Assembly: GCA_026389335.1 (NCBI GenBank)
Contig: JAPLIB010000092.1
Span: 1-64,000, forward strand
Source of the DNA: Cyanobacteriota bacterium
GTDB lineage: Bacteria > Cyanobacteriota > Cyanobacteriia > PCC-6307 > Cyanobiaceae
Reading direction: 5' to 3'
Length of the DNA stretch: 64,000 bases
Below, piece after piece: positions 1 to 64,000 of this stretch. The notes below the pieces were generated by a model that searched no databases, was not told the DNA's origin, and worked only from the letters and a program-made list of their open reading frames with translations. The position numbers were made by a program, and so were the translations under genes. Position 1 is the first letter of the stretch. Each line of letters starts with the position of its first letter.

Positions 1-380
1 GTTCAGCATGCAGCCGGGCGTGGGAATCCACGAGGGATTGGTTTGGTGTAGGAACCCCAAGCTCTCACGGCTCCCTGCCCACCCAATGGACTGAGACCCG
101 TTCTGTTGCAAGGGGTCTCGGACTTGTGTCGGTCAGCCAGCAGCAGCGCTCTGCAGCAACCAGCCAGGCCAGCCCGATTAATTCCAGCGCCTGCAGGGCC
201 AGCGATCCAGAGACGCCGCACCCAGCCTGGGCGCCTCTTGGGGTAACCCAGCCCATCTGAGTGCATTTTTGGGGCAACAGCGGCCCTGCAGGGCCAATTC
301 GGTTTTGCGCTGCATAGCACAGTGTTGCGCTGCAAAGCGTACTGGCAGCCTCAGCTTTGGTCTCAGGCCCAGCCTTTGCC
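1..380. other. Non-coding stretch downstream of rsmD
   Basis: No convincing gene is seen on either strand. The stretch holds a perfect 14-bp palindrome (GGCCCTGCAGGGCC, 282-295) and, just after it, a near-direct repeat of TTGCGCTGCA (about 304-335). I looked for petG, often a neighbour of rsmD in picocyanobacteria, and for a tRNA, and found neither. Confidence 0.5.
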
Positions 381-1115
381 TCAGCGATTCGACGCCAGCA
401 AGGCCGTGGTCTCCGCTGCTGGAGGCCCGCCCGCGTCCGGCGGCACCTGCTCCAGCAGCACCACAGTGCTGCCGCCGTAGCGCCGGCTGTCCCGCAGCCG
501 CCAGCCGCTTGGCGGTGCTGGCACCCGCCCACTCGGGCACTCCCACACCAGGGTGCCAGCGGCGCTGAGCCAATGGCCTCGGGCCACGGCGGCGGCGATG
601 GCGCTGTGCAGATCGGCGGGCCAGGGGGGGTCGGCGTAGATCAGATCAAAGCAACGGGAGCCCAGGGCTGGCGTCTCTCCCTGAAGGTGCCTCCCCTTGG
701 CCCCTGCTGGGCGGCCCCCGGCGCCGGCTTCAGCGCCAGCTTCGGGCGTTCTGGCGATTGGCCCAGCACCGCCCCGCGGGGGCCGCTGCAGCCAGGACAA
801 CACCTCGGCCTGCACCACCTCAATGGCTGGGGCAGGATGCTGCTGTCTCAGGCCGCCGGCCACCATCGCCAGATTGGCCCGGGCGATGGCGGCGATGCGT
901 CGGTCCTGCTCGACGGCCACCACCTGGCAGGCCCCCCGCTGCAGGGCTTCGCAGGCCATCACGCCACTGCCGCAGCAGAGGTCCAGCCAGCGACAGCCGG
1001 CCAGCTCCGGCGCCAGCAGATTGAACACCGCCTGGCGCACCCGGGCGGCGGTGGGCCGGGCCAGCTCGCCGGGGGGGCTCTGCAGGCGACGCCCGCCACT
1101 GAGACGCAGGCTCAC
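381..1115 (-). CDS. rsmD: 16S rRNA (guanine-N2)-methyltransferase RsmD
   Basis: Predicted to methylate G966 of 16S rRNA in the small-subunit precursor, using S-adenosylmethionine. The N-terminus carries the family pattern TAARVRQAVFNLL, followed by the SAM-binding motif LDLCCGSGVMACEAL and the catalytic YADPPW (the DPPY/F motif of N-methyltransferases). A Gly/Ala-rich insert of about 35 residues between these motifs is unusual and makes the protein longer (244 aa) than typical bacterial RsmD of about 190-200 aa. The start is the GTG at 1115, which overlaps the hisH stop as GTGA and so implies translational coupling. The open frame continues upstream through hisH, but that part is a shadow. 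Confidence 0.88.
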   Translation of the reverse strand: MSLRLSGGRRLQSPPGELARPTAARVRQAVFNLLAPELAGCRWLDLCCGSGVMACEALQRGACQVVAVEQDRRIAAIARANLAMVAGGLRQQHPAPAIEVVQAEVLSWLQRPPRGGAGPIARTPEAGAEAGAGGRPAGAKGRHLQGETPALGSRCFDLIYADPPWPADLHSAIAAAVARGHWLSAAGTLVWECPSGRVPAPPSGWRLRDSRRYGGSTVVLLEQVPPDAGGPPAAETTALLASNR

Positions 1116-1735
1116 CGTTGGGCCACCCAGTCGAGCCAGCGCTGCAACATGGCCACACCGACGGGCCCCGACTTCTCGGGATGGAATTGGCAGGCGGCGA
1201 TGCTGTCCTGCCAGATGGCCGCCGTCACCGGGGTACCGGCCCAGTCCACCCAGGCGGTGACGCTCTCGACTCGCACAGGGGCGGCGGCGTAGGAGTGCAC
1301 GAAGTACACCCAGGCGTCGCGGTCGTCGCTGCCCAGCAACGGGCTGGCCATCCCCGGCAGCAGCGGCGCCCAGCCCATGTGGGGGATCGGATGCTGGGGC
1401 ACCCGGGGCAGGGCCTTCACCTGGCCGGCCAGCAGGCCCAGGCCTGGGCTCTGGCCCTCGTCGCTGCCTTCGAACAACAGCTGCAGACCCAGGCAGATGC
1501 CGAGCAGGGGCCGACCGGCCTCGCAGGACCCCTGGATGGCCTCCACCAGCTGGCACTGATGCAGCCGCTCCATCGCCGGATCGAAGGCGCCCACCCCCGG
1601 CAGCACCAGGGCGGCGCAGCGCTCCATGGCGGCGGCGTTCTGAATCGGGATGATCTCGGCGCCGAGGCGCTCAAAGGCCCGCTGCACCGAATGCAGATTG
1701 CCCATGCCGTAGTCGATCAGGCCGATGCGGCTCAT
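1112..1735 (-). CDS. hisH: Imidazole glycerol phosphate synthase, glutaminase subunit HisH
   Basis: Class I glutamine amidotransferase that supplies ammonia to HisF in the fifth step of histidine biosynthesis, also feeding AICAR to purine synthesis. Visible signatures are the N-terminal IGLIDYGMGNLHSV, the oxyanion strand region LVLPGVGAFDPAM, the nucleophile cysteine in GICLGLQLLF, and the catalytic His-Glu pair in FHPEKSG near the C-terminus. The ATG at 1735 overlaps the stop of the upstream LOG-family gene as ATGA, which decides the start over the ATG six bases earlier. Length (207 aa) is normal. hisF is not adjacent. Confidence 0.95.
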   Translation of the reverse strand: MSRIGLIDYGMGNLHSVQRAFERLGAEIIPIQNAAAMERCAALVLPGVGAFDPAMERLHQCQLVEAIQGSCEAGRPLLGICLGLQLLFEGSDEGQSPGLGLLAGQVKALPRVPQHPIPHMGWAPLLPGMASPLLGSDDRDAWVYFVHSYAAAPVRVESVTAWVDWAGTPVTAAIWQDSIAACQFHPEKSGPVGVAMLQRWLDWVAQR

Positions 1736-2760
1736 GGGCAAACCACTCCCTGGGGAATCCGTGTGGCCGGTCGATCAAGCGCGGGGCTGGCGGGCAGGTC
1801 GAGGCCGTTGAGATGGTCGATGAACTGGTACAGGCGACCCACCCGTCGTTTGTCGAGGCGCAGCCGCAGGCAGGGAACCATCAGGCCATTGTCATCGACG
1901 CTTTCACCGGCCTGGATCGCCCCTTCATCCAGCATGTCGGCGAAGTCCTGGTTCAGCTGGGGCAGCAGCTCCCGCGGGATCGGCGCATTCAGCAGCAGCT
2001 CGGTGCGGTCTTCGCCGGGGCGGGCACTGTGGAACACCCGGTAGAAGCGGCTGATGTGGGCCACGGCGTCTTCGGCGCAGCTGGCCTCCACGATCAGGTC
2101 CCCATCTTCCGGGGAAATCAGCTGCCGTTCGGCCAGCACCTGGTGGATGCTCTGCTTCCATTGGCACCAGAAGTCGTCGCCGGCGGGAGCCAGCAGCACC
2201 AGGGGGATGGGCGGGGTGCGGCCGGTCTGGATCAAGGTGAGGCACTCGAACAACTCATCGAGGGTGCCGAAGCCGCCGGGCAGCACCAGCAGGGCATCGC
2301 TTTCGCGCAGAAAGAAGAGCTTGCGGGTGAAGAAATAGCGGAAGAACAGCAGGCGACCTTCGCTGGCGCTCACGAAGCGATTGGCATGCTGTTCGAAAGG
2401 CAGATCCACATTGAGACCGATGCTGTGCTCGCGGCCGGCGCCGCTGTTGGCGCCTTCCATCACGCCACCGCCACCGCCGGTCATCACCTCAAAACCGGCT
2501 TCCACCGCCAGGCGGGCCACCTGTTCCGCCAGCACGTAGCAGGGATCTTGAACCTGGGTGCGGGCCGATCCGAACACGGTGATCTTGCGGGCTGTGCGCC
2601 GTGGCCGGAACACTTCCAGAGCTTCACTGATGTCGGCCAGGCAGCCGCTCACCAACCTCCAGGCATCGGCTTCGTTTTCAGCGCGCGCCACCTCCAGCAG
2701 GGAGATGACGGCATGCTCGATGAGGCGCCGCTGGGGATGGCCTTGCAGCTGCTCGGCCAA
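1732..2760 (-). CDS. LOG-family (lysine decarboxylase-like) Rossmann protein
   Basis: Member of the TIGR00730/LOG family, whose characterised members are cytokinin-activating nucleoside 5'-monophosphate phosphoribohydrolases. The core has ITVFGSARTQ, the GGGGGVMEGAN turn and the hallmark PGGFGTLDE (nucleotide-binding and catalytic Glu/Arg region). At 342 aa it is much longer than classical LOG proteins (about 190 aa), with N- and C-terminal extensions of roughly 55 and 80 residues. The start is a TTG at 2760; no ATG exists between it and the trxA stop, about 50 bp upstream. It sits between trxA and hisH in one minus-strand operon. The substrate cannot be read from the sequence. Confidence 0.85.
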   Translation of the reverse strand: MAEQLQGHPQRRLIEHAVISLLEVARAENEADAWRLVSGCLADISEALEVFRPRRTARKITVFGSARTQVQDPCYVLAEQVARLAVEAGFEVMTGGGGGVMEGANSGAGREHSIGLNVDLPFEQHANRFVSASEGRLLFFRYFFTRKLFFLRESDALLVLPGGFGTLDELFECLTLIQTGRTPPIPLVLLAPAGDDFWCQWKQSIHQVLAERQLISPEDGDLIVEASCAEDAVAHISRFYRVFHSARPGEDRTELLLNAPIPRELLPQLNQDFADMLDEGAIQAGESVDDNGLMVPCLRLRLDKRRVGRLYQFIDHLNGLDLPASPALDRPATRIPQGVVCP

Positions 2761-2810
2761 GGCCTGGAGGGGGCTGCGGGGGCTGCTGGAGGCCGCGAGA
2801 GGGAAGGGGC

Positions 2811-3137
<327 letters not shown>

Positions 3138-3250
3138 CCTTTCTGGGGGTTAGGTTCCGGCGAATCTAGCAACGCCGTTCCGGTGCTACCAACAGACCTG
3201 CCAATGGTGTTGCAGGCCTTAAGGCGTTGGTGCGCTTCCAGACATCAAGA

Positions 3251-3273
3251 CAAAAAGCCCGGACGCGCCGGGC
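3251..3273 (-). terminator. Intrinsic terminator of Yfr1
   Basis: On the minus strand, GCCCGG, loop CGCGT and CCGGGC form a 6-bp GC stem (3257-3273) followed by five T residues (3252-3256). This is a textbook factor-independent terminator. It forms the 3' hairpin of Yfr1 and separates it from trxA. Confidence 0.85.
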
Positions 3274-3311
3274 CGGGGGGTGTGAGGAGTGTGCGAGCCG
3301 AAGCCCCCACA
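3252..3311 (-). ncRNA. yfr1: Small regulatory RNA Yfr1
   Basis: The minus strand between guaB3 and trxA carries the Yfr1 hallmark ACTCCTCACAC (plus-strand coordinates 3280-3290). It is unpaired between a short 5' hairpin (GGGC-TTCG-GCTC, about 3294-3306) and the 3' terminator hairpin at 3257-3273. Known biology: Yfr1 is a cyanobacterial trans-acting sRNA of about 55-65 nt that pairs through this motif with mRNAs of outer-membrane (Som/porin) proteins and is conserved next to trxA. The motif, the two-hairpin architecture and the synteny all match. The exact 5' end is inferred, near 3311, from a possible -10 element about ten bases upstream. Confidence 0.93.
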
Positions 3312-3377
3312 ACCTGAGGCTAGCTGCATCTCGGCCTGAGGCGGGCTCGTCCTGAGGTGAGACTTACCTGGGTTCCC

Positions 3378-4541
3378 CTACTTGCCCATGCCCAGCTGCT
3401 GGGCCTTCTGGTAAACCTTGCCCTCGGTGAGCAGCGAGGGGGCCACCACCACTTCCACCTGCTGCATCTCCTTGATCGTGCGGGCTCCGAGCGTGCCCAT
3501 CGAGGGGCGGATGCAGCCCAGCAGGTTCTGGGTGCCGTCATCGAGGCTGGCGGGGCCCCGCAGAATCTTCTCGAGACTGCCGGTGGTGCCCACCTTGATA
3601 CGGGTGCCACGGGGCAGCACCGGACTCGGTGTGGCCATGCCCCAGTGGAAGCCGCGGCCGGGGGCCTCGGCGGCCCGGGCGATCGGTGAGCCGATCATCA
3701 CGGCATCGGCACCGCAGGCCAGGCATTTGCAGATGTCGCCGCCGGTGACGATGCCGCCATCGGCGACGATCGGCACATAGCGGCCACTCTCACGCTCGTA
3801 GTCATCACGGGCGGCGGCGCAGTCGGCCACGGCGGTGGCCTGGGGAATGCCGATGCCGAGCACGCCGCGGGAGGTGCAGGCGGCGCCGGGGCCGATGCCC
3901 ACCATCACGCCGGCGGCCCCGGCCCGCATCAGCTGCAGGGCCACCTCGTAGGTCACGCAGTTACCGAGCACGACCGGCACCCCCATCTCGCGGCAGAGGG
4001 TTTCCAGATCGAGGGTTTCCTGGCCTTCGGGGCCGATGTGTTCGGTGGAGACCACCGTGGCCTGCACGAAGAACAGATCCGCACCTGCTTCGGCAATCGC
4101 CTTGCCGAAGCGCAGTGCCGCCACCGGGGTGGCGCTGACGGCGGCGATGCCACCCTGTTGCTTGATTTCAGCGATGCGCTGGCGGATCAGGTCTTCGCGC
4201 ACCGGTTGGCTGTAGAGCTCCTGCATCAACGGCACGAAATCCTCCTTGCCGACGGCGGCGATCCGATCCAGCACCGGATTGGGATCGTCGTAGCGGCACT
4301 GGACCCCCTCCAGGTTCAGCACCCCAAGGGCGCCGAGTCGCGCCAGGGCGACGCACATGCCGACATCGACGACGCCATCCATGGCGCTGGCGATGATCGG
4401 GATCTCCCGGCTGAGGCCGCCCAGGCTCCAGCTGGCGTCCGTCACCGCTGGATCCACGGTGCGACCGCCGGGGACAAGAGCGATCTCATCGATGCCGTAG
4501 GCGCGGCGGACGGTTCGGGAACGACCGAGCTGAAGGTTCAC
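3378..4541 (-). CDS. guaB: GuaB3-family IMP dehydrogenase-related protein
   Basis: A 387-aa TIM-barrel protein of the IMPDH/GMP reductase superfamily. It has no CBS/Bateman insert, which marks it as GuaB3 rather than classical IMPDH of about 490 aa. Visible motifs are LGRSRTVRRAYGIDEIALVPG at the N-terminus, SAMDGVVD, the phosphate-binding and catalytic-cysteine loop GIGPGAACTSRG, and ADGGIVTGGD. Cyanobacterial GuaB3 has been reported to act as a GMP reductase, so an IMPDH label by homology may mislead. The start is the GTG at 4541 (reading VNLQLGRSR), chosen because family members begin at this point. It lies upstream of Yfr1/trxA and downstream of the CAAD gene. Confidence 0.9.
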   Translation of the reverse strand: MNLQLGRSRTVRRAYGIDEIALVPGGRTVDPAVTDASWSLGGLSREIPIIASAMDGVVDVGMCVALARLGALGVLNLEGVQCRYDDPNPVLDRIAAVGKEDFVPLMQELYSQPVREDLIRQRIAEIKQQGGIAAVSATPVAALRFGKAIAEAGADLFFVQATVVSTEHIGPEGQETLDLETLCREMGVPVVLGNCVTYEVALQLMRAGAAGVMVGIGPGAACTSRGVLGIGIPQATAVADCAAARDDYERESGRYVPIVADGGIVTGGDICKCLACGADAVMIGSPIARAAEAPGRGFHWGMATPSPVLPRGTRIKVGTTGSLEKILRGPASLDDGTQNLLGCIRPSMGTLGARTIKEMQQVEVVVAPSLLTEGKVYQKAQQLGMGK

Positions 4542-4630
4542 CGGAGAGAAGACGCAGTGGGGACAAACTATCAACCGGACCGCAGCAGAGCAGGTATCGG
4601 CGCCGTTCACCCCCGTTGGTCCCTGGCGCC

Positions 4631-5362
4631 TCAGTCCCGTCCGACGAACGCCTGCCAGCGCCGATGCCAGTTGGCCAGCACCTGCTCCCGCTCACTGGTT
4701 TTGACCATCTTGGTAAGGCCGAACTGTCCGAGCACGATCAGGCCGGTGAGCTCCAGCAGCCCCGATACCAAAGGGATGCCATCGATGGTGCCGACCACGG
4801 TGGCGTACAGCCGCAGGGCCAGAAGCACGCCGAACAGGATCGCCACGCCTTTGAGCGGGCCGCGGATCTTCTGCCATTGGTTGGCCAGTTCGCCGGAGCT
4901 GAACCAGCTATTGAGCTTGGCCACCAGCATTTCCCATTCACCGCCGTCGCCCTCGCCCCTGGCGGCCGTCTCCAGGGGCGGCACGGCGATCGTGGTGGCG
5001 ATCCCGGCGGGTTCGGCCGCGGGGGCTGGTGCCGCAGCGGCTGCCGCGGCCAGGGAGGGCTGAGCCTGGCCCGGCTGGGGTGCGGCCGATTCGGCCGGGG
5101 CTGTCGTCGCTGCGTCATCGCTGCCGATCTCAGCGGTCGGCTCAGCCGTCGGCTCGGCGGCGGGGTCGCTAGTTGCGGCTTCTGTGGTGTCGGCCCCATG
5201 GGCCGGAGCCGTATCGGCGGCGTTGTTGTCGTCGTCGCCGCTGGCCGCGAAGGGCCCTTCGCCACGGGCGTTGAAGCGGTCTTCACCACGGCCAGGGAAG
5301 GGGGCCTCGCCAGAGGCTGGCTCTCCGGCGGCGGATTCCGGCGAAAAAGGGGTCTCGGCCAT
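4631..5362 (-). CDS. CAAD-domain (CurT-like) thylakoid membrane protein
   Basis: A 243-aa protein with a long disordered Ala/Pro/Glu-rich N-terminal half (about residues 1-140). A CAAD domain follows: an amphipathic helix near WEMLVAKLNSWFSS, two transmembrane helices (GPLKGVAILFGVLLALRLYAT and IPLVSGLLELTGLIVLGQFGL), and a charged tail ending in WQAFVGRD. CAAD domains occur alone or appended to cyanobacterial aminoacyl-tRNA synthetases, and are related to CURT1/CurT proteins that bend thylakoid membranes. The N-terminal extension is longer than in most stand-alone CAAD proteins. It lies 89 bp upstream of guaB3 on the same strand. Confidence 0.85.
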   Translation of the reverse strand: MAETPFSPESAAGEPASGEAPFPGRGEDRFNARGEGPFAASGDDDNNAADTAPAHGADTTEAATSDPAAEPTAEPTAEIGSDDAATTAPAESAAPQPGQAQPSLAAAAAAAPAPAAEPAGIATTIAVPPLETAARGEGDGGEWEMLVAKLNSWFSSGELANQWQKIRGPLKGVAILFGVLLALRLYATVVGTIDGIPLVSGLLELTGLIVLGQFGLTKMVKTSEREQVLANWHRRWQAFVGRD

Positions 5363-5431
5363 GGGAACAGATTGGGCTGGGCGGAGCTTACGGCCGTTTC
5401 CCGGTCGCGTCCCCCAGCCCCAGCCGCCGGA

Positions 5432-6631
5432 TCAGGCCTCCAGGGGGATCAATCCCGGTCGCTGGGACAGCGGTTGCAGCGGCAGCCGCAGCGGGAAGCT
5501 CCCGTCGACCAGACGCGCCACCAGCTCGGCGGCCATCGCCGTCGCCAGCCGCGGGCTATGGGCCGGTGCCGCCGGGATCAGGCGGTCCTCCACCTGGATC
5601 GAGCCCGCCTTCAGGGCGCTGTAGGTAACGGCACCGAAGCTGGGTTTGATCCGTCTTGGAATCGAGATGTCGAGCACCGGTGCCTCCAGCTCCTCGTCCG
5701 TGGCGGCGGCCTGGCGGGCGATGGTGCCATTTAGCAGCGGCACGGGTGCGGCGATCGCCACCAGCAGGCCACTGCCATGGCCTTCGAAATAGGCCGCCCG
5801 CAGCCAGCGGGGGTCCAGGTCCTGCAGGTCCACGCTCACCGCCGCCACGGCCCCGGGGGAGCGGGCGTGGCCGCTGGCCAGGCGGCGGGGCTGCGGTTGG
5901 TGGGCGCTGCCGCTGCCAACCACCCAGCCGATGGCTCCGCCCACCAACACCGGTGATCCCGGCCCCAGCAGGCTCAGGCCAGGCATCGCCAGGCCGATGC
6001 TGTCGGCGCCACCGCAGGTGTAGAGGGCGTTGGCCCAGGGGCCCAGCAGCGGGCCGTAGGGGCTGCGGATCAGGCCTGCGGCGCTGCTCACGGCCACCAG
6101 GCCGTTCTCACCAATGGCCCGATGCAACAGCAGGCGGCCCATGCCGATCTGCTCCAGGCTCAGCCGGGTGTGGAGTTCGCGACGGGGCTGCAGTGGGTTG
6201 ACATCGCCGCTGGCGCTGAGCTCGACCCTCGCTCCGGCCAGCAGGGCGGCCAGCACCTGGGCGCCGCCGTGGCGCTGGCCATCGGCGCGGGTCCCGGCGA
6301 TCGGCAACACCAGATCGCTGCCAGCGCCTCCGGCCAGGGCGGCCACCCCATCGAGCTGGGGATCGCGCAGCCGGATCGGTGGATCGGTGGTGCCCAGGCT
6401 GAGGTGCAGGCTCGCCTGATCGGTGAACTCGGCGTTGGCCGCCACCACCACATCGGTCTGGTCATAGGCCTGGCTGAGGCCCTGCTGCCGCACCAGCTGC
6501 CGGTAGTCGGCGGCCAGCCGCACCCGCAACTGCCCGCTCCGTTGCCGCTGCTGCAGCTCCGCTTCGCTCCGGGTTGGCAGCCGTTCCGCCTGGCTGCGCT
6601 GTGGCCCCAGATCGCCCGTGTCGTCCTTCAT
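5432..6631 (-). CDS. DUF39/HcyBio-family putative homocysteine biosynthesis protein
   Basis: A 399-aa protein of COG1900. Recognisable blocks are VVVAANAEFTDQASLHLSLG, PLLGPWANALYTCGGADSIG with a conserved cysteine, and SPVLVGGAIGWVVGSGSAHQ. In methanogenic archaea the homologue MA1821, with a ferredoxin-like partner, makes homocysteine from aspartate semialdehyde. Whether the cyanobacterial branch does this is not shown, and no ferredoxin-type partner is adjacent. The gene is divergent from gyrA. The ATG at 6631 leaves a 75-bp intergenic region. Confidence 0.75.
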   Translation of the reverse strand: MKDDTGDLGPQRSQAERLPTRSEAELQQRQRSGQLRVRLAADYRQLVRQQGLSQAYDQTDVVVAANAEFTDQASLHLSLGTTDPPIRLRDPQLDGVAALAGGAGSDLVLPIAGTRADGQRHGGAQVLAALLAGARVELSASGDVNPLQPRRELHTRLSLEQIGMGRLLLHRAIGENGLVAVSSAAGLIRSPYGPLLGPWANALYTCGGADSIGLAMPGLSLLGPGSPVLVGGAIGWVVGSGSAHQPQPRRLASGHARSPGAVAAVSVDLQDLDPRWLRAAYFEGHGSGLLVAIAAPVPLLNGTIARQAAATDEELEAPVLDISIPRRIKPSFGAVTYSALKAGSIQVEDRLIPAAPAHSPRLATAMAAELVARLVDGSFPLRLPLQPLSQRPGLIPLEA

Positions 6632-6706
6632 GGACTCCAGCTTGCGGTCGATCGGGCCGGCTGTGGATGCCTTCGGTAGACTGCGATTTGCTTATAGCGG
6701 TCATGC

Positions 6707-9499
6707 ATGGCGGATCCCACCGGACCTACCGGCTCTTCGAACGAACCCAAAGGACCCGGTGAATCCGACGGCCGGATCATCCAGACCGATCTCCGTAACG
6801 AGATGTCGCGCTCCTACCTGGAGTATGCGATGAGCGTGATCGTGGGTCGGGCCCTGCCCGATGCCCGCGATGGCCTCAAGCCGGTGCACCGGCGCATCCT
6901 GTACGCGATGTACGAGCTGGGGCTCACCAGCGACAGGCCTTACCGCAAATGCGCCCGTGTGGTGGGTGAGGTGCTCGGTAAGTACCACCCCCACGGCGAT
7001 ACGGCGGTGTACGACGCCCTGGTGCGCATGGCCCAGGACTTCTCGATGCGCATGCCCCTGGTGGACGGCCACGGCAACTTCGGCTCGGTCGATAACGATC
7101 CGCCGGCGGCGATGCGGTACACCGAATCGCGGCTGCAGGCGCTCACCACCGACAGCCTGCTCGAGGACATCGAAAGCGAAACCGTCGATTTCATCGACAA
7201 CTTTGATGGGTCCCAGCAGGAACCCACCGTGATGCCAGCGCGGATTCCGCAGCTGCTGCTCAACGGCTCCACCGGCATTGCCGTGGGTATGGCCACCAAC
7301 ATCCCTCCCCATAACCTCACCGAGCTGATCGATGGCCTGCTGGCCCTGATCGCCGATCCGGACCTCGATGATCGCCTGCTGACATCGATCATTCCGGGGC
7401 CCGACTTCCCCACCGGCGGCCAGATCCTCGGCCGACGCGGCATCCGCGAGATGTACAGCACCGGCCGTGGCTCGGTGACGATGCGGGGTGTTGCCAACAT
7501 CGAGACGGTTGAAGCCAAGGGGCGCCCCGATCGCGATGCGGTGATCATCACCGAGCTGCCGTATCAAACCAACAAGGCGGCTTTGATCGAGCGTATCGCC
7601 GACATGGTGAACGACAAGAAGCTCGATGGTATCGCCGACATCCGCGACGAAAGCGATCGCGATGGCATGCGCATTGTCATCGAGTTGCGCCGCGACGCCT
7701 ATCCCCAGGTGGTGCTCAACAATCTGTTCAAGCTCACCCCACTGCAGAGCAACTTCAGCGCTTACATGCTGGCCTTGGTGAATGGTGAGCCGATCGTGCT
7801 CACCCTGCGCCGCATGTTGGAGGTGTTCCTCGACTTCCGGGTTGAGACGATTGAACGCCGCACCCGTTATCTGCTGCGCAAGGCCGAAGAGCGCGACCAT
7901 ATCCTGCTCGGTCTGCTGATCGCCCTCGACAATCTCGACGCGATCATTGTGTTGATCCGTGCCGCCGCCGACACGGCCACAGCCCGACGGGGACTGGTGG
8001 ATCAGTTCGGCCTCAGCGATCTTCAAGCCGATGCCATTCTGCAGATGCAGCTGCGGCGGCTCACGGCCCTGGAGGCCGACAAGATTCGCCTTGAGCACGA
8101 CGATCTCCAGGCCAAGATCACCGACTACAAGGACATCCTGGCCCATCGGGAACGGGTGTTTGCCTTGATCGTCGAGGAGCTGCAGACGATCCGCAGTCGC
8201 TACGACTCCCCCCGGCGCACCGAAATCCTTGATCTCGAAGGTGGCCTCGAAGACATCGATCTGATCGCCAATGAGCGCTCGGTGGTGATGCTCACCGAGA
8301 ACGGCTACCTGAAGCGGATGCCGGTGAATGAATTTGAGGCCACCAGTCGTGGTACCCGCGGTAAGGCCGGCACCAAGAGTCAGGGCGAAGAGGCGGTGAA
8401 GTTGTTCATCAGCTGCAACGATCACGATGCCCTGCTGCTCTTCTCCGATCGCGGTGTGGTGTATTCCCTGCCGGCCTATCGGGTGCCGATGTGCAGCAGG
8501 GCGGCCAAGGGCACGCCGATCGTGCAGTTGCTGCCGATTCCGCGGGAGGAGGCGATCACCTCGCTGTTGTCGGTGAGTGCCTTCGAAGACGACGTGCAAC
8601 TGGTGATGCTCACCAGCGGCGGCTATGTGAAACGCACGCGCCTTTCGGCCTTCAGCAACATCCGCTCCAATGGTCTGATCGCCATCTCGTTGGAAGACGG
8701 CGATGATCTGCGCTGGGTACGGCTCGCTCTGCCCGGCGACAGTGTGCTGATCGGCTCGCTCAAGGGCATGACGATCCACTTCCGCCTCAGTGATGAAGAG
8801 CTGCGGCCGCTGGGGCGCACGGCCCGGGGGGTGCGCGCCATGAATCTGCGCGAGGCAGACCAGCTGGTGAGCATGGATGTGTTGCCGGCGGAGCTCGCCG
8901 ATCGGGTGGCCAGTTCCGAGCAGGCCGAGGAGGAAGGCGAAGCCGGCGATGGCGCCGACGAAATTGTCGCCGCCAGTGAGGGTCCCTGGGTGCTGGTGGC
9001 CAGTGCCAGCGGCCTCGGCAAGCGGGTGCCGGTGGATCAGTTCCGGCTGCAGAAGCGGGCCGGTATGGGGCTGCGCGCCATCAAGTTCCGCCGCGAGGGT
9101 GATGTGCTGGTGGGGCTCAAGGTGCTGGGGGCCGGTGAGGAGCTGCTGCTGGTGAGTGAGCGGGGCGTGATCGTGCGGATGAAGGCCGACGCCATTCCGC
9201 AACAGTCCCGGGCGGCCACCGGCGTGCGTCTGCAGCGCCTCGACACGGGTGATCGGCTCACTGAAGTGGTGCTGGTGCCACCGGCGGCTGAGGAGGAGGA
9301 GGCTGAAGCCACCGTTGTCGGAGAGCTGGTCTCTGTTGGGGATGCCTCAGCTGCGGAGCTGGCCCTGGCTGACGTCGAGATCACGGCCGCAGCCGAAAGC
9401 GCTGCTGAAGGCTCCAGCTCGGCTGAGGACAAGGCTGCGGCTGAGGAAATGGCTGCGGCTGATGACGAGTCCCTGGCAGAAGGTGAAGACCCAGGCTGA
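6707..9499 (+). CDS. gyrA: DNA gyrase subunit A
   Basis: Type IIA topoisomerase subunit (930 aa) that breaks and rejoins DNA to introduce negative supercoils with GyrB. The catalytic tyrosine is Y138 in [11 protein letters not shown]. The quinolone-resistance region [13 protein letters not shown] has Thr99 where E. coli has Ser83, and Asp103. The C-terminal DNA-wrapping beta-pinwheel is present, but its GyrA-box region reads [12 protein letters not shown], a departure from QRRGGKG. The last 75 residues or so are an acidic Ala/Glu-rich tail of the type thought to tune wrapping. TTATAG at 6692-6697 could be a -10 element, which would leave a very short leader. Confidence 0.97.
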
Positions 9500-9553
9500 A
9501 GCAGCTGGCAGGGCTGAACACCCATTCACCCCTGAGGGCGATATCCATCCAGC

Positions 9554-9576
9554 GGCTGAACTTCGCTGCTTCAGCC
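9554..9576. terminator. Possible bidirectional hairpin between gyrA and glsA
   Basis: GGCTGAA (9554-9560) and TTCAGCC (9570-9576) form a 7-bp stem with a 9-nt loop between two convergent genes. There is no T-tract on either side, so this is only a candidate. Confidence 0.35.
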
Positions 9577-9612
9577 CGGGGTGCGGCTCCGGCTGCTGAG
9601 CTGCCGTTGGCC

Positions 9613-11382
9613 TCAGGGCAGGCAGGCCGAACCTGAACGGCCTGCAGCTCCGTTGGCGGCGGCCGCGCTCTGTGGGGGGTGTTGGCGCTGGAAGCGGGCG
9701 ATCTCCAGTTCCAGCACGCCTTCGCTGATGCCGAGAGCGTTGGCGATACCGCGCAGCTGATGATCTTCTTCGGGCTCGATGATGCCGTCGGCGCAGGCCA
9801 CCCGGAAGGCGGCTTCGAGGATCAGTTCGCGGACGTTGTCATCGAGCTGGGCCTGTTCAAGGCTGAGGCGTTGCAGCAACTGCTCGAACGGCCCGGAGCT
9901 GCCGACGGCCTCAATCTCGCTTTGGCGGCTCTCGGCCATCGCCTGCAGTTCCCCCGGTTGGGGTTGGTGACCCATGATTTCGGTATAGGTTTCGGCCATG
10001 ATGACAATCTCGGGCTCCTCGATTTCGCCGTCCGCCAGGGTGATGGCGATCATGCATTCGAGCAGCAGATCGCGGACTTTGATGGCATAACGATCGCCAT
10101 GGGAAACGGCCCAGCGCAGATCGCCGAGGTCCCGTTGTTTGCGATTGTGCTGGGAGGCGCGCGGATCCCGTTTGCAACCTGAACGTCCCCCCGAGAGACT
10201 GTCGTAAATGTGGAAGGTGAACAGCTCCACCAGTTGCCGGCAGAACGCCACGCCACGCACCGAGTTGCCGTAGGCATCGAGCCGTGGCGAGAAGGTGGCG
10301 AATCCCATCAGGTTGGGTACCACGGTCATCACCGCCCCGGACACCCCTGATTTGGCCGGCAGCCCGACTTCGAGTGTAAAGACGCCGGCGTTGTCATACA
10401 TACCGGCGGCCTGCATCACCGAGAGTGATTTCTTCACGGCCTCGGTCGAGAGTGCCTGCTGGCCGGTGATCGGGCAAACACCACCATTGGCCAGGGTGGC
10501 CGCAGCCACCGAGAGCAGGGAGGCGGTCATCTCGATGCTGCAACAGGAAAGATAAAGATCGAGCATCTTGTGCAGATCCACGCCTCGGGGCAGGCCCCTG
10601 CCACCTCTGAGTAGGTAGGCGATGGCGAAGTTGTTGTCGGCCGTATCCCGTTCCGAGAGCATGGTCTCCTCGCTGAAGCGCACGGGCGCCAAATCACCGC
10701 TCAAGGCAGCCCAGAGCTTCATAATCTCTTCGGTGATCTCGCGGGCGTTCTGCTCGGTTCGGCTGGAGGCCACTACGCCGGCCGTCATGATCGCGCCGGC
10801 GTTGACACAGGGGTTGAACGGTCGCGAGTCTGGCAAGAGCTCGAGGGAGTTGAAGGGGCGTCCTGATGGTTCAGCACCTACGAACTGATGCACAAAATCG
10901 GTGCCTTCCTCTTCGATCGCAAAGGCATAGGTGATCGGTTTTGATACTGATTGGATCGAATGATAGGTATCAACGTCGCCAATCTCCAGGCGTTGGCCAT
11001 CGACGGAGCAGAGGGCTACTCCCCACTTGTCGGGATCGGCATCCCGCAGAATCGGGATGTAGTTGGCGTTATGACCACTGCAATCGCCGGCGATGCGGTT
11101 AAACACCAATTCAATGTCGTGGCAGAACTCCTGCCAGTCGGGGATCACCAACTCGCGGTTAAAGGTCCGGTTGACCATCATCAGTTCGTCGCTCACCAGG
11201 GCCACGAACGCCTCAAAGCTGATCGGGCTCTCTCCCAGGGTCCGCAGGCGCTCCATGGTGGTGCGCAAACGGAAATCATCAAGCTGGATGCCGCTGCCCA
11301 GAATGTGTTGCTGGATCCTGGCGGCGCTGGTGGTGCCGTTGCCGTCGGCGACGACGGCAAACATCTTCCGCAACCGGTCCAT
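9613..11382 (-). CDS. glsA: Glutaminase with EF-hand-like N-terminus and C-terminal TerB-like domain
   Basis: Serine-dependent beta-lactamase-like glutaminase converting glutamine to glutamate and ammonia. The catalytic SxxK is SVSK (about residues 145-148), with NPCVNAGAIM and AKSGVSGAV further on. Unlike the roughly 300-aa bacterial GlsA, the protein (589 aa from ATG 11382) has an N-terminal helical domain resembling the EF-hand-like region of animal GLS/GLS2. It also has the animal-type lead-in VIPDWQEFCHDIELVF and DKWGVALCSVDGQR. After the catalytic domain (to about residue 405) comes a TerB-like helical domain with two ADGxIExxE repeats (ADGEIEEPE, ADGIIEPEE). A TTG at 11403 is an alternative start. 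It is convergent with gyrA. Confidence 0.88.
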   Translation of the reverse strand: MDRLRKMFAVVADGNGTTSAARIQQHILGSGIQLDDFRLRTTMERLRTLGESPISFEAFVALVSDELMMVNRTFNRELVIPDWQEFCHDIELVFNRIAGDCSGHNANYIPILRDADPDKWGVALCSVDGQRLEIGDVDTYHSIQSVSKPITYAFAIEEEGTDFVHQFVGAEPSGRPFNSLELLPDSRPFNPCVNAGAIMTAGVVASSRTEQNAREITEEIMKLWAALSGDLAPVRFSEETMLSERDTADNNFAIAYLLRGGRGLPRGVDLHKMLDLYLSCCSIEMTASLLSVAAATLANGGVCPITGQQALSTEAVKKSLSVMQAAGMYDNAGVFTLEVGLPAKSGVSGAVMTVVPNLMGFATFSPRLDAYGNSVRGVAFCRQLVELFTFHIYDSLSGGRSGCKRDPRASQHNRKQRDLGDLRWAVSHGDRYAIKVRDLLLECMIAITLADGEIEEPEIVIMAETYTEIMGHQPQPGELQAMAESRQSEIEAVGSSGPFEQLLQRLSLEQAQLDDNVRELILEAAFRVACADGIIEPEEDHQLRGIANALGISEGVLELEIARFQRQHPPQSAAAANGAAGRSGSACLP

Positions 11383-12215
11383 ACTCACATGATGAGGCTT
11401 CAACCGCTAAGCTTAAGGCTTGGTCTGGACGTCGCTGGCGTCTGCAACGGACCAAACTGATCAAGATCAGCCAAGATCACCATCACCTCATGATCTTCAG
11501 TGGCTCGGATTGTGACCAGACTTGGCTTGACGCTGAATCATCAATTTCGCCGCAGAAGTTATCCCTGGTGTGGTTGTATGTCTCCGGCGGGTTGTCTTTG
11601 GTGATGGGATTAAGGCTTGGACTTGTTTGTAAGGATCGGCAGAATTTGGTCTCGATCTGCGCAAGGTTGGGAATTGACTGGGATGTTCGCTCGCCTTAGG
11701 CTCACATTTTTGATTGGATGAGTTTGTTTTGGCTTGATGGATTTCCCTGCCTTGAGCGCGCTTTTGCTCCTTCTCTGTTCCCAAGACCGGTGCTGTTGCC
11801 ACCAATCTCGATCGGATCAGCTTCCTCCAAGCGATCCCTGGCTCCCGGGTGGGGCGCGGGGTTTGAATCCCTGCCTGGTGCCTGCTGCTGGTGGCTGTGT
11901 TCGGGATCCTGGGCGGCTGCGAACGCCGGCGACAACCACATCGGGATCGCTCTGGTCCAGGGCATCGAAGCTCCTGCCTCAAGACACAGCACAGCCCGTC
12001 ACCCTCGCCACGACTGTTGGCAGCAGCCAACTCCAGCGGATCGCCACCAGGCAGATCTGCAGCAAGGCCACTACATTCGCCCCTGATGAATTCAGGCTCA
12101 TGGCCAGGGCGTTGAAGCCAGCCCAGCACCCTGCGGGAGGACGACCTGCTGGCCAGGCTCTTGGCAGCGGCTGGGAGGGCGTGTCAGGGCCGCATGTCAA
12201 GCCTGTCGCCGATCG
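11383..12215. other. Long intergenic region between glsA and the bestrophin-like gene
   Basis: About 830 bp between two divergent genes with no supported product. Open frames on both strands are low-complexity and look spurious. Its base composition is more mixed than the surrounding coding DNA, so it may carry promoters for both genes. A T-arm-like stretch near 11857-11873 was examined and rejected as a tRNA. Confidence 0.5.
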
Positions 12216-13145
12216 ATGATGGCACCGATCTGGGTCGGTGGCCATGGCGATCCCCCCCGGACCCGATGGCGGGATTACCACAAGGTGCTGCTGCAATTGC
12301 TGTGGCGCATGCGGCTGGATCTGATCGTCTGGATTCTTGTCGTGGTGGTGGTCCTGGGCGGGTCGGTAGCCAGCCGCTGGCCCCTGCCGCCGACGGCCAT
12401 TTCCGTGATCGGAATCGCCGTTTCGATCTTCATCGCCTTTCGCAACACCCAGGCGATCAGTCGTTGGTGGGAGGCGCGGGCGCTCTGGGGCATGATCATG
12501 AATGGCAGCCGCATCTGGCGCGATCTGCTGCTGGGCCTGTTGCCTTCGGAGCAACTGGCGACGGAGCGGGGGCGGCAGCTGCTCGACTATCAGGTGGCCA
12601 AGGTATGGCTGCTCAACTTCGAGTTGCGCAACTTCTGGCGGGCCGATGTACGCGAGGCTGTCACGGCGCTGCTGGCGGATCTGAATCTGCCAGCGGATAC
12701 CTCCCTGCAGGCACTCTGCCGCCAACAGGCTCGGGCGATTCAGCGGCTGCACAGCGATGGTTGGGTGGACGGTTTCGGGCGCATGCAGCTCCTGGATGGG
12801 ACCAAATTTGATCACAACGCCATTGGTGCTCTTGAGCGAATTCGCAATACGCCGATACCTCCTTCCTATGACATATTTGTTCGGATGATCACCTGGCTCT
12901 ACGGCCTGGCTTTATTGATGAATTTCCATCATGCTCATCAGGTTTGGGTCGGGATCGTGCTGTTTCTTGGCTTTCTGATCGCCGAACGAATTGGATCTTA
13001 TGTGGAAGGTCCCTTTGATCGCGATGGCAATAGTTTTTCCTTGCCGCTCAATAGCATTTGTTGTGTGATAACCCAGGATTTGTTACAGCGTAGTCTGGAG
13101 TTCAGCAGCTTCCGTCCCAGCCGTGATCCAACCAGCTGGGAATAG
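12216..13145 (+). CDS. Bestrophin-like membrane channel
   Basis: A 309-aa multi-pass membrane protein. The signature FIAFRNTQAISRWWEAR (about residues 72-88) follows the first two membrane helices and matches the bestrophin/UPF0187 pattern FRxNxAYxRWWEGR. Further helices lie near residues 222-260, and the C-terminal block ERIGSYVEGPFDRDGNSFSLPL fits the conserved membrane-proximal region. Bacterial bestrophins form pentameric ion channels, and some cyanobacterial and algal relatives are linked to bicarbonate or chloride passage across thylakoids. Ion selectivity cannot be inferred. Two adjacent ATGs (12216, 12219) are possible starts. The 3' third is richer in A+T than the 5' part. Confidence 0.85.
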   Translation: MMAPIWVGGHGDPPRTRWRDYHKVLLQLLWRMRLDLIVWILVVVVVLGGSVASRWPLPPTAISVIGIAVSIFIAFRNTQAISRWWEARALWGMIMNGSRIWRDLLLGLLPSEQLATERGRQLLDYQVAKVWLLNFELRNFWRADVREAVTALLADLNLPADTSLQALCRQQARAIQRLHSDGWVDGFGRMQLLDGTKFDHNAIGALERIRNTPIPPSYDIFVRMITWLYGLALLMNFHHAHQVWVGIVLFLGFLIAERIGSYVEGPFDRDGNSFSLPLNSICCVITQDLLQRSLEFSSFRPSRDPTSWE

Positions 13146-13220
13146 CTCATACCAGCGGGCCTCCCCGCTTGGAACGATACCAGTCTGGATCGGCATTCCC
13201 CACCATCACCGACCCAAGCG

Positions 13221-14324
13221 ATGCGATTGAAATCTCCACCTGGTGTCGTTGTGATTGGCGGCGGCGTCAGCGGTTTGACGGTGGCCTGTTATCTACTCAG
13301 AAAAGGCTTTCGCGTCACAATCATCGCCGACCACTTCGCCCAGGAGACCACCTCCATGGTGGCCGGTGCCCTGTGGGAGATGCCCCATGCCGTCTGTGGT
13401 CACCATGATGCAGGTGTGGCTCTGCAGTTGCCCGAGCAGGAGCAGTGGAGCCGCTTTAGTTACCATGTCTTCAGGCGCCTGCAGACCGTCAGCGAGGCTG
13501 GTGTGCATCTGCGCCGTGTGCATTTCTACAGCGAGAGGCCCCTGGCTGAAGACCGGGACTCACAGCGCAAAATTGATCGTCTGCAGCGCTTTGTCCTGGG
13601 TCTGCAAGTCTCGGCCAATCCGGAACGTGATGTACGCCCCGGTGTGACCATCCGCAGCCATTATTCCTATCTGGCTCCGATGATTGACATGGGTGCCTAT
13701 CTTCCTTGGTTGATCAGCGAAATTGAGGCTCTCGGGGGAGTCCTGGTGTCGAGACAGTTGCAAGCCGAGGAGCTGACCAATCCTCAGCCACTGCTGGCGC
13801 GTCACGATGCCGCCCAGCTGGTTCATTGCAGCGGACTGGGGGCCAGCACCCTGGTGGCTGACGCCGCTGTGTTTCCGGTGCGGGGCGCCTGGTTCTCCTT
13901 CCCAAACGACGGCAGCCTGTTTCCGATCATGGACGAAGCCCACTGCTCCAGTCTCGTCGCCGGCGATGAGCACGAGCACTTTGTCTTTGTCTTGCCGCGT
14001 GGCTGCGATCAATTGGTTGTCGGTGGGATCGCCAATGCCCATGTCAGTGACCTGAATCTGCCAGCGGATTCAGCCCTACTGCAGGCCATGTTGCAGGAGT
14101 CGGGTGCCTGGCTGCCGGCGCTGCGGGGTCTTGGGCCGGCGGATCGAACCGATTTGCGCGTCGGTCTGCGGCCATTCCGCAAGGGAGCGGTTCGTCTGGA
14201 GCTGGATGCTCAAGGCATCGTTCACAACTACGGCCATGGGGGCTCCGGCGTGTTGCTCTCCTGGGGGTGTGCCTCCAGGGTCCATGCTCTCCTGCGCCGC
14301 CGCTGGGCGACAGGGTCGGTCTGA
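13221..14324 (+). CDS. FAD-dependent D-amino-acid oxidase family protein
   Basis: A 367-aa flavoprotein with the dinucleotide-binding fold VVVIGGGVSGLTVA (Gly13-Gly18 region) and the DAO-family C-terminal signature HNYGHGGSGVLLSWG (about residues 336-351). The substrate-carboxylate arginine is probably in LRVGLRPFR. Known members deaminate D-amino acids or D-aspartate oxidatively to 2-oxo acids, ammonia and H2O2. There is no signal peptide, so it is probably cytoplasmic. It lies 75 bp after the bestrophin-like gene on the same strand. A racemase-like gene and a DUF1611 gene 3-5 kb away suggest a local D-amino-acid theme, which is inference. Confidence 0.85.
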   Translation: MRLKSPPGVVVIGGGVSGLTVACYLLRKGFRVTIIADHFAQETTSMVAGALWEMPHAVCGHHDAGVALQLPEQEQWSRFSYHVFRRLQTVSEAGVHLRRVHFYSERPLAEDRDSQRKIDRLQRFVLGLQVSANPERDVRPGVTIRSHYSYLAPMIDMGAYLPWLISEIEALGGVLVSRQLQAEELTNPQPLLARHDAAQLVHCSGLGASTLVADAAVFPVRGAWFSFPNDGSLFPIMDEAHCSSLVAGDEHEHFVFVLPRGCDQLVVGGIANAHVSDLNLPADSALLQAMLQESGAWLPALRGLGPADRTDLRVGLRPFRKGAVRLELDAQGIVHNYGHGGSGVLLSWGCASRVHALLRRRWATGSV

Positions 14325-14886
14325 ACCAGGCTGGAGCCGGACACCGCTGGAGCCATTAAGGCCTGGCCCTGGATCGGCGCGATCCAGCTCCATGAAGGCG
14401 CGCCCCGCTACAAAGGCAATAGCGTTGGGGCCAGGGCCAGGTTCTGAACAGCGGCGGTGAATTGGCTGCCGTTCGCCGAGTTTCCGTCGATCCGCGCCGG
14501 CATGCAGGCGCGAATGCACGACATCTCGGCGTTGTTGGTGATGGTGTTGCGGCAACAGCGCCGAGCTTTCTTAAGACGTTAGATCAGCCTTGGCGATCTA
14601 GCTTTGTCATTGCCAGGGTAGGATATAGCTTGCTTTTTCTGTTTGGGGTCTTTAGGTGTTTCTGGCTCGGGGGGCTTCGGCGACGGATGGGTTCGCCCTT
14701 GGTGCTCTCCTGGCTCCGTGCTTTTTTTAGCGGAAACCTGTGGCCGTCAGCCCTCCTTGCGCTTTAAGGTCGGTATGTGGTGCCTTTGCTCGGTGCCCGT
14801 TTCCACCGACATCCCTGTAAAAGTAGCGGTTGCTACCTTCTGGTGGGTGGGGCGGTCTCTAGTTTTAATGCAAATTGGCTGCAGCA
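14325..14886. other. A+T-richer intergenic region upstream of the UPF0114 gene
   Basis: Between the oxidase and the UPF0114 gene there is no convincing gene. Two small inverted repeats are seen: TAGATC/GATCTA around 14580-14600, and AAAGTAGC-GGTT-GCTACCTT at 14820-14839, about 50 bp before the next start. The latter could be a leader hairpin. Composition falls below the local GC level. Confidence 0.5.
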
Positions 14887-15447
14887 ATGTCGCGCTCCAA
14901 CAAGGCTGCTTACCCACGCCTGCAAAAGCGTCTTGAGCTCATTGTTGAGGCTTTGCTCTGGCGTTTTCGTCTGATCGCCATTGTTCCTGTGGTGATGAGT
15001 CTTGCCAGCTCCTTGTTGTCATTTGCGATAGGAACGAAAGATATCTATCATTCCCTTTCTATCTTTTTTGGTGCCAATGTTTACCATGTCAAGGAGAGCG
15101 TTGTGCTGGCCGGGGTTGTGTCGGGGATTGATTTTTATCTGATTGGAGTTGCGCTGCTTATTTTCGGATATGGCATGTATGAGCTTTTGATTTCTGAGCT
15201 CGATGTTTATCGTGATCAGAGTGATTCGCCGGATGGTGGAGGTTTGTTGGATATTCGCAGCCTTGATCAGCTCAAGGAAAAGCTGGTGAAGGTGTTGGTG
15301 GTGGCCTTGATTGTCTCGGGCTTCAAATCGATGATTTCGTTGCCGATCGAAAATGGCGACAGCATGATCAAATTCTGTCTGGGCGTCCTGCTGCTGGCGA
15401 TCAGCGGTTTCCTGATCACCTTCAAGCCCGGCAAGCATCAGTCCTGA
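14887..15447 (+). CDS. UPF0114 (YqhA-like) membrane protein
   Basis: A 186-aa inner-membrane protein of unknown function. Membrane helices are visible around VEALLWRFRLIAIVPVVMSL, DFYLIGVALLIFGYGMYELL, LVKVLVVALIVSGFKSMI and FCLGVLLLAISGFLITF. The block YELLISELD fits the YqhA/UPF0114 family. The ATG at 14887 is preferred to an in-frame TTG twelve bases upstream. Codon choice and GC content differ from the neighbours, which may indicate acquisition. The next gene (lycopene cyclase) follows after 125 bp on the same strand. Confidence 0.8.
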   Translation: MSRSNKAAYPRLQKRLELIVEALLWRFRLIAIVPVVMSLASSLLSFAIGTKDIYHSLSIFFGANVYHVKESVVLAGVVSGIDFYLIGVALLIFGYGMYELLISELDVYRDQSDSPDGGGLLDIRSLDQLKEKLVKVLVVALIVSGFKSMISLPIENGDSMIKFCLGVLLLAISGFLITFKPGKHQS

Positions 15448-15572
15448 GCCGAAACTCTGTCCCACGCTTTAACCTCGTCTCGGCCCTGATTCGCAGTCTT
15501 CCTCTGTCGTCCGCCGTTCCCCCGAGCTCTCCGCTCCCGCTTCGCTCGCCACCGCCTGCTCCTGCCGACACG

Positions 15573-16814
15573 GTGGACGTGCTGGTGATCGGAGCCGGTC
15601 CCGCAGCCCTGGCGATTGCTGCAGCGCTGGGGGAGCATGCCTTGGCTGTGATCTGTCTGGCACCGGGGGATCCGGCCGCTGTCTGGCCCAACACCTATGG
15701 CATCTGGGGACCGGAGGTGGATGCCCTGGGCCTGGGCCATCTGCTGGCCCATCGCTGGTCCAACTGCGTCAGCTGGTTTGGTCGTGAGCCCACCCAGCAC
15801 GGCCACGACTACGGCCTGTTCGACAAGGTTGCGTTGCAGGCCCATGGCCTGGCGGCCTGTGGCGCGGCTGGGGTGCGCTGGCAGCAGGGCCTGGCCGCCA
15901 CCATCGCCCATGACGACAGCGGCTCGACGGTGATGACGGCGGCTGGCACCAGCCTGCGGGCTCGCCTGGTGATTGACGCCAGTGGCCATCAACCGGTGTT
16001 CGTGCGCCGCCCTGATGACGGTCCGGTGGCGGGCCAGGCGGCCTACGGAATCATCGGCCAGTTCAGTGCGCCGCCGATCGAGTCCGATCAATTCGTGCTG
16101 ATGGACTACCGCAGCGACCATCTCAGCGAGCGGGAACGCAGCAGCGAACCGCCCACCTTTCTCTATGCCATGGATCTGGGGGGCGGGCGTTTTTTTGTGG
16201 AGGAGACCTCCCTGGCCCTGGCGCCGCCGCTGCCATTCGCCAGCTTGCGCCAACGCCTGGAGCGGCGCCTGGCTCACCGCGGTGTCACGGTGACGCGGAT
16301 CGAGCATGAGGAGTTTTGCCTGTTCCCGATGAATCCAGCCCTGCCGGATCCGAGCCAGCGGCTGCTCGGTTTCGGTGGTTCCGCTTCGATGGTGCATCCG
16401 GCTTCGGGGTATCTGGTGGGTGGCCTGTTGCGGCGTGCCCCCGGCCTGGCGGCGGCGCTCGCCGCTGCCCTGGCCCGTCAGCGTCAGGCTGAGTGCGATG
16501 CGGCGGCGATTGCGGCGGCGGGGTGGGAGGCTTTATGGCCGGCACCGTTGCGGCGCAAGCACGCGCTGTATCGCTTCGGTCTCGAGAAGTTGATGCGCTT
16601 TGAGGAGGGCCAGTTGCGCCATTTCTTCGCCACCTTCTTCGCCATGCCCGACGAGCTCTGGTATGGCTTTCTCGCTAATACCCTCACGGTTCCCGAGCTG
16701 GTGGGAGCCATGGTGCGTCTGTTCGCGACTGCCCCCAATGATGTGCGCTGGGGCCTGATGCAGCCGCGGGATCGGGAGCTGGCGCTGCTGGGCCGCTTTC
16801 TGGCGGGGGGCTGA
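15573..16814 (+). CDS. crtL: Lycopene cyclase, CrtL type
   Basis: Flavoprotein-like cyclase that converts linear lycopene to cyclic carotenes in the carotenoid pathway. The N-terminal Rossmann motif VDVLVIGAGPAALAIA is followed by the family blocks NTYGIWGPEVD, YGIIGQF, FVEETSLA, LLGFGGSASMVHPASGY and FFAMPDELWYGFL. Length (413 aa) is typical of CrtL-b/CrtL-e. The sequence alone does not let me assign beta versus epsilon specificity. The GTG at 15573 starts right at the Rossmann strand; the frame is open for about 30 Pro/Ser-rich codons upstream, so a longer form is possible. Confidence 0.9.
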   Translation: MDVLVIGAGPAALAIAAALGEHALAVICLAPGDPAAVWPNTYGIWGPEVDALGLGHLLAHRWSNCVSWFGREPTQHGHDYGLFDKVALQAHGLAACGAAGVRWQQGLAATIAHDDSGSTVMTAAGTSLRARLVIDASGHQPVFVRRPDDGPVAGQAAYGIIGQFSAPPIESDQFVLMDYRSDHLSERERSSEPPTFLYAMDLGGGRFFVEETSLALAPPLPFASLRQRLERRLAHRGVTVTRIEHEEFCLFPMNPALPDPSQRLLGFGGSASMVHPASGYLVGGLLRRAPGLAAALAAALARQRQAECDAAAIAAAGWEALWPAPLRRKHALYRFGLEKLMRFEEGQLRHFFATFFAMPDELWYGFLANTLTVPELVGAMVRLFATAPNDVRWGLMQPRDRELALLGRFLAGG

Positions 16815-16964
16815 CCGTTCGGCTGGCCCTGGGCCCACCTGGCGCTCCCTGGGGCCACAGTCCTGGCGGCCAGGCTGCCGCGGTTCGTCGTTCCGCCGGC
16901 CGGCCGGCGACTGGATCCGGCTGCCGCTCGCTACGGTCGTTCTGGCCTATGACAAGCCTGCGGG

Positions 16965-17570
16965 ATGTCAACGCTCCCATCCGGCAGCGAATCGACCCGA
17001 ATCCAGCTGCTGAAGCAGTTGGGCCCGCCCGGACCCGGCCGCTCAGCGGCTGGTGCCTCCGAGCGGGTGCGCGGCCTGATTGAACAGCTCGAGCTGGAGC
17101 AGCCCGCCGATCTGGTTCGCGATCAGGCCCTGCTGCGGGGCGTCTGGGAGTTGCGCTGGAGCAGCAGCTCCCTGCCCTATCTGGCGGTGGCGCCCTGGCT
17201 TGAGAATTTGCAGCTGCTGGATCCAGACCGCGGGCTGGGCATGAACCTGTTGCGACTCTCCGGTCCGCTCGGCTCGCTGGCCGGCATTGCCGTGCAGGCG
17301 GCCATTGGGCTGGAGCCAGCAGCGGCTGGCGCCAGCGAGCCAGCCCGGCCGGTGCAACGGGTGAGCGTGCGCTTCCTGCGGGGCGGCTGGCTGGGGCCCC
17401 AGTTCGGCAGCGGCCGTCTGAAACTGCTGCGGGAGGTGAAGCAGGGTTTTCCCGCCTGGCTCGACATCACCGTGCTCGATCAGCAGCTCCGGGTCTGCCA
17501 TGGCTCAGCCGGCACCCTGTTCGTGCTGCTGCGCCGTCCCGATCTCAGCCTTGAGAGCCTGATGGGCTGA
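16965..17570 (+). CDS. PAP/fibrillin (plastoglobulin-like) protein
   Basis: A 201-aa protein with the plastid-lipid-associated protein pattern: RGVWELRWSSSSLPYLA and APWLENLQLLDP in the first half, and a C-terminal strand region ending VCHGSAGTLFVLLRRPD. Fibrillins form lipocalin-like barrels on plastoglobules and thylakoids and are linked to isoprenoid or carotenoid handling and light stress. Placement 150 bp after a lycopene cyclase fits that role. The ligand is unknown. Confidence 0.8.
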   Translation: MSTLPSGSESTRIQLLKQLGPPGPGRSAAGASERVRGLIEQLELEQPADLVRDQALLRGVWELRWSSSSLPYLAVAPWLENLQLLDPDRGLGMNLLRLSGPLGSLAGIAVQAAIGLEPAAAGASEPARPVQRVSVRFLRGGWLGPQFGSGRLKLLREVKQGFPAWLDITVLDQQLRVCHGSAGTLFVLLRRPDLSLESLMG

Positions 17571-17592
17571 AGCTGGCCTTGGTGTCCAGGCT

Positions 17593-18762
17593 TCAGACGC
17601 GGGCGCTGCTGGCGAGCGCGTTGCCCAGCAGCGAAGACTCCTGGAGGCCATCTCCCTGCAGTCCCTTCCCCTGCAGACCATCCCGCTTGAGTCCGTGCCC
17701 CTGCAGGCAATGGCGCTGGATGAAGGGGCTGGTCATTGCCCGCAGCAGGGCGCTGTAGTCGAGGCCGAAGCGCAGCTCCTCGCCCACCGCCAGGGGCCGG
17801 TCAGCCTCGATCACCAGGTGATCGCTGCTGGCTCCCACGATCGTGATTCCCGCCGGCGCGCTCAGACCGGCGGGATCCACATCCTGAATCCCCAGGGCCA
17901 GCAAGGCCCGTTGTCGTTGGGCCCGCGGCCGTTGGGCTGGGGCCGCCACGGCCGCAAAGCTGGTCTGGCCGCGTCGGCCCCAGGGCCGACAGGGTTTGCA
18001 TTTGGCCTCGATGATTTCGGCCACCAGGCAGAAGGCCTCGGTGTGCAGGCCCGGCAGGGCCGTGCGGGCCAGTGGTTCCCGGCCCAGCAGCAGCGCTTCG
18101 CCCAGGCGCAGATGGTTGATGCGGCCGGGGGGATGGCCCGCGGCCAGCCAGGGGAGATTGCTGGAATTGCCCCCGGAGACGATCTCCAGCCGTACGGCGA
18201 AGCGTCGCTCCAGGGCGGTGGCGAGGGCCGACAGTTCGGCCATGTTGCGCGGATCGGCGGCGATGCCGTGCTGGCAGCCGAGGTTGGTGCCGATGCCCAG
18301 CAACCGCAGGGCAGGCTGCTCCAGGGTCAGCTGGGCCACGGCCTCCAGATCGGCCGGCAGGATTCCCTCGCGCAGATCCCCCAGTTCCACCATCAGCAGC
18401 ACCCCATGGCGGCGACCCTGGCTCCGGGCTGCTGCCGCCAGTGCCTGCAACACCACCGGTTCGCTGTTGCAACTGCTGGTGGCATGGGCCACCACCCGCT
18501 CCACCTGGCTGAGCATGGGGGAGCGGATCAGCAGCATCGGCGTGGTGATGCCGGCGCGGTTCAAGGCCTCGATGGTTTCGATGCGGGAGTCGCCGATCGA
18601 GTCGATCCCGGCTGCCGTCCAGGTGCGCACGATCTCCGGCAGGCCGAGGCTGGCCTTGCTCACCGCTGTGATGGCGATGCCGAGGCGGGCCAGCTGCTGG
18701 CGCAGCGTGCGGGCGTTGTGATCCAGCCGATCGAGACGGATCTCCAGCCTGGGGCCCCTCAA
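17593..18762 (-). CDS. PLP-dependent amino-acid racemase of the alanine/ornithine racemase family
   Basis: A 389-aa protein with the N-terminal PLP-barrel of alanine racemase-type enzymes. Family features are the PLP-lysine region AVSKASLG, LLMVELGDLREG, LGIGTNLGCQ and VSGGNSSNLPWL. The closest described types are ornithine racemase and YhfX-like proteins; substrate is not deducible. The start is a TTG that overlaps the stop of the DUF1611 gene as TTGA, so the two are translationally coupled. The last 35 residues are a low-complexity tail of repeated GLQG/GLKRDG-like units, apparently from tandem duplication and probably non-catalytic. Confidence 0.8.
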   Translation of the reverse strand: MRGPRLEIRLDRLDHNARTLRQQLARLGIAITAVSKASLGLPEIVRTWTAAGIDSIGDSRIETIEALNRAGITTPMLLIRSPMLSQVERVVAHATSSCNSEPVVLQALAAAARSQGRRHGVLLMVELGDLREGILPADLEAVAQLTLEQPALRLLGIGTNLGCQHGIAADPRNMAELSALATALERRFAVRLEIVSGGNSSNLPWLAAGHPPGRINHLRLGEALLLGREPLARTALPGLHTEAFCLVAEIIEAKCKPCRPWGRRGQTSFAAVAAPAQRPRAQRQRALLALGIQDVDPAGLSAPAGITIVGASSDHLVIEADRPLAVGEELRFGLDYSALLRAMTSPFIQRHCLQGHGLKRDGLQGKGLQGDGLQESSLLGNALASSARV

Positions 18763-19910
18763 CCAGCCGCCGCCAGGGCAGGCGCCAGGGCGGGGAAGGC
18801 CCGCAGCACCATCTGCACCAGGCGCTCCGGCGGACGGCTCAGGGCATCGGTGACCGGAATGCCCAGCTCGGCTTCGTAGAGGGCGATGGCGGTGGTGATC
18901 GCCGCGTCGTCCATGTTCTCGTGGTTGAGGGTGAGGCCGATCACCCGGGTGGGGGAGAAGGCTTCGATCAGGCGGATTTCGCTGGCTGGGGTGGGCATGG
19001 CCACGTGGCTGAAATCACTGAGCCATTGCCGTCGCGGCGCGTGTTGGAGCACTACCGCCTGCGGCTGACAGCCGCGCAGGATGAAGGCGGAGGAGAGATA
19101 GGCGGGATGGCTGAGGGCCCCTTGGCCTTCGATCACGATCAGCTGGGGCTGCTCCTGCTGCCAGGCCTGCACCACGGCCGCCTCCACCTCTCCGGAACAG
19201 AACTGGGAGGGGATGGCATCGAGGGCGATGCCGTGGCGGCCACCCTGCATCAGGCCGGTCTGGCCCGTGTTCACCAACACCGCCTTGATGCCGGCCTGGT
19301 TCAGGGACTGCACCAGGCGGGTGGCGGTGGTGCGCTTGCCGATGGCGCCATCGGTGCCGAGCACGGCGAGGCGTGGGCAACCCACCGTGGCGATGGCACC
19401 GCTGAACAGACGCAGATCCTTCAGGGCCGGCACCCGCCGCACATCCCGGATCGTCACCTGATGGCGGGCGGCCGCGGCGGCGAACTCCGGGTCATCGTTG
19501 AGGAATTCGCGCAGCCCCTGCACCAGATTCAATCCGGCGGCCATCGCCTGCAGCAACACCTGGCGCTCCGGCGCGCTCATCAGGCCGGTGGCCGGGGCCA
19601 TGCCGTAGATCAGCAGTTGGGGGCGCTCCCCCTCCAGGGCCAGGGCGGCCTCGAGATCCCGGACGATCGGGATGCCGTTGGCCACGCCGTCGAGCACCAG
19701 GCCGGCATCCTGGCCGGCGCCGTGGCTGTCGATCACAGCGGCGATGCGATACGCCTCGCAGTGGCGCACCAGCCCATGGGCGGTTTTGCCGTCGAGATGG
19801 TTGAACTGGCCTTCGCAGTAGATCAGGGCGGTCTGAACCGGCTTGGTGGCGGCTGGGGCCAGCCCACACCAAAGCTGCGGCAGGCTCGAGGCCTGGAGTG
19901 ACAATGTCAA
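18759..19910 (-). CDS. DUF1611 (DgcN-like) P-loop protein
   Basis: A 383-aa protein of the DUF1611 family. It has an N-terminal Rossmann-like part (ALIYCEGQFNHLDGKTAHGL) and a C-terminal P-loop-like domain with LAVLGTDGAIGKRTTA, VNTGQTGLMQGG and LIVIEGQGALSHPA. Characterised DUF1611 proteins called DgcN are D-glutamate N-acetyltransferases acting with DgcA in D-glutamate catabolism; earlier annotations call them NAD-dependent epimerases. Tight coupling here to a PLP-racemase rather than to DgcA suggests a related but different D- or L-amino-acid conversion. The start is a TTG at 19910, uncertain. Confidence 0.78.
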   Translation of the reverse strand: MTLSLQASSLPQLWCGLAPAATKPVQTALIYCEGQFNHLDGKTAHGLVRHCEAYRIAAVIDSHGAGQDAGLVLDGVANGIPIVRDLEAALALEGERPQLLIYGMAPATGLMSAPERQVLLQAMAAGLNLVQGLREFLNDDPEFAAAAARHQVTIRDVRRVPALKDLRLFSGAIATVGCPRLAVLGTDGAIGKRTTATRLVQSLNQAGIKAVLVNTGQTGLMQGGRHGIALDAIPSQFCSGEVEAAVVQAWQQEQPQLIVIEGQGALSHPAYLSSAFILRGCQPQAVVLQHAPRRQWLSDFSHVAMPTPASEIRLIEAFSPTRVIGLTLNHENMDDAAITTAIALYEAELGIPVTDALSRPPERLVQMVLRAFPALAPALAAAG

Positions 19911-20016
19911 AAGGAGCGGTTCCTCGCGGGACGCTCAGAGAGGTCGGCCGAATGGCCTGCCGGGTGCCTTGCCCGGCGGGGGGTCCAGACGTCCCCGCCA
20001 AGGGGGGTGGATCGCT

Positions 20017-20853
20017 TCACCCTAGGCCCGCTGTTTCGTCCTCCCCGTCGTCTGCGGGCGGCCAGGCGATCGAAACGACCACCGGCGCATGGTCGCTGGG
20101 CTGGAGATTGCCGCGCTGATCCTTATGGATCACACAGCCGGTGGCCAGCTCCTGCAGCACCTCATCGAGATAAATGTGGTCGATGCGCCAGCCGCGGCCG
20201 GTGTCCCAGGCGCCACTGCGGTAATCCCACCAGCTCCAGTGGCCGCTGTCGGCTTCGAACATGCGGAAGCCATCGCTCAGCCGATCTCCCAGGGCCTGTC
20301 GCAGGGCCGAGCGTTCCGCGTCGCTGGCCATGATGCCGCCGTTGAGGCGTTCGGGGTCGTGGATGTCGCGGGCTTCGAGGGCGATGTTGAAGTCCCCCAG
20401 CATCACCAGCGGCTCCCCCTGCTGCTCCTGCACCGCCAGATAGCGCTGCAGGCAGCTGAGCCAGGCGAGCTTGTAGGTGTATTTCTCGCTGGTGAGCGAC
20501 GAGCCGTTGGGCACGTAGAGATCGAGCACCCGCAGCCCTTCGATGCGGGCGCTGATCACCCGTTTCTGTTCGCTGAGGCTGCAGCTCTCGGCGTCGTCGG
20601 GCAGCAGGGCGTCAAAGCCGATCTGCACCGCCTCGATCGGCAGGCGGCTGAGGATCGCCACGCCGTTGTACGCCTTCTGGCCACTGATGGCGCACTGGTA
20701 GCCGAGCGCCTCGAAGGCGGCTTGGGGGAAGAGCTCGTCGCTCACCTTGGTTTCCTGCAGGCACAGCACCTCCGGTTGCTGCGCCGCCAGCCAGGCCGTC
20801 ACCTGCTCGAGCCTGGTGCGCACCGAATTGACGTTCCAGGTGGCAATCCGCAT
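20017..20853 (-). CDS. xth: Exodeoxyribonuclease III
   Basis: Mg-dependent AP endonuclease/3'-5' exonuclease of base-excision repair, 278 aa. Motifs in order: MRIATWNVNSVRTRL, CLQETKVSDELFP, YNGVAILSR, LYVPNGSS, the catalytic GDFNIA, RIDHIYL and the final SDHAPVVV. The ATG at 20853 is chosen because the family motif begins right there; about 35 codons upstream are in frame but would overlap the regulatory region shared with the divergent secreted-protein gene. Confidence 0.95.
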   Translation of the reverse strand: MRIATWNVNSVRTRLEQVTAWLAAQQPEVLCLQETKVSDELFPQAAFEALGYQCAISGQKAYNGVAILSRLPIEAVQIGFDALLPDDAESCSLSEQKRVISARIEGLRVLDLYVPNGSSLTSEKYTYKLAWLSCLQRYLAVQEQQGEPLVMLGDFNIALEARDIHDPERLNGGIMASDAERSALRQALGDRLSDGFRMFEADSGHWSWWDYRSGAWDTGRGWRIDHIYLDEVLQELATGCVIHKDQRGNLQPSDHAPVVVSIAWPPADDGEDETAGLG

Positions 20854-20896
20854 TGGCTTCGGGCTGGGTTCCGGCCCAGGTCTCCTAACATCCAGT

Positions 20897-20908
20897 TCAC
20901 GATCGTGA
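20897..20908. promoter_or_regulatory. Palindrome in the divergent xth/secreted-protein promoter region
   Basis: TCACGATCGTGA is a perfect 12-bp palindrome in the 76-bp gap between two divergent genes. It lies 22 bp before the plus-strand ATG and just after a possible -10 element (TAACAT, 20886-20891). It could be an operator. No regulator is assigned. Confidence 0.35.
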
Positions 20909-20929
20909 GCCTGCAACGGCACGCCGCCC

Positions 20930-21313
20930 ATGGCTTCCCAGTCCTTCCGTCCAGCCACCAGGCCCAGCTTGCCGTTGCTGCAGCGGCGTCTGCGTTGGTT
21001 TGGGGTCGCTCTGCTGCTGGCGTCCGTCGGGGCTCCGGTCCGGGCCCAGCAGGCGGGCTACGGCCAGACCATGGGCACCTCACCGATGGAGCGGCAGGTG
21101 TACGACGGCACCAGCAAACCCGGCAGTGGTTCGATTCTCGATTCCACCAATCCGATCGATCTGATGAACAAGCTGCGGCGCGGTTCCGCCATGGACGACG
21201 CCACTCCCCCGAGTTCGGCGATCGATCAGGCCCTCAAGGACCTGGACGCCCAGTCGGCACCGGCTGCTGCGCCGGGGGCCTCGGCGGTGACGTCCCAGGT
21301 GAAGGCGCCCTGA
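20930..21313 (+). CDS. Small secreted protein of unknown function
   Basis: A 127-aa protein with a clear signal peptide: basic start, hydrophobic core FGVALLLASVGAPV, and a probable cleavage site after VRAQ. The mature part is Ser/Pro/Ala-rich with no known fold; it contains the segment SSILDSTNPIDLMNKLRRG-like region (about residues 66-86) that looks helical. I do not recognise a family. The last 80 bp overlap the 3' end of the convergent TPR gene. Confidence 0.6.
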   Translation: MASQSFRPATRPSLPLLQRRLRWFGVALLLASVGAPVRAQQAGYGQTMGTSPMERQVYDGTSKPGSGSILDSTNPIDLMNKLRRGSAMDDATPPSSAIDQALKDLDAQSAPAAAPGASAVTSQVKAP

Positions 21314-22088
21314 GCGGCTCCAATCCCCAGCTAGCTGCCAGTTTGTCGAGGATCGGATCCGGTTGGGCTGGGTCGCGACTGCGCTGACGGGCCGCGGCCA
21401 GGGTGGCCTGGGCGGCCTTGTGTTGCCCCAGTTGGTGGCGCAGCAGGGCCAGCCCCAGCAGCGGCCGCTGGTCCTGCGGGAACTGGGCGGCCAGCTGGGT
21501 GTAGGTCACCTGGGCCTGGACGTGCTGCCCCCGCCGCTGTTGCAGCTCGGCCAGCAGCAGTCCCAGGCCCATGGCTTCCGGTTTGGCGTCCCCTTGGCTG
21601 GCGCTGCGATAGGCCTGGCTCACCTGGGCTTCGGCGGCCGCGCCCTGGCCCTGCTCCAACTTCAGCAGCGTCATGAGCTGCAGCGCTTCCACCTGATCTG
21701 GCTTGCGGCTCAGAATCATGCGCAGCTCCCGTTCGGCGCCGTTGCGATCGCCCTGATCGCGGCGGAGTTCCGCCAGCAGCAGCCGCAGGGACCAGCGATC
21801 CGGTTCCCGATCCGCCAGCGGCTCGAGCAGGGCGATGGCCTGGTCCTTGCGGTTGAGCGCGATCAGTAACTCCAGCAGCCGCTGCTGCTCGCTGGCGCTG
21901 GCCTCCTGGTGATCAAGCCGCTGGCGCAGGCGGCTCGCTTCCGCCAGCAAGGGCTTGGTGCGCGGATCGCCGCCGTGGGGCCCTGCCTGCTTTTGCCCCA
22001 GCCACCAGCCCCCCGCGGCGGCCAGCAGCACGACCGCGCCGGCGAGGCTGGACCAGAGACCAAGGCGGCTGCGGCTGGGCGTCGCCAT
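21234..22088 (-). CDS. Membrane-anchored TPR protein
   Basis: A 284-aa protein with one N-terminal membrane anchor (LWSSLAGAVVLLAAAGGWWL, about residues 11-30). The rest is a helical repeat region with TPR-like spacing (for example AIALLEPLADREPDRWSLRLLLAELRR and ERELRMILSRKPDQVEALQL). The C-terminus is Pro-rich. Such proteins usually scaffold envelope complexes; no specific partner is evident. Its 3' end overlaps the convergent small secreted-protein gene. Confidence 0.75.
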   Translation of the reverse strand: MATPSRSRLGLWSSLAGAVVLLAAAGGWWLGQKQAGPHGGDPRTKPLLAEASRLRQRLDHQEASASEQQRLLELLIALNRKDQAIALLEPLADREPDRWSLRLLLAELRRDQGDRNGAERELRMILSRKPDQVEALQLMTLLKLEQGQGAAAEAQVSQAYRSASQGDAKPEAMGLGLLLAELQQRRGQHVQAQVTYTQLAAQFPQDQRPLLGLALLRHQLGQHKAAQATLAAARQRSRDPAQPDPILDKLAASWGLEPLRAPSPGTSPPRPPAQQPVPTGRPGP

Positions 22089-22210
22089 TGGCGAACAAGA
22101 CGAAGGAGGGGCGGGCTCGGTCCGGGCGGAGACTACCGCCGCCGCTGGCTACATTGGCCCTGCGGCGGCAGCCGCTCCTGCTCAGCGGCGGGTTCCACCA
22201 CAGCGATGAC

Positions 22211-23146
22211 ATGCGCCAGCACCCCATCTCCCCGGTCACCGAACCGACGCAGTACCGGGCCATCGGTGTTGTCCGTGGTCAGTACGTTCCTGCCGATGCC
22301 GAGCAGCTCACCCGCGGCGTGATCCGCACCGCCGATGGCTCCGAGATCGAAGCGGTGGTGCTCGGACGGCTGCTGACGCTGATGCGTCGCCATCTCGACC
22401 TGGCCGAACCCCATCTCTGGGTGGTGTACCCGCGGACCCGTGAGGAGAGCCATCTGCACCTGCAGATGGTGGGGGTGTGGGAGCCCAGCACCCTCGCCCA
22501 GGCGGATCCGGCCAGTACGCCAGACACTTCCTCGGCCGCTCTCAGCAGGCCTACGCCGGCAGCCAACACCCCGGCAGCCAGCGCTCCAGAAGCCAGTGGT
22601 TCAGAAGTCAGTGGTGCAGAAGCCAGTGCTCCAGAAGCCAGTGGGGCAGAAGTCAGTGAAGCAGAAGTCAGTGCTCCAGAAGCCAGTGCTCCAGAAGCGA
22701 ATGGTGCAGACACCAGATCCGATTCCTTGCCAGAGGGTGACGATTACTTCTCCGTGCGCGGCGAGCTGATCTACACCCGCCCCGAAACCGGCGATCTGGT
22801 GATCAAGGTGCGCCAGCAACCCCGGGCCGATGGCTCCCGGCCCGTGCCCTTCAAGTTGCAGCTCAAAGGAGAGATTCCCCTGCAACATCTGCGTCATTTC
22901 GTCTCCCTCGATCTGCGGCGCCAGGGGCAACAGCTCACCCTCGAGGCGCTTGAGGTGTTGGAGCCGGTGGCCCAACGCGGTAATCGCGGCGGCAAGGGGG
23001 GCGGTAAGGGCGGCGGTCAAGGCCGCCGCAGCGCCCCAGGTGCTGAAAAAGGGGGTGCTGCTGGTGGCGGCCGGCCCCGTCCGCCCGAATCCGGCCCCTC
23101 CCGGCCGGCAGCCCACGGCAAGGCGGTCAGCCGGCCCGGTCGCTGA
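22211..23146 (+). CDS. Conserved cyanobacterial protein with repeat linker and basic Gly-rich tail
   Basis: From the ATG at 22211 (311 aa), the N-terminal domain (YRAIGVVRGQYVP, HLDLAEPHLWVVYPRTRE) and a second domain (DYFSVRGELIYTRPETG, FKLQLKGEIPL, VSLDLRRQGQQLTL) resemble a family found across cyanobacteria but without known function. They are separated by about 45 residues built from a 15-bp DNA repeat encoding units like APEAS/GAEVS (about 22583-22717). The C-terminus is rich in GGKGGG and Arg, which suggests nucleic-acid binding; this is inference only. The in-frame extension upstream of 22211 is probably not translated. Confidence 0.7.
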   Translation: MRQHPISPVTEPTQYRAIGVVRGQYVPADAEQLTRGVIRTADGSEIEAVVLGRLLTLMRRHLDLAEPHLWVVYPRTREESHLHLQMVGVWEPSTLAQADPASTPDTSSAALSRPTPAANTPAASAPEASGSEVSGAEASAPEASGAEVSEAEVSAPEASAPEANGADTRSDSLPEGDDYFSVRGELIYTRPETGDLVIKVRQQPRADGSRPVPFKLQLKGEIPLQHLRHFVSLDLRRQGQQLTLEALEVLEPVAQRGNRGGKGGGKGGGQGRRSAPGAEKGGAAGGGRPRPPESGPSRPAAHGKAVSRPGR

Positions 23147-23147
23147 G

Positions 23148-23804
23148 ATGGCCCCCGCCTCTGCCGGTGTGGCGGTACTCAGCATCACTTTGCTGGCGGT
23201 GGCCGGACCGCTCCTCGGGCTCTCGCCCTGGATCGTCACCGGGGTGGCGGCCCTGGCCCTGGGCTCGCTCACCCTCGATGCGGCCCGCTTTGGCGGCCGC
23301 GGCGGCAATCTCGTGGCCGAAGCCTTGCCCGGTGGCCAGGAGCGGCTGCGGCGCATCGCCATTCACGAGGCCGGCCATGCCTTGGCGGCGGCGGCCGATG
23401 GCCTGCCGGTGCGGCAGGTGCTGGTGGGCAGCCTGGCCTGTCTGCGGGCGGGCCTGGGCAGCAGCGGCAGCACCGAATTCGAGCCTCCGGCCAGTGCCAA
23501 GCTGTCGCTTGAGGACTTGCGTCGCTGGAGCCGGGTGCTCCAGGCCGGCATGGCGGCTGAGACGCTTTGCTACAGCCAGGCGGCCGTTGGTGGCGCCGAT
23601 GATCGCGCCCTGTTGGGCCGCCTCTGGGGCCTTTCCGGCCATGACGTTCAGACGGCCCAGCGGGAGCAACGCCGGGCCCGGCGCGAGGTGGAGCAGCTGC
23701 TGCGCGCTCAGCGCCAGCCGCTGGAGTTGCAGGCCGCTCGCCTGCTGCTGCAGGCCCCGCGGCTGGGTCACCCCAGCCCCACCGAGCCCAGTCCGGCGGC
23801 ATGA
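23148..23804 (+). CDS. FtsH-like (M41-type) zinc-protease domain protein without AAA module
   Basis: A 218-aa protein with two N-terminal membrane segments (residues about 6-24 and 28-42) and the zinc motif HEAGH at 73-77 in RIAIHEAGHALAAAADG. GGADDRALLGRL (about 149-159) provides the expected third zinc ligand by analogy with FtsH. The ATPase domain of FtsH is missing, so it is either a small ATP-independent membrane protease or a partner of FtsH, as proposed for FtsH-like chloroplast proteins. Its stop overlaps the larC start as ATGA. Confidence 0.72.
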   Translation: MAPASAGVAVLSITLLAVAGPLLGLSPWIVTGVAALALGSLTLDAARFGGRGGNLVAEALPGGQERLRRIAIHEAGHALAAAADGLPVRQVLVGSLACLRAGLGSSGSTEFEPPASAKLSLEDLRRWSRVLQAGMAAETLCYSQAAVGGADDRALLGRLWGLSGHDVQTAQREQRRARREVEQLLRAQRQPLELQAARLLLQAPRLGHPSPTEPSPAA

Positions 23805-25267
23805 CCCTCGCCCTGGTCGACTGTCCCACCGGTCTGGCGGGCAACATGCTGCTGGCGGCCCTGCTGGATCTGGGTCTGCCGCCAGCGGTGATCCACGAGC
23901 CCCTGGCGGCCCTGGGTCTGGCTGATCTTTATCGCCTCGATCTGGAGCAGCGCCGCAGTGCTGGACTGCGGGGTCTGCACCTGACGGTGGTGCCCCTGGA
24001 GCCCCAGCCGCGCCATCGCCCCTGGGAGCTGTTGCGGCGCCAGCTGGCCGAGGCGCCGCTGGCGGAGCCCCTGCGCGACAAGGTGCTGGCGGTGTTCTCC
24101 CTGCTGGCGGCGGCGGAGGCGGCGGTGCACGGCCATCCTCCCGAGCAGGTGCAGTTCCATGAGGTGGGGGCGCTGGATGCGCTGGTCGACATCGTCGGCG
24201 TCTGTGCCGGCCTGTTGCATTTCGGCATCGACTCGCTGGTCTGCGGCGTGCCTCCCGCCGGCCATGGCAGCGTGCCCAGTGCCCATGGCGTCCTGCCGCT
24301 ACCGGCGCCAGCGGTGCTGGAGATCGCCCGGCTGCGGGCCATTCCCCTTGCCGGCAGCGGCAGTTTCCCCGCGGCCGAACTCACCACGCCTACGGGGCTG
24401 GCCCTGATGGCCTGCTGGGCCCAGCGCTTCGGGCCGGCGCCGACGGCCCTGCCCCTGCAGGTGGGGGTGGGTCTGGGCAGCCATCGCCTGGATCGCCCCA
24501 ACCTGCTGCGGCTGATCCTGGCCCAGCCGCTTGAGGCCGCCCCTGGCACTGCGGATGGGGCGGCTGAACAGCAGGAGCTGGTGCAGCAGCAGCAGGCCCA
24601 GATTGATGACGCCACGCCTGAGGATCTGGCCTTCCTGGCGGCGGCCCTGCGGCAGGCCGGCGCCCTGGAGGTGTTCAGCCAGGCGATCGTGATGAAGAAA
24701 GGACGCCACGGCTTCCTGCTCACGGCCCTGGTGCCGCCCGATCGGGCGGCGGCCCTGCGCCAGGTGTGGTGGCGCCACAGCTCGACGCTGGGGCTGCGGG
24801 AACTGCTGCAGCCCCGCTGGTGTCTGCCGCGTCAGAGCCTGGAGCTGGACACCCCCCTCGGCTCGCTGCGGCTGAAGCGGGCGTCGTTGCCGGGGGGCTC
24901 TACGCGCTGTAAGCCGGAGCACGACGATCTGGTGGCCCTGGCTCAGCGGCACGATCTGTCCCTGGCCCAGGTGCGCCACCAGGTGGAGCTGGCCCTCGAC
25001 GCCCAGGGGATGGCGGAGCCGGCCTACCAGGATCCGCTGCCGGGCGACCAGTGGCGGCAAGATCAGGCGAGGCAAGAGTTGGCTGGGCCCGAGCAGCCAA
25101 GGCTCGAGCAGGCAAGGCTCGATCAGGCAAGCCCAGAGCAGCCAAGCCCAGAGCAGGGAAGGCGTAGACAGGCGAGGCCCAAACGAGCTGCGCCTGAGCA
25201 GGCCAGGAAGAATCAGGGGAGACCAGAGCCGGCTATCGACGATCGAGCCAGGGAGGACCAGCCATGA
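23801..25267 (+). CDS. larC: Nickel-pincer cofactor biosynthesis protein LarC
   Basis: A 488-aa LarC-family protein, which in lactate racemase maturation inserts nickel into the pyridinium-dithiocarboxylate pincer nucleotide. Visible blocks: DCPTGLAGNMLLAALLDLG, VQFHEVGALDALVDIVG, AHGVLPLPAPAVLEI, ELTTPTGLALM and MKKGRHGFLL. It is a single uninterrupted frame, whereas some larC genes need a ribosomal frameshift. About 80 C-terminal residues are a low-complexity Gln/Arg/Pro tail from short duplications. No larA, larB or larE is in the window, so the nickel-pincer client is unknown. It overlaps both neighbours by ATGA. Confidence 0.85.
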   Translation: MTLALVDCPTGLAGNMLLAALLDLGLPPAVIHEPLAALGLADLYRLDLEQRRSAGLRGLHLTVVPLEPQPRHRPWELLRRQLAEAPLAEPLRDKVLAVFSLLAAAEAAVHGHPPEQVQFHEVGALDALVDIVGVCAGLLHFGIDSLVCGVPPAGHGSVPSAHGVLPLPAPAVLEIARLRAIPLAGSGSFPAAELTTPTGLALMACWAQRFGPAPTALPLQVGVGLGSHRLDRPNLLRLILAQPLEAAPGTADGAAEQQELVQQQQAQIDDATPEDLAFLAAALRQAGALEVFSQAIVMKKGRHGFLLTALVPPDRAAALRQVWWRHSSTLGLRELLQPRWCLPRQSLELDTPLGSLRLKRASLPGGSTRCKPEHDDLVALAQRHDLSLAQVRHQVELALDAQGMAEPAYQDPLPGDQWRQDQARQELAGPEQPRLEQARLDQASPEQPSPEQGRRRQARPKRAAPEQARKNQGRPEPAIDDRAREDQP

Positions 25268-26544
25268 CCAACCCGATGCAGAAGCTGCGCCAGTCCTGGG
25301 CTGTTGGGACCGCCAGCCTCCGCGGCCGCCTGGACCGGCTGAAGGGGCGCCTGTCGCTGCCTGGCGCTGGGCAGCCCTTGCCCCAGTTTCCGGTTGCCGG
25401 CTCGCCTCGTCTCGATCGCCGCAGCGAAATCTCGGCCCCGGCGTTGACGGATCGCCTTCCCCGCTGGCTTCGTTCCCCCCGGTTACCGGCCGGGCTACGC
25501 CCACCCCGCCTGCCGGGCGGGCTACGCCCACCCCGCCTGCCAGGCGGGCTACGCCCCTGGATCACCTGCCTCAGCCTCGGGTTTGTGCTGGTGACACTGC
25601 TCGGTCACGGCCGCCAGTTGCTGCAGCTCAGCCTCGATGGCCAGGGCTGGCTGTGGCTGCTGCTGGGGGTGGGGCTGAATGTGCTCAGCGTCGTGGTGAA
25701 TGGCCTGGCCTGGGGCGTGATCCTGCGTTGGCGCGGCCTGCAGCCCCATTGGCTGCCCCTGGTGAGCCTCTACGTGAGCACCAACCTGCGCAAATTCCTG
25801 CCCGGCGGTATCTGGCACCTGGCCGCTCGCGTGGAGGCCCTGCGCGGTCCCGAGGCGCCGTTGGCGGCCCCCATCGGCACGGCGATGGCTTTGGTGGTCA
25901 CCCTGCTGGATCCCCTGCTGGCGGCTGTCGCCGCCCTGGCCCTGGTGACCCTTGGGGGCTGGCAGAACGGTCTGGGGCTGCTGACGCTGCTGCCGCTGTG
26001 GTTGCTGCTGCCACCCTGGCTCAATCCGCTGCTGCTGCGCCTCGAACGCCAGCGGGCCCAGCAACTGGGCCTGAGCGCGGCGCTGGAGCTGGAACAGAGC
26101 CAGGGCCAGGACCAGAGTGGCGGCGCAGAGCCGTTGCGGGCCTATCCCTGGCAACCGCTGCTGGCGCAACTGGCTTTTGTGCTGCTGCGCTTCGCTGGCT
26201 TCTACTGCTGTGTGTGGGCCTTCGATCTGCAGGGCACGGTTGAGCCCGGGGTCTGGCTGGCGGGCTTCGCCCTGGCCTGGACCGTGGGGCTGGTGGTGCC
26301 CGGCGCCCCTGGCGGTCTTGGCGTGTTCGAGGCGGTGCTGTTGGTGCGGCTGGGGGTGGCCCTGCCGGAGGCGCCGCTGCTGGCGGTGGCCCTCAGCTAT
26401 CGCCTGCTGGTGACCCTGGCGGATCTCCTGGCCGCGGCCCTGGTGAGCCTCGACGACCAGCTGGCGCGCCGCCTGCAGCGAGCGGCCGCCCCGGGCAGCC
26501 AGCCGGCGCCACTGCCGCAGGACCCTGGCGGCTCTTCTCAATAG
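25264..26544 (+). CDS. UPF0104/LPG-synthase-type multi-pass membrane protein
   Basis: A 426-aa integral membrane protein. After about 95 Pro/Arg-rich N-terminal residues there are about eight helices. Signatures are NVLSVVVNGLAWGVILRWRG, STNLRKFLPGGIWHL and, near the end, VVPGAPGGLGVFEAVLLVRLG, matching UPF0104/YbhN and the membrane domain of MprF lysyl-phosphatidylglycerol synthase. Relatives are implicated in lipid translocation or glycolipid assembly; the function here is unknown. The N-terminal extension contains a 27-bp DNA repeat giving GLRPPRLPG units. The start overlaps the larC stop as ATGA. Confidence 0.8.
   Translation: MTNPMQKLRQSWAVGTASLRGRLDRLKGRLSLPGAGQPLPQFPVAGSPRLDRRSEISAPALTDRLPRWLRSPRLPAGLRPPRLPGGLRPPRLPGGLRPWITCLSLGFVLVTLLGHGRQLLQLSLDGQGWLWLLLGVGLNVLSVVVNGLAWGVILRWRGLQPHWLPLVSLYVSTNLRKFLPGGIWHLAARVEALRGPEAPLAAPIGTAMALVVTLLDPLLAAVAALALVTLGGWQNGLGLLTLLPLWLLLPPWLNPLLLRLERQRAQQLGLSAALELEQSQGQDQSGGAEPLRAYPWQPLLAQLAFVLLRFAGFYCCVWAFDLQGTVEPGVWLAGFALAWTVGLVVPGAPGGLGVFEAVLLVRLGVALPEAPLLAVALSYRLLVTLADLLAAALVSLDDQLARRLQRAAAPGSQPAPLPQDPGGSSQ
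25491..25556 (+). repeat. 27-bp tandem repeat inside the UPF0104 gene
   Basis: About 2.4 copies of a 27-bp unit starting CGGGCTACGCCCACCCCGCC, at 25491, 25518 and 25545. Each full unit contains a CCCGCC/GGCGGG inverted repeat able to form a hairpin. Because 27 is a multiple of three, the reading frame is kept and GLRPPRLPG is repeated. Confidence 0.85.
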
Positions 26545-26561
26545 GCTTTACTGTTGAGAAG
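26534..26561. promoter_or_regulatory. Inverted repeat immediately upstream of fur, possible operator
   Basis: CTTCTCAA (26534-26541) and TTGAGAAG (26554-26561) are perfect 8-bp arms 12 bp apart, ending 4 bp before the GTG of the Fur gene. TGAGAA/TTCTCA half-sites are common in Fur-family operators, so autoregulation is plausible. It overlaps the stop codon of the upstream gene. Confidence 0.45.
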
Positions 26562-26565
26562 TTGA

Positions 26566-27117
26566 GTGGACGTCCTGGTGCCTTCCCCCTCCCAGGGCCC
26601 CTCCCAGAACCGTTCTGCCCTCCAGGCCCAGGCTGCTGGCTTGCTGCCGGCCCAGTCTCCGGAGCTGCTGCAGGCCAGTCCCAATGGTCTGAGGGCGAGC
26701 CTGCATGATCGTGGCCAGCGGCTCACACCCCAGCGCCAGCGGGTGCTGGGGTTATTTGAGGGGCTGGGCGAGGGCCGTCACCTCATCGCCGAGGAGGTGC
26801 ATCAGCGGCTGCTGGGGGCCCAGGCCCGGGTGTCCCTGGCCACGGTGTATCGCACCTTGCGCCTGCTCAGCTCGATGGGGTTGCTGCAGGAGTTGGAACT
26901 GCCGGAAGGGGGGCGCCGCTTCGAGCTGGCTGGCGACGCCCATCGCGACCATCATCACCTGGTGTGTGTGCGCTGTGGCCGCACCGAAGAATTTGAAAAT
27001 CCGGCCATCCTCGCCGCGGGCGAGGCGGCGGCCAGTGGCCACGGCTTCCGCATGGTGGAGTGCGTCCTCAACGTCCGCGCCCTCTGCCCGGGGTGTGTCG
27101 CGGCGGAGCGCGCTTGA
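26566..27117 (+). CDS. fur: Ferric uptake regulator (Fur family)
   Basis: A 183-aa Fur-family repressor. The winged-helix part contains RLTPQRQRVLGLF and LATVYRTLRLLSSMGLL. The metal-binding part has HRDHHHLVCVRCGRTEEFENPAI and the C-terminal pair CPGC. This pattern fits cyanobacterial Fur/FurA better than Zur, PerR remaining possible. The N-terminus has about 45 extra Ser/Pro/Gln-rich residues before the usual start region; translation from the GTG at 26566 is uncertain, but no later ATG precedes the DNA-binding domain. It lies 21 bp after the UPF0104 gene. Confidence 0.88.
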   Translation: MDVLVPSPSQGPSQNRSALQAQAAGLLPAQSPELLQASPNGLRASLHDRGQRLTPQRQRVLGLFEGLGEGRHLIAEEVHQRLLGAQARVSLATVYRTLRLLSSMGLLQELELPEGGRRFELAGDAHRDHHHLVCVRCGRTEEFENPAILAAGEAAASGHGFRMVECVLNVRALCPGCVAAERA

Positions 27118-27167
27118 GGACAAAGCGGCGGAGCGCGCTTGAGGACAAAGCGGCGGAGCGCACTGGA
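27101..27167 (+). repeat. 25-bp tandem repeat spanning the fur stop codon
   Basis: Two full copies (27101-27125 and 27126-27150) and a partial third of CGGCGGAGCGCGCTTGAGGA plus CAAAG. The first copy contains the fur stop codon. It looks like a recent slippage duplication; being 25 bp it would shift frame if read through. Confidence 0.9.
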
Positions 27168-27188
27168 TCAACTGCCTCATCCCCGGGT

Positions 27189-28289
27189 TCAGCCGATGAT
27201 GGCGGCATAGGCAATCACGACGACATTGACGACGACAAAGCTTGACATATAGATTGGTAGATAAATATGGCGATCCATTCGCTGCGCGAAGTCTTCCCTG
27301 CCGGCTTCGCAGCGTAGATAGGCTGTCATCGCCAGTAGACTACTTGCCAGAATGTAGGCTATGGAGATGATGTGAATCATGTCAGTCAAGGTGACATCTT
27401 CGGAGAGGCCCAGTGTGGCCTCCGTTTGCTGCATGTTCACAATGGCGGCGAACAGGCAGCCCACCAGTAGTCCAGTGCGGCCACTGACGATATCTGGTTC
27501 GCGTACATCCATCAGGAAAGCCATTCCGGCAATGGCCACGGCCGCGTAGACGCCGGCACAAAGTTTCATAAAGCTCGTGATTCGAGCACGGTGCAGGGTG
27601 ATTTCTACCTTGATGCGGCTATAAACTCCCTTGCCATTTAATTTACTATTGGGTTTGCCAAAGTTGGTTTCATAGCTGTGTTCAATTTCAATCAGGTTGA
27701 AGTCCGATGCGATCCAGTCACCATTGTTGATGCTGGGATTGTAGCCTGAATGGGCATAATCGGGAGTTATGACGAAATTCGAAATATCGGATCTGACGCT
27801 TTCAAACTCAAAGGTGATGGTGTGGCGGTCGAAGGGGAAATTTTTGGCAGACCAATTATGGAAAAAGGTACCTTCTAAGGAGCGTTCCGACCAGTACACT
27901 TGTTTATTATCCTGGAAATAGCCCGATTTATTGTCTACTTTTTGCGTGTTTACCTCGCTAATCGTGATATTGTTTGAATTGTGGACGGTGATGTCTTGGA
28001 GTGGTGAATCCTTCGCTGCGGGGCAGATAGTCCAGAGCCGCAATGAAGCGAACAGGCTGCGATCAGCGAATTTGTAATCGCGCAAGTCTTGCAGAAAGAC
28101 GCCCATCACACAGGTGAGCGGTTCGTTCATCAGGCGCATGGGTGCCGCCTGGTTGTCGGCTGGGGCGGCGGGAGCAGCCAGCATCGGCAACACCTGGATC
28201 AACAGCGCCGTCAGCGCGGCAAGGGCCAGGCCGATCCAGCGGCGACTGGCCCGTTCCGGGATGTATCGGCGGCAGCCTCTGGCGTTCAT
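27189..28289 (-). CDS. Pentameric ligand-gated ion channel-like membrane protein
   Basis: A 366-aa protein with a signal peptide (hydrophobic stretch about 18-40) and an extracytoplasmic domain of about 190 residues. It contains VMGVFLQDLRDYKFADRSLF and the pLGIC-like NFPFDRHTITFEFE (about 150-163). Four C-terminal membrane helices follow (about 238-260, 270-290, 300-324, 342-364). The second, RTGLLVGCLFAAIVNMQQ, resembles the pore helix region of bacterial GLIC-type channels. No Cys-loop disulfide is present, as is usual in bacteria. The ATG overlaps the cheR stop as ATGA, so it is translationally coupled to a chemosensory gene. The gene is clearly richer in A+T than its neighbours. Family assignment rests on architecture and short motifs. 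Confidence 0.62.
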   Translation of the reverse strand: MNARGCRRYIPERASRRWIGLALAALTALLIQVLPMLAAPAAPADNQAAPMRLMNEPLTCVMGVFLQDLRDYKFADRSLFASLRLWTICPAAKDSPLQDITVHNSNNITISEVNTQKVDNKSGYFQDNKQVYWSERSLEGTFFHNWSAKNFPFDRHTITFEFESVRSDISNFVITPDYAHSGYNPSINNGDWIASDFNLIEIEHSYETNFGKPNSKLNGKGVYSRIKVEITLHRARITSFMKLCAGVYAAVAIAGMAFLMDVREPDIVSGRTGLLVGCLFAAIVNMQQTEATLGLSEDVTLTDMIHIISIAYILASSLLAMTAYLRCEAGREDFAQRMDRHIYLPIYMSSFVVVNVVVIAYAAIIG

Positions 28290-29575
28290 GGCACCATTCG
28301 GGCCAGTCGTCCTTGGAATTGACGACTGCGTTCAACCTGGCCCAATTGTTTGGTGAGCTGGATCATCGCTTCGAGGGCCTCGCGGGAGTTGGGCTTGAGA
28401 TAGAGGCACTTCTGCAGACAAGCCAGTGCTTCGTCGGTTTGATTACGGCGCTCAAGCAGTTGTCCTAGCCGCAGATAGGTGGCATCTGAATAGGGGTTTC
28501 TCGCCAATTCCTGTTGACATTGTTCCAGTTCTTTGTCCACTTCGTCGGCAGATCCACGCTTGTCGCTGAAGTTGGTCCTGCGTTCCACGGCCTGAGCAGC
28601 AGCTGTTGCCGCTGCAGCGGCGGAGCGCAGGGAGTCCCGCCTGGCTGCGGATTCCAGGGCTTGCGGTTGGCAAGCCGGCCGAGCAGCCCGCTCTGGCCGC
28701 TCGCGGCGGCGGCTGGGCAGGTCGGGGAGGCTGGCGGCAGTGGCTTTCTGCGGCAAGTCGGGCGGCTCGTCTTGCCGCAGAAAGCCAAAGACGAAGGATT
28801 CGCGAATGGGGCTGAACAGGCTGGAAGGTACTTTGCCGGTTTCTGCTGAGCCCACGATCAGCAGTGCGCCTGGTTTCATCAGCGAGGCCAAGGATTGCAG
28901 CAGGTGTTGGCTGGCCGCTTCCTCCAGGTAGATCAAGAGGTTGCGGCAGAAGATCACGTCATAGTGGGTAGCGGTTTCAGCCAGGCAGCTCATCAGGTTG
29001 GCGCACTTGAAGTGCACGATGTTGCGGATTGCCGGATGCAGAGCCAGACCCTGGGGTGTGGTTTGAAAGTTCTGGGCCTTTTCGGCTTCGCTCACGCCCC
29101 GGAACGAATGTTTGCCATAGACGGCCTGGCGGGCCTTGCGGATCGACTGGCGGCAGATATCCACCGCATCAATACGAAAACAATCGGCCGGCAGACCCAT
29201 GTCCAGCAGGGTCATGGCGAGGGAATAGGGCTCTTCGCCGCTGGCGCAAGGGGCGCTGAGCAGCTGCAGAGGCTGGGACGGCAAGCCGCCGGCGATCAGC
29301 GCCTGCATGTGCTTGCGCAGCTGTATGAAGGGCTGGCGGTCGCGGAAGAACCAGGTTTCCGGAACCACCACCAGTTCTACCAGGCACTGTTGCTCCTGGC
29401 TGGACTCCAGCAGTAGCTCCAGGTAGGTCTCGGTGTTGTCTAGGCCTGTGATCTTGAGGCGCTGGCCGATGGCACGTTCGAGGCTGTGACTGCCGATGAT
29501 GCTGGCACTGATGCCGCTGTGGCTCGCCAGCCAGCGGCCGACATTGCTGCTGTCAAGCTTCTGCTTACTGGTCAA
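28286..29575 (-). CDS. CheR-type MCP methyltransferase with TPR C-terminus (WspC-like)
   Basis: A 429-aa SAM-dependent methyltransferase for glutamates of chemoreceptors. The CheR core shows VVPETWFFRDRQPF, LLSAPCASGEEPYSLAM (SAM-binding) and YDVIFCRNLLIYLE. After a Ser/Ala-rich linker (about 280-350) there is a TPR-like segment (YLRLGQLLERRNQTDEALACLQKCLYLKP), the architecture of WspC/FrzF. The likely start is a TTG at 29575, overlapping the cheW stop by 11 bp. It is followed by the channel-like gene with an ATGA overlap. Confidence 0.88.
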   Translation of the reverse strand: MTSKQKLDSSNVGRWLASHSGISASIIGSHSLERAIGQRLKITGLDNTETYLELLLESSQEQQCLVELVVVPETWFFRDRQPFIQLRKHMQALIAGGLPSQPLQLLSAPCASGEEPYSLAMTLLDMGLPADCFRIDAVDICRQSIRKARQAVYGKHSFRGVSEAEKAQNFQTTPQGLALHPAIRNIVHFKCANLMSCLAETATHYDVIFCRNLLIYLEEAASQHLLQSLASLMKPGALLIVGSAETGKVPSSLFSPIRESFVFGFLRQDEPPDLPQKATAASLPDLPSRRRERPERAARPACQPQALESAARRDSLRSAAAAATAAAQAVERRTNFSDKRGSADEVDKELEQCQQELARNPYSDATYLRLGQLLERRNQTDEALACLQKCLYLKPNSREALEAMIQLTKQLGQVERSRQFQGRLARMVP

Positions 29576-30080
29576 AGCCGATCAGGTCGCGGATGGGATT
29601 CACCTGTTCGAGAAGAACCTTGAGATGCAGGATCTGCACCATGCCTCGTTCATCAAGGGTCATGCCCCCCAGGTAGGGCTTACTGCCGGAACTGAGGCCG
29701 ATGTCGTGGAAGGCATTGAGGGGACGGCTGATGGTGTCGGTGACACCTTCGGACAGCAGGCCGATGTATTGATCTCTGTCTTTGCTGTCTCCGGCCGTGA
29801 CCATGATGATGCGACTGCTCAGGTTCTGGCCGCTGGGGCGATTCTGGATCAAAAAGCAGAGGTCGATGACGGGAACCACCACCCCCCGGTAGTTGAACAG
29901 GCCTGAAACATAACTGGGCAGGTTCACCGCAGGCCGTAGCGAAACTCTGGGAATCACCTCCACCACATCCTTGCTTTCCATCGCGTAGAGCGGTCCGCCG
30001 GCGGAGAACAGCAACAGCAGCACCGCTGGATTGGCACTGGCGGTTTTGCCATTCGGAGCGATTGACTTGGACACAGCCAC
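29565..30080 (-). CDS. CheW-like coupling protein (WspB-like)
   Basis: A single CheW/SH3-like domain linking receptor and CheA: LLLFSAGGPLYAMESKDVVEVIP, LPSYVSGLFNYRGVVVPVIDLCFL and GLLSEGVTDTIS fit the family. From the GTG at 30080 the protein has 171 aa. Another GTG at 30074 and an upstream ATG at 30191 are possible, but CheW homology begins about 15 residues after 30080. It is the first gene of the minus-strand arm of the chemosensory locus, divergent from the MCP gene. Confidence 0.85.
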   Translation of the reverse strand: MAVSKSIAPNGKTASANPAVLLLLFSAGGPLYAMESKDVVEVIPRVSLRPAVNLPSYVSGLFNYRGVVVPVIDLCFLIQNRPSGQNLSSRIIMVTAGDSKDRDQYIGLLSEGVTDTISRPLNAFHDIGLSSGSKPYLGGMTLDERGMVQILHLKVLLEQVNPIRDLIGFDQ

Positions 30081-30276
30081 GGGGCTTGAGGAGGCGGTAG
30101 CGGGATCAGAGCAGCTTAAGGGCCCTTCCCTCCGGGCAGCCAAGGGCAGCAAGGAGTGGGTTGGCGCCCATTTGGTAGCGGTGCACACCATCCGCTCGCC
30201 AAGGCTGGCAACGTCCCGTGAGCGTGGGGCTGCGGGGCCACGGGCGCTTAACCTCTAGTGAAATTCCATAGAGCCC

Positions 30277-31971
30277 GTGTCGAGCGAACCCCTTGGCGTC
30301 AAGAAGCAGTCGATGGAAGCGCAGTTAAAGCTGGCTTTTCTCGGCATGGGGGGATTGGCAATGCTGGTGGCGCTGCTGGGCCTGCGCACCACCACCTCCT
30401 TAGGGGGCCACATTCAAGAGTTGGGGGCCAACCGTCTGCCTTCGGTGGATGGTCTCTGGAGGGTCAACGAAGGGCAGACCCAGATTCAAGCCTCCGAAAA
30501 TGCGATTCTTACCCCAGGCGAAACAGAGGCAGGCCGCCAGCAGCAGCTGCGACGTATCGATGGCGCCTGGAAGCAGATCAATGCCGGTTTCAAGCAGTAC
30601 GAGAGCACCGCATCCACGCCGGAAGAACAGAGGCTCTATGCCGACTTCAAGCAGGACTGGGCTGAGTGGGAGTCCGGTCACAAGGAGCTGCTGCGGGCCG
30701 TGAGTGTGCTCGGTAATGCCTCGTTTCCAGCCCCCACCACACCGCAAGGGCGGGCAATCTTTGGCGTTGCGGCCCAGGAGATCAGCTCTTTCACTACTGC
30801 GTCAGATTCACTACTCAAGGTGATCGATCTCAACTACAAGATCGGCACTGAGGCGACGATTAGCGGCGAACAGGATGCCAAAACCTCCCTGTTTTGGTCG
30901 ATTGTGGCCCTGGTAGCGGCCCCGTCGATCGGTTGGTTCGCCGCCAACTATTTCACCCGCACCATTGCCAAGCCCCTCGGTGCTCGCATCACCGAAGTGG
31001 TCACGGTGGCCGAAAACGTGGCCGGGGGAGATCTCACCCGCAACCTGCCCGACACCCAGGATGGCGATGAGCTCGGCAAGCTGCAGAACGCCATTCACGT
31101 GATGGTGGATAATCTCAGCCTGCTGGTGCGCCAGATCCAATCCTCCGGGATCCAGATCACCACTTCCACTACGGAGATCGCTGCCTCCGGCAAGCAGCTG
31201 GAGGCCACGGTGGCCGAACAGCTGGCCTCCACCAATGAGGTGACGGCCACGGCTAAGCAGATTGCCGCCACCTCGATGAACGTGGTGCGGGCCATGGACG
31301 ATGTCAAGAGTCAGGCGGTGGATACGGCCGATTCGGCGGCCCACAGCCAGCAGGATCTCGACCAGATGGAGAAGGTGATGCGCGACCTGGTCACCGCCAC
31401 CGCCGCGATCACCTCCAAGCTGGATGTGATGCACGAAAAGGCCAATAACATCAACACCGTCGTCACCACAATCACCAAGGTGGCAGACCAGACCAACCTG
31501 CTCAGTCTCAACGCCGCGATCGAGGCCGAAAAGGCCGGTGAATATGGCACCGGCTTCGCCGTGGTGGCCCGCGAAATCCGGCGTCTCGCCGACCAGACCG
31601 CCGTGGCCACCCTCGAAATTGAGCAGATGGTGAAGGAGATGCAAGGGGCTGTGTCAATCGGGGTGATGGAGATGGATCACTTCAGCAAAACCGTCACCTC
31701 CGCTGTGGAAGATGTGGTGCGGATCAGTGATCAGGTCGAAGTGGTGATTGAGCAGGTCAAGGGCCTCACACCCAAGTTCGAGATGGTTGGCCAGAGCATC
31801 CAGGAGCAGTCGCAGGGAGCCCAGCAGATCAGTGAGGCGATGCAGCAGTTGAGCCAGGGCTCGCAGCAAACGTCCGATGCCCTGCGGGAGTCCAACCGGG
31901 CTCTCGAAGTGCTTGACGACTCCACCCAGTCCATGCGCACGGAAATCTCCCGCTTCCATGTCGCCAACTAA
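30277..31971 (+). CDS. Methyl-accepting chemotaxis protein (WspA-like)
   Basis: A 564-aa receptor. TM1 is about residues 17-36, a periplasmic helical-bundle sensor domain of about 165 residues follows, then TM2 ([20 protein letters not shown], about 204-223), a HAMP domain and a long cytoplasmic signalling coiled coil. The hairpin tip reads [20 protein letters not shown] and [10 protein letters not shown]. The EKAGEYG form and the gene set around it match WspA rather than flagellar receptors. The GTG at 30277 or the ATG at 30313 may be the start. The stop overlaps the next coding region by 14 bp. Confidence 0.92.
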
Positions 31972-32728
31972 CCTGGACTTTGACCCTGATGTTCTGCATG
32001 CACCGGTCGCACCGGTCAGCACGGAGCTATCGCCATCGCTGCTGAATGATTGCTGGAATCGTATCGGTGTCTTCGGCGATCGCTCCTGTCCGGAGTTGCT
32101 CAGCTGCGTTCACTGCCGCAATTGTCAGGTGTATTCGGCGGCAGGCCGCAGCCTGCTGGAGCGTCTGCCGCCCAGCGATTATCTGCAGGAATGGACTGCT
32201 GTTCTGGCCGAAACCAAACGCGGCTCCGAGAGCTCCACGCTCTCGGCCGATGGCTCGGTGGTGCGCAGTGATCAATCCCTCTCGGTGATGATCTTCCGCC
32301 TCGCCACCGAATTGTTCGCCTTGCCGGTGGGCGTGTTCCTGGAGGTTTCGGCTCCGTTCGTGGTGCACTCGGTGCCACGCCGCACCAACCAGCTGTTTCT
32401 GGGCATGGTGAATGTACGTGGTGAAATCATGCTGGCCGCCTCCCTCACCAATCTGCTGGGTCTCACGGTTCAGCCCAGTGTCGGCTCCCATGGCGCAGGC
32501 AGAATGGCGGTGGCAGGTGCCCCCGAGGGCAAGTGGGTGTTCCCCATCGATGAGATTTATGGCATCTACTTGTTCAATCGTGATGATGTCAAGCCTGCAC
32601 CTGTGGTGATCACCAATGCTGATCACTCCTATACCTGTGGTGTTTTCCAGTGGCAGAACCGCTCGGTGGCGCTGCTTGATCCCGATCGCATCTTCCAGGC
32701 ATTGACCATCGAGATCTCTCCGGCATGA
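31958..32728 (+). CDS. CheW-like coupling protein with Cys-rich N-terminus (WspD-like)
   Basis: A 256-aa protein. The N-terminal block [17 protein letters not shown] and [15 protein letters not shown] contains a Cys cluster typical of WspD proteins. The CheW domain follows ([58 protein letters not shown]). The ATG at 31958 lies inside the 3' end of the MCP gene. The stop overlaps the cheA start as ATGA. This second CheW strengthens the Wsp assignment. Confidence 0.87.
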
Positions 32729-34956
32729 GCGACCATCTTTCCGACGCGACTCCGCTCGAACTGTTCCGGTTAGAACTTGAAGAACGGGTCGAGTCTCTCA
32801 ATCAGTCGCTGTTGTTGCTGGAGTCCCAGCCAAGGTCACGCGAGGCCTGTGATCAGGTGATGCGCTCGCTGCATTCGGTCAAGGGTGCGGCTGGCATTGT
32901 GGTGCTGCCGTCCCTGGTGAAGGTGGCCCATCGGCTGGAAGATTTCTTCGTTGCCGTCAAGAATGCCGAAGCCTCGCTCGATCCACAGGCTTTTGCCATC
33001 AGTTTCCGTTGCGTGGATCTGTTCCAGGATGTCAGCCGGCTGCAGGCGGATGAAATTCGCGAATGGCTGGCGGCCCGCAGCCCGGAGCTCGATGAGCTGG
33101 TCGACTCTTTGATTCAGTTACTGCCGGAAGGCAGCATTTCCACTCCGGCACCGCGCGCCATCGCCGCTGAACCTGAAAATCCTTTCGGTGTAGCGCTGGA
33201 GGCCGCCGTCGCGACGCCGTCGGCTGCCGATCGGGTGGTGCGCGTTGAGGCTGAAAATCTCAATCGCATCATGGCGCTCTCCGGTGAAATGCTGGTGGAG
33301 GCCAAGTGGCTACAACCGTTCGCCGATTCGCTCAGCCTGCTTAAGGATCGGCAGAAGGATCTGCAGTCCACGATTGAGTCGTTGCGCCTGCAACTCACCG
33401 AGTCTGGTCAGAGCACCAGCCTCGAGCTGGTGGAGAAGGCTCGCGTCAAGGAGCGCGAATGCCGTGAAACGCTCACCGAGCGGCTGGGGGAACTGGAGCT
33501 CTATGCCCTGCGCACCACCAACCTCTCCTATCGCCTCTATCGCGAAGTGATCGGTTCCAACATGCGCCCCTTCTCCGATGCGATCGTCGCCTTCCCGCGC
33601 ATGGTGCGTGATCTGGCGATCAGCCTCGGGAAACAGGTGCAGCTGGAGGTGGTGGGCAAAGGCACCCTGGTGGATCGCGACATTCTGCGCAAACTTGAAT
33701 CGCCTCTGACCCATATCCTGCGCAATGCGGTGGATCATGGCATTGAATCGCCGGATGAACGACTAGAAGTTGGTAAGCCTAGTCGGGGCACGATTCGTAT
33801 CGAAGCCCTGCACCGTGGTGGCATGTTGTCGATCACCATCAGTGACGATGGGATGGGCGTGCGCTTCGCCGAAGTGCGCCAGAAGCTGGTGGCCGAAGGG
33901 CTGTTCAGTGCCGACGACGCTGACAACCTGTCTGAGGCCGAACTCTGCGAGCATCTCTATCAACCGGGCTTCTCCACCGCTCCAGCCGTCACCGAGGTTT
34001 CGGGACGGGGTGTGGGACTCGATGTGGTGAGCTCGATGGCCAGTGAGGTGGGCGGTACGGTGCGCTTCTCCTCGGTGCTGGGCGAGGGCACCAGCATTCA
34101 CTTTCAGCTGCCGCTCACCCTTTCTGTGGTGCGCACGTTGTTGGTGGAGATCGCTGGAGAGCCCTATGCCTTCCCCCTGGCTCGACTCGATCAGATTGTG
34201 GCGATTGAAACCGCTGACATCAGTGTGATGGAGGGGCGTGAGTGTTTCTTCCTCGATGGTGTTTCAATCGGCTTGATTTCCTCGCGCCAGGTGATGCATT
34301 TCCCCGAGGCTCCCCAGAGCGACGGCCCGATTCCGGTGGTAGTGATCAGCGACCATGCCAAGGTGTATGGCGTTGTCGTTGACCGCTATCTCGGTGAGCA
34401 GGATCTGGTGGTGCGTCCGCTTGATCCACGCCTGGGCAAGGTGGCCAACGTCAGCGCTGCCGCCTTGATGGGAGATGGCCAGCCGATTCTGATTGTTGAC
34501 ACCGTGGATCTGGTGCGCTCGATCGATTCGTTGCTGCAGAACTCCGGTCTGCAGAGCCAGTCCGCCCGCAAACCGGCCAAGCAAGGCCAGCGCATCCTGA
34601 TCGCCGACGACTCCCCGGTGGCGCTGGATCTGCAGGCACGGCTGGTCAGCTCCAAGGGCTACACCGTCGATCGGGTCGTCAATGGCATGGAGGCCTGGAA
34701 GGCGATCCGCGACGGCAACTATCAGTTGCTGGTGACAGACGTGGAGATGCCGGAAGTGGATGGCATCGCCCTGGTGCAGACCCTGCGCAAAGAGCCCCGC
34801 TTCAAGCATCTGCCGATCATCATCTCCTCCTCCCGCGATGCCGAACAGGACCGCCTGCACGGCATGGAGGCTGGCGCTGACTACTATCTTGTCAAGAGTA
34901 GTTTTCAGGGCCAGACCCTGTTGGATGCCATTCATCAACTGATCGGACCCGCTTGA
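32725..34956 (+). CDS. Hybrid chemotaxis histidine kinase CheA-REC (WspE-like)
   Basis: A 743-aa kinase with an Hpt domain (phospho-acceptor His50 in MRSLHSVKGAAG), a dimerisation segment and an HATPase (HILRNAVDHGIESPDER, SDDGMGVRF, SGRGVGLDVV). A CheW-like regulatory domain (TLSVVRTLLVEIAGEPYAFP) and a C-terminal receiver domain from about residue 623 (RILIADDSPV, phospho-Asp near 672 in LLVTDVEMPE) follow. The built-in receiver is characteristic of WspE-type kinases. No P2 domain is evident. It sits between the WspD-like gene (ATGA overlap) and cheB (10-bp gap). Confidence 0.93.
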   Translation: MSDHLSDATPLELFRLELEERVESLNQSLLLLESQPRSREACDQVMRSLHSVKGAAGIVVLPSLVKVAHRLEDFFVAVKNAEASLDPQAFAISFRCVDLFQDVSRLQADEIREWLAARSPELDELVDSLIQLLPEGSISTPAPRAIAAEPENPFGVALEAAVATPSAADRVVRVEAENLNRIMALSGEMLVEAKWLQPFADSLSLLKDRQKDLQSTIESLRLQLTESGQSTSLELVEKARVKERECRETLTERLGELELYALRTTNLSYRLYREVIGSNMRPFSDAIVAFPRMVRDLAISLGKQVQLEVVGKGTLVDRDILRKLESPLTHILRNAVDHGIESPDERLEVGKPSRGTIRIEALHRGGMLSITISDDGMGVRFAEVRQKLVAEGLFSADDADNLSEAELCEHLYQPGFSTAPAVTEVSGRGVGLDVVSSMASEVGGTVRFSSVLGEGTSIHFQLPLTLSVVRTLLVEIAGEPYAFPLARLDQIVAIETADISVMEGRECFFLDGVSIGLISSRQVMHFPEAPQSDGPIPVVVISDHAKVYGVVVDRYLGEQDLVVRPLDPRLGKVANVSAAALMGDGQPILIVDTVDLVRSIDSLLQNSGLQSQSARKPAKQGQRILIADDSPVALDLQARLVSSKGYTVDRVVNGMEAWKAIRDGNYQLLVTDVEMPEVDGIALVQTLRKEPRFKHLPIIISSSRDAEQDRLHGMEAGADYYLVKSSFQGQTLLDAIHQLIGPA

Positions 34957-34966
34957 GCAGCGCCAC

Positions 34967-35983
34967 TTGAGAATCGCGATTGTTAACGATCTGGCCCTGG
35001 CGGTCACGTCGATGCGCCGGGTGCTTGAGCATGAGGGACGTCACAGCGTCGCCTGGGTGGCTCGCGACGGCCAGGATGCCCTGGCGCGCTTCGTGGCCGA
35101 TCAGCCCGATCTGGTGCTGATGGATCTGGTGATGCCCCTGCTGGATGGGGTGCAGACCACCAAGCGCATGCAAGCGATCTCGAAATGTCCGATTCTGATC
35201 GTCACCGCCGATGCGGGCCGCTCGTCGGGGCAGATTTTTGAGGCCATGGGCTACGGCGCCCTCGATGTCGTCAACCTGCCCGTTCTCACTGAGCCGCCGG
35301 AGGTGAGCGGCCGCCAGCTGTTGCAGAAGATCGCCACGATCGAGCGTCTGCAGGGCCGATCCGGCTCCGTGCCCCGTCCGGCCCGCCCCGGGGCCGGGCC
35401 CACCCCGGTGGCCCGCCGCCGTCCGCCCCTGATTGCCATCGGTTCCTCCACCGGCGGCCCCAAGACCCTGGCCACGGTGCTCGCTCCTCTGCCCCGCCAG
35501 ATGGGTCATGCCGTGGTGGTGGTGCAGCACATCGATGCCCAGTTCGCCCCCGGGCTGGTGAGCTGGCTCGATGGCCAGATTGCGCTGACGGTGCGTGGCG
35601 CCGAAGTCGGCATGACCCCCCAGGCCGGCACCGTGTCGGTGGCGATCAGCAACGACCATCTGGTGATTCAGGCGGACGGTCGCTTTGCCTATCAGGCCGA
35701 GCCGCTGGAGGAGCCCTACCGCCCTTCGGTGGATGTGTTCTTTCGCAGCCTGGTGAAGCACTGGCGCGATCCCGGACAGGCGGTGCTGCTCACCGGCATG
35801 GGCCGTGATGGTGGCAAGGGGATGCTCGAGCTGCGTCGCGCCGGCTGGCACACCATCGCCCAGGACGAGGCCAGTTGCGCTGTCTACGGCATGCCGAAGG
35901 CGGCGGTGGAGCTCGGTGGTGCGATCGAAGTGCTGCCGCCGGAGGCGATCGCCAGGAGCCTGGGTCAGCGGCTTTCCCGTTAG
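34967..35983 (+). CDS. Chemotaxis methylesterase CheB (WspF-like)
   Basis: A 338-aa protein with an N-terminal receiver (phospho-Asp53 in LVLMDLVMP) and a C-terminal methylesterase. The catalytic Ser is in IAIGSSTGGP (about 160-161), the His in VVVQHID (188), and the Asp in TGMGRDGG. The receiver begins MRIAIVNDLALAV, where the usual acidic pair is Asn-Asp, as in WspF. In Wsp systems it resets receptor methylation. The start is a TTG at 34967. It is the last chemosensory gene; no diguanylate cyclase of WspR type follows. Confidence 0.92.
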   Translation: MRIAIVNDLALAVTSMRRVLEHEGRHSVAWVARDGQDALARFVADQPDLVLMDLVMPLLDGVQTTKRMQAISKCPILIVTADAGRSSGQIFEAMGYGALDVVNLPVLTEPPEVSGRQLLQKIATIERLQGRSGSVPRPARPGAGPTPVARRRPPLIAIGSSTGGPKTLATVLAPLPRQMGHAVVVVQHIDAQFAPGLVSWLDGQIALTVRGAEVGMTPQAGTVSVAISNDHLVIQADGRFAYQAEPLEEPYRPSVDVFFRSLVKHWRDPGQAVLLTGMGRDGGKGMLELRRAGWHTIAQDEASCAVYGMPKAAVELGGAIEVLPPEAIARSLGQRLSR

Positions 35984-36218
35984 GAGCCTGCTGAGGGTGC
36001 TTCAGCGGTCGCTTGGCCAGTGCGCTGGCACCGTTCCGTTCTGGCAGGTTCCTTGACCTGGTGTCCCAGGGAGCCAAGGCTGCCGCTGGCGCGCCCTGGA
36101 CGGCGTTGCCCTCAGGCGGGAACTCCGATCGGCTGGCGAAGTGTTCACCGCGAACCTAAGTGCGGTCAGGCAGTGGGATAGAAGCAGGGGTTGTGATTCG
36201 TTCGCCAGCGCCGGCTTG

Positions 36219-37724
36219 ATGGCTTCTCTTCTTTTGGATTCTGCCCAGGCCGAGCTGCAGTGCCGCGAGTTTGATCTGGTTTTCCGCCTGTTTGATGCCG
36301 ATGGCGATGGTGAGATTTCCGTGGCGGAAACTGAGCGGGCCCTGGCCAACCTGGCCGGCAGTCTCTCCAGCGAAGCCGGTGCCGAGCTCCTGGAGCTGGC
36401 CCGTCAGCAGGGCCAGATCGACAGCCATCAATTCGCTGTCTGGGCCATGGGCCAGGGGGGCTTCGATCTCAGCCACAATCTGCGCGAAATCTTTGATCTG
36501 GTCGACAGTGACGGCAGCGGCTGCCTGAGCCTGGAGGAGATGGCGGTGATGCTCTCGGTGTTCGAAGACAGCCCCGATGCCCAGCGCCTCGAGGCCCTGA
36601 TGCGGTCCCATGACGCGGACGGCAGCGGCACCATCAGTTATGACGAATTTCTGAATGTGTTGCTCGGCAATGGCGACCTGGCCATCTCCCTGGCCGATCT
36701 CAAGCGCCTGAAGAAAACGCTGGTTCATTACAGCAGCAGCAACCGTTGCGCTCGGATCGGCCTGGTGGAGGTGGATTGTGATCTCGGCGCCGGCATCCCG
36801 GGGGCAGGCGCCGGCATCGAGATGCTCAAGCAGGCGGCCCAGCGCCAGAAGGATCTGCGCCGCATCCGCGATCAGCTGATCGAGGAGATCAGTCAGCAGC
36901 AGCAACCCCGGGCCCGCTCCAGTGAAACCAGCGGCGGTGGTGACAGCACCCCCCATGCCCGCCACATCAAGGTGATTGCCGAGGTGATGGGGCAGGCGGC
37001 CGAGCTGGTGGCCGCCACCCGCGAGCGCGGCCTGTTCCCGGTGGTACTGGCCGGCGACCATTCCACCGCCGCCGGCACGATCGCCGGCCTGCGCCGCGCC
37101 CATCCCGACAGCCGCATCGGCGTGGTGTGGATTGATGCCCATGCGGACATCCATTCGCCCTACACCACGCCCTCGGGCAACATGCACGGCATGCCGCTGG
37201 CGGTGGCCACCGGCCACGACAACGCCCATCACGCCATCAACGCGCCGGCCGCGGACACCACTGAATTGTGGTCCTGGTGCCAGAGCCTCACCGGCACTGG
37301 CACGCCGGCGATCCAGCTGCGTGATCTGATCTACGTCAGCGTCCGCGACACCGAACCGGCGGAGGAGGCGACGATCCGCGACCACGGACTGCCGATTGTG
37401 AGCACCGAAGAGGTGCGCCGCATCGGTGGGGAGGCGGCCGCCCGGCGCTGCCTCGACTACCTCGCCGACTGTGATCTGATCTATGTCAGCTTCGACGTTG
37501 ACAGCATGGATGCCACGGTGTTCAAGGGCACCGGCACGCCGGTGCTGGGCGGGCTCTGGGCCCATGAAGCCCTGGAGATCAACCGCACCCTGCTGCGTGA
37601 TCCGCGTGTCTGCTGCTGGGAGATCTGCGAGATCAACCCCCATCTCGACACACTCAATTCCCTGGCTGAGGTGTCGCTCGGCATCTATCAGGGCGTGCTG
37701 GAAGTGCTGGAGGAGCGGCTGTAG
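36219..37724 (+). CDS. Arginase/ureohydrolase-family enzyme with three N-terminal EF-hands
   Basis: A 501-aa fusion. Residues 26-37 (DADGDGEISVAE), 96-107 (DSDGSGCLSLEE) and 132-143 (DADGSGTISYDE) are three complete EF-hand loops with all calcium-ligand positions filled. Residues about 178-501 form a ureohydrolase: AGDHS (His281), WIDAHAD (Asp306, His308, Asp310), SGNMHGMPLA and SFDVDSMD (Asp426, Asp428), together the full binuclear manganese site. Arginase (arginine to ornithine plus urea) fits best because a urea transporter follows; agmatinase or guanidinase is not excluded. The ATG at 36219 is preferred to one at 36141. It is 235 bp after cheB on the same strand. Confidence 0.9.
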   Translation: MASLLLDSAQAELQCREFDLVFRLFDADGDGEISVAETERALANLAGSLSSEAGAELLELARQQGQIDSHQFAVWAMGQGGFDLSHNLREIFDLVDSDGSGCLSLEEMAVMLSVFEDSPDAQRLEALMRSHDADGSGTISYDEFLNVLLGNGDLAISLADLKRLKKTLVHYSSSNRCARIGLVEVDCDLGAGIPGAGAGIEMLKQAAQRQKDLRRIRDQLIEEISQQQQPRARSSETSGGGDSTPHARHIKVIAEVMGQAAELVAATRERGLFPVVLAGDHSTAAGTIAGLRRAHPDSRIGVVWIDAHADIHSPYTTPSGNMHGMPLAVATGHDNAHHAINAPAADTTELWSWCQSLTGTGTPAIQLRDLIYVSVRDTEPAEEATIRDHGLPIVSTEEVRRIGGEAAARRCLDYLADCDLIYVSFDVDSMDATVFKGTGTPVLGGLWAHEALEINRTLLRDPRVCCWEICEINPHLDTLNSLAEVSLGIYQGVLEVLEERL

Positions 37725-37733
37725 CTCATCGAG

Positions 37734-37757
37734 CACCAGCACCAGCACCAGCACCAG
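37734..37757 (+). repeat. Hexanucleotide repeat after the arginase-like gene
   Basis: Four perfect copies of CACCAG in the 135-bp gap between the EF-hand arginase and the EF-hand urea transporter. No terminator-like hairpin is obvious in this gap, so the two genes may be co-transcribed. Confidence 0.85.
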
Positions 37758-37859
37758 CGAGGCCTGGCCACGGTTTTTCTGCCGCGCTGTTGTCATGCCT
37801 CGCTGCGACGCAGCCGCGCTGGACATGGCCCATGCTTTTGCTCTCTGTCCGGCCGTGCC

Positions 37860-39512
37860 ATGTCCCCCGGTTCCCCCCCGCTGCCTGCCCACGAGCTGCT
37901 GCAGGGCTTTCTGGCCCCTGAGCCTGCGGCGCCGTCGCGGCTGGAGCGGCTCCTGCCCAGCAGCGGCACCCTGCCCGGCCTCACCCGTCTGGGGGGCCAT
38001 CACCCCCTGGCGCACACGCTCGTGGGCTGGTTGCGCAGCTGCGGCCAGGTGATCTTCATCAACAACCCACTCAGCGGTCTGCTGCTGTTGCTGGCACTGG
38101 CGTTGCAGTCGATCGGGGCCGCGGGGCTCACCCTGCTGGGCATCGTGGCGGCCCACCTCTGCGCCCGGGCCATCGGCGCCGATCGCCAGGCGCGGCGCAA
38201 CGGCATCTACGGCTTCAACGGCGCCCTGGTGGGCAGTGCGGTGGCGGCCCTGGCTGATCACGGCTCGGCGGCTCCCTCCCTGGGCTGGGTGTTGTTGACG
38301 CTGGTTGGGGCCGGCGTCACCACCCTGCTGGTGCATGGGCTGGGCCGCTGGCTGCTGCGCCGTTTCGGTCTGCCGCCGCTCACCCTGCCCTTCTGTCTGG
38401 TCACCTGGGCGCTGCTGCTGCTGGCTTCAGCTCTGGCTCACCCCCAGCTGAGCCTGCTGCAGGCCACCCAGCCAGAGGCGGTGAGGGGCCCGCTGCTGGC
38501 CCTGCTGCAGGCCTTGCCCAGGGGCTTCGGCCAGGTGTTCTTGTTACCGGGTTTGCTCAGCGGCGCGGTAGTGCTGCTGGCGGTGGCGATCGCTAGCCCC
38601 CTGGCGGCCCTGGTGGGCCTGGCCGGTGGCCTGGTGGGGGGTGTCACCGGCCTGCTGCTGGGGGCGCCGGCCGCAGCCGTGGCCCAGGGCCTGTGGAGCT
38701 ACAACGGCGTGCTGTCCGCCATCGCCGTGGCCGGGATTTTCTATCCCCTCAATCGCCTCAGCCTGCTCGCCGGGCTGGGGGCGGCGGCGCTCTCCAGCCT
38801 GTTGACCCTGCCGCTGGCGGCCTTGCTGGGCCTGCTCACGGGCGCGGCCCAGCCGTTGCCGCTGCTCACCGTGTCCTTCATCGTCGCCACCCTGCTGACG
38901 CTGTTGCTGCTGCGCCGGACCCAGCCGGCTCTGGTGCCGGTGGGCCTGCATTCGATTCTCACCCCGGAGGAGCATCGCCGCCGCTTTGATGTCGCCCGCC
39001 GCCTGATGCTCGATTTTCGCCGTCAGTTGCGCGGCTCCCTGGCCGGGGATCGCTATCCATCGCTGGTGGCCCAGGCTGAGCCGGCGCAGGTGGCGGAGCT
39101 GGAGGCGTTGTTTGCGTCGCTCGATCGAAACCACGACCACTGCCTCAGTGTGGCCGAACTGGCCAGGGGACTGGAGGGCAGCGCCGCGGGCCCCGGCGTG
39201 GGGGGTGAGGAGCTGGCGGCAGTGCTGGCGGCGATCGATCTCGACGGCGACGGCCGCGTTGATGCGGTGGAGTTCAGTGAGCTGATGCTGCGGCTGCGGC
39301 GCCTGCGTGCCGGTGAGGAGCGGCTCCTGCAGTACCTGCTGCCGATTGATGGCGATGGCAATGACTGTCTCGATCCGGCCGAACTGAACCGGCTGCTGCG
39401 CAGCGTCGGCCAGCCGCCCCTGGAGCCCCGGGAGCAGCACCACCTCTTCGGTGCTCAGGCCCAGCGGGGCCTGAGCTGGAAGCAGTTCATCGATCGCCTG
39501 CTGCTGATCTGA
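37860..39512 (+). CDS. Urea transporter (UT family) with three C-terminal EF-hands
   Basis: A 550-aa protein. Residues about 60-350 are the duplicated UT fold: QVIFINNPLSGLLLLLALAL and GIYGFNGALVG in the first half, and VFLLPGLLSG and LWSYNGVLSAIAVAG in the second. This is a passive channel-like urea carrier. From about residue 405 there are EF-hand loops at 422-433 (DRNHDHCLSVAE), 460-471 (DLDGDGRVDAVE) and 497-508 (DGDGNDCLDPAE). The first and third have Asn/His/Cys at some positions but keep the main acidic ligands. UT proteins normally have no EF-hands. Pairing with an EF-hand arginase implies coordinated urea production and passage under calcium control. Confidence 0.88.
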   Translation: MSPGSPPLPAHELLQGFLAPEPAAPSRLERLLPSSGTLPGLTRLGGHHPLAHTLVGWLRSCGQVIFINNPLSGLLLLLALALQSIGAAGLTLLGIVAAHLCARAIGADRQARRNGIYGFNGALVGSAVAALADHGSAAPSLGWVLLTLVGAGVTTLLVHGLGRWLLRRFGLPPLTLPFCLVTWALLLLASALAHPQLSLLQATQPEAVRGPLLALLQALPRGFGQVFLLPGLLSGAVVLLAVAIASPLAALVGLAGGLVGGVTGLLLGAPAAAVAQGLWSYNGVLSAIAVAGIFYPLNRLSLLAGLGAAALSSLLTLPLAALLGLLTGAAQPLPLLTVSFIVATLLTLLLLRRTQPALVPVGLHSILTPEEHRRRFDVARRLMLDFRRQLRGSLAGDRYPSLVAQAEPAQVAELEALFASLDRNHDHCLSVAELARGLEGSAAGPGVGGEELAAVLAAIDLDGDGRVDAVEFSELMLRLRRLRAGEERLLQYLLPIDGDGNDCLDPAELNRLLRSVGQPPLEPREQHHLFGAQAQRGLSWKQFIDRLLLI

Positions 39513-39588
39513 GTTCGGCTGGCCGGGGGCTGAGGGCGCAGGCACCAAGGGGCGACGCGGAATCCGCTCCCGACCTGCCTGCTCACAC

Positions 39589-39646
39589 GCTAATGAGAAT
39601 CGCTTGCAAAAAGCCGATCAGGCGGTTATGTTGCGAGACATTCTCA
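39589..39646. promoter_or_regulatory. Two Fur-like operator sequences upstream of the Crp-type gene
   Basis: GCTAATGAGAATCGCTTGC (39589-39607) matches 13 of 19 positions of the classical Fur box. TGCGAGACATTCTCA (39632-39646) has a perfect ATTCTCA half-site and a GAGA-CAT-TCTC core. Both lie 120-180 bp before the Crp-type gene, which abuts iron-transport genes. Binding is inferred only. Confidence 0.5.
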
Positions 39647-39647
39647 A

Positions 39648-39698
39648 CAAGTCGCCCTGGCTGTCAAGTCGCCTTGGCTGTCAAGTCGACTTTGCTGT
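39648..39698 (+). repeat. Three tandem 17-bp direct repeats upstream of the Crp-type gene
   Basis: Copies at 39648-39664, 39665-39681 and 39682-39698, of the form CAAGTCGCCCTGGCTGT with one to three mismatches. They directly follow the Fur-like site. They may be binding sites for a regulator or a slippage duplication. Confidence 0.85.
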
Positions 39699-39769
39699 TT
39701 GGCGCTCGCTGGTCTCGCTCCCTGGGCGATGGCCTTGCGGCGGTTTCTCCGTTGTCCTCTCCTGATCCC

Positions 39770-40363
39770 ATGAGCCTTCGTTGCCGGTCGTTCGATTCCC
39801 AGGCCATCGTGCGCCTGGCCGCCGGGCAGGCGTTGTTGATTGATCCGGCGCTGCGCCCCGCCGGCAGCACCCTCGAGGTGCTCGCAGGCGTGGCCCGAGT
39901 GTTCTGTCCCTGTGAGGAAACCGGCGGCATGACCCTGGCCTTCCTGCAGAGCGGCGACCATCTCTGCGGCGATCGCCTCTGTAGTGAAGGGGTGTGCGTG
40001 GAGGCGTTGACGCCCCTCAGCTTTCGCAGCGAGGCCGAACCGCTTCAGGGTCAGGGGTTTGATGCGGTCAATGAGTGGACATTGCAGTTGCTGCGCATCC
40101 GCCATCTCGGCAGTGCCGAGCAGCGGCTCCATGCCTTGCTCAGCCTGTTGGTGCGGCGTCTGGGCCGCCGCTGCGGCCCCTGGTGCGACCTGCCGTTCCG
40201 GCTCACCCATGACCGCCTCGCCGAGCTGATCGGCACCACCCGGGTGACCGCCACCCGCTTGATTTCGCGCATCCGCCAGGAGCAGTTGCTGGTGGTGCCC
40301 AGGGATCAGCCTGGTCTGCTGCTGGCCCCGGCTCTGGTGGAATCGGCGCCCCTGGCGGCCTGA
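39770..40363 (+). CDS. Crp/Fnr-family regulator with cysteine-rich sensor domain
   Basis: A 197-aa protein from the ATG at 39770. The N-terminal jelly-roll domain has six cysteines (about 5, 46, 48, 66, 71, 76) in VARVFCPCEETGGM and LCGDRLCSEGVC, more than cAMP- or 2-oxoglutarate-sensing members have. The C-terminal HTH is FRLTHDRLAELIGTTRVTATRLISRIR. Placement beside futB/futA and behind Fur-like sites suggests iron-linked control, possibly with metal or redox sensing; this is inference. The open frame extends 59 codons upstream through the operator region, so the longer start is unlikely. The 3' end overlaps futB by 58 bp, convergently. Confidence 0.83.
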   Translation: MSLRCRSFDSQAIVRLAAGQALLIDPALRPAGSTLEVLAGVARVFCPCEETGGMTLAFLQSGDHLCGDRLCSEGVCVEALTPLSFRSEAEPLQGQGFDAVNEWTLQLLRIRHLGSAEQRLHALLSLLVRRLGRRCGPWCDLPFRLTHDRLAELIGTTRVTATRLISRIRQEQLLVVPRDQPGLLLAPALVESAPLAA

Positions 40364-41931
40364 TCGAGGCCCGGCATCAGGGCCAGGGAGGCGGCCAGGC
40401 CCAGCAGCAGGATCAGCAGCGCCGGCAGCAGCGCTGCCCCCACCCGCTCATCGCTGGCGTACTGATACACCCGCACGGCCAAGGTGTCGAAATCGAAGGG
40501 GCGCAGGGCGAAGGTGAGCGGCAGCTCCTTCACCACATCCACAAACACCAGCAGGCCCCCCACCAGCAGCGGCCCTCGCAGCAGCGGCAGCTGCACCCGC
40601 CGTGCCGCGCTGCTCCAGCTGCAACCCAGCCCGGTGGCGGCTTCATCCAGGTTGGGGGGGATGCGCTCCAGGGCGGCATCGAGACCCTGCTTGGAGACGG
40701 CCAGAAAGCGATCGCCATAGCCCCACACCAGCAGCAGCAGGGGGCTGAGCTGTAGCGGGCCGCCCAGCAGCAGCAGGGCCAGGGCGAGCACCGCCCCCGG
40801 CAGGGCGTAGCCCATGCCAGCCACGAAGCTGAGTCGCTGCAGGGCGGCCAAGGGAATCCAGCGATGGGCCAAGCTGAGGATCAGGGCCAGGGCCGTGGTG
40901 ATCAGGGCCGCCCCCAGCCCCAGCCCCAGGCTGCGCAAGCTGAGTCCCACCAGTTCGGCGCTCGATTCCCCCTGCAACTGGTCCCAGCTGAGGCCGGCCC
41001 AGAGCAGGGGCAGGCCGAGGCTGGCCAGGGGCGGCAGGGCGGTGAGCAGCTGGGCCGCCAGGGCGCGCCAGCCTTGCAGCTGCCAGCCCTGGCTGCTGTC
41101 GCCCCCGCCGCCCAGGCTCCAGCGGCGGCTGCGGCGCCGCAGTTGCTGTTCGGCCGCCACCAGCAGACTCACCAGCACCAGGGCCACCAGCGCCAGTCCC
41201 ACTGCTCCCTGGGGATCGCCCTGGCTCTGCCAGCGCTGCAGGATGCCGCCCGACAGGGTCGGCACGCCCAGCAGTTCGACCGCCCCCAGGTCGTTCACCA
41301 CCTCCATGGCGCTCAAGGCGACGCCGGCGCCGATGGCGGGCAGCGCCATCGGCAGGGCCACCCGGCGGAAGCTTCCCCAGGGGCCCACCCCCAGGCTGAG
41401 ACTGGCTTCCAGCAGGCGGCGACCGCTGTTGGCGAAACTTTCTGTCGCCAGCAGAAACACATAGCTGTAGGTGCTCAGGGTGAGCACGGCGATCGCCCAG
41501 CCGCGGCCCCCGATCGGGTGATCCCAGCGGCTGCCCAGATCGATCAGGGTGGCGGCCAGCAGATAGGCCGGTGTGGCCAGGGGCAGCAGCTGGGCGATGC
41601 GCAGCCAGCGACGCCCCCCGAAGCGGCAGTTGGCGCAGAGCCAGCCGTTGGCGGTGCCCAGCAGCGCGCCGGCCAGGCCAACGCCGATCACCAGGCTCAA
41701 GGTGCTGGCCAGCGGCTCCAGGCCTGCTGCCCCCAGCCCCAGGGCCTCGCCGCGACCCTGGGCGGCGAACAGCACCAGAGCCAGCACGGGCAGCAGGGCC
41801 AGCAGGGCCACGGCCAGTGCCAGAGCCAGCAGCGTGCTGCGGCCGGCCAGGGCGGGCGCGAGTCCGCTGGGCCCCGTGCCGAGGCGGTCGGCAAGGCTGG
41901 GTCTGCTCGCGGTGCCGCGGCTCACTGCCAT
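40306..41931 (-). CDS. futB: Iron(III) ABC transporter permease FutB
   Basis: A 541-aa permease with about twelve helices and two BPD-type domains, each with an EAA-like loop (EASLSLGVGPWGSFRRVALP and DEAATGLGCSWSSAARRVQLP), as in FbpB/SfuB/FutB. It moves ferric iron across the inner membrane with FutA and an ATPase (FutC), not found in this window. Its start overlaps the futA stop by 10 bp, so the order futA-futB on the minus strand is one operon. Confidence 0.9.
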   Translation of the reverse strand: MAVSRGTASRPSLADRLGTGPSGLAPALAGRSTLLALALAVALLALLPVLALVLFAAQGRGEALGLGAAGLEPLASTLSLVIGVGLAGALLGTANGWLCANCRFGGRRWLRIAQLLPLATPAYLLAATLIDLGSRWDHPIGGRGWAIAVLTLSTYSYVFLLATESFANSGRRLLEASLSLGVGPWGSFRRVALPMALPAIGAGVALSAMEVVNDLGAVELLGVPTLSGGILQRWQSQGDPQGAVGLALVALVLVSLLVAAEQQLRRRSRRWSLGGGGDSSQGWQLQGWRALAAQLLTALPPLASLGLPLLWAGLSWDQLQGESSAELVGLSLRSLGLGLGAALITTALALILSLAHRWIPLAALQRLSFVAGMGYALPGAVLALALLLLGGPLQLSPLLLLVWGYGDRFLAVSKQGLDAALERIPPNLDEAATGLGCSWSSAARRVQLPLLRGPLLVGGLLVFVDVVKELPLTFALRPFDFDTLAVRVYQYASDERVGAALLPALLILLLGLAASLALMPGLDQAARGADSTRAGASSRPG

Positions 41932-43148
41932 CCGGCGGTCCGCATCAGGCTGACGGCCTCTTTATTGCGCGCCCCCATCGCTTCGGCCGATACCCCATCG
42001 GCGCGGAACGGCCCGAAGCTCTTGAGGATCGGATTGGCGCCGCTGCCGGTGAGCGGGTATTCGTTGTTCGCCTCGGCATAGCCATGGCCGCCGCTGGGTG
42101 AGGCCAGAAACTCGATCAGCTGGCGAGCGGCCTGCGGATGGCGGGAGCTGGTGGTGACGCCGGCGCCGCTGATGTTGACGTGGGCCGGATCGGGCAGGAT
42201 CACCCGCAGCTGCCGGGCTGCGGCCTGGTCGTCGGCACCGGCCTTGCCGGCGAGCATGCGAGCCACGTAGTAGGTGTTCACCAGGCCGACGCCGCAGCGG
42301 CCCTTGCCCACGGCCCGGGCCAGGGGAATGTCGGCGGTGAAGAACGGCTGGCTGACATTGGCCACCAGGCTCTGAACCCAGGCTTTGGTGGCGGCCTCAC
42401 CCCGCTGGATCAGCTGGTCGGCCACCAGGGACTGGTTGTAGACGCTGAGGCTGTTGCGCAGGCATAGCTTGCCCCGCAGCGCCGGGCTGGCCAAATCGGC
42501 ATAGCTGCGGATGCTCTGCGGCGGCACCAGAGCGGGGTTGACCACCACGGCACGCACGCGGCGGGTGAGCGCGAACCAGCGCTGCTGGGAATCACGCAGG
42601 TGGACGGGTACATCGCGGCGCAAGGCGGCCGAATCGATCGGGCGGAACAGGCCCGCCTCGGCGGCCTTGGCCAGGCGGGCGGCATCCACCAGCACCAGGA
42701 CATCCGCCGGGCTGCGGCTGCCTTCGTTGCGCAGCCGCTCGATCAGGGCATCGTCCTTGCCCTCCAGCAACTTCACCTGGATGCCGGTGCGGGCCTCGAA
42801 TTGCCGGTAGAGCTGCTGGTCGGTGTTGTAGTGGCGGCCGGAGTACACCCCCAGGCTGACGGTCTCAGGCCGCTGCGGGCCGCAGCCCGTGAGCAGCACC
42901 CCCACCAGCAGGCTGCTGGCCAAGGCCCCAGACCGGGAACCGCCTCGGGCCAGCCACGGCTGTTGGTGTTGAACGGGCTGTTGGTGTTGAGCGGGCTGTT
43001 GGTGTTGAACCGGCTGTTGATGGCGAACTGGCTGTTGGTGACCAACATCCCTTGGATGGCGAACCAGCTGGGTCCGCAACCGGCTGAAAAGGAGAGGCGG
43101 GCTGATCGGCATGGGGAGTTGCGGCGCTGCCATGGCAGACGAACTCAC
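41922..43148 (-). CDS. futA: Iron(III) ABC transporter substrate-binding lipoprotein FutA
   Basis: A periplasmic ferric-binding protein of the FbpA/IdiA/FutA family. The lipobox is LLTGC (about residues 86-90), followed by SLGVYSGRHYNTDQQLY. Conserved tyrosines are in YSGRHY and NTYYVARM; PADVLVLVDAARL and GAGVTTSSRHPQAA complete the fold. The encoded N-terminus before the lipoprotein signal holds five repeats of a hexapeptide like HQQPVQ, from an 18-bp DNA repeat. This is odd before a signal peptide, so the true start may be uncertain or the export signal non-standard. An A+T-rich stretch at 43290-43320 may hold the promoter. Confidence 0.88.
   Translation of the reverse strand: MSSSAMAAPQLPMPISPPLLFSRLRTQLVRHPRDVGHQQPVRHQQPVQHQQPAQHQQPVQHQQPWLARGGSRSGALASSLLVGVLLTGCGPQRPETVSLGVYSGRHYNTDQQLYRQFEARTGIQVKLLEGKDDALIERLRNEGSRSPADVLVLVDAARLAKAAEAGLFRPIDSAALRRDVPVHLRDSQQRWFALTRRVRAVVVNPALVPPQSIRSYADLASPALRGKLCLRNSLSVYNQSLVADQLIQRGEAATKAWVQSLVANVSQPFFTADIPLARAVGKGRCGVGLVNTYYVARMLAGKAGADDQAAARQLRVILPDPAHVNISGAGVTTSSRHPQAARQLIEFLASPSGGHGYAEANNEYPLTGSGANPILKSFGPFRADGVSAEAMGARNKEAVSLMRTAGWQ
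42960..43049 (-). repeat. 18-bp tandem repeat at the 5' end of futA
   Basis: Five units of 18 bp (plus strand CTGTTGGTGTTGAACGGG and variants) at 42960, 42978, 42996, 43014 and 43032, the last two diverged. They encode HQQPVQ-like hexapeptides in the futA frame and leave a second frame open with SxFNTN-like repeats. Confidence 0.9.
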
Positions 43149-43362
43149 CGGAAGTTAGGGCTCAGAGCCGCCGTCAGGACGGGACGATGAGGCGGATGAC
43201 TGTGCGAAATGGCACCATCTCTCGAGCCGCTGCCTTGCCAGCATCGAACTTGAAACCTGGTGTTCAGGGCTGAAAACCAGGACTAGCTGGCAAATTACCA
43301 GTTTTATTTAATATTTGGGATGGGGCGGTGAGGCTCAGCCCAGCCAAGCGATCGCCACCCGA

Positions 43363-43506
43363 TCAACGATGGCGGCGTACCGGAATCGGCACAAGGGTGG
43401 GCTGCATCAAGCCGCCACCACCGTTGTCATCGTCGGAATCGAAACCCAGCCAGATGATCAGGCCCAGGATGCCGAAGAATCCCGCAAGCAGAACGAGTTC
43501 ACTCAT
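43363..43506 (-). CDS. 47-residue single-pass membrane peptide
   Basis: Short frame beginning MSELVLLAGFFGILGLIIWL, then an acidic SDDD stretch, a GGGG linker and a basic C-terminus ending VPIPVRRHR. This gives one membrane helix (about residues 3-21) with an acidic-then-basic tail. Organised sequence and a normal stop argue for a real gene; I do not recognise a family. It lies 80 bp beyond hupE on the same strand, so it could be the distal gene of the hupE transcript. Confidence 0.55.
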   Translation of the reverse strand: MSELVLLAGFFGILGLIIWLGFDSDDDNGGGGLMQPTLVPIPVRRHR

Positions 43507-43586
43507 GGGCTTCTTGCAGGTCGGCCTAACCTAACCGGGATCTGCGGATCCGGTGTCACGATCGCCACCGCCACCGCTGCCGGTTT

Positions 43587-44189
43587 TCACCCCAGCGGCA
43601 CCAGGGCCAGCAGGCCGCCACCGACACCCAGCACCCCGCCCAGCACCACGGCCAGCCGCGAGAGCCAGACCGCGGGCAGGCGCTTCAGCACGACCATCGA
43701 GAGCACCACCACCGCCACCGAACTGGTGCCGGATCCCAGCCACCAGGCCAGGTCGCCCGTGCTCGCCTGGGCATGCAGCAGGGCGTGGATGGCGACGCCA
43801 GCGGCGATCACGCTGCCCGGCAGGGCCAGGTGGGCTGGGCGATCGGCCCCCTGGGGACGGTGCCGCCACAACAGCAGACCCACAGCCGAGACCGCCAGGG
43901 CGGCGAGCACTTCGGCCTGGGGCAAACCGCCCCCGCAGGCTCCGAAGACGCCGCCCACGAGGGCGCCCCCGAGGGCGAACAGCAGCAGGGAGCCATCGAT
44001 GGCGCTGGCGGCAGCTCCCACCCCCACCAACAACAGCAGATGGTCGAGGCCCAGCAGGGGATGGAGTCCACCAGCCAGCAGGCCGCCGGTGGCCAGGCCA
44101 TGGGCAGCGGCCGGCAGGGCTGACAGCAGGCTGAGGCCAAAACCAGCGGCGAGGGCCAGCAGAGGCGAGCGGGAGGGGGCTTTGATCAC
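43587..44189 (-). CDS. hupE: HupE/UreJ-type nickel (cobalt) permease
   Basis: A 200-aa membrane protein with a signal-like first helix (ALAAGFGLSLLSALPAAAHG), the metal motif HPLLGLDHLLLL (HPLxGxDH) and about six further helices. Family members import nickel for hydrogenase, urease or nickel superoxide dismutase. None of those clients is in the window, though larC also needs nickel. The GTG at 44189 is preferred because it gives a standard signal sequence. A perfect 18-bp inverted repeat lies 47-99 bp upstream. Confidence 0.85.
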   Translation of the reverse strand: MIKAPSRSPLLALAAGFGLSLLSALPAAAHGLATGGLLAGGLHPLLGLDHLLLLVGVGAAASAIDGSLLLFALGGALVGGVFGACGGGLPQAEVLAALAVSAVGLLLWRHRPQGADRPAHLALPGSVIAAGVAIHALLHAQASTGDLAWWLGSGTSSVAVVVLSMVVLKRLPAVWLSRLAVVLGGVLGVGGGLLALVPLG

Positions 44190-44941
44190 GGTGATGCGGT
44201 CCGCGCCGAGCGCAAGAAGAGAGGTGAATGGGCGAGCTGGGATCGTGGCCAGCCTGGCCAGAGCGGCCGAGCTGGCCACGATCCCAGCGGTGGGACAGGG
44301 CAGGCAGGAGAGTGCCGGGATTGGCCGAGCAGACCAGATCCCAGGGGACCTTGCTCCAGACCTCCCTGCCTTCAGTGACGGAAAACCCGTTGGGACCAGT
44401 ATCCCCGCGGCGCGGCGCCTGCACGGTATCGGTTGGCTCAGCGGCAAGCTTGTGGCTGAACGGCAAACTGGGCAAACCAGGATTGGCTGGCCTTGGCGGG
44501 TCGGTGGTTGTCGGTTCCCGGTGGAGCCGATGGGGCCGGGCCCACCAACTTCATGGCTGGCGGGATCGGGCTGCTGGGCTTTCCCCCCCCGCGACGCTGA
44601 AGACCTTCCAAGGTCTCTCTGGAGAGTGGTCTCTCTGGAGCAGTGGTCTCTCTGAAGCAGTCAGCAAGCCCCGTGAGATCAGAGACAGCCGCCAGAGAGC
44701 AGCTTGAACGCAGAGATGGCCGACTCCTCCCTGAGGGGGATTGGCACGCAAGGAGACTTCTGGGTCCTCAACCGTCTTCTTGAGCGGGTCGCTCGGGCGT
44801 GGGGGGCGACGGCGACGCTGGGGGCAAGTGGTGGCGGTGGGAGCTTGGCGGTGGGACCGTCGTCCTGGGACCGTGGCGATGGAACCGTGGCCATGGAAGC
44901 GTGGCCGTGGAACGGTGGTCGTGGAAAGGTGGCGGCTGGCC
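44190..44941. other. Repeat-rich non-coding stretch between hupE and cobW
   Basis: About 750 bp without a supported gene. It contains the large inverted repeat at 44236-44288 and several copies of a TGGTCTCTCTGGAGCAG-like unit around 44605-44660. Five imperfect 13-14-bp units (GGAACCGTGGCCAT type) lie at 44868-44935, just beyond the cobW stop. Open frames here are low-complexity and look spurious. Confidence 0.6.
44236..44288. repeat. Perfect 18-bp inverted repeat upstream of hupE
   Basis: GCTGGGATCGTGGCCAGC (44236-44253) and its exact reverse complement (44271-44288) are separated by 17 nt that include CTGGCCAG. It would form an 18-bp hairpin in the hupE leader RNA or cruciform DNA. No T-tract follows, so it is not a standard terminator. 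Confidence 0.9.
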
Positions 44942-46090
44942 TCAGCCGAATCCTTTGCCGGCATCCCTGGCGACACAGGCCTGCAGTTGGCGGCGCAGGG
45001 CGGCATGGTCGAGGCCCTTGCCGATCAGCACCAGCTGGTTCTTGGGGGCCGCAGGCCAGTCGCTGTCGTCGATCGAGAAACGCTTGCCGGCGAGGTGAAA
45101 GATGTGGCGCCGCTCGCTCTCGTTGAACCAGAGGATGCCCTTGGCGCGGAACACCCCTGCGGGCATCTGGTTGTCGAGAAAGTTCTGAAACTTGCGCAGG
45201 GCGAAGGGCCCGTCACTCTGGAAGGAGAGGGAGGTAAATCCTTCGATGGCCTGGTGGTCGGGCTCGGTGCCGTGATCATGCCCGTGATCGTGGTGATGGC
45301 CATGTCCGTGCTCCGCCTGCCCGTGCTCTGCATGTCCGTGCTCCGCATGTCCCTGCTCTGCATGCCCGTGATCGTGGCCGTGATCCCCGTGTCCGTGATC
45401 CTCGTGCTCGTGCTCGTGCACGCAAACGCCATGGTCGTGGTCGCAGCTGTCATGGCTCTGCTGGGCCACCACTTTGTCGCTCTCGAACAGCCCCACGCTC
45501 AGCAGCAGCGGCAGGGGCACCTCCCCTTTCACCGAGCGCAGGATGCGGGCTTCGGTCTTGATCGTCTTTAGCTGGGTCTCCAGCTCGACCAGCCTGGCTT
45601 CCTCCACCAGGTCGCACTTGTTCAAGAGGATCATGTCGCTGTAGACGATCTGGGCGCGGGCCACCTCGCCCTCCAACACCTCATCGCCGAAGTTCTCGGC
45701 ATCCACCAGGGTGATGATCGAATCGAGGCGGGTGAGATCGCGCAGGTCGCTGCCCAGGAACGTCATCGCCACCGGCAGGGGATCGGCCAGGCCGGTGGTT
45801 TCCACCACCAGATAGTCCACCTTTTCGGGCCGCTCCAGGATCCGGTAGACGGCCTCCAGCAGTTCACCGTTGATCGAGCAGCAGATGCAGCCATTGCTCA
45901 GCTCCACCATGTCTTCGCCGGTGGCCACCACCAGCTCGTTGTCGATGCCGATCTCGCCGAACTCATTCACCAACACGGCCGTTTTGAGGCCCTGCTGATT
46001 GGTGAGGATGTGGTTAAGCAGGGTGGTCTTGCCGGCCCCGAGGAAGCCCGTCAGGATCGTCACCGGCAAGGCGGTGTTGACCGGGTCCAT
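44942..46090 (-). CDS. CobW/COG0523 metallochaperone GTPase with His-rich loop
   Basis: A G3E-family GTPase. From the ATG at 46090 the Walker A GFLGAGKTT is at residues 15-23, the metal motif CICC at 68-71, ETTGLADP and NKCD at 157-160. Between the GTPase and C-terminal CobW domains there is an extreme His-rich segment (about 213-279) of HGHAEH/HDHGHD repeats that should bind several metal ions. COG0523 members deliver zinc, cobalt or nickel; Zur-linked ones are zinc chaperones, and a Zur-like gene lies 4 kb away. ATGs at 46147 and 46267 are alternative starts. Confidence 0.88.
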   Translation of the reverse strand: MDPVNTALPVTILTGFLGAGKTTLLNHILTNQQGLKTAVLVNEFGEIGIDNELVVATGEDMVELSNGCICCSINGELLEAVYRILERPEKVDYLVVETTGLADPLPVAMTFLGSDLRDLTRLDSIITLVDAENFGDEVLEGEVARAQIVYSDMILLNKCDLVEEARLVELETQLKTIKTEARILRSVKGEVPLPLLLSVGLFESDKVVAQQSHDSCDHDHGVCVHEHEHEDHGHGDHGHDHGHAEQGHAEHGHAEHGQAEHGHGHHHDHGHDHGTEPDHQAIEGFTSLSFQSDGPFALRKFQNFLDNQMPAGVFRAKGILWFNESERRHIFHLAGKRFSIDDSDWPAAPKNQLVLIGKGLDHAALRRQLQACVARDAGKGFG

Positions 46091-46371
46091 CACGGCCGCA
46101 GGGGTGGGGGCGGAAAGGCTGCTGGAGCCGGAGTTGGTGGGGGACATGCGGTGCAGGGGCGCTGGCGAGGGCGAAGGCAGGGGACGGGAGGCATGGGCGT
46201 CAGGCCAGGGACGCTGAGGCCGGGAAACGCGAGTCTGGCGAGTGGGCGCTCGCGGCTGAGGCGCCATGCGGTGATCAAGGCGTTGCGCTGGACAGCACCC
46301 AGTGTTTGATCGCGGCGGCCCGGCGCTGCCGTTGCTTCGACATTAAGCAGGCCGATGGCGATCGCCGTGGC

Positions 46372-47361
46372 TCAGGGCCGCTGCAGCGGGGCCCGTGAGG
46401 GGGGTACCGGTGCGGCGGCGGGCGGGGCGGCAGGTTCGGCGTTCAGCCGTTCGGCGTCCAGCAACTTGCTGCCCACCAGCAGGGTCAGCAGCCGATTGCT
46501 GGTGGCGGTCAGGGTCTGGATCTCCTGAAGCGTCTGGATCAGCACCGGGCCGCTCTCGCGCAGCAGGGTCTGGGCCTGCAGGGAGGCCAGCCGGGCGCCC
46601 TCGCCGGTGCGATTGGCCTCGATCAGGGTCTGGCGCAGACGGGGAGCGGTGCTGGCGGTTTCGCGATTGAGCGTGCCCGAGAGCTGGCCGATCCGATCGA
46701 GGGTGCGGCGGAAGTCCCCGAGGGCCAGCGGCAGCTCCCGGCTCGTCATCCGGTTGGTCTGGTGCAGGGTCTGGCGCAGCTCGCTGAGGGCCACGGGCAG
46801 ATCCTGGCTGGCCATCTGGCTGGCGTGGCGCAGGGTGCGCGACAGATCAATGCGGGTCTGGGCCAGATCGAGCAGCACCTGGCGCAGATCCAGCGAGGGC
46901 TGATAGGCCAAGCTGAGGTCCTGGCCGTCCTTTGCCTGGCGTTCGGAGGCGGATCCGGTGAGGGGCTGGGGGGTGATGGAGATGTAGCTGTCGCCCACCA
47001 GCCCCTCCTGGTTCTGGTACGCGAGGCTCTTCGGGCCGATCAGGCGCCGGTAGCGCGCATCGATGCGCAGCTCGATCGCCACCGTGGCATCGTCCTGCAG
47101 GCTCAATTCGGTGATCCGGCCCACCGGCAGGCCCGAGAGCCTCACCTCCATGCCGGGCTTGAGACCATCGGCCCGCAGGGTGCGCAGCTGAACCCGGAAG
47201 CTGCGCTCACCCCAGTGCTGTTCGCGGCTGACGCCGATCAGCAGGGCCAGCAGCAACACGACGCCGGAGCCGAGGAACAGCCAGCCCTCCCTGGAGGGCA
47301 AGGCGGGTATGGAGCGCTTCAACGGCTGCTGAAGTGGCTGGGACTCAGGGCCAGAATCCAT
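46372..47361 (-). CDS. MCE/MlaD-family lipid-transport protein
   Basis: A 329-aa protein with one N-terminal membrane anchor (GWLFLGSGVVLLLALLIGVS), then an MCE domain: RADGLKPGMEVRLSGLPVGRI and NQEGLVGDSYISITPQ. A long helical region with repeated RQTL/RTLD patterns (about 150-300) likely forms the needle-like barrel of cyanobacterial MCE proteins. The tail is Pro/Ala-rich. MCE proteins ferry lipids between membranes with an MlaE-type permease and MlaF-type ATPase. The 5' end overlaps the upstream membrane-protein gene by 43 bp. Confidence 0.87.
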   Translation of the reverse strand: MDSGPESQPLQQPLKRSIPALPSREGWLFLGSGVVLLLALLIGVSREQHWGERSFRVQLRTLRADGLKPGMEVRLSGLPVGRITELSLQDDATVAIELRIDARYRRLIGPKSLAYQNQEGLVGDSYISITPQPLTGSASERQAKDGQDLSLAYQPSLDLRQVLLDLAQTRIDLSRTLRHASQMASQDLPVALSELRQTLHQTNRMTSRELPLALGDFRRTLDRIGQLSGTLNRETASTAPRLRQTLIEANRTGEGARLASLQAQTLLRESGPVLIQTLQEIQTLTATSNRLLTLLVGSKLLDAERLNAEPAAPPAAAPVPPSRAPLQRP

Positions 47362-47942
47362 AGGAGTTTCAGGGCCAACACCAGGGCCATGGCGTGCAGG
47401 ATCGCATCGGCGGTGACCTTGGCGGAGAGTTCACCTCGCCGCAGGGCGCGCCGGCCCTCCCAGAGGCCGAGGACGGCGGTGCTGCCCAGAAAGCCCCCTG
47501 ACCGTGCCATGGCTTCAAGCAGGGCCGCTGGTCTGAGCGTCGCCATCAGATCGCGCCACTCACCCAGCAGGTCTGCCCGCGGTGTCATCAACATGCCCGT
47601 CAGCAGCACCGCCACTAGGAACAGGTTGAACAGCACCATGCCGACCACCACGGCGGCCAGCACCGAGCGCCACCAGGCACGGGCGCCGGGCTTGCGGGCC
47701 CGCTCCAACCAGTGAGGCATCAGCCGGGTCAGGGCCAGCAGGGCCACCACCAGCGGACCCAGCAGTTGCAGCACCGTCTGGGCCAGAATTTCAAGGCTGA
47801 AGGTGCTGCTCTGGTGCAGCGGGCCCACCAGCAGCCGGATCAGGCCGGCGCCGAAGGCGACGCCACCGAGCAGCACCAGGCCGGCGCAGTGCAGGCCATC
47901 CCGTTCGATCGTGCGCAGCAGGTTGGAGGTGGCTTGGGCCAT
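47319..47942 (-). CDS. Multi-pass membrane protein, possible permease partner of the MCE protein
   Basis: From the ATG at 47942, 207 aa with five or six hydrophobic segments (GLVLLGGVAFGAGLIRLLVG, TVLQLLGPLVVALLALTRL, VLAAVVVGMVLFNLFLVAVLL and a C-terminal one). Overlap with the MCE gene and the hydrophobic profile suggest an MlaE-like permease, but I do not see a strong MlaE motif and it is shorter than usual (about 250 aa). Treat as a membrane protein of the MCE system with unproven role. Confidence 0.6.
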   Translation of the reverse strand: MAQATSNLLRTIERDGLHCAGLVLLGGVAFGAGLIRLLVGPLHQSSTFSLEILAQTVLQLLGPLVVALLALTRLMPHWLERARKPGARAWWRSVLAAVVVGMVLFNLFLVAVLLTGMLMTPRADLLGEWRDLMATLRPAALLEAMARSGGFLGSTAVLGLWEGRRALRRGELSAKVTADAILHAMALVLALKLLWILALSPSHFSSR

Positions 47943-48132
47943 GGACTCAGGATTGTGGCGCCAGCGGTGGAATCCAGCGTGGCAAAAGCAGGGACCGGGC
48001 GAGGTGGGGCCTGGGGCTCGGTGGGGTTGGGACAGCGCCGCGGCAGTTGGCCGGGGAGATTGGGTCGAATCCCTGGGCGGATGGCTGCCGCGGGGGGTGG
48101 CCATCCGCAGGCCAGTTCATCCGCACCGCGAT

Positions 48133-48164
48133 CAGTTCCCACCCCAAGCAGTTCCCACCCCAAG
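48133..48164. repeat. 16-bp direct repeat between the MCE operon and the MscS gene
   Basis: Two perfect adjacent copies of CAGTTCCCACCCCAAG (48133-48148 and 48149-48164). The 254-bp gap 47943-48196 holds no other recognisable feature. Confidence 0.85.
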
Positions 48165-48196
48165 CAGTCCGTATCGCAATCAGTCCGCAAGACTGA

Positions 48197-49840
48197 TCAC
48201 TCAGCTACCAAGTTGCGATCGGCGAGGGGAATGGCCTTCTGGTGCAGTCGCTGCACCAGTCGGGCCAGCAGGGCCCGTTCGGCCGCTTGCTGCTGGCCGG
48301 CCTGGCAGATCAGCAGCAGGCTGATGGTGATGCCCTCTGGGGTCACGGCCTTGATCCCCCGCAGCTGGGGCGGTTCAAGCAGCACTCTCCCCCAGTTGGG
48401 ATCCGCCGCGAACCGGGTCGCCTCCGCCTCCAGCAGGGCCAACACCCGTGGCAGCTGGCGCACGGCGTGGGAGAGCACCAGCTGCAGCTCCACCCCGGAG
48501 CGCAGTTTGGTGTGGTTCACCACCTTGCTGCACTCACTGTTCTGAATCACCACCACCCGTTGATCGAGGCAGCGCAACTCGGTGCTGAGCAGCCCGATGT
48601 CGAGCACTGCGCCCGTGAAGTCATGGATCTCGACGGTGTCGCCGATGGCATAACGATCGTCGAAGAGCAGCACCAGCCCGGAGACGAAATCCCGCAGCAG
48701 CCCCTGGAACACGATCGCCAGGGCGCCGAGCAGGGCGCCACTGGCCAGCAGGGCGCTGCCGGAGAGTTCGGCCACCCCCGGCAGTTCGCTGAGGATCCAC
48801 AGGCCCACCGAGGAGATCACCACCAGATCGATCAACCGCCGGAACACCAGCCGCAGGCTGAGGAAGCGTTGATCGCCGCGGGCGCGCCGCGCCACCGGCA
48901 CATCGACATTGCCGGCCCACTGCCGCAGCAGCAGCTCCGTCAGCCCCTTCAGCGCGGTGTTCACGATCCAGCCCAGGATCAGCTTGGCGGTGATGCCCCA
49001 GGGCTCCAGCAGCAGATCAAGGGCCCGGGGTACTTGGCCGGGAATGGCGAAAAGGGCCACCCCGGCCATGGCGAAGATCAGGGTGAGCACGGTGGCCATC
49101 AGGCCACGGCTGAGGTACTGCAGGGCATGCAGCCGCAAACGCTGGCGCCGCGTGCAGCGGCCCAGCTCCAGGCGCCCCTCCTGGCGCCGCAGCTGATGGC
49201 GGCTGAGGCGCCAGAGGCTCAGCACCACGGCGATCGCGATCGCCAGCCCCAGCTCCGCCTTGATCACCAGGGCGAGCCGCCGCCGCAGGTTCTCGGGACG
49301 CATCAGCTCGCGGGCGAAGCGCAGCCGCCGTTCGAGCAGGCTGCGCCAGCGCTGCGCCAGGCGGTCCGCACCCATGCCGTTGAGGTGCACGTCCTCGTCA
49401 GTGACGGTGAGCAGGGGCAGGGGCTGGGCGCGTCCAGGCACCAGGGCCACGAGTCGGTTCGGCCCGCTGCCATCCCGCACCACCGCCACCTGCAGGGCGG
49501 CGGGATCACCGAGCAGGCCGAGATTGTCGCTGTCACAGGCCCGCTCCTGGCCATGCAGGAACCCCTGCTCCAGGAAGGTTTCGGCCAGGGATTCGCCGCC
49601 GCTGCAGATCTGGCGCCGCTGGTAGAGCAGGGCCAGGTTGCCTTCGATCACCTGGGCGCGGGTGCTGGCATCGGGCCCCTGGCCGTCGCCCGCCACGGTG
49701 GGGGCGGCCACGGTCAGCACGGGCACGCCCAGGATCCGCACCTTGGCCAGCTGGAAGCTGCCGGCACCACCAGCGTTGCTGTCGCCGGTGTGGGGGCTGG
49801 TGCCCGGGTTGCCCAGCGCGGCGGGGCTTGCCACCGGCAC
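48197..49840 (-). CDS. MscS-family mechanosensitive channel with periplasmic N-domain
   Basis: A 547-aa protein. The N-terminal part (SFQLAKVRILGVPVLTVAAP, VIEGNLALLYQRRQICSGGE) is a soluble domain seen in cyanobacterial MscS proteins. Then come helices (AELGLAIAIAVVLSLWRLS, RGLMATVLTLIFAMAGVALF and others), the pore-lining segment ASGALLGALAIVFQGLLRDFVSGLVL and the MscS beta domain YAIGDTVEIHDFTGAVLDIG. It should relieve turgor on osmotic downshock. From the GTG at 49840 the protein lacks an export signal for its N-domain. A signal-peptide frame lies directly upstream in another phase (see next entry), so the coding sequence is probably frameshifted. Confidence 0.82.
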   Translation of the reverse strand: MPVASPAALGNPGTSPHTGDSNAGGAGSFQLAKVRILGVPVLTVAAPTVAGDGQGPDASTRAQVIEGNLALLYQRRQICSGGESLAETFLEQGFLHGQERACDSDNLGLLGDPAALQVAVVRDGSGPNRLVALVPGRAQPLPLLTVTDEDVHLNGMGADRLAQRWRSLLERRLRFARELMRPENLRRRLALVIKAELGLAIAIAVVLSLWRLSRHQLRRQEGRLELGRCTRRQRLRLHALQYLSRGLMATVLTLIFAMAGVALFAIPGQVPRALDLLLEPWGITAKLILGWIVNTALKGLTELLLRQWAGNVDVPVARRARGDQRFLSLRLVFRRLIDLVVISSVGLWILSELPGVAELSGSALLASGALLGALAIVFQGLLRDFVSGLVLLFDDRYAIGDTVEIHDFTGAVLDIGLLSTELRCLDQRVVVIQNSECSKVVNHTKLRSGVELQLVLSHAVRQLPRVLALLEAEATRFAADPNWGRVLLEPPQLRGIKAVTPEGITISLLLICQAGQQQAAERALLARLVQRLHQKAIPLADRNLVAE

Positions 49841-49850
49841 CTTGCTGCCC

Positions 49851-49973
49851 TCAGCCCTGCCCCCCGGCAGTCCGGGGGCCCGCCAGGAGCGTCAGCAGCA
49901 GCAGCACAGCGCCCAGGGCTGCCAGCCAGCGGTTGGAACGATGGGGCCACCAGGGCTGCTGGGAGACAGGCAT
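49851..49973 (-). pseudogene. Detached signal-peptide frame of the MscS gene
   Basis: A 40-codon frame beginning MPVSQQPWWPHRSNRWLAAL with a hydrophobic core GAVLLLLTLLAGP, ending at a TGA 10 bp before the MscS GTG and one phase off. A one-base change in the nearby run of six C (plus strand 49860-49865) would join it to the MscS frame and give a normal signal peptide plus mature N-domain. It may be a true mutation, phase variation or a sequencing error. Confidence 0.6.
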
Positions 49974-50014
49974 CACGCCATTCTCCCGAAGATCGGGACC
50001 GCAGGCAGGCCGTT

Positions 50015-50431
50015 TCAGGTGCCGGACGCGGTTGGCTGACGGTCGCGGCAGCCGCTGCAGAGGCCGAAGAACTCGAGGGTGTGGAACAGGGGCAGGAAAC
50101 CGGCGAGGTCGGCGTCGTGCAGATGCACGTCATGCACCGGGCAGTGGGAGAGCCGCACGGTGCTGCCGCAGTCGACGCAGGTGAGATGGTGCTCGTCCCG
50201 CTCGGTGGGGGCAAACAGGGCTTCGCCACTGGGCAGGTGGCGGCAGCGCACCAGCCCTTTCTGCTGCAGTTGCCGCAGATGGCGATAGACGGTGGCCAGG
50301 CCCATGGTGCCGGCCCCACCCCGCAGGCGCGCATGTAGCTCCTGGCCCGAAAGCTCCTGCTCGGCAGCACGAAGTTCCGCCAGCAGCAACTCCTGGCGAG
50401 GCGTTAGCGGCAGATCGGTGTTGGCAGGCAT
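50015..50431 (-). CDS. zur: Fur-family regulator, probably Zur
   Basis: A 138-aa metalloregulator. The HTH part is LTPRQELLLAEL to LATVYRHLRQLQQKGLV. The metal part has HHLTCVDCGSTVRLSHCPVHDVH and the final CSGC. Compared with the Fur at 26566, the short LxxCPV region and lack of HHH fit Zur. Neighbourhood agrees: a CobW GTPase, a YcgQ/YcgR-type pair and a Zur-type operator before znuA are all within 9 kb. Expected role: repress zinc uptake when zinc is replete. Confidence 0.78.
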   Translation of the reverse strand: MPANTDLPLTPRQELLLAELRAAEQELSGQELHARLRGGAGTMGLATVYRHLRQLQQKGLVRCRHLPSGEALFAPTERDEHHLTCVDCGSTVRLSHCPVHDVHLHDADLAGFLPLFHTLEFFGLCSGCRDRQPTASGT

Positions 50432-50453
50432 GGCGGCGTGTCGCTCTCCGGTT

Positions 50454-51818
50454 CTACCCCGCCGGCAACCAGATCACCTGGCGCACCGGCCGCTGCAGCG
50501 GCTGAAGCTGCAGGCTGCGGGCATCGATCAACACCGCCTGGGCCGGCGGGGGCTGCCGCTCCATCGGGCCGAGGCGGCGCAGGGCGGCCAGCAGCCGATC
50601 GCCGCTGGGATCAAAACTGAGACCGGTGCCGGGCTCCAGTTCCCAGCCCGACAGGCGCTGGCGGCGCAGCACCTGGCCGCGGCGATCGAGGGCCAGCAGG
50701 GTCAGCTCCGGTTGGCCGGTGCCATCGATCAGCAGGGCCCAGATCCGCTCGCCGCCGCCGGCACAGGCGCTGGCCACCAGGGCTTCGGAGCCGATCCAGA
50801 GCTGGCGCGGGGGCTGCCCCGGTTCCACCAGCTCCAGCGAACGGCGGTAGTCGGGCCAGTGGCGCAGCAGCAGGGCGCGGCCGGAGCGGGGGCAGAAGGC
50901 GCTGAGATCGCGGTTGCCCGGCAGGGTCTGCCGGCGCGGCGGCTGGGGCGGCAGCCCCTGCAGGCTGAGGCCCTCAGGGCCGGGCACCACCACCGCATCC
51001 CCTTCGGGCAGCAGGCGCATCGGCCCGCTGGCACTCAGCGCCAGCGCCTGGCTTCCCCCCTGGGAGCGCCACAGCCGGGCACGGCTGCCATTCCCTTCAT
51101 GGCCACCCCCTTCGCTGCTGCTCTGCACCAGCAGATCGCCGCGGCGGTTGCTGCTGAGGTGGGCGAACATCAGCGCACGGCCGTCCAGGGCCTGGGGTGC
51201 AGCGGCCCGCACCGGCCCTAGGTGCTGGGGGCTGGCGACCAGATTGCGCTGCTGCAGAGGGATCCGAAACAGGTGGTAGGCCCCGAGCGGGTCCTGGCTG
51301 GCGAGGGCCACCCCGCTGCCGTCGCCGAGGGGCTCTAGCACAGGAATACGCGGCCAGATCGGCGACAGCGATCGCCAGGAGCCGTCGTGTTCGCGCAGCT
51401 GCAGTTGCTCACCGCCGCTGACGGGCACCACCGCCAGCACCCGGGGCCTGGGATCCCAGTGCCAGAGCCGGGGCTGCAGGGCCAGGCCGCGCCGATCGCG
51501 GCCGGCTAGCCGCAGCTGCAGCGGCTGCTCCAGCCGCTGGCCCGCCGTCAGCGTCAGCAGCAGCGCCTCGCTGGAACCCAGCCAGCGATGGCTCAGGTCC
51601 GGTTGCAGCGCACTGGCGCTCTGGAGGCTGGCCCGGTCCATCGGCCGGCTGAAGCGCGCCTGCAGCGCCGCCGGCCCCGAGCTGGCGGCGGCGTTGATCA
51701 GCCGCTGCAGGTGGGGCGGCTGCCGCTGCAGGGCCTGTTGCTGGATCAGCACCAGCAGGGTGGGCAGGCCGAGGGCCAGAGCCAACGCCACTCGGGGCCG
51801 GCGGCGCGGGGCCTTCAC
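50454..51818 (-). CDS. Membrane-anchored protein of unknown function coupled to the YcgQ-like gene
   Basis: A 454-aa protein starting at a GTG that overlaps the upstream stop as GTGA. One N-terminal membrane segment (RVALALALGLPTLLVLI) is followed by about 420 residues of short strand-like repeats (for example PRVLAVVPVSGGEQLQLRE, GDGSGVALASQDPLGAYHL, DPSGDRLLAALRRLG) that look like a beta-propeller facing the periplasm. I do not recognise a family. Tight coupling to the two-gene YcgQ/YcgR-type unit and nearness to zur suggest an accessory role in metal handling, by context only. Confidence 0.65.
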   Translation of the reverse strand: MKAPRRRPRVALALALGLPTLLVLIQQQALQRQPPHLQRLINAAASSGPAALQARFSRPMDRASLQSASALQPDLSHRWLGSSEALLLTLTAGQRLEQPLQLRLAGRDRRGLALQPRLWHWDPRPRVLAVVPVSGGEQLQLREHDGSWRSLSPIWPRIPVLEPLGDGSGVALASQDPLGAYHLFRIPLQQRNLVASPQHLGPVRAAAPQALDGRALMFAHLSSNRRGDLLVQSSSEGGGHEGNGSRARLWRSQGGSQALALSASGPMRLLPEGDAVVVPGPEGLSLQGLPPQPPRRQTLPGNRDLSAFCPRSGRALLLRHWPDYRRSLELVEPGQPPRQLWIGSEALVASACAGGGERIWALLIDGTGQPELTLLALDRRGQVLRRQRLSGWELEPGTGLSFDPSGDRLLAALRRLGPMERQPPPAQAVLIDARSLQLQPLQRPVRQVIWLPAG

Positions 51819-52534
51819 GGCTCCAGGGGCCGGGCCGGCCGGGCGATCAGCTCGATGCGGCTGGGCAGCACCACCAGCTGTCTGCCGTCGGCACCGCTGG
51901 TCACCGCCATCCGACCCTCCAGCCGCAGCCACTGGTCCGGCGGCGGCGGCGGGCCGGGCCAGCGCACCGGCAGGCCCACCGGCGCCGCATCGGCCAGGCA
52001 GCAGCGCACCAGCAGCCGGGCGATCTGGGGCGGTTCGCCGGCCATCGGCAGCACGAACCCGCTGATCCGCACTGGATCACCCGCGAACAGGTCGGGATCC
52101 GGTTGGCTGCGCAGCAGCCGCACCCAGTCGGTGAGGCTGCGCTGGGCCGGGGGCAGCACGAAGCTCAGGTCCTCCTGGGCGGTGTCGTCCCGAGGACGTT
52201 GGCCGGCCAACTCGGCGAACGAGGGGGCTGGTGGCAGGACCACCACCGCCAAGGTGAAGGCGACGGTGACCAGCAGCAGTAGCCCCTGGCGGCGGCTGGC
52301 CCGTTCCGCGGCGGCGGCGGCATCCACCAGCCCCAGCCGCAGCTGCAGCAGGGCCAGTAGCAGCAGCAGCAGGCCCGCCAGGGCCACGAGGGGATGGAAA
52401 GCGGCGCGCAGCAGTAGATCGAGGCGGCCATCGGTGCTGCTGCGCAGCAGCACCAGGGCCCAGAGCGCCAGCAGCAGACCCCGCTGCAGGGCGGCCCGTT
52501 GCGGCAGGGGTGGACGCAGCGGCAGCGGAGTCAT
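51815..52534 (-). CDS. TIGR03943/DUF1980 (YcgQ-like) membrane protein
   Basis: A 239-aa protein with three N-terminal helices (QRGLLLALWALVLL, PLVALAGLLLLLLALLQL, GLLLLVTVAFTLAVVVL). A soluble domain carries VRISGFVLPMAGEPPQIARLLVRCC and a late strand WLRLEGRMAVTS, matching the DUF1980 OB-like domain. Family members are almost always next to a DUF318 permease and often near CobW or zinc genes, as here. The ATG at 52534 overlaps the permease stop as ATGA. Confidence 0.82.
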   Translation of the reverse strand: MTPLPLRPPLPQRAALQRGLLLALWALVLLRSSTDGRLDLLLRAAFHPLVALAGLLLLLLALLQLRLGLVDAAAAAERASRRQGLLLLVTVAFTLAVVVLPPAPSFAELAGQRPRDDTAQEDLSFVLPPAQRSLTDWVRLLRSQPDPDLFAGDPVRISGFVLPMAGEPPQIARLLVRCCLADAAPVGLPVRWPGPPPPPDQWLRLEGRMAVTSGADGRQLVVLPSRIELIARPARPLEP

Positions 52535-53508
52535 AGACGCCAGAGGTTGATCCACTGGCCGATCAGCAGCACCAGCAGGCTGGCGCCGGCGATCGTCAGC
52601 AGCAGGCCCCGGGGCCGTAGCAGCAGCCCCAGCAGGCCCACCAGTTTGAGATCGATCACCGGCCCCAGCAGCAGGAAGGCCAGCAGGGCGCCGGGCGTCA
52701 CCTGGGCGGCGAAGCTCAGGGCCAGGAAGGCGTCGACGCTGGAGCACACCGACACCACCAGCGCCAGCAGCATCAGCGCCAGGATCGAGAGGGTGGGGGC
52801 GCCACCCACCGCCAGCAGCCAGCTGCGCGGCACGAAGGTCTGCACCAGGGCGGCCAGCAGGCAGCCCAGCACCAGCAGCAGGGCCAGTTGGAGAAATTCG
52901 TTGCCGCCGTGTCGGAACAGCTCCGCCGGTGAGGGTCGGCGCGGCCGGCCAGGGGCGGCCGTCAGCGCGCCGCCACCCAGTCCGCCGCCACCGAGCACGC
53001 CGCCGCGGCGCTCCAGCAGGCTCACCTCGCTCAGGGGCAGGGCCAGGCGCCGCTCCGCCAGCAGATCGGCCTGCAGCAGTTCGGCTTCGGGTACCAGGCG
53101 CAGCAGCAGGGCCAGGCCCACGGCCACCAGCACGGCGCCGAGCGGGCGGGCCAGCAGCAGCCAGGGCTGGTTGGGAAAGGCGGCCCAGGTGCTGGCCAGC
53201 ACGATCGGATTGAGCACCGGCGCCGCGAACAGAAAGCCCAGCGCCGCACCCAGGGGCGCACCCCCCACCAGCATTTGGCGAGCGACGGGCACGTTGCCGC
53301 ATTCGCAGGCCGGCAGGGCGAAGCCGAGGGCAGCACCGCTGAGCGGTCCGAGCACGGGGTGGGAGGGCAGCTGTCGCAACCACTGGCCGCCGGGGGCGAA
53401 CCAGCGGGCGGCGGCCGAAATCAACACCCCGATCAACAGGAAGGGCAACGCCTCGATCAGCAGCCCCTGGAACAGGGCCCAGGCCGTGGCCAGGCGGGCG
53501 GGGTTCAT
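52531..53508 (-). CDS. DUF318 (YraQ/YcgR-type) permease
   Basis: A 325-aa permease with about eight helices. The hallmarks are GFALPACECGNVPVARQML with the CECG motif in the first half and VVSVCSSVDAFLALSF in the second, the duplicated Cys-containing helices of DUF318. The central linker is Gly/Arg-rich. The transported species is unknown; metal or metalloid ions are likely by context (Zur, CobW). The ATG at 53508 is preferred, as it begins the conserved first helix (LFQGLLIEALPFLLIGVLIS). Confidence 0.85.
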   Translation of the reverse strand: MNPARLATAWALFQGLLIEALPFLLIGVLISAAARWFAPGGQWLRQLPSHPVLGPLSGAALGFALPACECGNVPVARQMLVGGAPLGAALGFLFAAPVLNPIVLASTWAAFPNQPWLLLARPLGAVLVAVGLALLLRLVPEAELLQADLLAERRLALPLSEVSLLERRGGVLGGGGLGGGALTAAPGRPRRPSPAELFRHGGNEFLQLALLLVLGCLLAALVQTFVPRSWLLAVGGAPTLSILALMLLALVVSVCSSVDAFLALSFAAQVTPGALLAFLLLGPVIDLKLVGLLGLLLRPRGLLLTIAGASLLVLLIGQWINLWRL

Positions 53509-53518
53509 GGCCGCAAGC

Positions 53519-54172
53519 TCAGGGCGCCTCCCAGAGGTCCAGGCCGTCAGCCTGCGGCTCGCCGCTGCCGCCGCTGCTGTCGCTGCTGCTGCCGCTGCTG
53601 TCGCCGCCGTAGGCGTCGACAGGTTCGTCGTAGGAGGTCTCTCGGTAGGGATGTTCCGGCCAGGCGTCGTCGGGATAGCCATCGCCGACGTCGCCTGCTG
53701 CGGCGCCGCTGAACCAGGCGGGGATGGCCGTGAAGCAGGCGGCGTTCTTCTCGTTTTCGCGGGCTTCGACGCGGAAGCAGCAGCTGCGGCCGTCCTCGCG
53801 GCCCTGCAGCAGCTCATTGGCCCAACCCCACACCAGCTCGGCACTGGCCTCCATGCCCACATTGGTCATCACCCGCAGGTCGAGGGCACCCTGGTCATGC
53901 AGGGCCTGCCAGGTGGCCAGCTGTGGATCGTCGGCGTTGGCCAGGAAGGTGTGATCAAACTGGTCAACCAGGCGCTGCTGCAGCTGCTTCAGGCTGGAGA
54001 AATCCACCACAAAGCCGTGCTGATCCAGGCTTTTGGCCTGGAACCAGAAGCGGAAACTGCGGCTGTAGCCGTGCACAAAACGGCAATGGCCCGGATGGCG
54101 CCACTGGCGATGGGTGCAGGGGAAGCCGTTGAAGGTCTTGCTGCAGGTGTAGGCCGCTGGATTGGGGGACAT
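53519..54172 (-). CDS. 6-pyruvoyl-tetrahydropterin synthase/QueD-family protein
   Basis: A 217-aa protein. The T-fold core has CSKTFNGFPCTHRQWRHPGHC, CRFVHGYSRSFRFWF and DFSSLKQL. The zinc-binding histidines are in the first half, the DHTFL loop is FDHTFLANADD, and MTNVGMEASAELVW supplies the conserved Glu. QueD makes 6-carboxy-tetrahydropterin for queuosine; PTPS relatives serve biopterin. The first metal-site region is expanded relative to E. coli QueD, as in other cyanobacterial members. The last 55 residues are an acidic Ser/Gly-rich tail. It lies 10 bp upstream of the permease gene. Confidence 0.8.
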   Translation of the reverse strand: MSPNPAAYTCSKTFNGFPCTHRQWRHPGHCRFVHGYSRSFRFWFQAKSLDQHGFVVDFSSLKQLQQRLVDQFDHTFLANADDPQLATWQALHDQGALDLRVMTNVGMEASAELVWGWANELLQGREDGRSCCFRVEARENEKNAACFTAIPAWFSGAAAGDVGDGYPDDAWPEHPYRETSYDEPVDAYGGDSSGSSSDSSGGSGEPQADGLDLWEAP

Positions 54173-54316
54173 GACGGGTGGCACTGGGGCCATCATCCCA
54201 GTCTGAAGACAGCCTTGGCTGTTGCCGGCCTGGCGTGGGCTCGGGCCCTGGGGCGTCAGCGGCTGGAGATCGTTGCCGCCAGGAGGTGGGATGTCGCCTC
54301 AGTAGCGTTCAACCCA

Positions 54317-55144
54317 GTGGCCGGCGATGCCGTGACTGACAGCCCGAGCGGCCTCAAGAGGAGCGGCCCTGAGCCGACCGGGCCCGAGCCGGGTGGGTTT
54401 GGATTGGGTGGCTTTGAGCTGGGTGCACCAGCCTGGATCGAGGGCCTGCGTTGGAATGAGGCGGGTCTGATGCCCGCCGTGGCCCAGGACTGGCTCGATG
54501 GGGCGGTGTTGATGGTGGCCTGGATGAATCGCCAGGCCCTGGAGCGCACTTTGGATAGTGGCGAGGTGCACTACTGGAGCCGTTCCCGCCAGGAGCTGTG
54601 GCATAAGGGAGCCACCAGCGGCCACATCCAGAAATTGCGTGGCCTGCGCTACGACTGCGATGCCGATGTGTTGCTGCTGACGATTGAACAGCAGGGCGAC
54701 GTGGCCTGTCACACCGGGGCCCGCAGCTGTTTTTATGGCGAAGGCGTTGGTGAAGGCGGCGGCGAACCCAGCGGTATCAAGGACGCTGAGTCCAGCTGTA
54801 TCAAGGACGCTGAGTCCAGCGGTGGCCACCCCCCAGCCCTGCCGCCCCCGGCGGATGTCTGTACCGAATTGTCCCGGGTGATTGAGGGGCGCCGCGACCG
54901 GCCCGAGCCGGGCAGCTACACCAACCGCCTGCTGGCGGGCGGCGACAACCGCATCCTCAAGAAGATCGGCGAGGAGTCGGCGGAGTTCGTGATGGCCTGC
55001 AAGGACGACAACGCCGCTGAGATCGCCGGCGAGGCCGCCGACATCCTCTTCCATTTGCAGGTGGCCCTGGCCCATCACGGTGTGCCCTGGCGACGGGTGC
55101 AGGAGGTGCTGGCCCAGCGCCGTGGCGCCCCACGCCGGCCATGA
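54317..55144 (+). CDS. hisI: Bifunctional phosphoribosyl-AMP cyclohydrolase/phosphoribosyl-ATP pyrophosphatase HisIE
   Basis: Catalyses the second and third steps of histidine synthesis. The HisI half has LMPAVAQDWLDGAVLMVAWM, HYWSRSRQELWHKG and DVACHTGARSCFY (zinc and magnesium sites). The HisE half has the MazG-like KKIGEESAEFVMACKDD and EIAGEAADILFHL. Between them is a linker of about 40 residues with a duplicated IKDAESS unit from a 24-bp DNA repeat. The start is unclear: GTGs at 54317 and 54332 precede the family's usual first strand; the frame is open far upstream, but that part is antisense to other genes. Confidence 0.9.
   Translation: MAGDAVTDSPSGLKRSGPEPTGPEPGGFGLGGFELGAPAWIEGLRWNEAGLMPAVAQDWLDGAVLMVAWMNRQALERTLDSGEVHYWSRSRQELWHKGATSGHIQKLRGLRYDCDADVLLLTIEQQGDVACHTGARSCFYGEGVGEGGGEPSGIKDAESSCIKDAESSGGHPPALPPPADVCTELSRVIEGRRDRPEPGSYTNRLLAGGDNRILKKIGEESAEFVMACKDDNAAEIAGEAADILFHLQVALAHHGVPWRRVQEVLAQRRGAPRRP
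54774..54821 (+). repeat. 24-bp tandem duplication in the hisIE linker
   Basis: Two adjacent 24-bp copies beginning GTATCAAGGACGCTGAGTCC (54774-54797, 54798-54821), differing at the last base. In frame, they duplicate eight residues in the linker between the two enzyme domains. Confidence 0.9.
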
Positions 55145-55202
55145 GCAGCCCCCTGGCTCTCAACCCGCAGGGCTCAACATGGGGATCTCTGGTGGGGCCC
55201 GC

Positions 55203-55559
55203 ATGAACGCTGAGATCCAACGGGCCATTCGCCGTCGCCTCAGCGATGATCCCCGTCAGCGCTGGCTCTGGGCCTTCGGTGCCGCAATCCCGGTGCTGGG
55301 GCTGCCGGTGCTGGTGGCCCATGCGATCAGCCGCCGCACCCTGATGCCGCCGATCTTCGGCCTCACGACCCTGGGCATGCTGGCCTTCATCCCGGCCACC
55401 TTTGTGGTGATTCAGCCGGGCATGCTCAAGTCCCTCAGCAACCAGGGAGCCCAGCCCCTGGTGCTGCTCCTCGGCCTCAGCGGCTTTGCCTGCGGCCACA
55501 AGCTCGGCCAGGACAAAGCAGCCCGCGATGGGCGTCACTGGCTGGCTCTCGATCGCTGA
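55203..55559 (+). CDS. Small membrane protein of unknown function
   Basis: A 118-aa protein: a basic N-terminus (RAIRRRLSDDPRQR), then hydrophobic segments WLWAFGAAIPVLGLPVLVAHAI, LTTLGMLAFIPATFVVIQPG and PLVLLLGLSGFACGHKLGQD. Well-organised helices and good codon use support a real gene; no family recognised. An ATG at 55179 would add eight residues. It follows hisIE by 58 bp on the same strand. Confidence 0.65.
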   Translation: MNAEIQRAIRRRLSDDPRQRWLWAFGAAIPVLGLPVLVAHAISRRTLMPPIFGLTTLGMLAFIPATFVVIQPGMLKSLSNQGAQPLVLLLGLSGFACGHKLGQDKAARDGRHWLALDR

Positions 55560-55680
55560 GGCCGGTCTCGGCCCCCAGCAGGCTGAAGGACGGCGCTGGC
55601 GCCATGGCCAGCGTTGCTGGCATCGGTGCCAGGGTCCCAGCCGCTGGGCGTTTTGAGGCCTGGGGCGCTGGGCGGGGGCT

Positions 55681-56085
55681 TCAGCTGTTCTGTTTGTTGC
55701 TCAATCGTTTGCTGTGACGGCAGATGGAGGCCAGGCAGATCACGGTGAAACCGCCAGCCAGATTCACGGCCTGAGTGATGTGTTGGTCGGCGGTTTTGCC
55801 CTGGTTGCTGATGCTGCTGAACACCATGGCCGTGCCAGCGATATAGCCCATGATGGCCGTGAGGCTGAAGCCTCGAAATGGCGATGGGGGCTCCAGGCCC
55901 TTGGGCTGGCTGTTCAGAATGCGCTGGATTTCGGCCTCTGTCGGCAGGCGCCGCGCTTCCGTTGCGGCCGCGGCGGCGGCTGCCACCGAAGGCGAAGGCG
56001 AAGACGAGAGCCTTGACGAAGCCAGTGGCGAAGGAGGTGGCGAAGGTGGTGGTGGGGGAGGCGGTGGAGGCGTGTCTGACGCCAT
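55681..56085 (-). CDS. Pro-rich small membrane protein of unknown function
   Basis: From the ATG at 56085, 134 aa: a poly-proline/Ser/Ala N-terminal half (nine consecutive Pro near the start), a helical stretch LPTEAEIQRILNSQPKGLE, and two membrane helices (FSLTAIMGYIAGTAMVFSSI and AVNLAGGFTVICLASICRH). The helical-plus-two-TM part looks conserved-type; the function is unknown. Convergent with the preceding small membrane-protein gene. Confidence 0.6.
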   Translation of the reverse strand: MASDTPPPPPPPPPSPPPSPLASSRLSSSPSPSVAAAAAAATEARRLPTEAEIQRILNSQPKGLEPPSPFRGFSLTAIMGYIAGTAMVFSSISNQGKTADQHITQAVNLAGGFTVICLASICRHSKRLSNKQNS

Positions 56086-56431
56086 GGGCCGGCAACGATT
56101 GCGCCCATGATGACCAGCCGCCGCCGGCCTGACCATGATTCTCAAAGGGGGCAGGCGCACTTCCCAGGCTCGGCGGCTCCGGATCCGGGTGGGCCACGGT
56201 TTGCCCTTTCTCAGCCAGTCCACCGTTCACTCCCAGTGGCCAGTGCCGTGCTCACAAGTCAGGGGCCAGCTCACAAGTCAGGGGCCAGCTCACAAGCCAG
56301 GCGCCAGGTCGCAGCCGTTACCCATTCCCCGGCGTTCGCCACCCGCCGCACCGATCCAAGCAGGGCAGCTCGAGGCAGCCTCAAGCTCCATCGTCAGCGT
56401 CACGCGAGCTGGATGACAGCACCTTGATCCA
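56086..56431. other. Intergenic region with three 19-bp direct repeats
   Basis: Three adjacent copies of CTCACAAGTCAGGGGCCAG lie at 56251-56269, 56270-56288 and 56289-56307 (the last with two changes). No gene is supported in this stretch on either strand. The repeats lie within the space between two minus-strand genes. Confidence 0.7.
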
Positions 56432-57466
56432 TCAGCGATCCGGTTGGCCATCCGGGTTGGGCACCGGCCGGTAGATGCTCAGGCCGATCACGCCGTCGCT
56501 GGCGCCGGCTTCGCGGGCCAGATCCAGGCTGCGCATCACCTCGGAGCCGCCGGCGTGGATGGTGTGGATCTGGGGGGGCTGGCTGTCCTGGGGCACCTGG
56601 ATGTCCACCAGGCCCACCTGGCTGATATCCAGGCCTGGCCGCCGGCTCACCAGGGCATAGATATCGCCCTTGCGCAGCGAGGGCAGCACCTGTTCCAGGC
56701 CCTGCAGGGGTACGTAGACCTGCTCCAGCGTCTGGCTCTTCCCCGGGGTTGGCAGGCAGTGGCGCTGGGTGGCTGGCGATCGCGCCGCGGCGGCCTCTGC
56801 CTGGCTGGACTGGACGGTGAGCGGCAGGTGGCGGCGGCTGGCCCCGGGCAGAAAGGGGGTGAGGTTCACCAGATAGCCCTGCCGTTCCGCGGCCTGCGCC
56901 CAGAGGCTGAAGTTGGGATGGCGCCGGCAATCGGCCACCTGGCCGTCCCTGTAGCGCAGCTGGCGTACGTGATCGCTGAAGCGGTCCACCGCCTCGGTGC
57001 GGGTGGCCACCTGGCGGCTGTTCACCAAGGCCAGCAACTGCTCCACGAAGCGGAGCTGGTCGACCTGCTCGAGATCGAGCAGCAGGCGTTGCGAGGGCTG
57101 CGGCTCCCTCGGCAGCGGGCTGGAGGGCCTCCCCAGGAAGCGGCGGGCCAGGGCGATCAGGGCCTGGTTCAGCGGGGAGCGGGCCGTGTCATCGATCGCC
57201 TGGGCGGCGAGGCGGCGGGTGGCGCCGCTGTACAGGGGCAGGTTGGGATCGATCGCCGCGGGGCTGCCGCTGCCCGCGGGCCTGGCGGGGGTGGTGGCCG
57301 GCGGCCGGGTGCGGGCACTGGGTCTGCTGGGGCTACGCAGCCCCGGATCCAGTGGAGTGGGGAACCAGCGCCAGGCCTGAAGGCCCGCCCCTGCGGCCAC
57401 CAGGGCCACCAGCGCCAGCCCGAGGGTGGTCCTGCGCCTTCGGGGGCGCTGCGGCGGTGGCGACAT
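56432..57466 (-). CDS. DUF1460-like protein lacking the expected catalytic residues
   Basis: A 344-aa protein with an N-terminal anchor (TLGLALVALVAAGAGLQAW), a Pro-rich linker, then a domain resembling DUF1460 (NlpC/P60-like, N-acetylmuramoyl-L-alanine amidase-like). VDQLRFVEQLLALVNS aligns with the usual FDCxxFVExxLAL, FSDHVRQLRYRDGQV with the next block, and GDIYALVSRRPGLDISQVGLVDIQ with the segment ending in HVG. The nucleophile Cys is replaced by Gln and the His by Gln. It is probably a non-catalytic peptidoglycan-binding relative, or acts by other residues. Confidence 0.65.
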   Translation of the reverse strand: MSPPPQRPRRRRTTLGLALVALVAAGAGLQAWRWFPTPLDPGLRSPSRPSARTRPPATTPARPAGSGSPAAIDPNLPLYSGATRRLAAQAIDDTARSPLNQALIALARRFLGRPSSPLPREPQPSQRLLLDLEQVDQLRFVEQLLALVNSRQVATRTEAVDRFSDHVRQLRYRDGQVADCRRHPNFSLWAQAAERQGYLVNLTPFLPGASRRHLPLTVQSSQAEAAAARSPATQRHCLPTPGKSQTLEQVYVPLQGLEQVLPSLRKGDIYALVSRRPGLDISQVGLVDIQVPQDSQPPQIHTIHAGGSEVMRSLDLAREAGASDGVIGLSIYRPVPNPDGQPDR

Positions 57467-57485
57467 GGCCGGCAGATCTCCGGAT

Positions 57486-58145
57486 TCAGCTGGCCAGCCA
57501 GTCCGCCAGGGTCCCAGGGGCCTGGGTGCGGCTGCTGGTGATTTCGATGATGCGCTGGCTGGCTGCGGGGTTCTGGAGCGCGTCGAGGCAGACCCGGGCC
57601 ACGAGGCGGCGGGGAATGCTGTTGCTCTCCTGCTGATCAGGTCCGCTGAACACGATGCCTTCCGCCTCCAGATCCGCTTCGTTCTCCTTGAGTCCGCCAG
57701 GCCGGATCACCGTCCAGTCGAGGCCGCTCTCGGCCAGCCAGCGTTCACCCAGGCCCTTCCACACCAGGATCAGGCCGAACAGGTTGAGCGGATGCAGCAG
57801 GCGGCCACTGCAGAGGGAGGTCACCAGCACCACCCGCTTCACCCCGGCGGCCCGGGCCGCCTGAGCCTGGGGACGGATCGCCAGGGCATCCACTTTCAGC
57901 GGGCCGAGGAGGTCGATCGAGGGGCGGGCGCCGGTGGCGATCACCAGGGCCTCGCAGCCCTGCAGGGCTTGGTGCAGCGCGGCGCTGTCCTGCAACTCCA
58001 GGCGTTCGATTTGGGCCCCGCGCAGCCCATCGGGCGCGATGGAGCTGGGCCGCAGGATGGCCGTCACCTCCAGACCCCGACCCAGGGCTTCCTGCACCAC
58101 GCGCCAGCCGGTCTTGCCGGAGGCGCCCGTCACGGCGATGCGCAT
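57486..58145 (-). CDS. NAD(P)-binding SDR-family protein (atypical, NmrA-like)
   Basis: A 219-aa protein with the Rossmann motif IAVTGASGKTGWRVV and a downstream VIATGARPS. It has VVLVTSLCSGRLLHPLNLFG and LDWTVIRPGGL, typical of atypical SDRs of the cyanobacterial/chloroplast Tic62- or YwnB-like type. No clear YxxxK catalytic pair is seen, so it may be a redox sensor or chaperone rather than a dehydrogenase. The ATG at 58145 is decided by the Rossmann start. Divergent from znuA. Confidence 0.8.
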   Translation of the reverse strand: MRIAVTGASGKTGWRVVQEALGRGLEVTAILRPSSIAPDGLRGAQIERLELQDSAALHQALQGCEALVIATGARPSIDLLGPLKVDALAIRPQAQAARAAGVKRVVLVTSLCSGRLLHPLNLFGLILVWKGLGERWLAESGLDWTVIRPGGLKENEADLEAEGIVFSGPDQQESNSIPRRLVARVCLDALQNPAASQRIIEITSSRTQAPGTLADWLAS

Positions 58146-58235
58146 GGTGGGGCGGAAGGTACTGGCCTGGATCGTATGCAAAGCGACCCGGCAGCGGCGA
58201 CCAGCGACGGTGACCGGTAACGCCCTGGCATAGAA

Positions 58236-58250
58236 TGAGAACCATTCCCA
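58236..58250 (+). promoter_or_regulatory. Zur-type operator upstream of znuA
   Basis: TGAGAACCATTCCCA fits the 7-1-7 pattern TGAGAATNATTCTCA with two mismatches, and is embedded in AATGAGAACCATTCCCAATT. It covers the first possible ATG (58235), which argues that znuA starts at 58256 or later. Assignment to Zur rests on the zinc-uptake gene that follows. Confidence 0.65.
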
Positions 58251-58255
58251 ATTGC

Positions 58256-59311
58256 ATGGCGGCGATGGTCGGCTCGATCCAGCTCCTGTGCGTGGCTGTG
58301 GTGCCGGTGTTGGCTGCCCCCGGGCGGTTGGCGCTCAGGCTGGGCCGGCGGCTGGTGGTGCCCGGGCTGAGCTCGCTGCTGCTGGTTGGCTGTATCGCCC
58401 AGTCCCCTCCCCCAGGGCCGCGTTCCGCTGGCTCCCAGCCGCTGAAGGTGATGGCCAGTGTGTTGCCGGTCACCCTGTTCACCCGGGCCGTGGCCGCCGG
58501 CTGTGCCCAGGTGGACTCCTTGGTGCCCGCCAATCTCGGCCCCCACGACTGGCAAGCCACACCCGCCGATCTGGCCCGGCTGAGCCAGGCCGATGTGCTG
58601 GTGATCAATGGCCTCGGGCTTGAGAGCCATCTCGACAAACTGGTGGACGCCTCGGGCAACACCGGGCTGCGTCGGATCGACAGCAGTCGTGGTGTCGTCC
58701 CCATCGCCAACCCGCTTGCGGCGCCCGGCGGCGACCACGACCACGACAACGATCACGACGCTGAAGCCGGCCATGCCAGCCAGCACGGCCCCGTCAATCC
58801 GCACATCTGGCTCGATCCCCGTCGGGCGGCCCAGCAGGTGGCGACGATCCGCGACGGTCTGATCGCGGCCGATCCGGCCTGCCGTTCGCGGTACCGCGCC
58901 AATGCCACCGCCTTCCTGGCAGAGCTCGATCGGCTCGATCGCGATCTGGCCCGGCAGTTCGCGCCCCATGCCGGCCGACCCCTGTTGGCCTTCCACGCCA
59001 TCGGGCCCTACTTCGCCCAGCGCTATCAGTTGCTGAACGAGGCCCTGGTCGACGATCCCGATCAGACACCGTCGGCGGCCGATCTCGAGCGCTTCAGCCG
59101 TCGGGCCAGGCAAAGCCGGGCCCGGGCCCTGGTAAGCGAACCCCAGGCCAGCAGCAAGGCGTTCGTCGCCCTGGCCACAGACCTGGACCTGCCCCTGGTG
59201 AGCTTCGATCCGCTCGAAACCGCCCCTGCCGATCCCACCCTGGCCGCGGCCTACTACCTGAGCACCATGCGCCGCAATGGCCAGCAGCTGCTCCAGGCCC
59301 TGGGGCGCTGA
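58256..59311 (+). CDS. znuA: Zinc ABC transporter substrate-binding lipoprotein ZnuA
   Basis: A cluster A-I metal-binding lipoprotein: the lipobox-like LLLVGC follows a long hydrophobic N-terminus, then LKVMASVLPVTLFTRAVAAG. Candidate metal ligands are His in ANLGPHDWQATPAD, His in GPVNPHIWLDP, His in LLAFHAIGPYF and an acidic residue near the end. A short His/Asp-rich loop (GGDHDHDNDHD) precedes the second ligand, typical of zinc rather than manganese binders. The ATG at 58256 is chosen because the Zur-type site overlaps the earlier one. znuC and znuB follow. Confidence 0.9.
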   Translation: MAAMVGSIQLLCVAVVPVLAAPGRLALRLGRRLVVPGLSSLLLVGCIAQSPPPGPRSAGSQPLKVMASVLPVTLFTRAVAAGCAQVDSLVPANLGPHDWQATPADLARLSQADVLVINGLGLESHLDKLVDASGNTGLRRIDSSRGVVPIANPLAAPGGDHDHDNDHDAEAGHASQHGPVNPHIWLDPRRAAQQVATIRDGLIAADPACRSRYRANATAFLAELDRLDRDLARQFAPHAGRPLLAFHAIGPYFAQRYQLLNEALVDDPDQTPSAADLERFSRRARQSRARALVSEPQASSKAFVALATDLDLPLVSFDPLETAPADPTLAAAYYLSTMRRNGQQLLQALGR

Positions 59312-59449
59312 ACGATGCACCTGCCAGCCAACGGGATCGTTGCCGCTTCCGAGTTTTGCCAGCCAGCCGTCGAGCCTCCGGGTGCCGCTGCAGCCGGCGC
59401 TGGGCAGTCACTTGGCTGAGAGCAGGCCATCCCTCGGTAGGGTGAAACG

Positions 59450-60232
59450 ATGGCGGAAATGATTCTCGAAGTCAGCCACCTCACCATTTGCCGTGAGGGC
59501 AGCACGGTGGTGGATGACGTCAGTTTCAGTCTCGAGTCCGAATCGGATACGGCCCTGGTGGGCCCCAACGGGGCCGGCAAGAGCACCTTGGTGCAGGCGA
59601 TCCTCGGGGTGTTGCCGCGCCGCGCCGGCCAGGTGAGGCTGCTGGGCCACGCCCTCGGCGCCCGCGGCCAGTTGCCGGCGGCCGTGCGCGACCAGGTCGC
59701 CTATCTGCCCCAGAGCATCGCCTTGCACGGCCGTTTTCCGCTCAGCGTGGCGGAGTTCGTCGGTCTGGGCTGGGATCGGGCCGGTCTGGCGCTGCCCTGG
59801 TGCGGCCGGCGAGCCCGATGCGCTGCCGTGGCCCTGGCCCTGGCCAAGGTAGGTGGCGAAGCGCTGGCGAATCGGTTGGTCAGCGATCTTTCCACCGGCC
59901 AGCTCAAGCGCGTCCTGCTGGCCTTCTGCGTGGTGCGGCCGCGCCGGCTGCTGGTGCTCGATGAGGCCCAGGCGGGCCTCGATGCGCAGGCGGCCGAGCA
60001 GTTCCACAGCCTGCTGTTCGACCTGCGCCGCAGTGAGGGCTGGACGATCCTGCAGGTGTCCCATGACCTAGAGATGGTGCGCCGCACCTGCAGTGGTGTG
60101 CTCTGCCTCAATCGCAGCCTGCGCTGTTCCGGCACGCCCGATCACGCCCTCAGCCCCGCCCAGCTGGAGCGCCTCTATGGCCGCGGCTGGGTGGCCTACC
60201 ACCATCACCATCCCGGTGCCAGCAGGAGCTGA
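59450..60232 (+). CDS. znuC: Zinc ABC transporter ATPase ZnuC
   Basis: A 260-aa ABC ATPase: Walker A GPNGAGKST (about 38-46), Q-loop in VAYLPQSIALHG, signature LSTGQLKRV (LSGGQ variant), Walker B LLVLDEAQAGLD and switch His in ILQVSHDLEMV. The Walker B continuation EAQ replaces the usual EPT. The C-terminus has a short His-run. It energises zinc import with ZnuA/ZnuB. The TGA overlaps the znuB start (TGATG), with a good AGGAG ribosome site before it. Confidence 0.88.
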   Translation: MAEMILEVSHLTICREGSTVVDDVSFSLESESDTALVGPNGAGKSTLVQAILGVLPRRAGQVRLLGHALGARGQLPAAVRDQVAYLPQSIALHGRFPLSVAEFVGLGWDRAGLALPWCGRRARCAAVALALAKVGGEALANRLVSDLSTGQLKRVLLAFCVVRPRRLLVLDEAQAGLDAQAAEQFHSLLFDLRRSEGWTILQVSHDLEMVRRTCSGVLCLNRSLRCSGTPDHALSPAQLERLYGRGWVAYHHHHPGASRS

Positions 60233-61040
60233 TGCTGGAGTCAGGCTTTGATCCGGCCACTCTGGCCCAATTGCTGGAGCTGCCGTTCATGCAGCGGGCC
60301 CTGCTGGCCGGCCTGCTCACCGGCCTGCTGGGCGGGCTGCTCGGTAGTTTCGCCGTGCTGCGTCAGCTTTCCTTTTTCAGCGATGCCCTCGGCCATTCCG
60401 CCCTGCTGGGCATCAGCCTCGGCATCCTGCTCGGCCTGAATCCCACCCTGGTGCTGATTCCCTTCGCCGTGCTGTTTGCCCTCGGGGTCAACCATCTGGC
60501 CGGTCGCAGCCAACTGCCCACCGACGCCCTGCTCAACATCGTCTATTCCTCGTCGCTGGCGCTGGCGGTGCTGCTGCTCAGCCGGGTGCGCAGCTACAAG
60601 GGCGGCATTCAGCAACTGCTGTTCGGCGACATCCTCGGCGTTTCCTGGCTGGATCTCGGCGTGATCCTGCTGCTGTTGCTCGGCGCCGGCGGCTATCTGC
60701 TGCTGAGTCGCCGCAGCCAGATTCTGCTCACGATCGACGAACCCCTGGCGATCTCGCCGTGGTGCTGGCGGTGGTGGTGGCGATTTCGATCAAGGCGGTG
60801 GGTGTGCTGTTGATCAGTGCCTTCGTGGTGATCCCTGCCTGTGCTTCCCGGCTGGTCAGCCGTGGCTTCAGCACCTATGTGCTGCTGGCGGCCCTGCTGG
60901 GGGCGGGCTGTGCGGTGCTGGGGCTGCTGGCCTCCGGCGCCTTCGACCTGCCGTCGGGCCCGAGTGTGGTGGTGGTGCAGCTGCTGGGGTTTCTGCTGGC
61001 CTTGCTCGTGGCTCCCCACACCCGCTCGGCTCGCTCCTGA
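60232..61040 (+). pseudogene. znuB: Zinc ABC transporter permease ZnuB, interrupted by an internal deletion and frameshift
   Basis: The 5' part (60232-60760) encodes the first helices of an ABC-3 family permease (QRALLAGLLTGLLGGLLGSF, LPTDALLNIVYSSSLALAVL, SQILLTIDEPLA). Then the frame runs into WCWRWWWRFRSRRW and stops at 60813. The family sequence resumes in another phase at about 60747 (DLAVVLAVVVAISIKAVGVL, ISAFVVIPACASRLVSRGF) and ends at 61040. Compared with intact ZnuB, roughly 15-20 residues between DEPLA and the next helix are absent, so this is a deletion of non-triplet length, not a one-base slip. The product would be truncated unless this is an assembly error. Confidence 0.75.
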
Positions 61041-61054
61041 AGCCCCTTGCGGGC

Positions 61055-61876
61055 TTACGGCTGCTGGCCGAACGGAGTCGGCTGGCCATAGAGCCAGCGC
61101 ACGGTGGCCCGATCCCGGGGGCTCAGCGCCAGCACCGGCACGGCTCCTGGCACGGCGGCCATGGCGTCTGCGGCCTGTTCGCTGTGACCCCAGAGCCCGA
61201 AGGCATGGCCGAGTTCGTGTAAGGCAGTGGCCTCGCTCCCTTGCCCCGGGCTGAGCAGCACCTCCACGCTCGGCTCCAGCCGCGGCGATCCGTCGCGGCT
61301 CACCTCCAGCAGCTGCAGGGTGGCGCGCCCATGGCTGGCCCGCAGACGACCATCGGCGCCGTACTGGCGTGGGGGCCGGCGCCGGTGCAGGCGGATCTGG
61401 GCGGCGGCCGGATCGGCCACCAGTTCGATCGGCAGCAGCGCCTGCCAGTGCTGCAGCGCCTGGCGCGTGGCCTGCCACCAGCGCTGCTCCCAGAGGGCGG
61501 CGGGGCCGGCGCTGCTGACCGGTTCCAACCAGACGCACCAGCGATCGAGTCGGGGCCAGCCGAGGGTGGTGCGGCTCAGGCGTTGGCGGTAGTCGCCGCT
61601 GGGATGTTCGGCGCCGACGTCTGGCGCCAGCAGCAGCGCTCCGGCGGGCAGGGGGATCGGCCGGCTGCTGCTGGCGATGGCACAGGCTGATTTTGTTCCG
61701 CCTGGTTCAGGGCTCGGTCGGGGGCCAGGGGCCTCGCCAGTCGGGCCTGCGATCGCCCCGGCTGGGGCGGTGAGCAGCAGGCTCAGGGCTGCCAGCCACA
61801 TCGGCAGGCAGGCGACAGGCCTGGATCCCCCCGGGGGCCATCGCCGCCGCTGAGGGAGCAGCAGAACCGGCTGCAT
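61055..61876 (-). CDS. Secreted matrixin-like zinc metalloprotease
   Basis: A 273-aa protein with a signal peptide (MWLAALSLLLTAPAGAIAG, about 26-44) and the full metzincin motif HELGHAFGLWGH at 220-231, followed by a probable Met-turn (DAMA, about 237-240). The upstream part (CVWLEPV, WWQATRQALQHWQALLPIEL) matches the pattern of small bacterial matrixin-like proteases in which a strand-helix block precedes the zinc site. Likely exported to periplasm or outside. The ATG overlaps the stop of the DUF2214 gene (TGATG). Convergent with znuB; zinc dependence makes the location suggestive. Confidence 0.82.
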   Translation of the reverse strand: MQPVLLLPQRRRWPPGGSRPVACLPMWLAALSLLLTAPAGAIAGPTGEAPGPRPSPEPGGTKSACAIASSSRPIPLPAGALLLAPDVGAEHPSGDYRQRLSRTTLGWPRLDRWCVWLEPVSSAGPAALWEQRWWQATRQALQHWQALLPIELVADPAAAQIRLHRRRPPRQYGADGRLRASHGRATLQLLEVSRDGSPRLEPSVEVLLSPGQGSEATALHELGHAFGLWGHSEQAADAMAAVPGAVPVLALSPRDRATVRWLYGQPTPFGQQP

Positions 61877-62376
61877 CAGCCGGGCAGGCCCACGCCCCGG
61901 GCCATCAAGGTGGCGAGGAAGGGGATGGCGGCGAAGCCCACGAGCTCGATGTTGAGGATCCAGCGCAGCCGGTTGGCCAGGGCCTCGCTCACCTGGGGCA
62001 GCTCGCCCTTGCGCAGCGGGATGGCCCAGAGGATGTAGGTCACCGTGGGATAGAGCGAGAGGCTGCCCACGGCCAGGTAGGTGCCCACCTTCCACCAGAA
62101 GAGCGGATTCTCGGTGTAGAAGCTAGTGCCCTGGCCGAAATGCAGCACTCGGCCGATGCCGCTCAGCAGCAGGGCCAGAGCTGCGATCCCGTACACCACA
62201 TCGGTGATCACCATCAAGGTGGCGTCCTGGCGGTTCGGGTTGGGCTGGATCAGGCGGCGTTCCAGCACCAGGGCGCCGAAGCAAACCATGAAACTCAGGT
62301 AATGCACATAGGCGACGCCGGCGCTGGGCAGGATGCCGCTGGGGATGGCAGCAGAGAGGGCGGCAAAGCCGGCCAT
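61876..62376 (-). CDS. DUF2214-family membrane protein
   Basis: A 166-aa integral membrane protein with four helices: VAYVHYLSFMVCFGALVLERRL, TDVVYGIAALALLLSGIGRVL, FWWKVGTYLAVGSLSLYPTVTYI and NIELVGFAAIPFLATLMARG. The blocks HYLSFM, FGQGTSFYTENPLFWWK and PTVTYILW are those of DUF2214, found in many cyanobacteria with unknown function. The ATG at 62376 begins the conserved region; the frame upstream is probably untranslated. Confidence 0.8.
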   Translation of the reverse strand: MAGFAALSAAIPSGILPSAGVAYVHYLSFMVCFGALVLERRLIQPNPNRQDATLMVITDVVYGIAALALLLSGIGRVLHFGQGTSFYTENPLFWWKVGTYLAVGSLSLYPTVTYILWAIPLRKGELPQVSEALANRLRWILNIELVGFAAIPFLATLMARGVGLPG

Positions 62377-62570
62377 GGAACTTGGAGCAGGGCCCGTCAA
62401 GGTAGCGACCCGGCTCGATCCCAGGGGCTGGCTGGCGGCTGCGATGGCGGATCCAGCGTGATTCGCGAACCCGTAATCCAGTGACTCACCCAATCAGGGG
62501 CTGGCTGGTGTTGTCTGAGGTCAAATCAGGAAAGAAAGCGAAGTCTGAAGCCTTTCCGTGGGTTCATCTG

Positions 62571-63539
62571 ATGGCGAAAATCAACCCTAAGTTCATTCAA
62601 AAGTGCTTCGGCCGATCCATGGCAAGTTCCCTGAGTGCCTTTCTCGGCGAGATTGGTCGGCATCAATTATTAACACCCGAACAGGAACTCACCCTTGGTC
62701 GCAAAGTTCAGGCCATGGTGGTTCTGCAGGAGCGCTGCAGCCTGGCCGGTGGCCTGGGTGAAGCCTGTGTGTATGACGATCTGGAGCGCCGCACCCTGCG
62801 CCATGGCGAGCGGGCTAAGCAACAGATGATCACCGCCAATTTGCGATTGGTTGTGAATCTTGCCAAGCGTTATCAGGGCAAGGGCCTGGATCTGCTCGAT
62901 CTGATTCAGGAAGGCACCATCGGCCTGACCCGCGCCGTCGAAAAATTCGACCCGACCCGGGGCCATCGTTTCAGTACTTATGCCTATTGGTGGATTCGTC
63001 AGGGTCTCAATCGCGCCCTTTCCACCCAGAGCCGCACGATTCGGATTCCGGTCAACGTCAACGAGAAGCTCACGCGGCTGAGGGCCGCCAAGGCGCGCCA
63101 TCTCCAGGCCCATGGCCATGCCGCCAGTCCGGTCGCGCTGGCCCAGGCGCTGGCGTTGCCGCTGGCGGAGGTGGAGGAGCTGCTCGGCTGTGAGCTGCGC
63201 AGTGTCACTGTCAGCCTGCAGGGGGCCGTGCGCTCCAAGTCGGACCCCTCCGAACTGGTGGATCTGCTGCCCAGTGAGGAGATGCCGCCGATGGAGCGGG
63301 CCGAGCTGGCCGAGCGTTCCGCCTCGGTGTGGACCCTGCTGGAGCGTTCCAACCTCACCCCCAAGGAGCGCACGGTGGTGATGCTGCGTTTCGGTCTGGA
63401 TGGGGGCCATGAATGGCGCACCCTGGCCGAGGTGGCCCGCCAACTGGAATGCAGCCGCGAGTATTGCCGTCAGGTGGTGCAGCGCGCCCTGCGCAAGTTG
63501 CGCAAGGCGGGCCTGGAGAGTGGCCTGGTCGAGGTCTGA
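62571..63539 (+). CDS. Group 2 RNA polymerase sigma-70 factor
   Basis: A sigma-70 protein without the large N-terminal region 1.1. Region 1.2 is FLGEIGRHQLLTPEQELTLG; region 2 has ANLRLVVNLAKRYQGKGL, DLIQEGTIGLTRAVEKFDP and RFSTYAYWWIRQGLNRAL. Region 4 has ERTVVMLRFGLDGG and a late HTH with ECSREYCRQVVQRALRKLR. Such group 2 factors in cyanobacteria drive stress, circadian or nutrient programmes; which one cannot be told. The start is uncertain: ATGs at 62571 and 62619 and a GTG at 62481 are in frame, none with a clear ribosome site. Confidence 0.92.
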   Translation: MAKINPKFIQKCFGRSMASSLSAFLGEIGRHQLLTPEQELTLGRKVQAMVVLQERCSLAGGLGEACVYDDLERRTLRHGERAKQQMITANLRLVVNLAKRYQGKGLDLLDLIQEGTIGLTRAVEKFDPTRGHRFSTYAYWWIRQGLNRALSTQSRTIRIPVNVNEKLTRLRAAKARHLQAHGHAASPVALAQALALPLAEVEELLGCELRSVTVSLQGAVRSKSDPSELVDLLPSEEMPPMERAELAERSASVWTLLERSNLTPKERTVVMLRFGLDGGHEWRTLAEVARQLECSREYCRQVVQRALRKLRKAGLESGLVEV

Positions 63540-63560
63540 GCACCTTCGGGCGCCTGCCGT

Positions 63561-63591
63561 CGGTTGCCCTCACCTTTCGTGGGGGCAACCG
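63561..63591 (+). terminator. Strong hairpin after the sigma-factor gene
   Basis: CGGTTGCCCTCAC (63561-63573) and GTGGGGGCAACCG (63579-63591) pair as a 13-bp stem with one G-T pair and a 5-nt loop. It lies 21 bp after the stop codon. The downstream GCCCTTCTC is only weakly T-rich, so termination is plausible but not certain. Confidence 0.6.
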
Positions 63592-63674
63592 GCCCTTCTC
63601 AGAGCCGGCAGCCACTCCCAGAGTGGGGCCGTTCAGCCCATTCGTTCGGGGCACCCCAAACCAGGAGATCGCCG

Positions 63675-64000
63675 ATGGCCGCTGCCCAAGCTGCGGGCCC
63701 TGCTGCCCAACCTCCGGACGCCGCTGTTGAGGTGGAGGCCACCGTCGTCGACCCGACCCTGCTGGCCAGGCTGCTGCGTCGTGCCGGCCGCACGATCGCC
63801 CGCCCGGCGATCGAATGCTTTGAGATGCTGATCGATGGCGCCACACCTCATCAGGCGCGACTCACCGTGCTGGCGGCCCTCACCTATCTGGTGCTGCCGC
63901 TGGATCTGATTCCCGATTTCATTCCGGCGGCAGGGTTCAGCGATGACCTGGTGGCGATCACGGCCCTGCTGGGGCTCTGCAGCCGCCATCTGACCCCCGA
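63675..64000 (+). CDS. DUF1232 (YkvA-like) protein, 5' part
   Basis: A reading frame starting at ATG 63675 and running off the window, with 108 codons visible. After an Ala-rich start it reads LLARLLRRAGRTIARPAIEC, then LTVLAALTYLVLPLDLIPDF and IPAAGFSDDLVAITALLG. The pattern YLVxPxDLIPDFIPxxGxxDD is the DUF1232 signature of small bacterial membrane-associated proteins of unknown function. The 3' end is outside the window. Confidence 0.85.
   Translation, partial: MAAAQAAGPAAQPPDAAVEVEATVVDPTLLARLLRRAGRTIARPAIECFEMLIDGATPHQARLTVLAALTYLVLPLDLIPDFIPAAGFSDDLVAITALLGLCSRHLTP

Follow-up and report, generated by a model that had tools for sequence, protein, structure and literature searches.

A gene pair encoding an arginase-type ureohydrolase and a UT-family urea channel, both equipped with EF-hand domains, recurs in every Cyanobiaceae genome found to carry the arginase (11/11), and the pairing is therefore not due to chance. 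The best explanation, which we hold with middling confidence, is that the two proteins form a calcium-responsive urea module. The recurrence of this pairing in some small cyanobacteria suggests that calcium signals control urea supply in these organisms.

Gene locus and domain architecture

The pair is found on contig JAPLIB010000092.1 of a Cyanobacteriota bacterium (Cyanobiaceae, GCA_026389335.1), within the window analyzed here, i. e. the whole stretch of 64,000 nucleotides at contig positions 1–64,000. A first-pass annotation of this DNA had placed both genes on the same strand with 135 bp between them, and had assigned three intact EF loops to the N-terminus of the ureohydrolase, a complete manganese site to its catalytic part and three further EF loops to the C-terminus of the channel, all of which was borne out. 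The arginase gene (36219..37724, 501 aa) and the channel gene (37860..39512, 550 aa) lie on the forward strand, as do all features below, and are separated by an intergenic stretch (37725..37859) with a short CACCAG repeat inside. For the arginase, a GTG at 36141 opens the longest reading frame, while the ATG at 36219 agrees with the relatives. The nearest neighbors of the pair encode CheB, a Crp-type regulator, an ABC permease and a solute-binding protein; farther off, at a distance of 5.4 kb (44942–46267), lies the gene of a CobW-type protein that includes a CobW_C domain. The same genome also encodes a separate ureohydrolase at C103. Regulation by NtcA was considered and rejected, as none of the 13 loci checked has an NtcA-type site (GTAN8TAC) in the 400 bp preceding the arginase gene.

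The arginase assignment rests on Pfam family PF00491 (165.2 bits, cut-off 22), EF-hand families (EF-hand_1 with an E value of 2.7e-19 over three stretches), the arginase fold and an alignment of relatives (A1). Its N-terminus forms a four-EF-hand domain with three canonical loops and a degenerate one. The canonical loops, identified by sequence and alignment of relatives, are loop 1 (DADGDGEISVAE, residues 26–37, 36294..36329), loop 3 (DSDGSGCLSLEE, residues 96–107, 36504..36539) and loop 4 (DADGSGTISYDE, residues 132–143, 36612..36647). In an AlphaFold model (pLDDT 82.8), eight EF-type helices make up four EF-hands, the second of which (helices 51–64 and 69–77) has no canonical loop. The catalytic domain (36753..37688) with its binuclear metal site and SGNMHG loop was assigned by alignment and structure match. 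It adopts the arginase fold, with a Z score of 38.6 and an rmsd of 2.2 over 291 residues to 5zee in VIA-align, which re-ranks hits supplied by Foldseek. The structure alignment comprised 32 sequences. All six metal ligands are present. H281, D306, H308 and D310 are kept in all 84 relative rows (three of which represent the same Moorena gene), and D426 and D428 in 83, the remaining row ending at a contig end.

The product of the second gene is a UT-family urea channel, for which urea permeation is predicted. PF03253 scores 227.1 bits (cut-off 25) over residues 57–351 and profile positions 4–291 of 292, so that the channel domain (38028..38912) is full, and solved UTs such as 3k3f and 8blo match clearly by sequence. 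The yut equivalog (TIGR03441) is not reached (159.7 vs 274.6 bits). EF-hand_7 matches the tail with 42.6 bits (cut-off 30), and sequence and alignment of relatives locate three EF loops: DRNHDHCLSVAE (39123..39158), which bears His instead of the usual Gly at loop position 6, DLDGDGRVDAVE (39237..39272) and DGDGNDCLDPAE (39348..39383). A conserved C-terminal block (alignment A2) seems to be a degenerate fourth EF unit, and the EF-hand domain of the channel has the same size as the four-EF-hand domain of the arginase. An AlphaFold model of the channel (pLDDT 63.7) was too weak and was set aside. EF-hand families pass their curated cut-offs in both proteins alike, and all three EF-hand_7 matches of the 4.05 Mb genome sit in these two genes.

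Distribution and conservation of the pair

Among 201 sampled Cyanobiaceae genomes, 11 carry the arginase, in eight cases whole with its EF domain and in three eroded (in G075 the EF part is broken across two frames, G005 lacks it, and in G076 a remnant is left). In all 11 the channel adjoins it on the same strand. The channel alone was found in seven genomes (fragmentary in G023 and G198), the arginase alone in none. The co-occurrence check proposed in the first-pass annotation thus places the genes together far above chance, with a Fisher value of 7.8e-14 (1.9e-12 if the remnant is scored as a missing gene), both uncorrected for shared ancestry. The channel start codon lies 1–4 bp past the arginase stop in G106, G195, G045, L078 and a Burkholderiales metagenome-assembled genome (MAG; L080), and its ATG overlaps the arginase stop in G141, G101, G075 and G005. 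From this spacing we infer that both genes share one transcript. Apart from near relatives such as G106, G195 and G045, which have flanks in common, the flanking genes differ among genera and none was seen to be conserved beyond the pair itself. Divergence of the catalytic domain parallels that of the channel (r 0.93, 91 comparisons, ancestry not corrected) in 14 of the 15 carriers in both alignments, G075 being dropped for its incomplete EF domain; such a correlation is also expected from plain vertical descent alone.

Beyond Cyanobiaceae, both genes are present but apart in at least three further cyanobacterial genomes (G387, G538, G541). This argues against an obligatory co-translated complex, but is compatible with a shared signal. 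In the Pleurocapsa MAG G543, the arginase runs off a contig end and the channel lies near the start of another contig. The channels of these four genomes each contain three canonical EF loops. Among the 80 best arginase matches listed, a UT is present in six of the eight genomes with the EF-arginase lineage. The channel also occurs without this arginase in G323 and G527, both outside Cyanobiaceae. The two genes adjoin in the Burkholderiales MAG; among 320 Burkholderiales genomes, only this query genome itself reaches an E value of 1e-40. A Clp-type ATPase gene near this pair fits a proteobacterial contig, which makes mis-binning a less likely explanation than a rare transfer. Among 72,556 plasmid records, none matched the UT, and matches to the arginase (434 records) were all partial, with less than 80% of the query covered; of 109 pattern matches on viral contigs none was related to the arginase alignment. 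The pattern has exceptions: the arginases of G005 and L082 have no EF domain while their channels retain EF loops, and the Moorena arginase is interrupted, with no UT found in Moorena. Hence, joint control is not kept everywhere.

The first-pass annotation had further called EF-hands unusual in both families, which held for the arginase relatives and UTs inspected. In the 72 other arginase relatives among the 80 matches listed, the profile match begins after the EF part (15 of these, together with L082, L083 and L167, served as EF-less rows of the arginase tree). None of five UTs from outside the EF clade has an EF loop, and a Bacteroidetes UT scanned by Pfam (L215) bears an M23 peptidase domain in place of the EF tail. 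Conversely, the 26 top-ranked PF13499 rows from the 201 Cyanobiaceae genomes all fall in genes of the arginase or channel family. Loop conservation was assessed on 16 arginases and 25 channels, a set without those relatives in which the EF part is missing, broken or incomplete (G005, L082, L083 and the remnant G076 among the arginases; G023, G198 and G148 among the channels, all three being pieces). In the three canonical loops, position 1 is D in 14/15, 16/16 and 16/16 arginases and in 25/25, 24/25 and 24/25 channels. Ligand positions 1, 3, 5 and 12 show at most one deviating row per position and loop, these being G141 and Burkholderiales rows. Mean identity in the key loop columns (1, 3, 5, 8, 12) is 0.85 for arginases and 0.81 for channels, compared with 0.49 and 0.57 in the other EF-domain columns. 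In four genome pairs, dN/dS amounts to 0.10–0.32 for the EF domains, 0.12–0.13 for the catalytic domain and 0.23–0.49 for the channel.

Calcium control and competing explanations

Arginases yield ornithine and urea. UT proteins are passive channels, so urea flux is possible either way. In the proposed module, the EF-hand arginase would hydrolyze L-arginine to ornithine and urea, the channel would let urea equilibrate across the membrane, and urease in the cytosol would turn urea into ammonia and CO2, so that enzyme and channel would act upon one shared urea pool. A rise in cytosolic Ca2+ could then be read by the EF domains of both proteins, which would switch enzyme and channel together and thereby raise urea from arginine inside and from outside in one step. 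Such a Ca2+ rise is reported for Anabaena hours after nitrogen step-down (PMC7065334). The EF domains appear to be sensors added onto complete catalytic and channel domains, because EF-less catalytic domains persist in relatives. Both enzyme and channel may be under calcium control, and their EF domains may be in contact with each other. Counted against the module are the missed rocF cut-off, the N130H and D183E replacements described below, and the channel-only genomes.

The substrate of the EF-hand arginase is probably L-arginine, as predicted from sequence. Two positions which we take to read the amino acid of the substrate in animal arginases, N130 and D183 (ARG1 numbering), are replaced clade-wide by H (84/84 relative rows) and E (83/84). 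PDB entries titled as N130A and D183N arginase mutants are among the structural matches. Together with the score of 200 bits for the rocF equivalog (TIGR01229), below its cut-off of 227.6, these replacements could indicate that the enzyme acts in vivo on agmatine, guanidine or another guanidino compound. We regard this as unlikely, since E at D183 is a conservative change that keeps the carboxylate, the arginase-type loop TTPSGNMHGMPL is retained, the structural matches listed are arginases, and the agmatinase model (TIGR01230) reaches 50.9 bits against a cut-off of 174.3. The EF-less relative L085 moreover adjoins an arginyl-tRNA synthetase and an amino-acid permease, with a similar-sized ORF (judged by size only) at a corresponding position of L086, L088, L101 and L126, and the additional ureohydrolase at C103 likewise speaks against another substrate.

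The first-pass annotation had interpreted the pair as a calcium-controlled nitrogen valve. As a relief valve, it would respond to Ca2+ with an active enzyme and an open channel, and surplus arginine would lose its nitrogen from the cell as urea while ornithine is kept. Paired genes and a passive channel would allow this, yet of the 26 genomes in which at least one of the two genes is present (a count restricted to carriers), 25 encode urease alpha. Internal urea should hence normally be consumed, and loss of nitrogen would be unexpected for nitrogen-limited cyanobacteria, which renders the valve rather improbable; feeding urease with urea is no less likely than the outflow that a valve implies. 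A link to cyanophycin was rejected, as the synthetase cut-off was passed in a single one of the 201 genomes (G032), which carries neither gene. The EF-hands might also be purely structural, binding Ca2+ permanently and stabilizing the proteins or tethering the enzyme to the channel as a urea-channelling complex with no regulatory switch. While EF domains on both paired proteins and the parallel divergence of the families agree with this idea, it is doubtful in view of the EF-less catalytic domains of G005 and L082, the 72 listed relatives matched only after the EF part, the EF loops kept by channels without arginase, and the genes lying apart in three genomes. That two unrelated EF-hand fusions merely ended up side by side, as the varying flanks could imply, is contradicted by the distribution in Cyanobiaceae and the Burkholderiales MAG, and can be dismissed for practical purposes. 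The calcium-responsive module might conceivably take the form of a urea metabolon, in which Ca2+-bound EF domains pair or share a partner, dock the arginase at the channel mouth and open both; we consider this extension a long shot at present. If true, urea supply would be set post-translationally by calcium, and the calmodulin-like domain fused to a bacterial channel would gate it, with the channel coupled to an enzyme under the same kind of control.

Significance and comparison with known systems

The targets of bacterial Ca2+ signals are largely unknown, and the present locus offers two effector genes, each of which encodes an EF domain of its own. These neighboring genes account for all EF-hand_7 matches in the genome, and urea is the one metabolite to which both point. 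Calcium control of nitrogen metabolism in unicellular cyanobacteria, and its route, thereby become testable on two proteins. We know of no calcium-gated member of the arginase or UT family, and EF-hand fusions of either seem to be absent from the literature titles and abstract openings listed, a coverage with subscription papers mostly outside; both fusions are thus apparently undescribed.

Urea is also a product of GdmH, a Ni-dependent guanidine hydrolase. This enzyme belongs to the ureohydrolase family as well, and the Ni-chaperone genes hypA/hypB are named as context of GdmH-related enzymes (PMC11399263). In contrast, the EF-hand arginase has an arginase-type active-site loop, and no hypA/hypB pair occurs among its scanned neighbors. 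With RocF and ARG1 arginases it shares the fold (the closest match above being an Entamoeba arginase), the six metal ligands and the SGNxHG loop, but differs by its N-terminal four-EF-hand domain, by the N130H and D183E replacements (ARG1 numbering) and by its score below the rocF cut-off. Similarly, the channel shares the full channel domain with UT transporters (PF03253; 3k3f, 8blo), from which its C-terminal EF-hand tail and a score below the yut cut-off set it apart. The sensor-responder principle is also realized in calredoxin, where four EF-hands are joined to a thioredoxin effector, although this protein is green-algal and its effector unrelated (PMC4911631). Within cyanobacteria, the EF-hand Ca2+ sensor CSE of Anabaena, where it is described as the only such sensor known, is likewise tied to carbon/nitrogen balance (PMC7065334). 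Yet CSE is small and stand-alone with no enzyme or channel fused, whereas the EF domains of the present pair are parts of an enzyme and a channel.

The two adjacent EF-hand proteins and their EF loops

The first gene of the pair (36219-37724, + strand, 501 aa) encodes three EF-hand stretches over the Pfam cut-offs and, behind them, an arginase domain (165.2 bits). It is separated by 135 bp from a second gene on the same strand (37860-39512, 550 aa), whose product has a UT channel domain (227.1 bits) with an EF-hand pair after it. The first-pass observation of an EF-hand ureohydrolase beside an EF-hand urea channel is thus confirmed. All six arginase metal ligands are present in the alignment of the enzyme with its relatives, and a second look at the Foldseek matches gave Z scores of up to 38.6 over 291 residues between the catalytic part and solved arginases. 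In the enzyme model (pLDDT 82.8), four EF-hand helix pairs are formed, the second without a canonical loop; the front of the protein thus seems to form a calmodulin-like domain of four EF-hands, one of them with a dead loop. The channel model is too weak for reading the structure of the tail. The sequence and an alignment of relatives reveal three canonical EF loops there; the final block is conserved and resembles a degenerate fourth unit, and the channel end likewise seems to be of the four-EF type with one dead loop.

In the 16 arginases and 25 channels whose EF part could be read, at most one sequence lacks a usable ligand at each of positions 1, 3, 5 and 12 of every loop. Mean identity in the key loop columns (1, 3, 5, 8 and 12) is 0.85 for arginases and 0.81 for channels vs 0.49 and 0.57 for the other EF-domain columns. 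Across four genome pairs, dN/dS is 0.10-0.32 for the EF domains, 0.12-0.13 for the catalytic domain and 0.23-0.49 for the channel domain. Ligand conservation and dN/dS support Ca2+ binding as a selected property and fit sensing and structural binding alike.

The active-site loop TTPSGNMHGMPL is of the arginase type. The residues corresponding to N130 and D183 of the animal reference ARG1, which we take to read the amino-acid end of the substrate, are replaced by H in 84/84 and by E in 83/84 rows of relatives. The H/E mark also occurs in the EF-less enzymes, and the records these come from are almost all titled Bacteroidetes or one of their genera; the titles of PDB structure matches include mutants at both positions. 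Arginyl-tRNA synthetase and amino-acid permease genes neighbor the related locus L085 and favor arginine, which is quite probably the substrate.

Linkage of the pair in the Cyanobiaceae

EF-hand_7 (PF13499) occurs at three places in the window's own genome, all within the two genes. Among 201 Cyanobiaceae genomes, 62 have some match and 52 one over the cut-off; by comparison of places, the 26 top-ranked rows fall within genes of the EF-arginase or UT families. The arginase lineage is present in 11 of the 201 genomes, in eight of them whole with EF-hands, while its EF part is split over two frames in G075 and absent in G005, and G076 retains a remnant of this arginase. UT genes occur in 18 genomes, of which G023 has the gene split and G198 a fragment of it. 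The expectation that the pair co-occurs more often than by chance held: the channel adjoins the arginase on the same strand in all 11 arginase genomes, and seven genomes have the channel alone (Fisher 7.8e-14, or 1.9e-12 with the remnant counted absent, ancestry ignored in both). In G148, where the UT domain has no match, a frame of about 220 aa (L071 8653-9324) resembles only the C-terminal EF tail of the channel and is either a remnant or a stand-alone EF protein.

The distance from arginase stop to channel start is 99 bp in G163, 56 bp in G062 and at least 81 bp in L077; in five loci the channel starts 1-4 bp past the stop, and in four the ATGs overlap. Such spacing fits an operon, which we infer for the two genes. 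The surrounding genes vary from genus to genus: CheB and a Crp-type regulator flank the pair in the window; G106 has an ABC ATPase, G062 a radical SAM protein, G141 a MutY-like protein and G005 a Fur-type regulator. In the window, a chemotaxis-type cluster (28286-35983; CheR with TPR, two CheW, a methyl-accepting protein, hybrid CheA and CheB) lies directly upstream. The Crp-type regulator (39593-40363) just downstream of the channel weakly matches cyanobacterial PtrA (45 bits vs a cut-off of 300) and has as neighbors, on the opposite strand, an ABC permease and a solute-binding protein. A CobW-family GTPase with a CobW_C domain follows 5.4 kb downstream of the channel (44942-46267).

Distribution beyond the family and history

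A named-genome scan placed the arginase lineage in eight of the best 80 loci: Symploca, a Pleurocapsa MAG, two Burkholderiales MAGs, Cyanobium, a record titled Bifidobacterium, Moorena and the cyanobacterial MAG L082, whose arginase is without an EF domain. UT was found in six of these eight genomes, the searches being negative for Moorena and for one Burkholderiales MAG whose arginase contig stops soon after the gene. Within the sequence covered around the best 80 loci, UT occurs only in L077, L078 and L080. L077 (1-9280, titled Bifidobacterium breve MAG) carries the EF-channel and an EF-arginase with 81% identity to that of the window; the record has very probably been mislabelled or mixed. 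The Moorena gene (L083 5962-7967) is interrupted: a stop codon lies in frame within the EF part, and the EF and catalytic parts are several hundred bases apart.

In the phylum sample of 386 genomes, G516 has the same interrupted Moorena gene and no UT was found in it, G323 and G527 have an EF-channel without the EF-arginase lineage, and G387 carries both genes, each on a contig of its own. Three canonical EF loops are present in each of the channels of Symploca (G538), Pleurocapsa (G543), G541 and G387. In G387, G538 and G541 the two genes are not neighbors; G543, with its genes at contig ends, stands outside this count. The Burkholderiales pair is tightly linked, but its channel has one canonical loop of three. 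An MscS-type channel-domain gene lies about 9 kb from the pair in the window (48197-49840) and adjoins the unlinked EF-arginase of G387 (L181 11347-12522), which may be coincidence.

Genomes with EF-less arginase relatives encode UT in 5 of 15 tested, and EF loops are absent from the three of these five UTs that were looked at. The one scanned by Pfam (L215 8295-10490) is fused to an M23 peptidase domain, and UT frames of 693-741 aa occur in further genomes.

In the arginase tree (rooted at midpoint, G005 left out), every EF-bearing row falls into one clade (support 100/100). The EF-less L082 and the interrupted L083 are nested inside, so the simplest account is one gain of EF-hands and at least two losses. 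The EF channels form one clade vs five UTs without EF (support 95/95, with the warning that long branches meet there). Channels without an arginase partner sit within the paired ones, G132 and G175 next to G005, where the arginase no longer has its EF part; hence, the arginase seems to decay before the channel. Catalytic-domain and channel divergence correlate (r 0.93, 91 comparisons, 14 carriers), which fits genes travelling together and would also follow from plain descent.

A proposed calcium response of urea supply

Of the 26 genomes with at least one of the two genes, 25 encode urease alpha, the exception being a Burkholderiales MAG; this count, taken over carriers, shows that urea use is possible, not that it is linked to the pair. 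Four cyanophycin-synthetase-like matches (171-423 bits, below the cut-off of 850) lie on contigs C43, C59 and C149 of the window's genome; few of the 201 genomes have equally strong ones among the matches listed.

Enzyme and channel would most likely both feed the urease pool, the former with urea made from arginine inside the cell and the latter with urea from outside. In Anabaena, according to PMC7065334, nitrogen step-down is followed five to six hours later by a rise in intracellular Ca2+, and Ca2+ is tied to nitrogen metabolism by an EF-hand protein. This rise and the shared urease pool lead us to propose that Ca2+ would turn on enzyme and channel together. The first-pass idea that calcium binding sets both urea production from arginine and urea passage is partly supported: distribution, domains and ligand conservation are direct observations, while we infer the operon, the substrate and the Ca2+ response, with its sign and physiological trigger. 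The two parent families are known, as are sensor-responder fusions with EF-hands; the EF-arginase/EF-UT pairing did not turn up in titles and abstract openings of the papers found on arginase, urea transporters and EF-hands.
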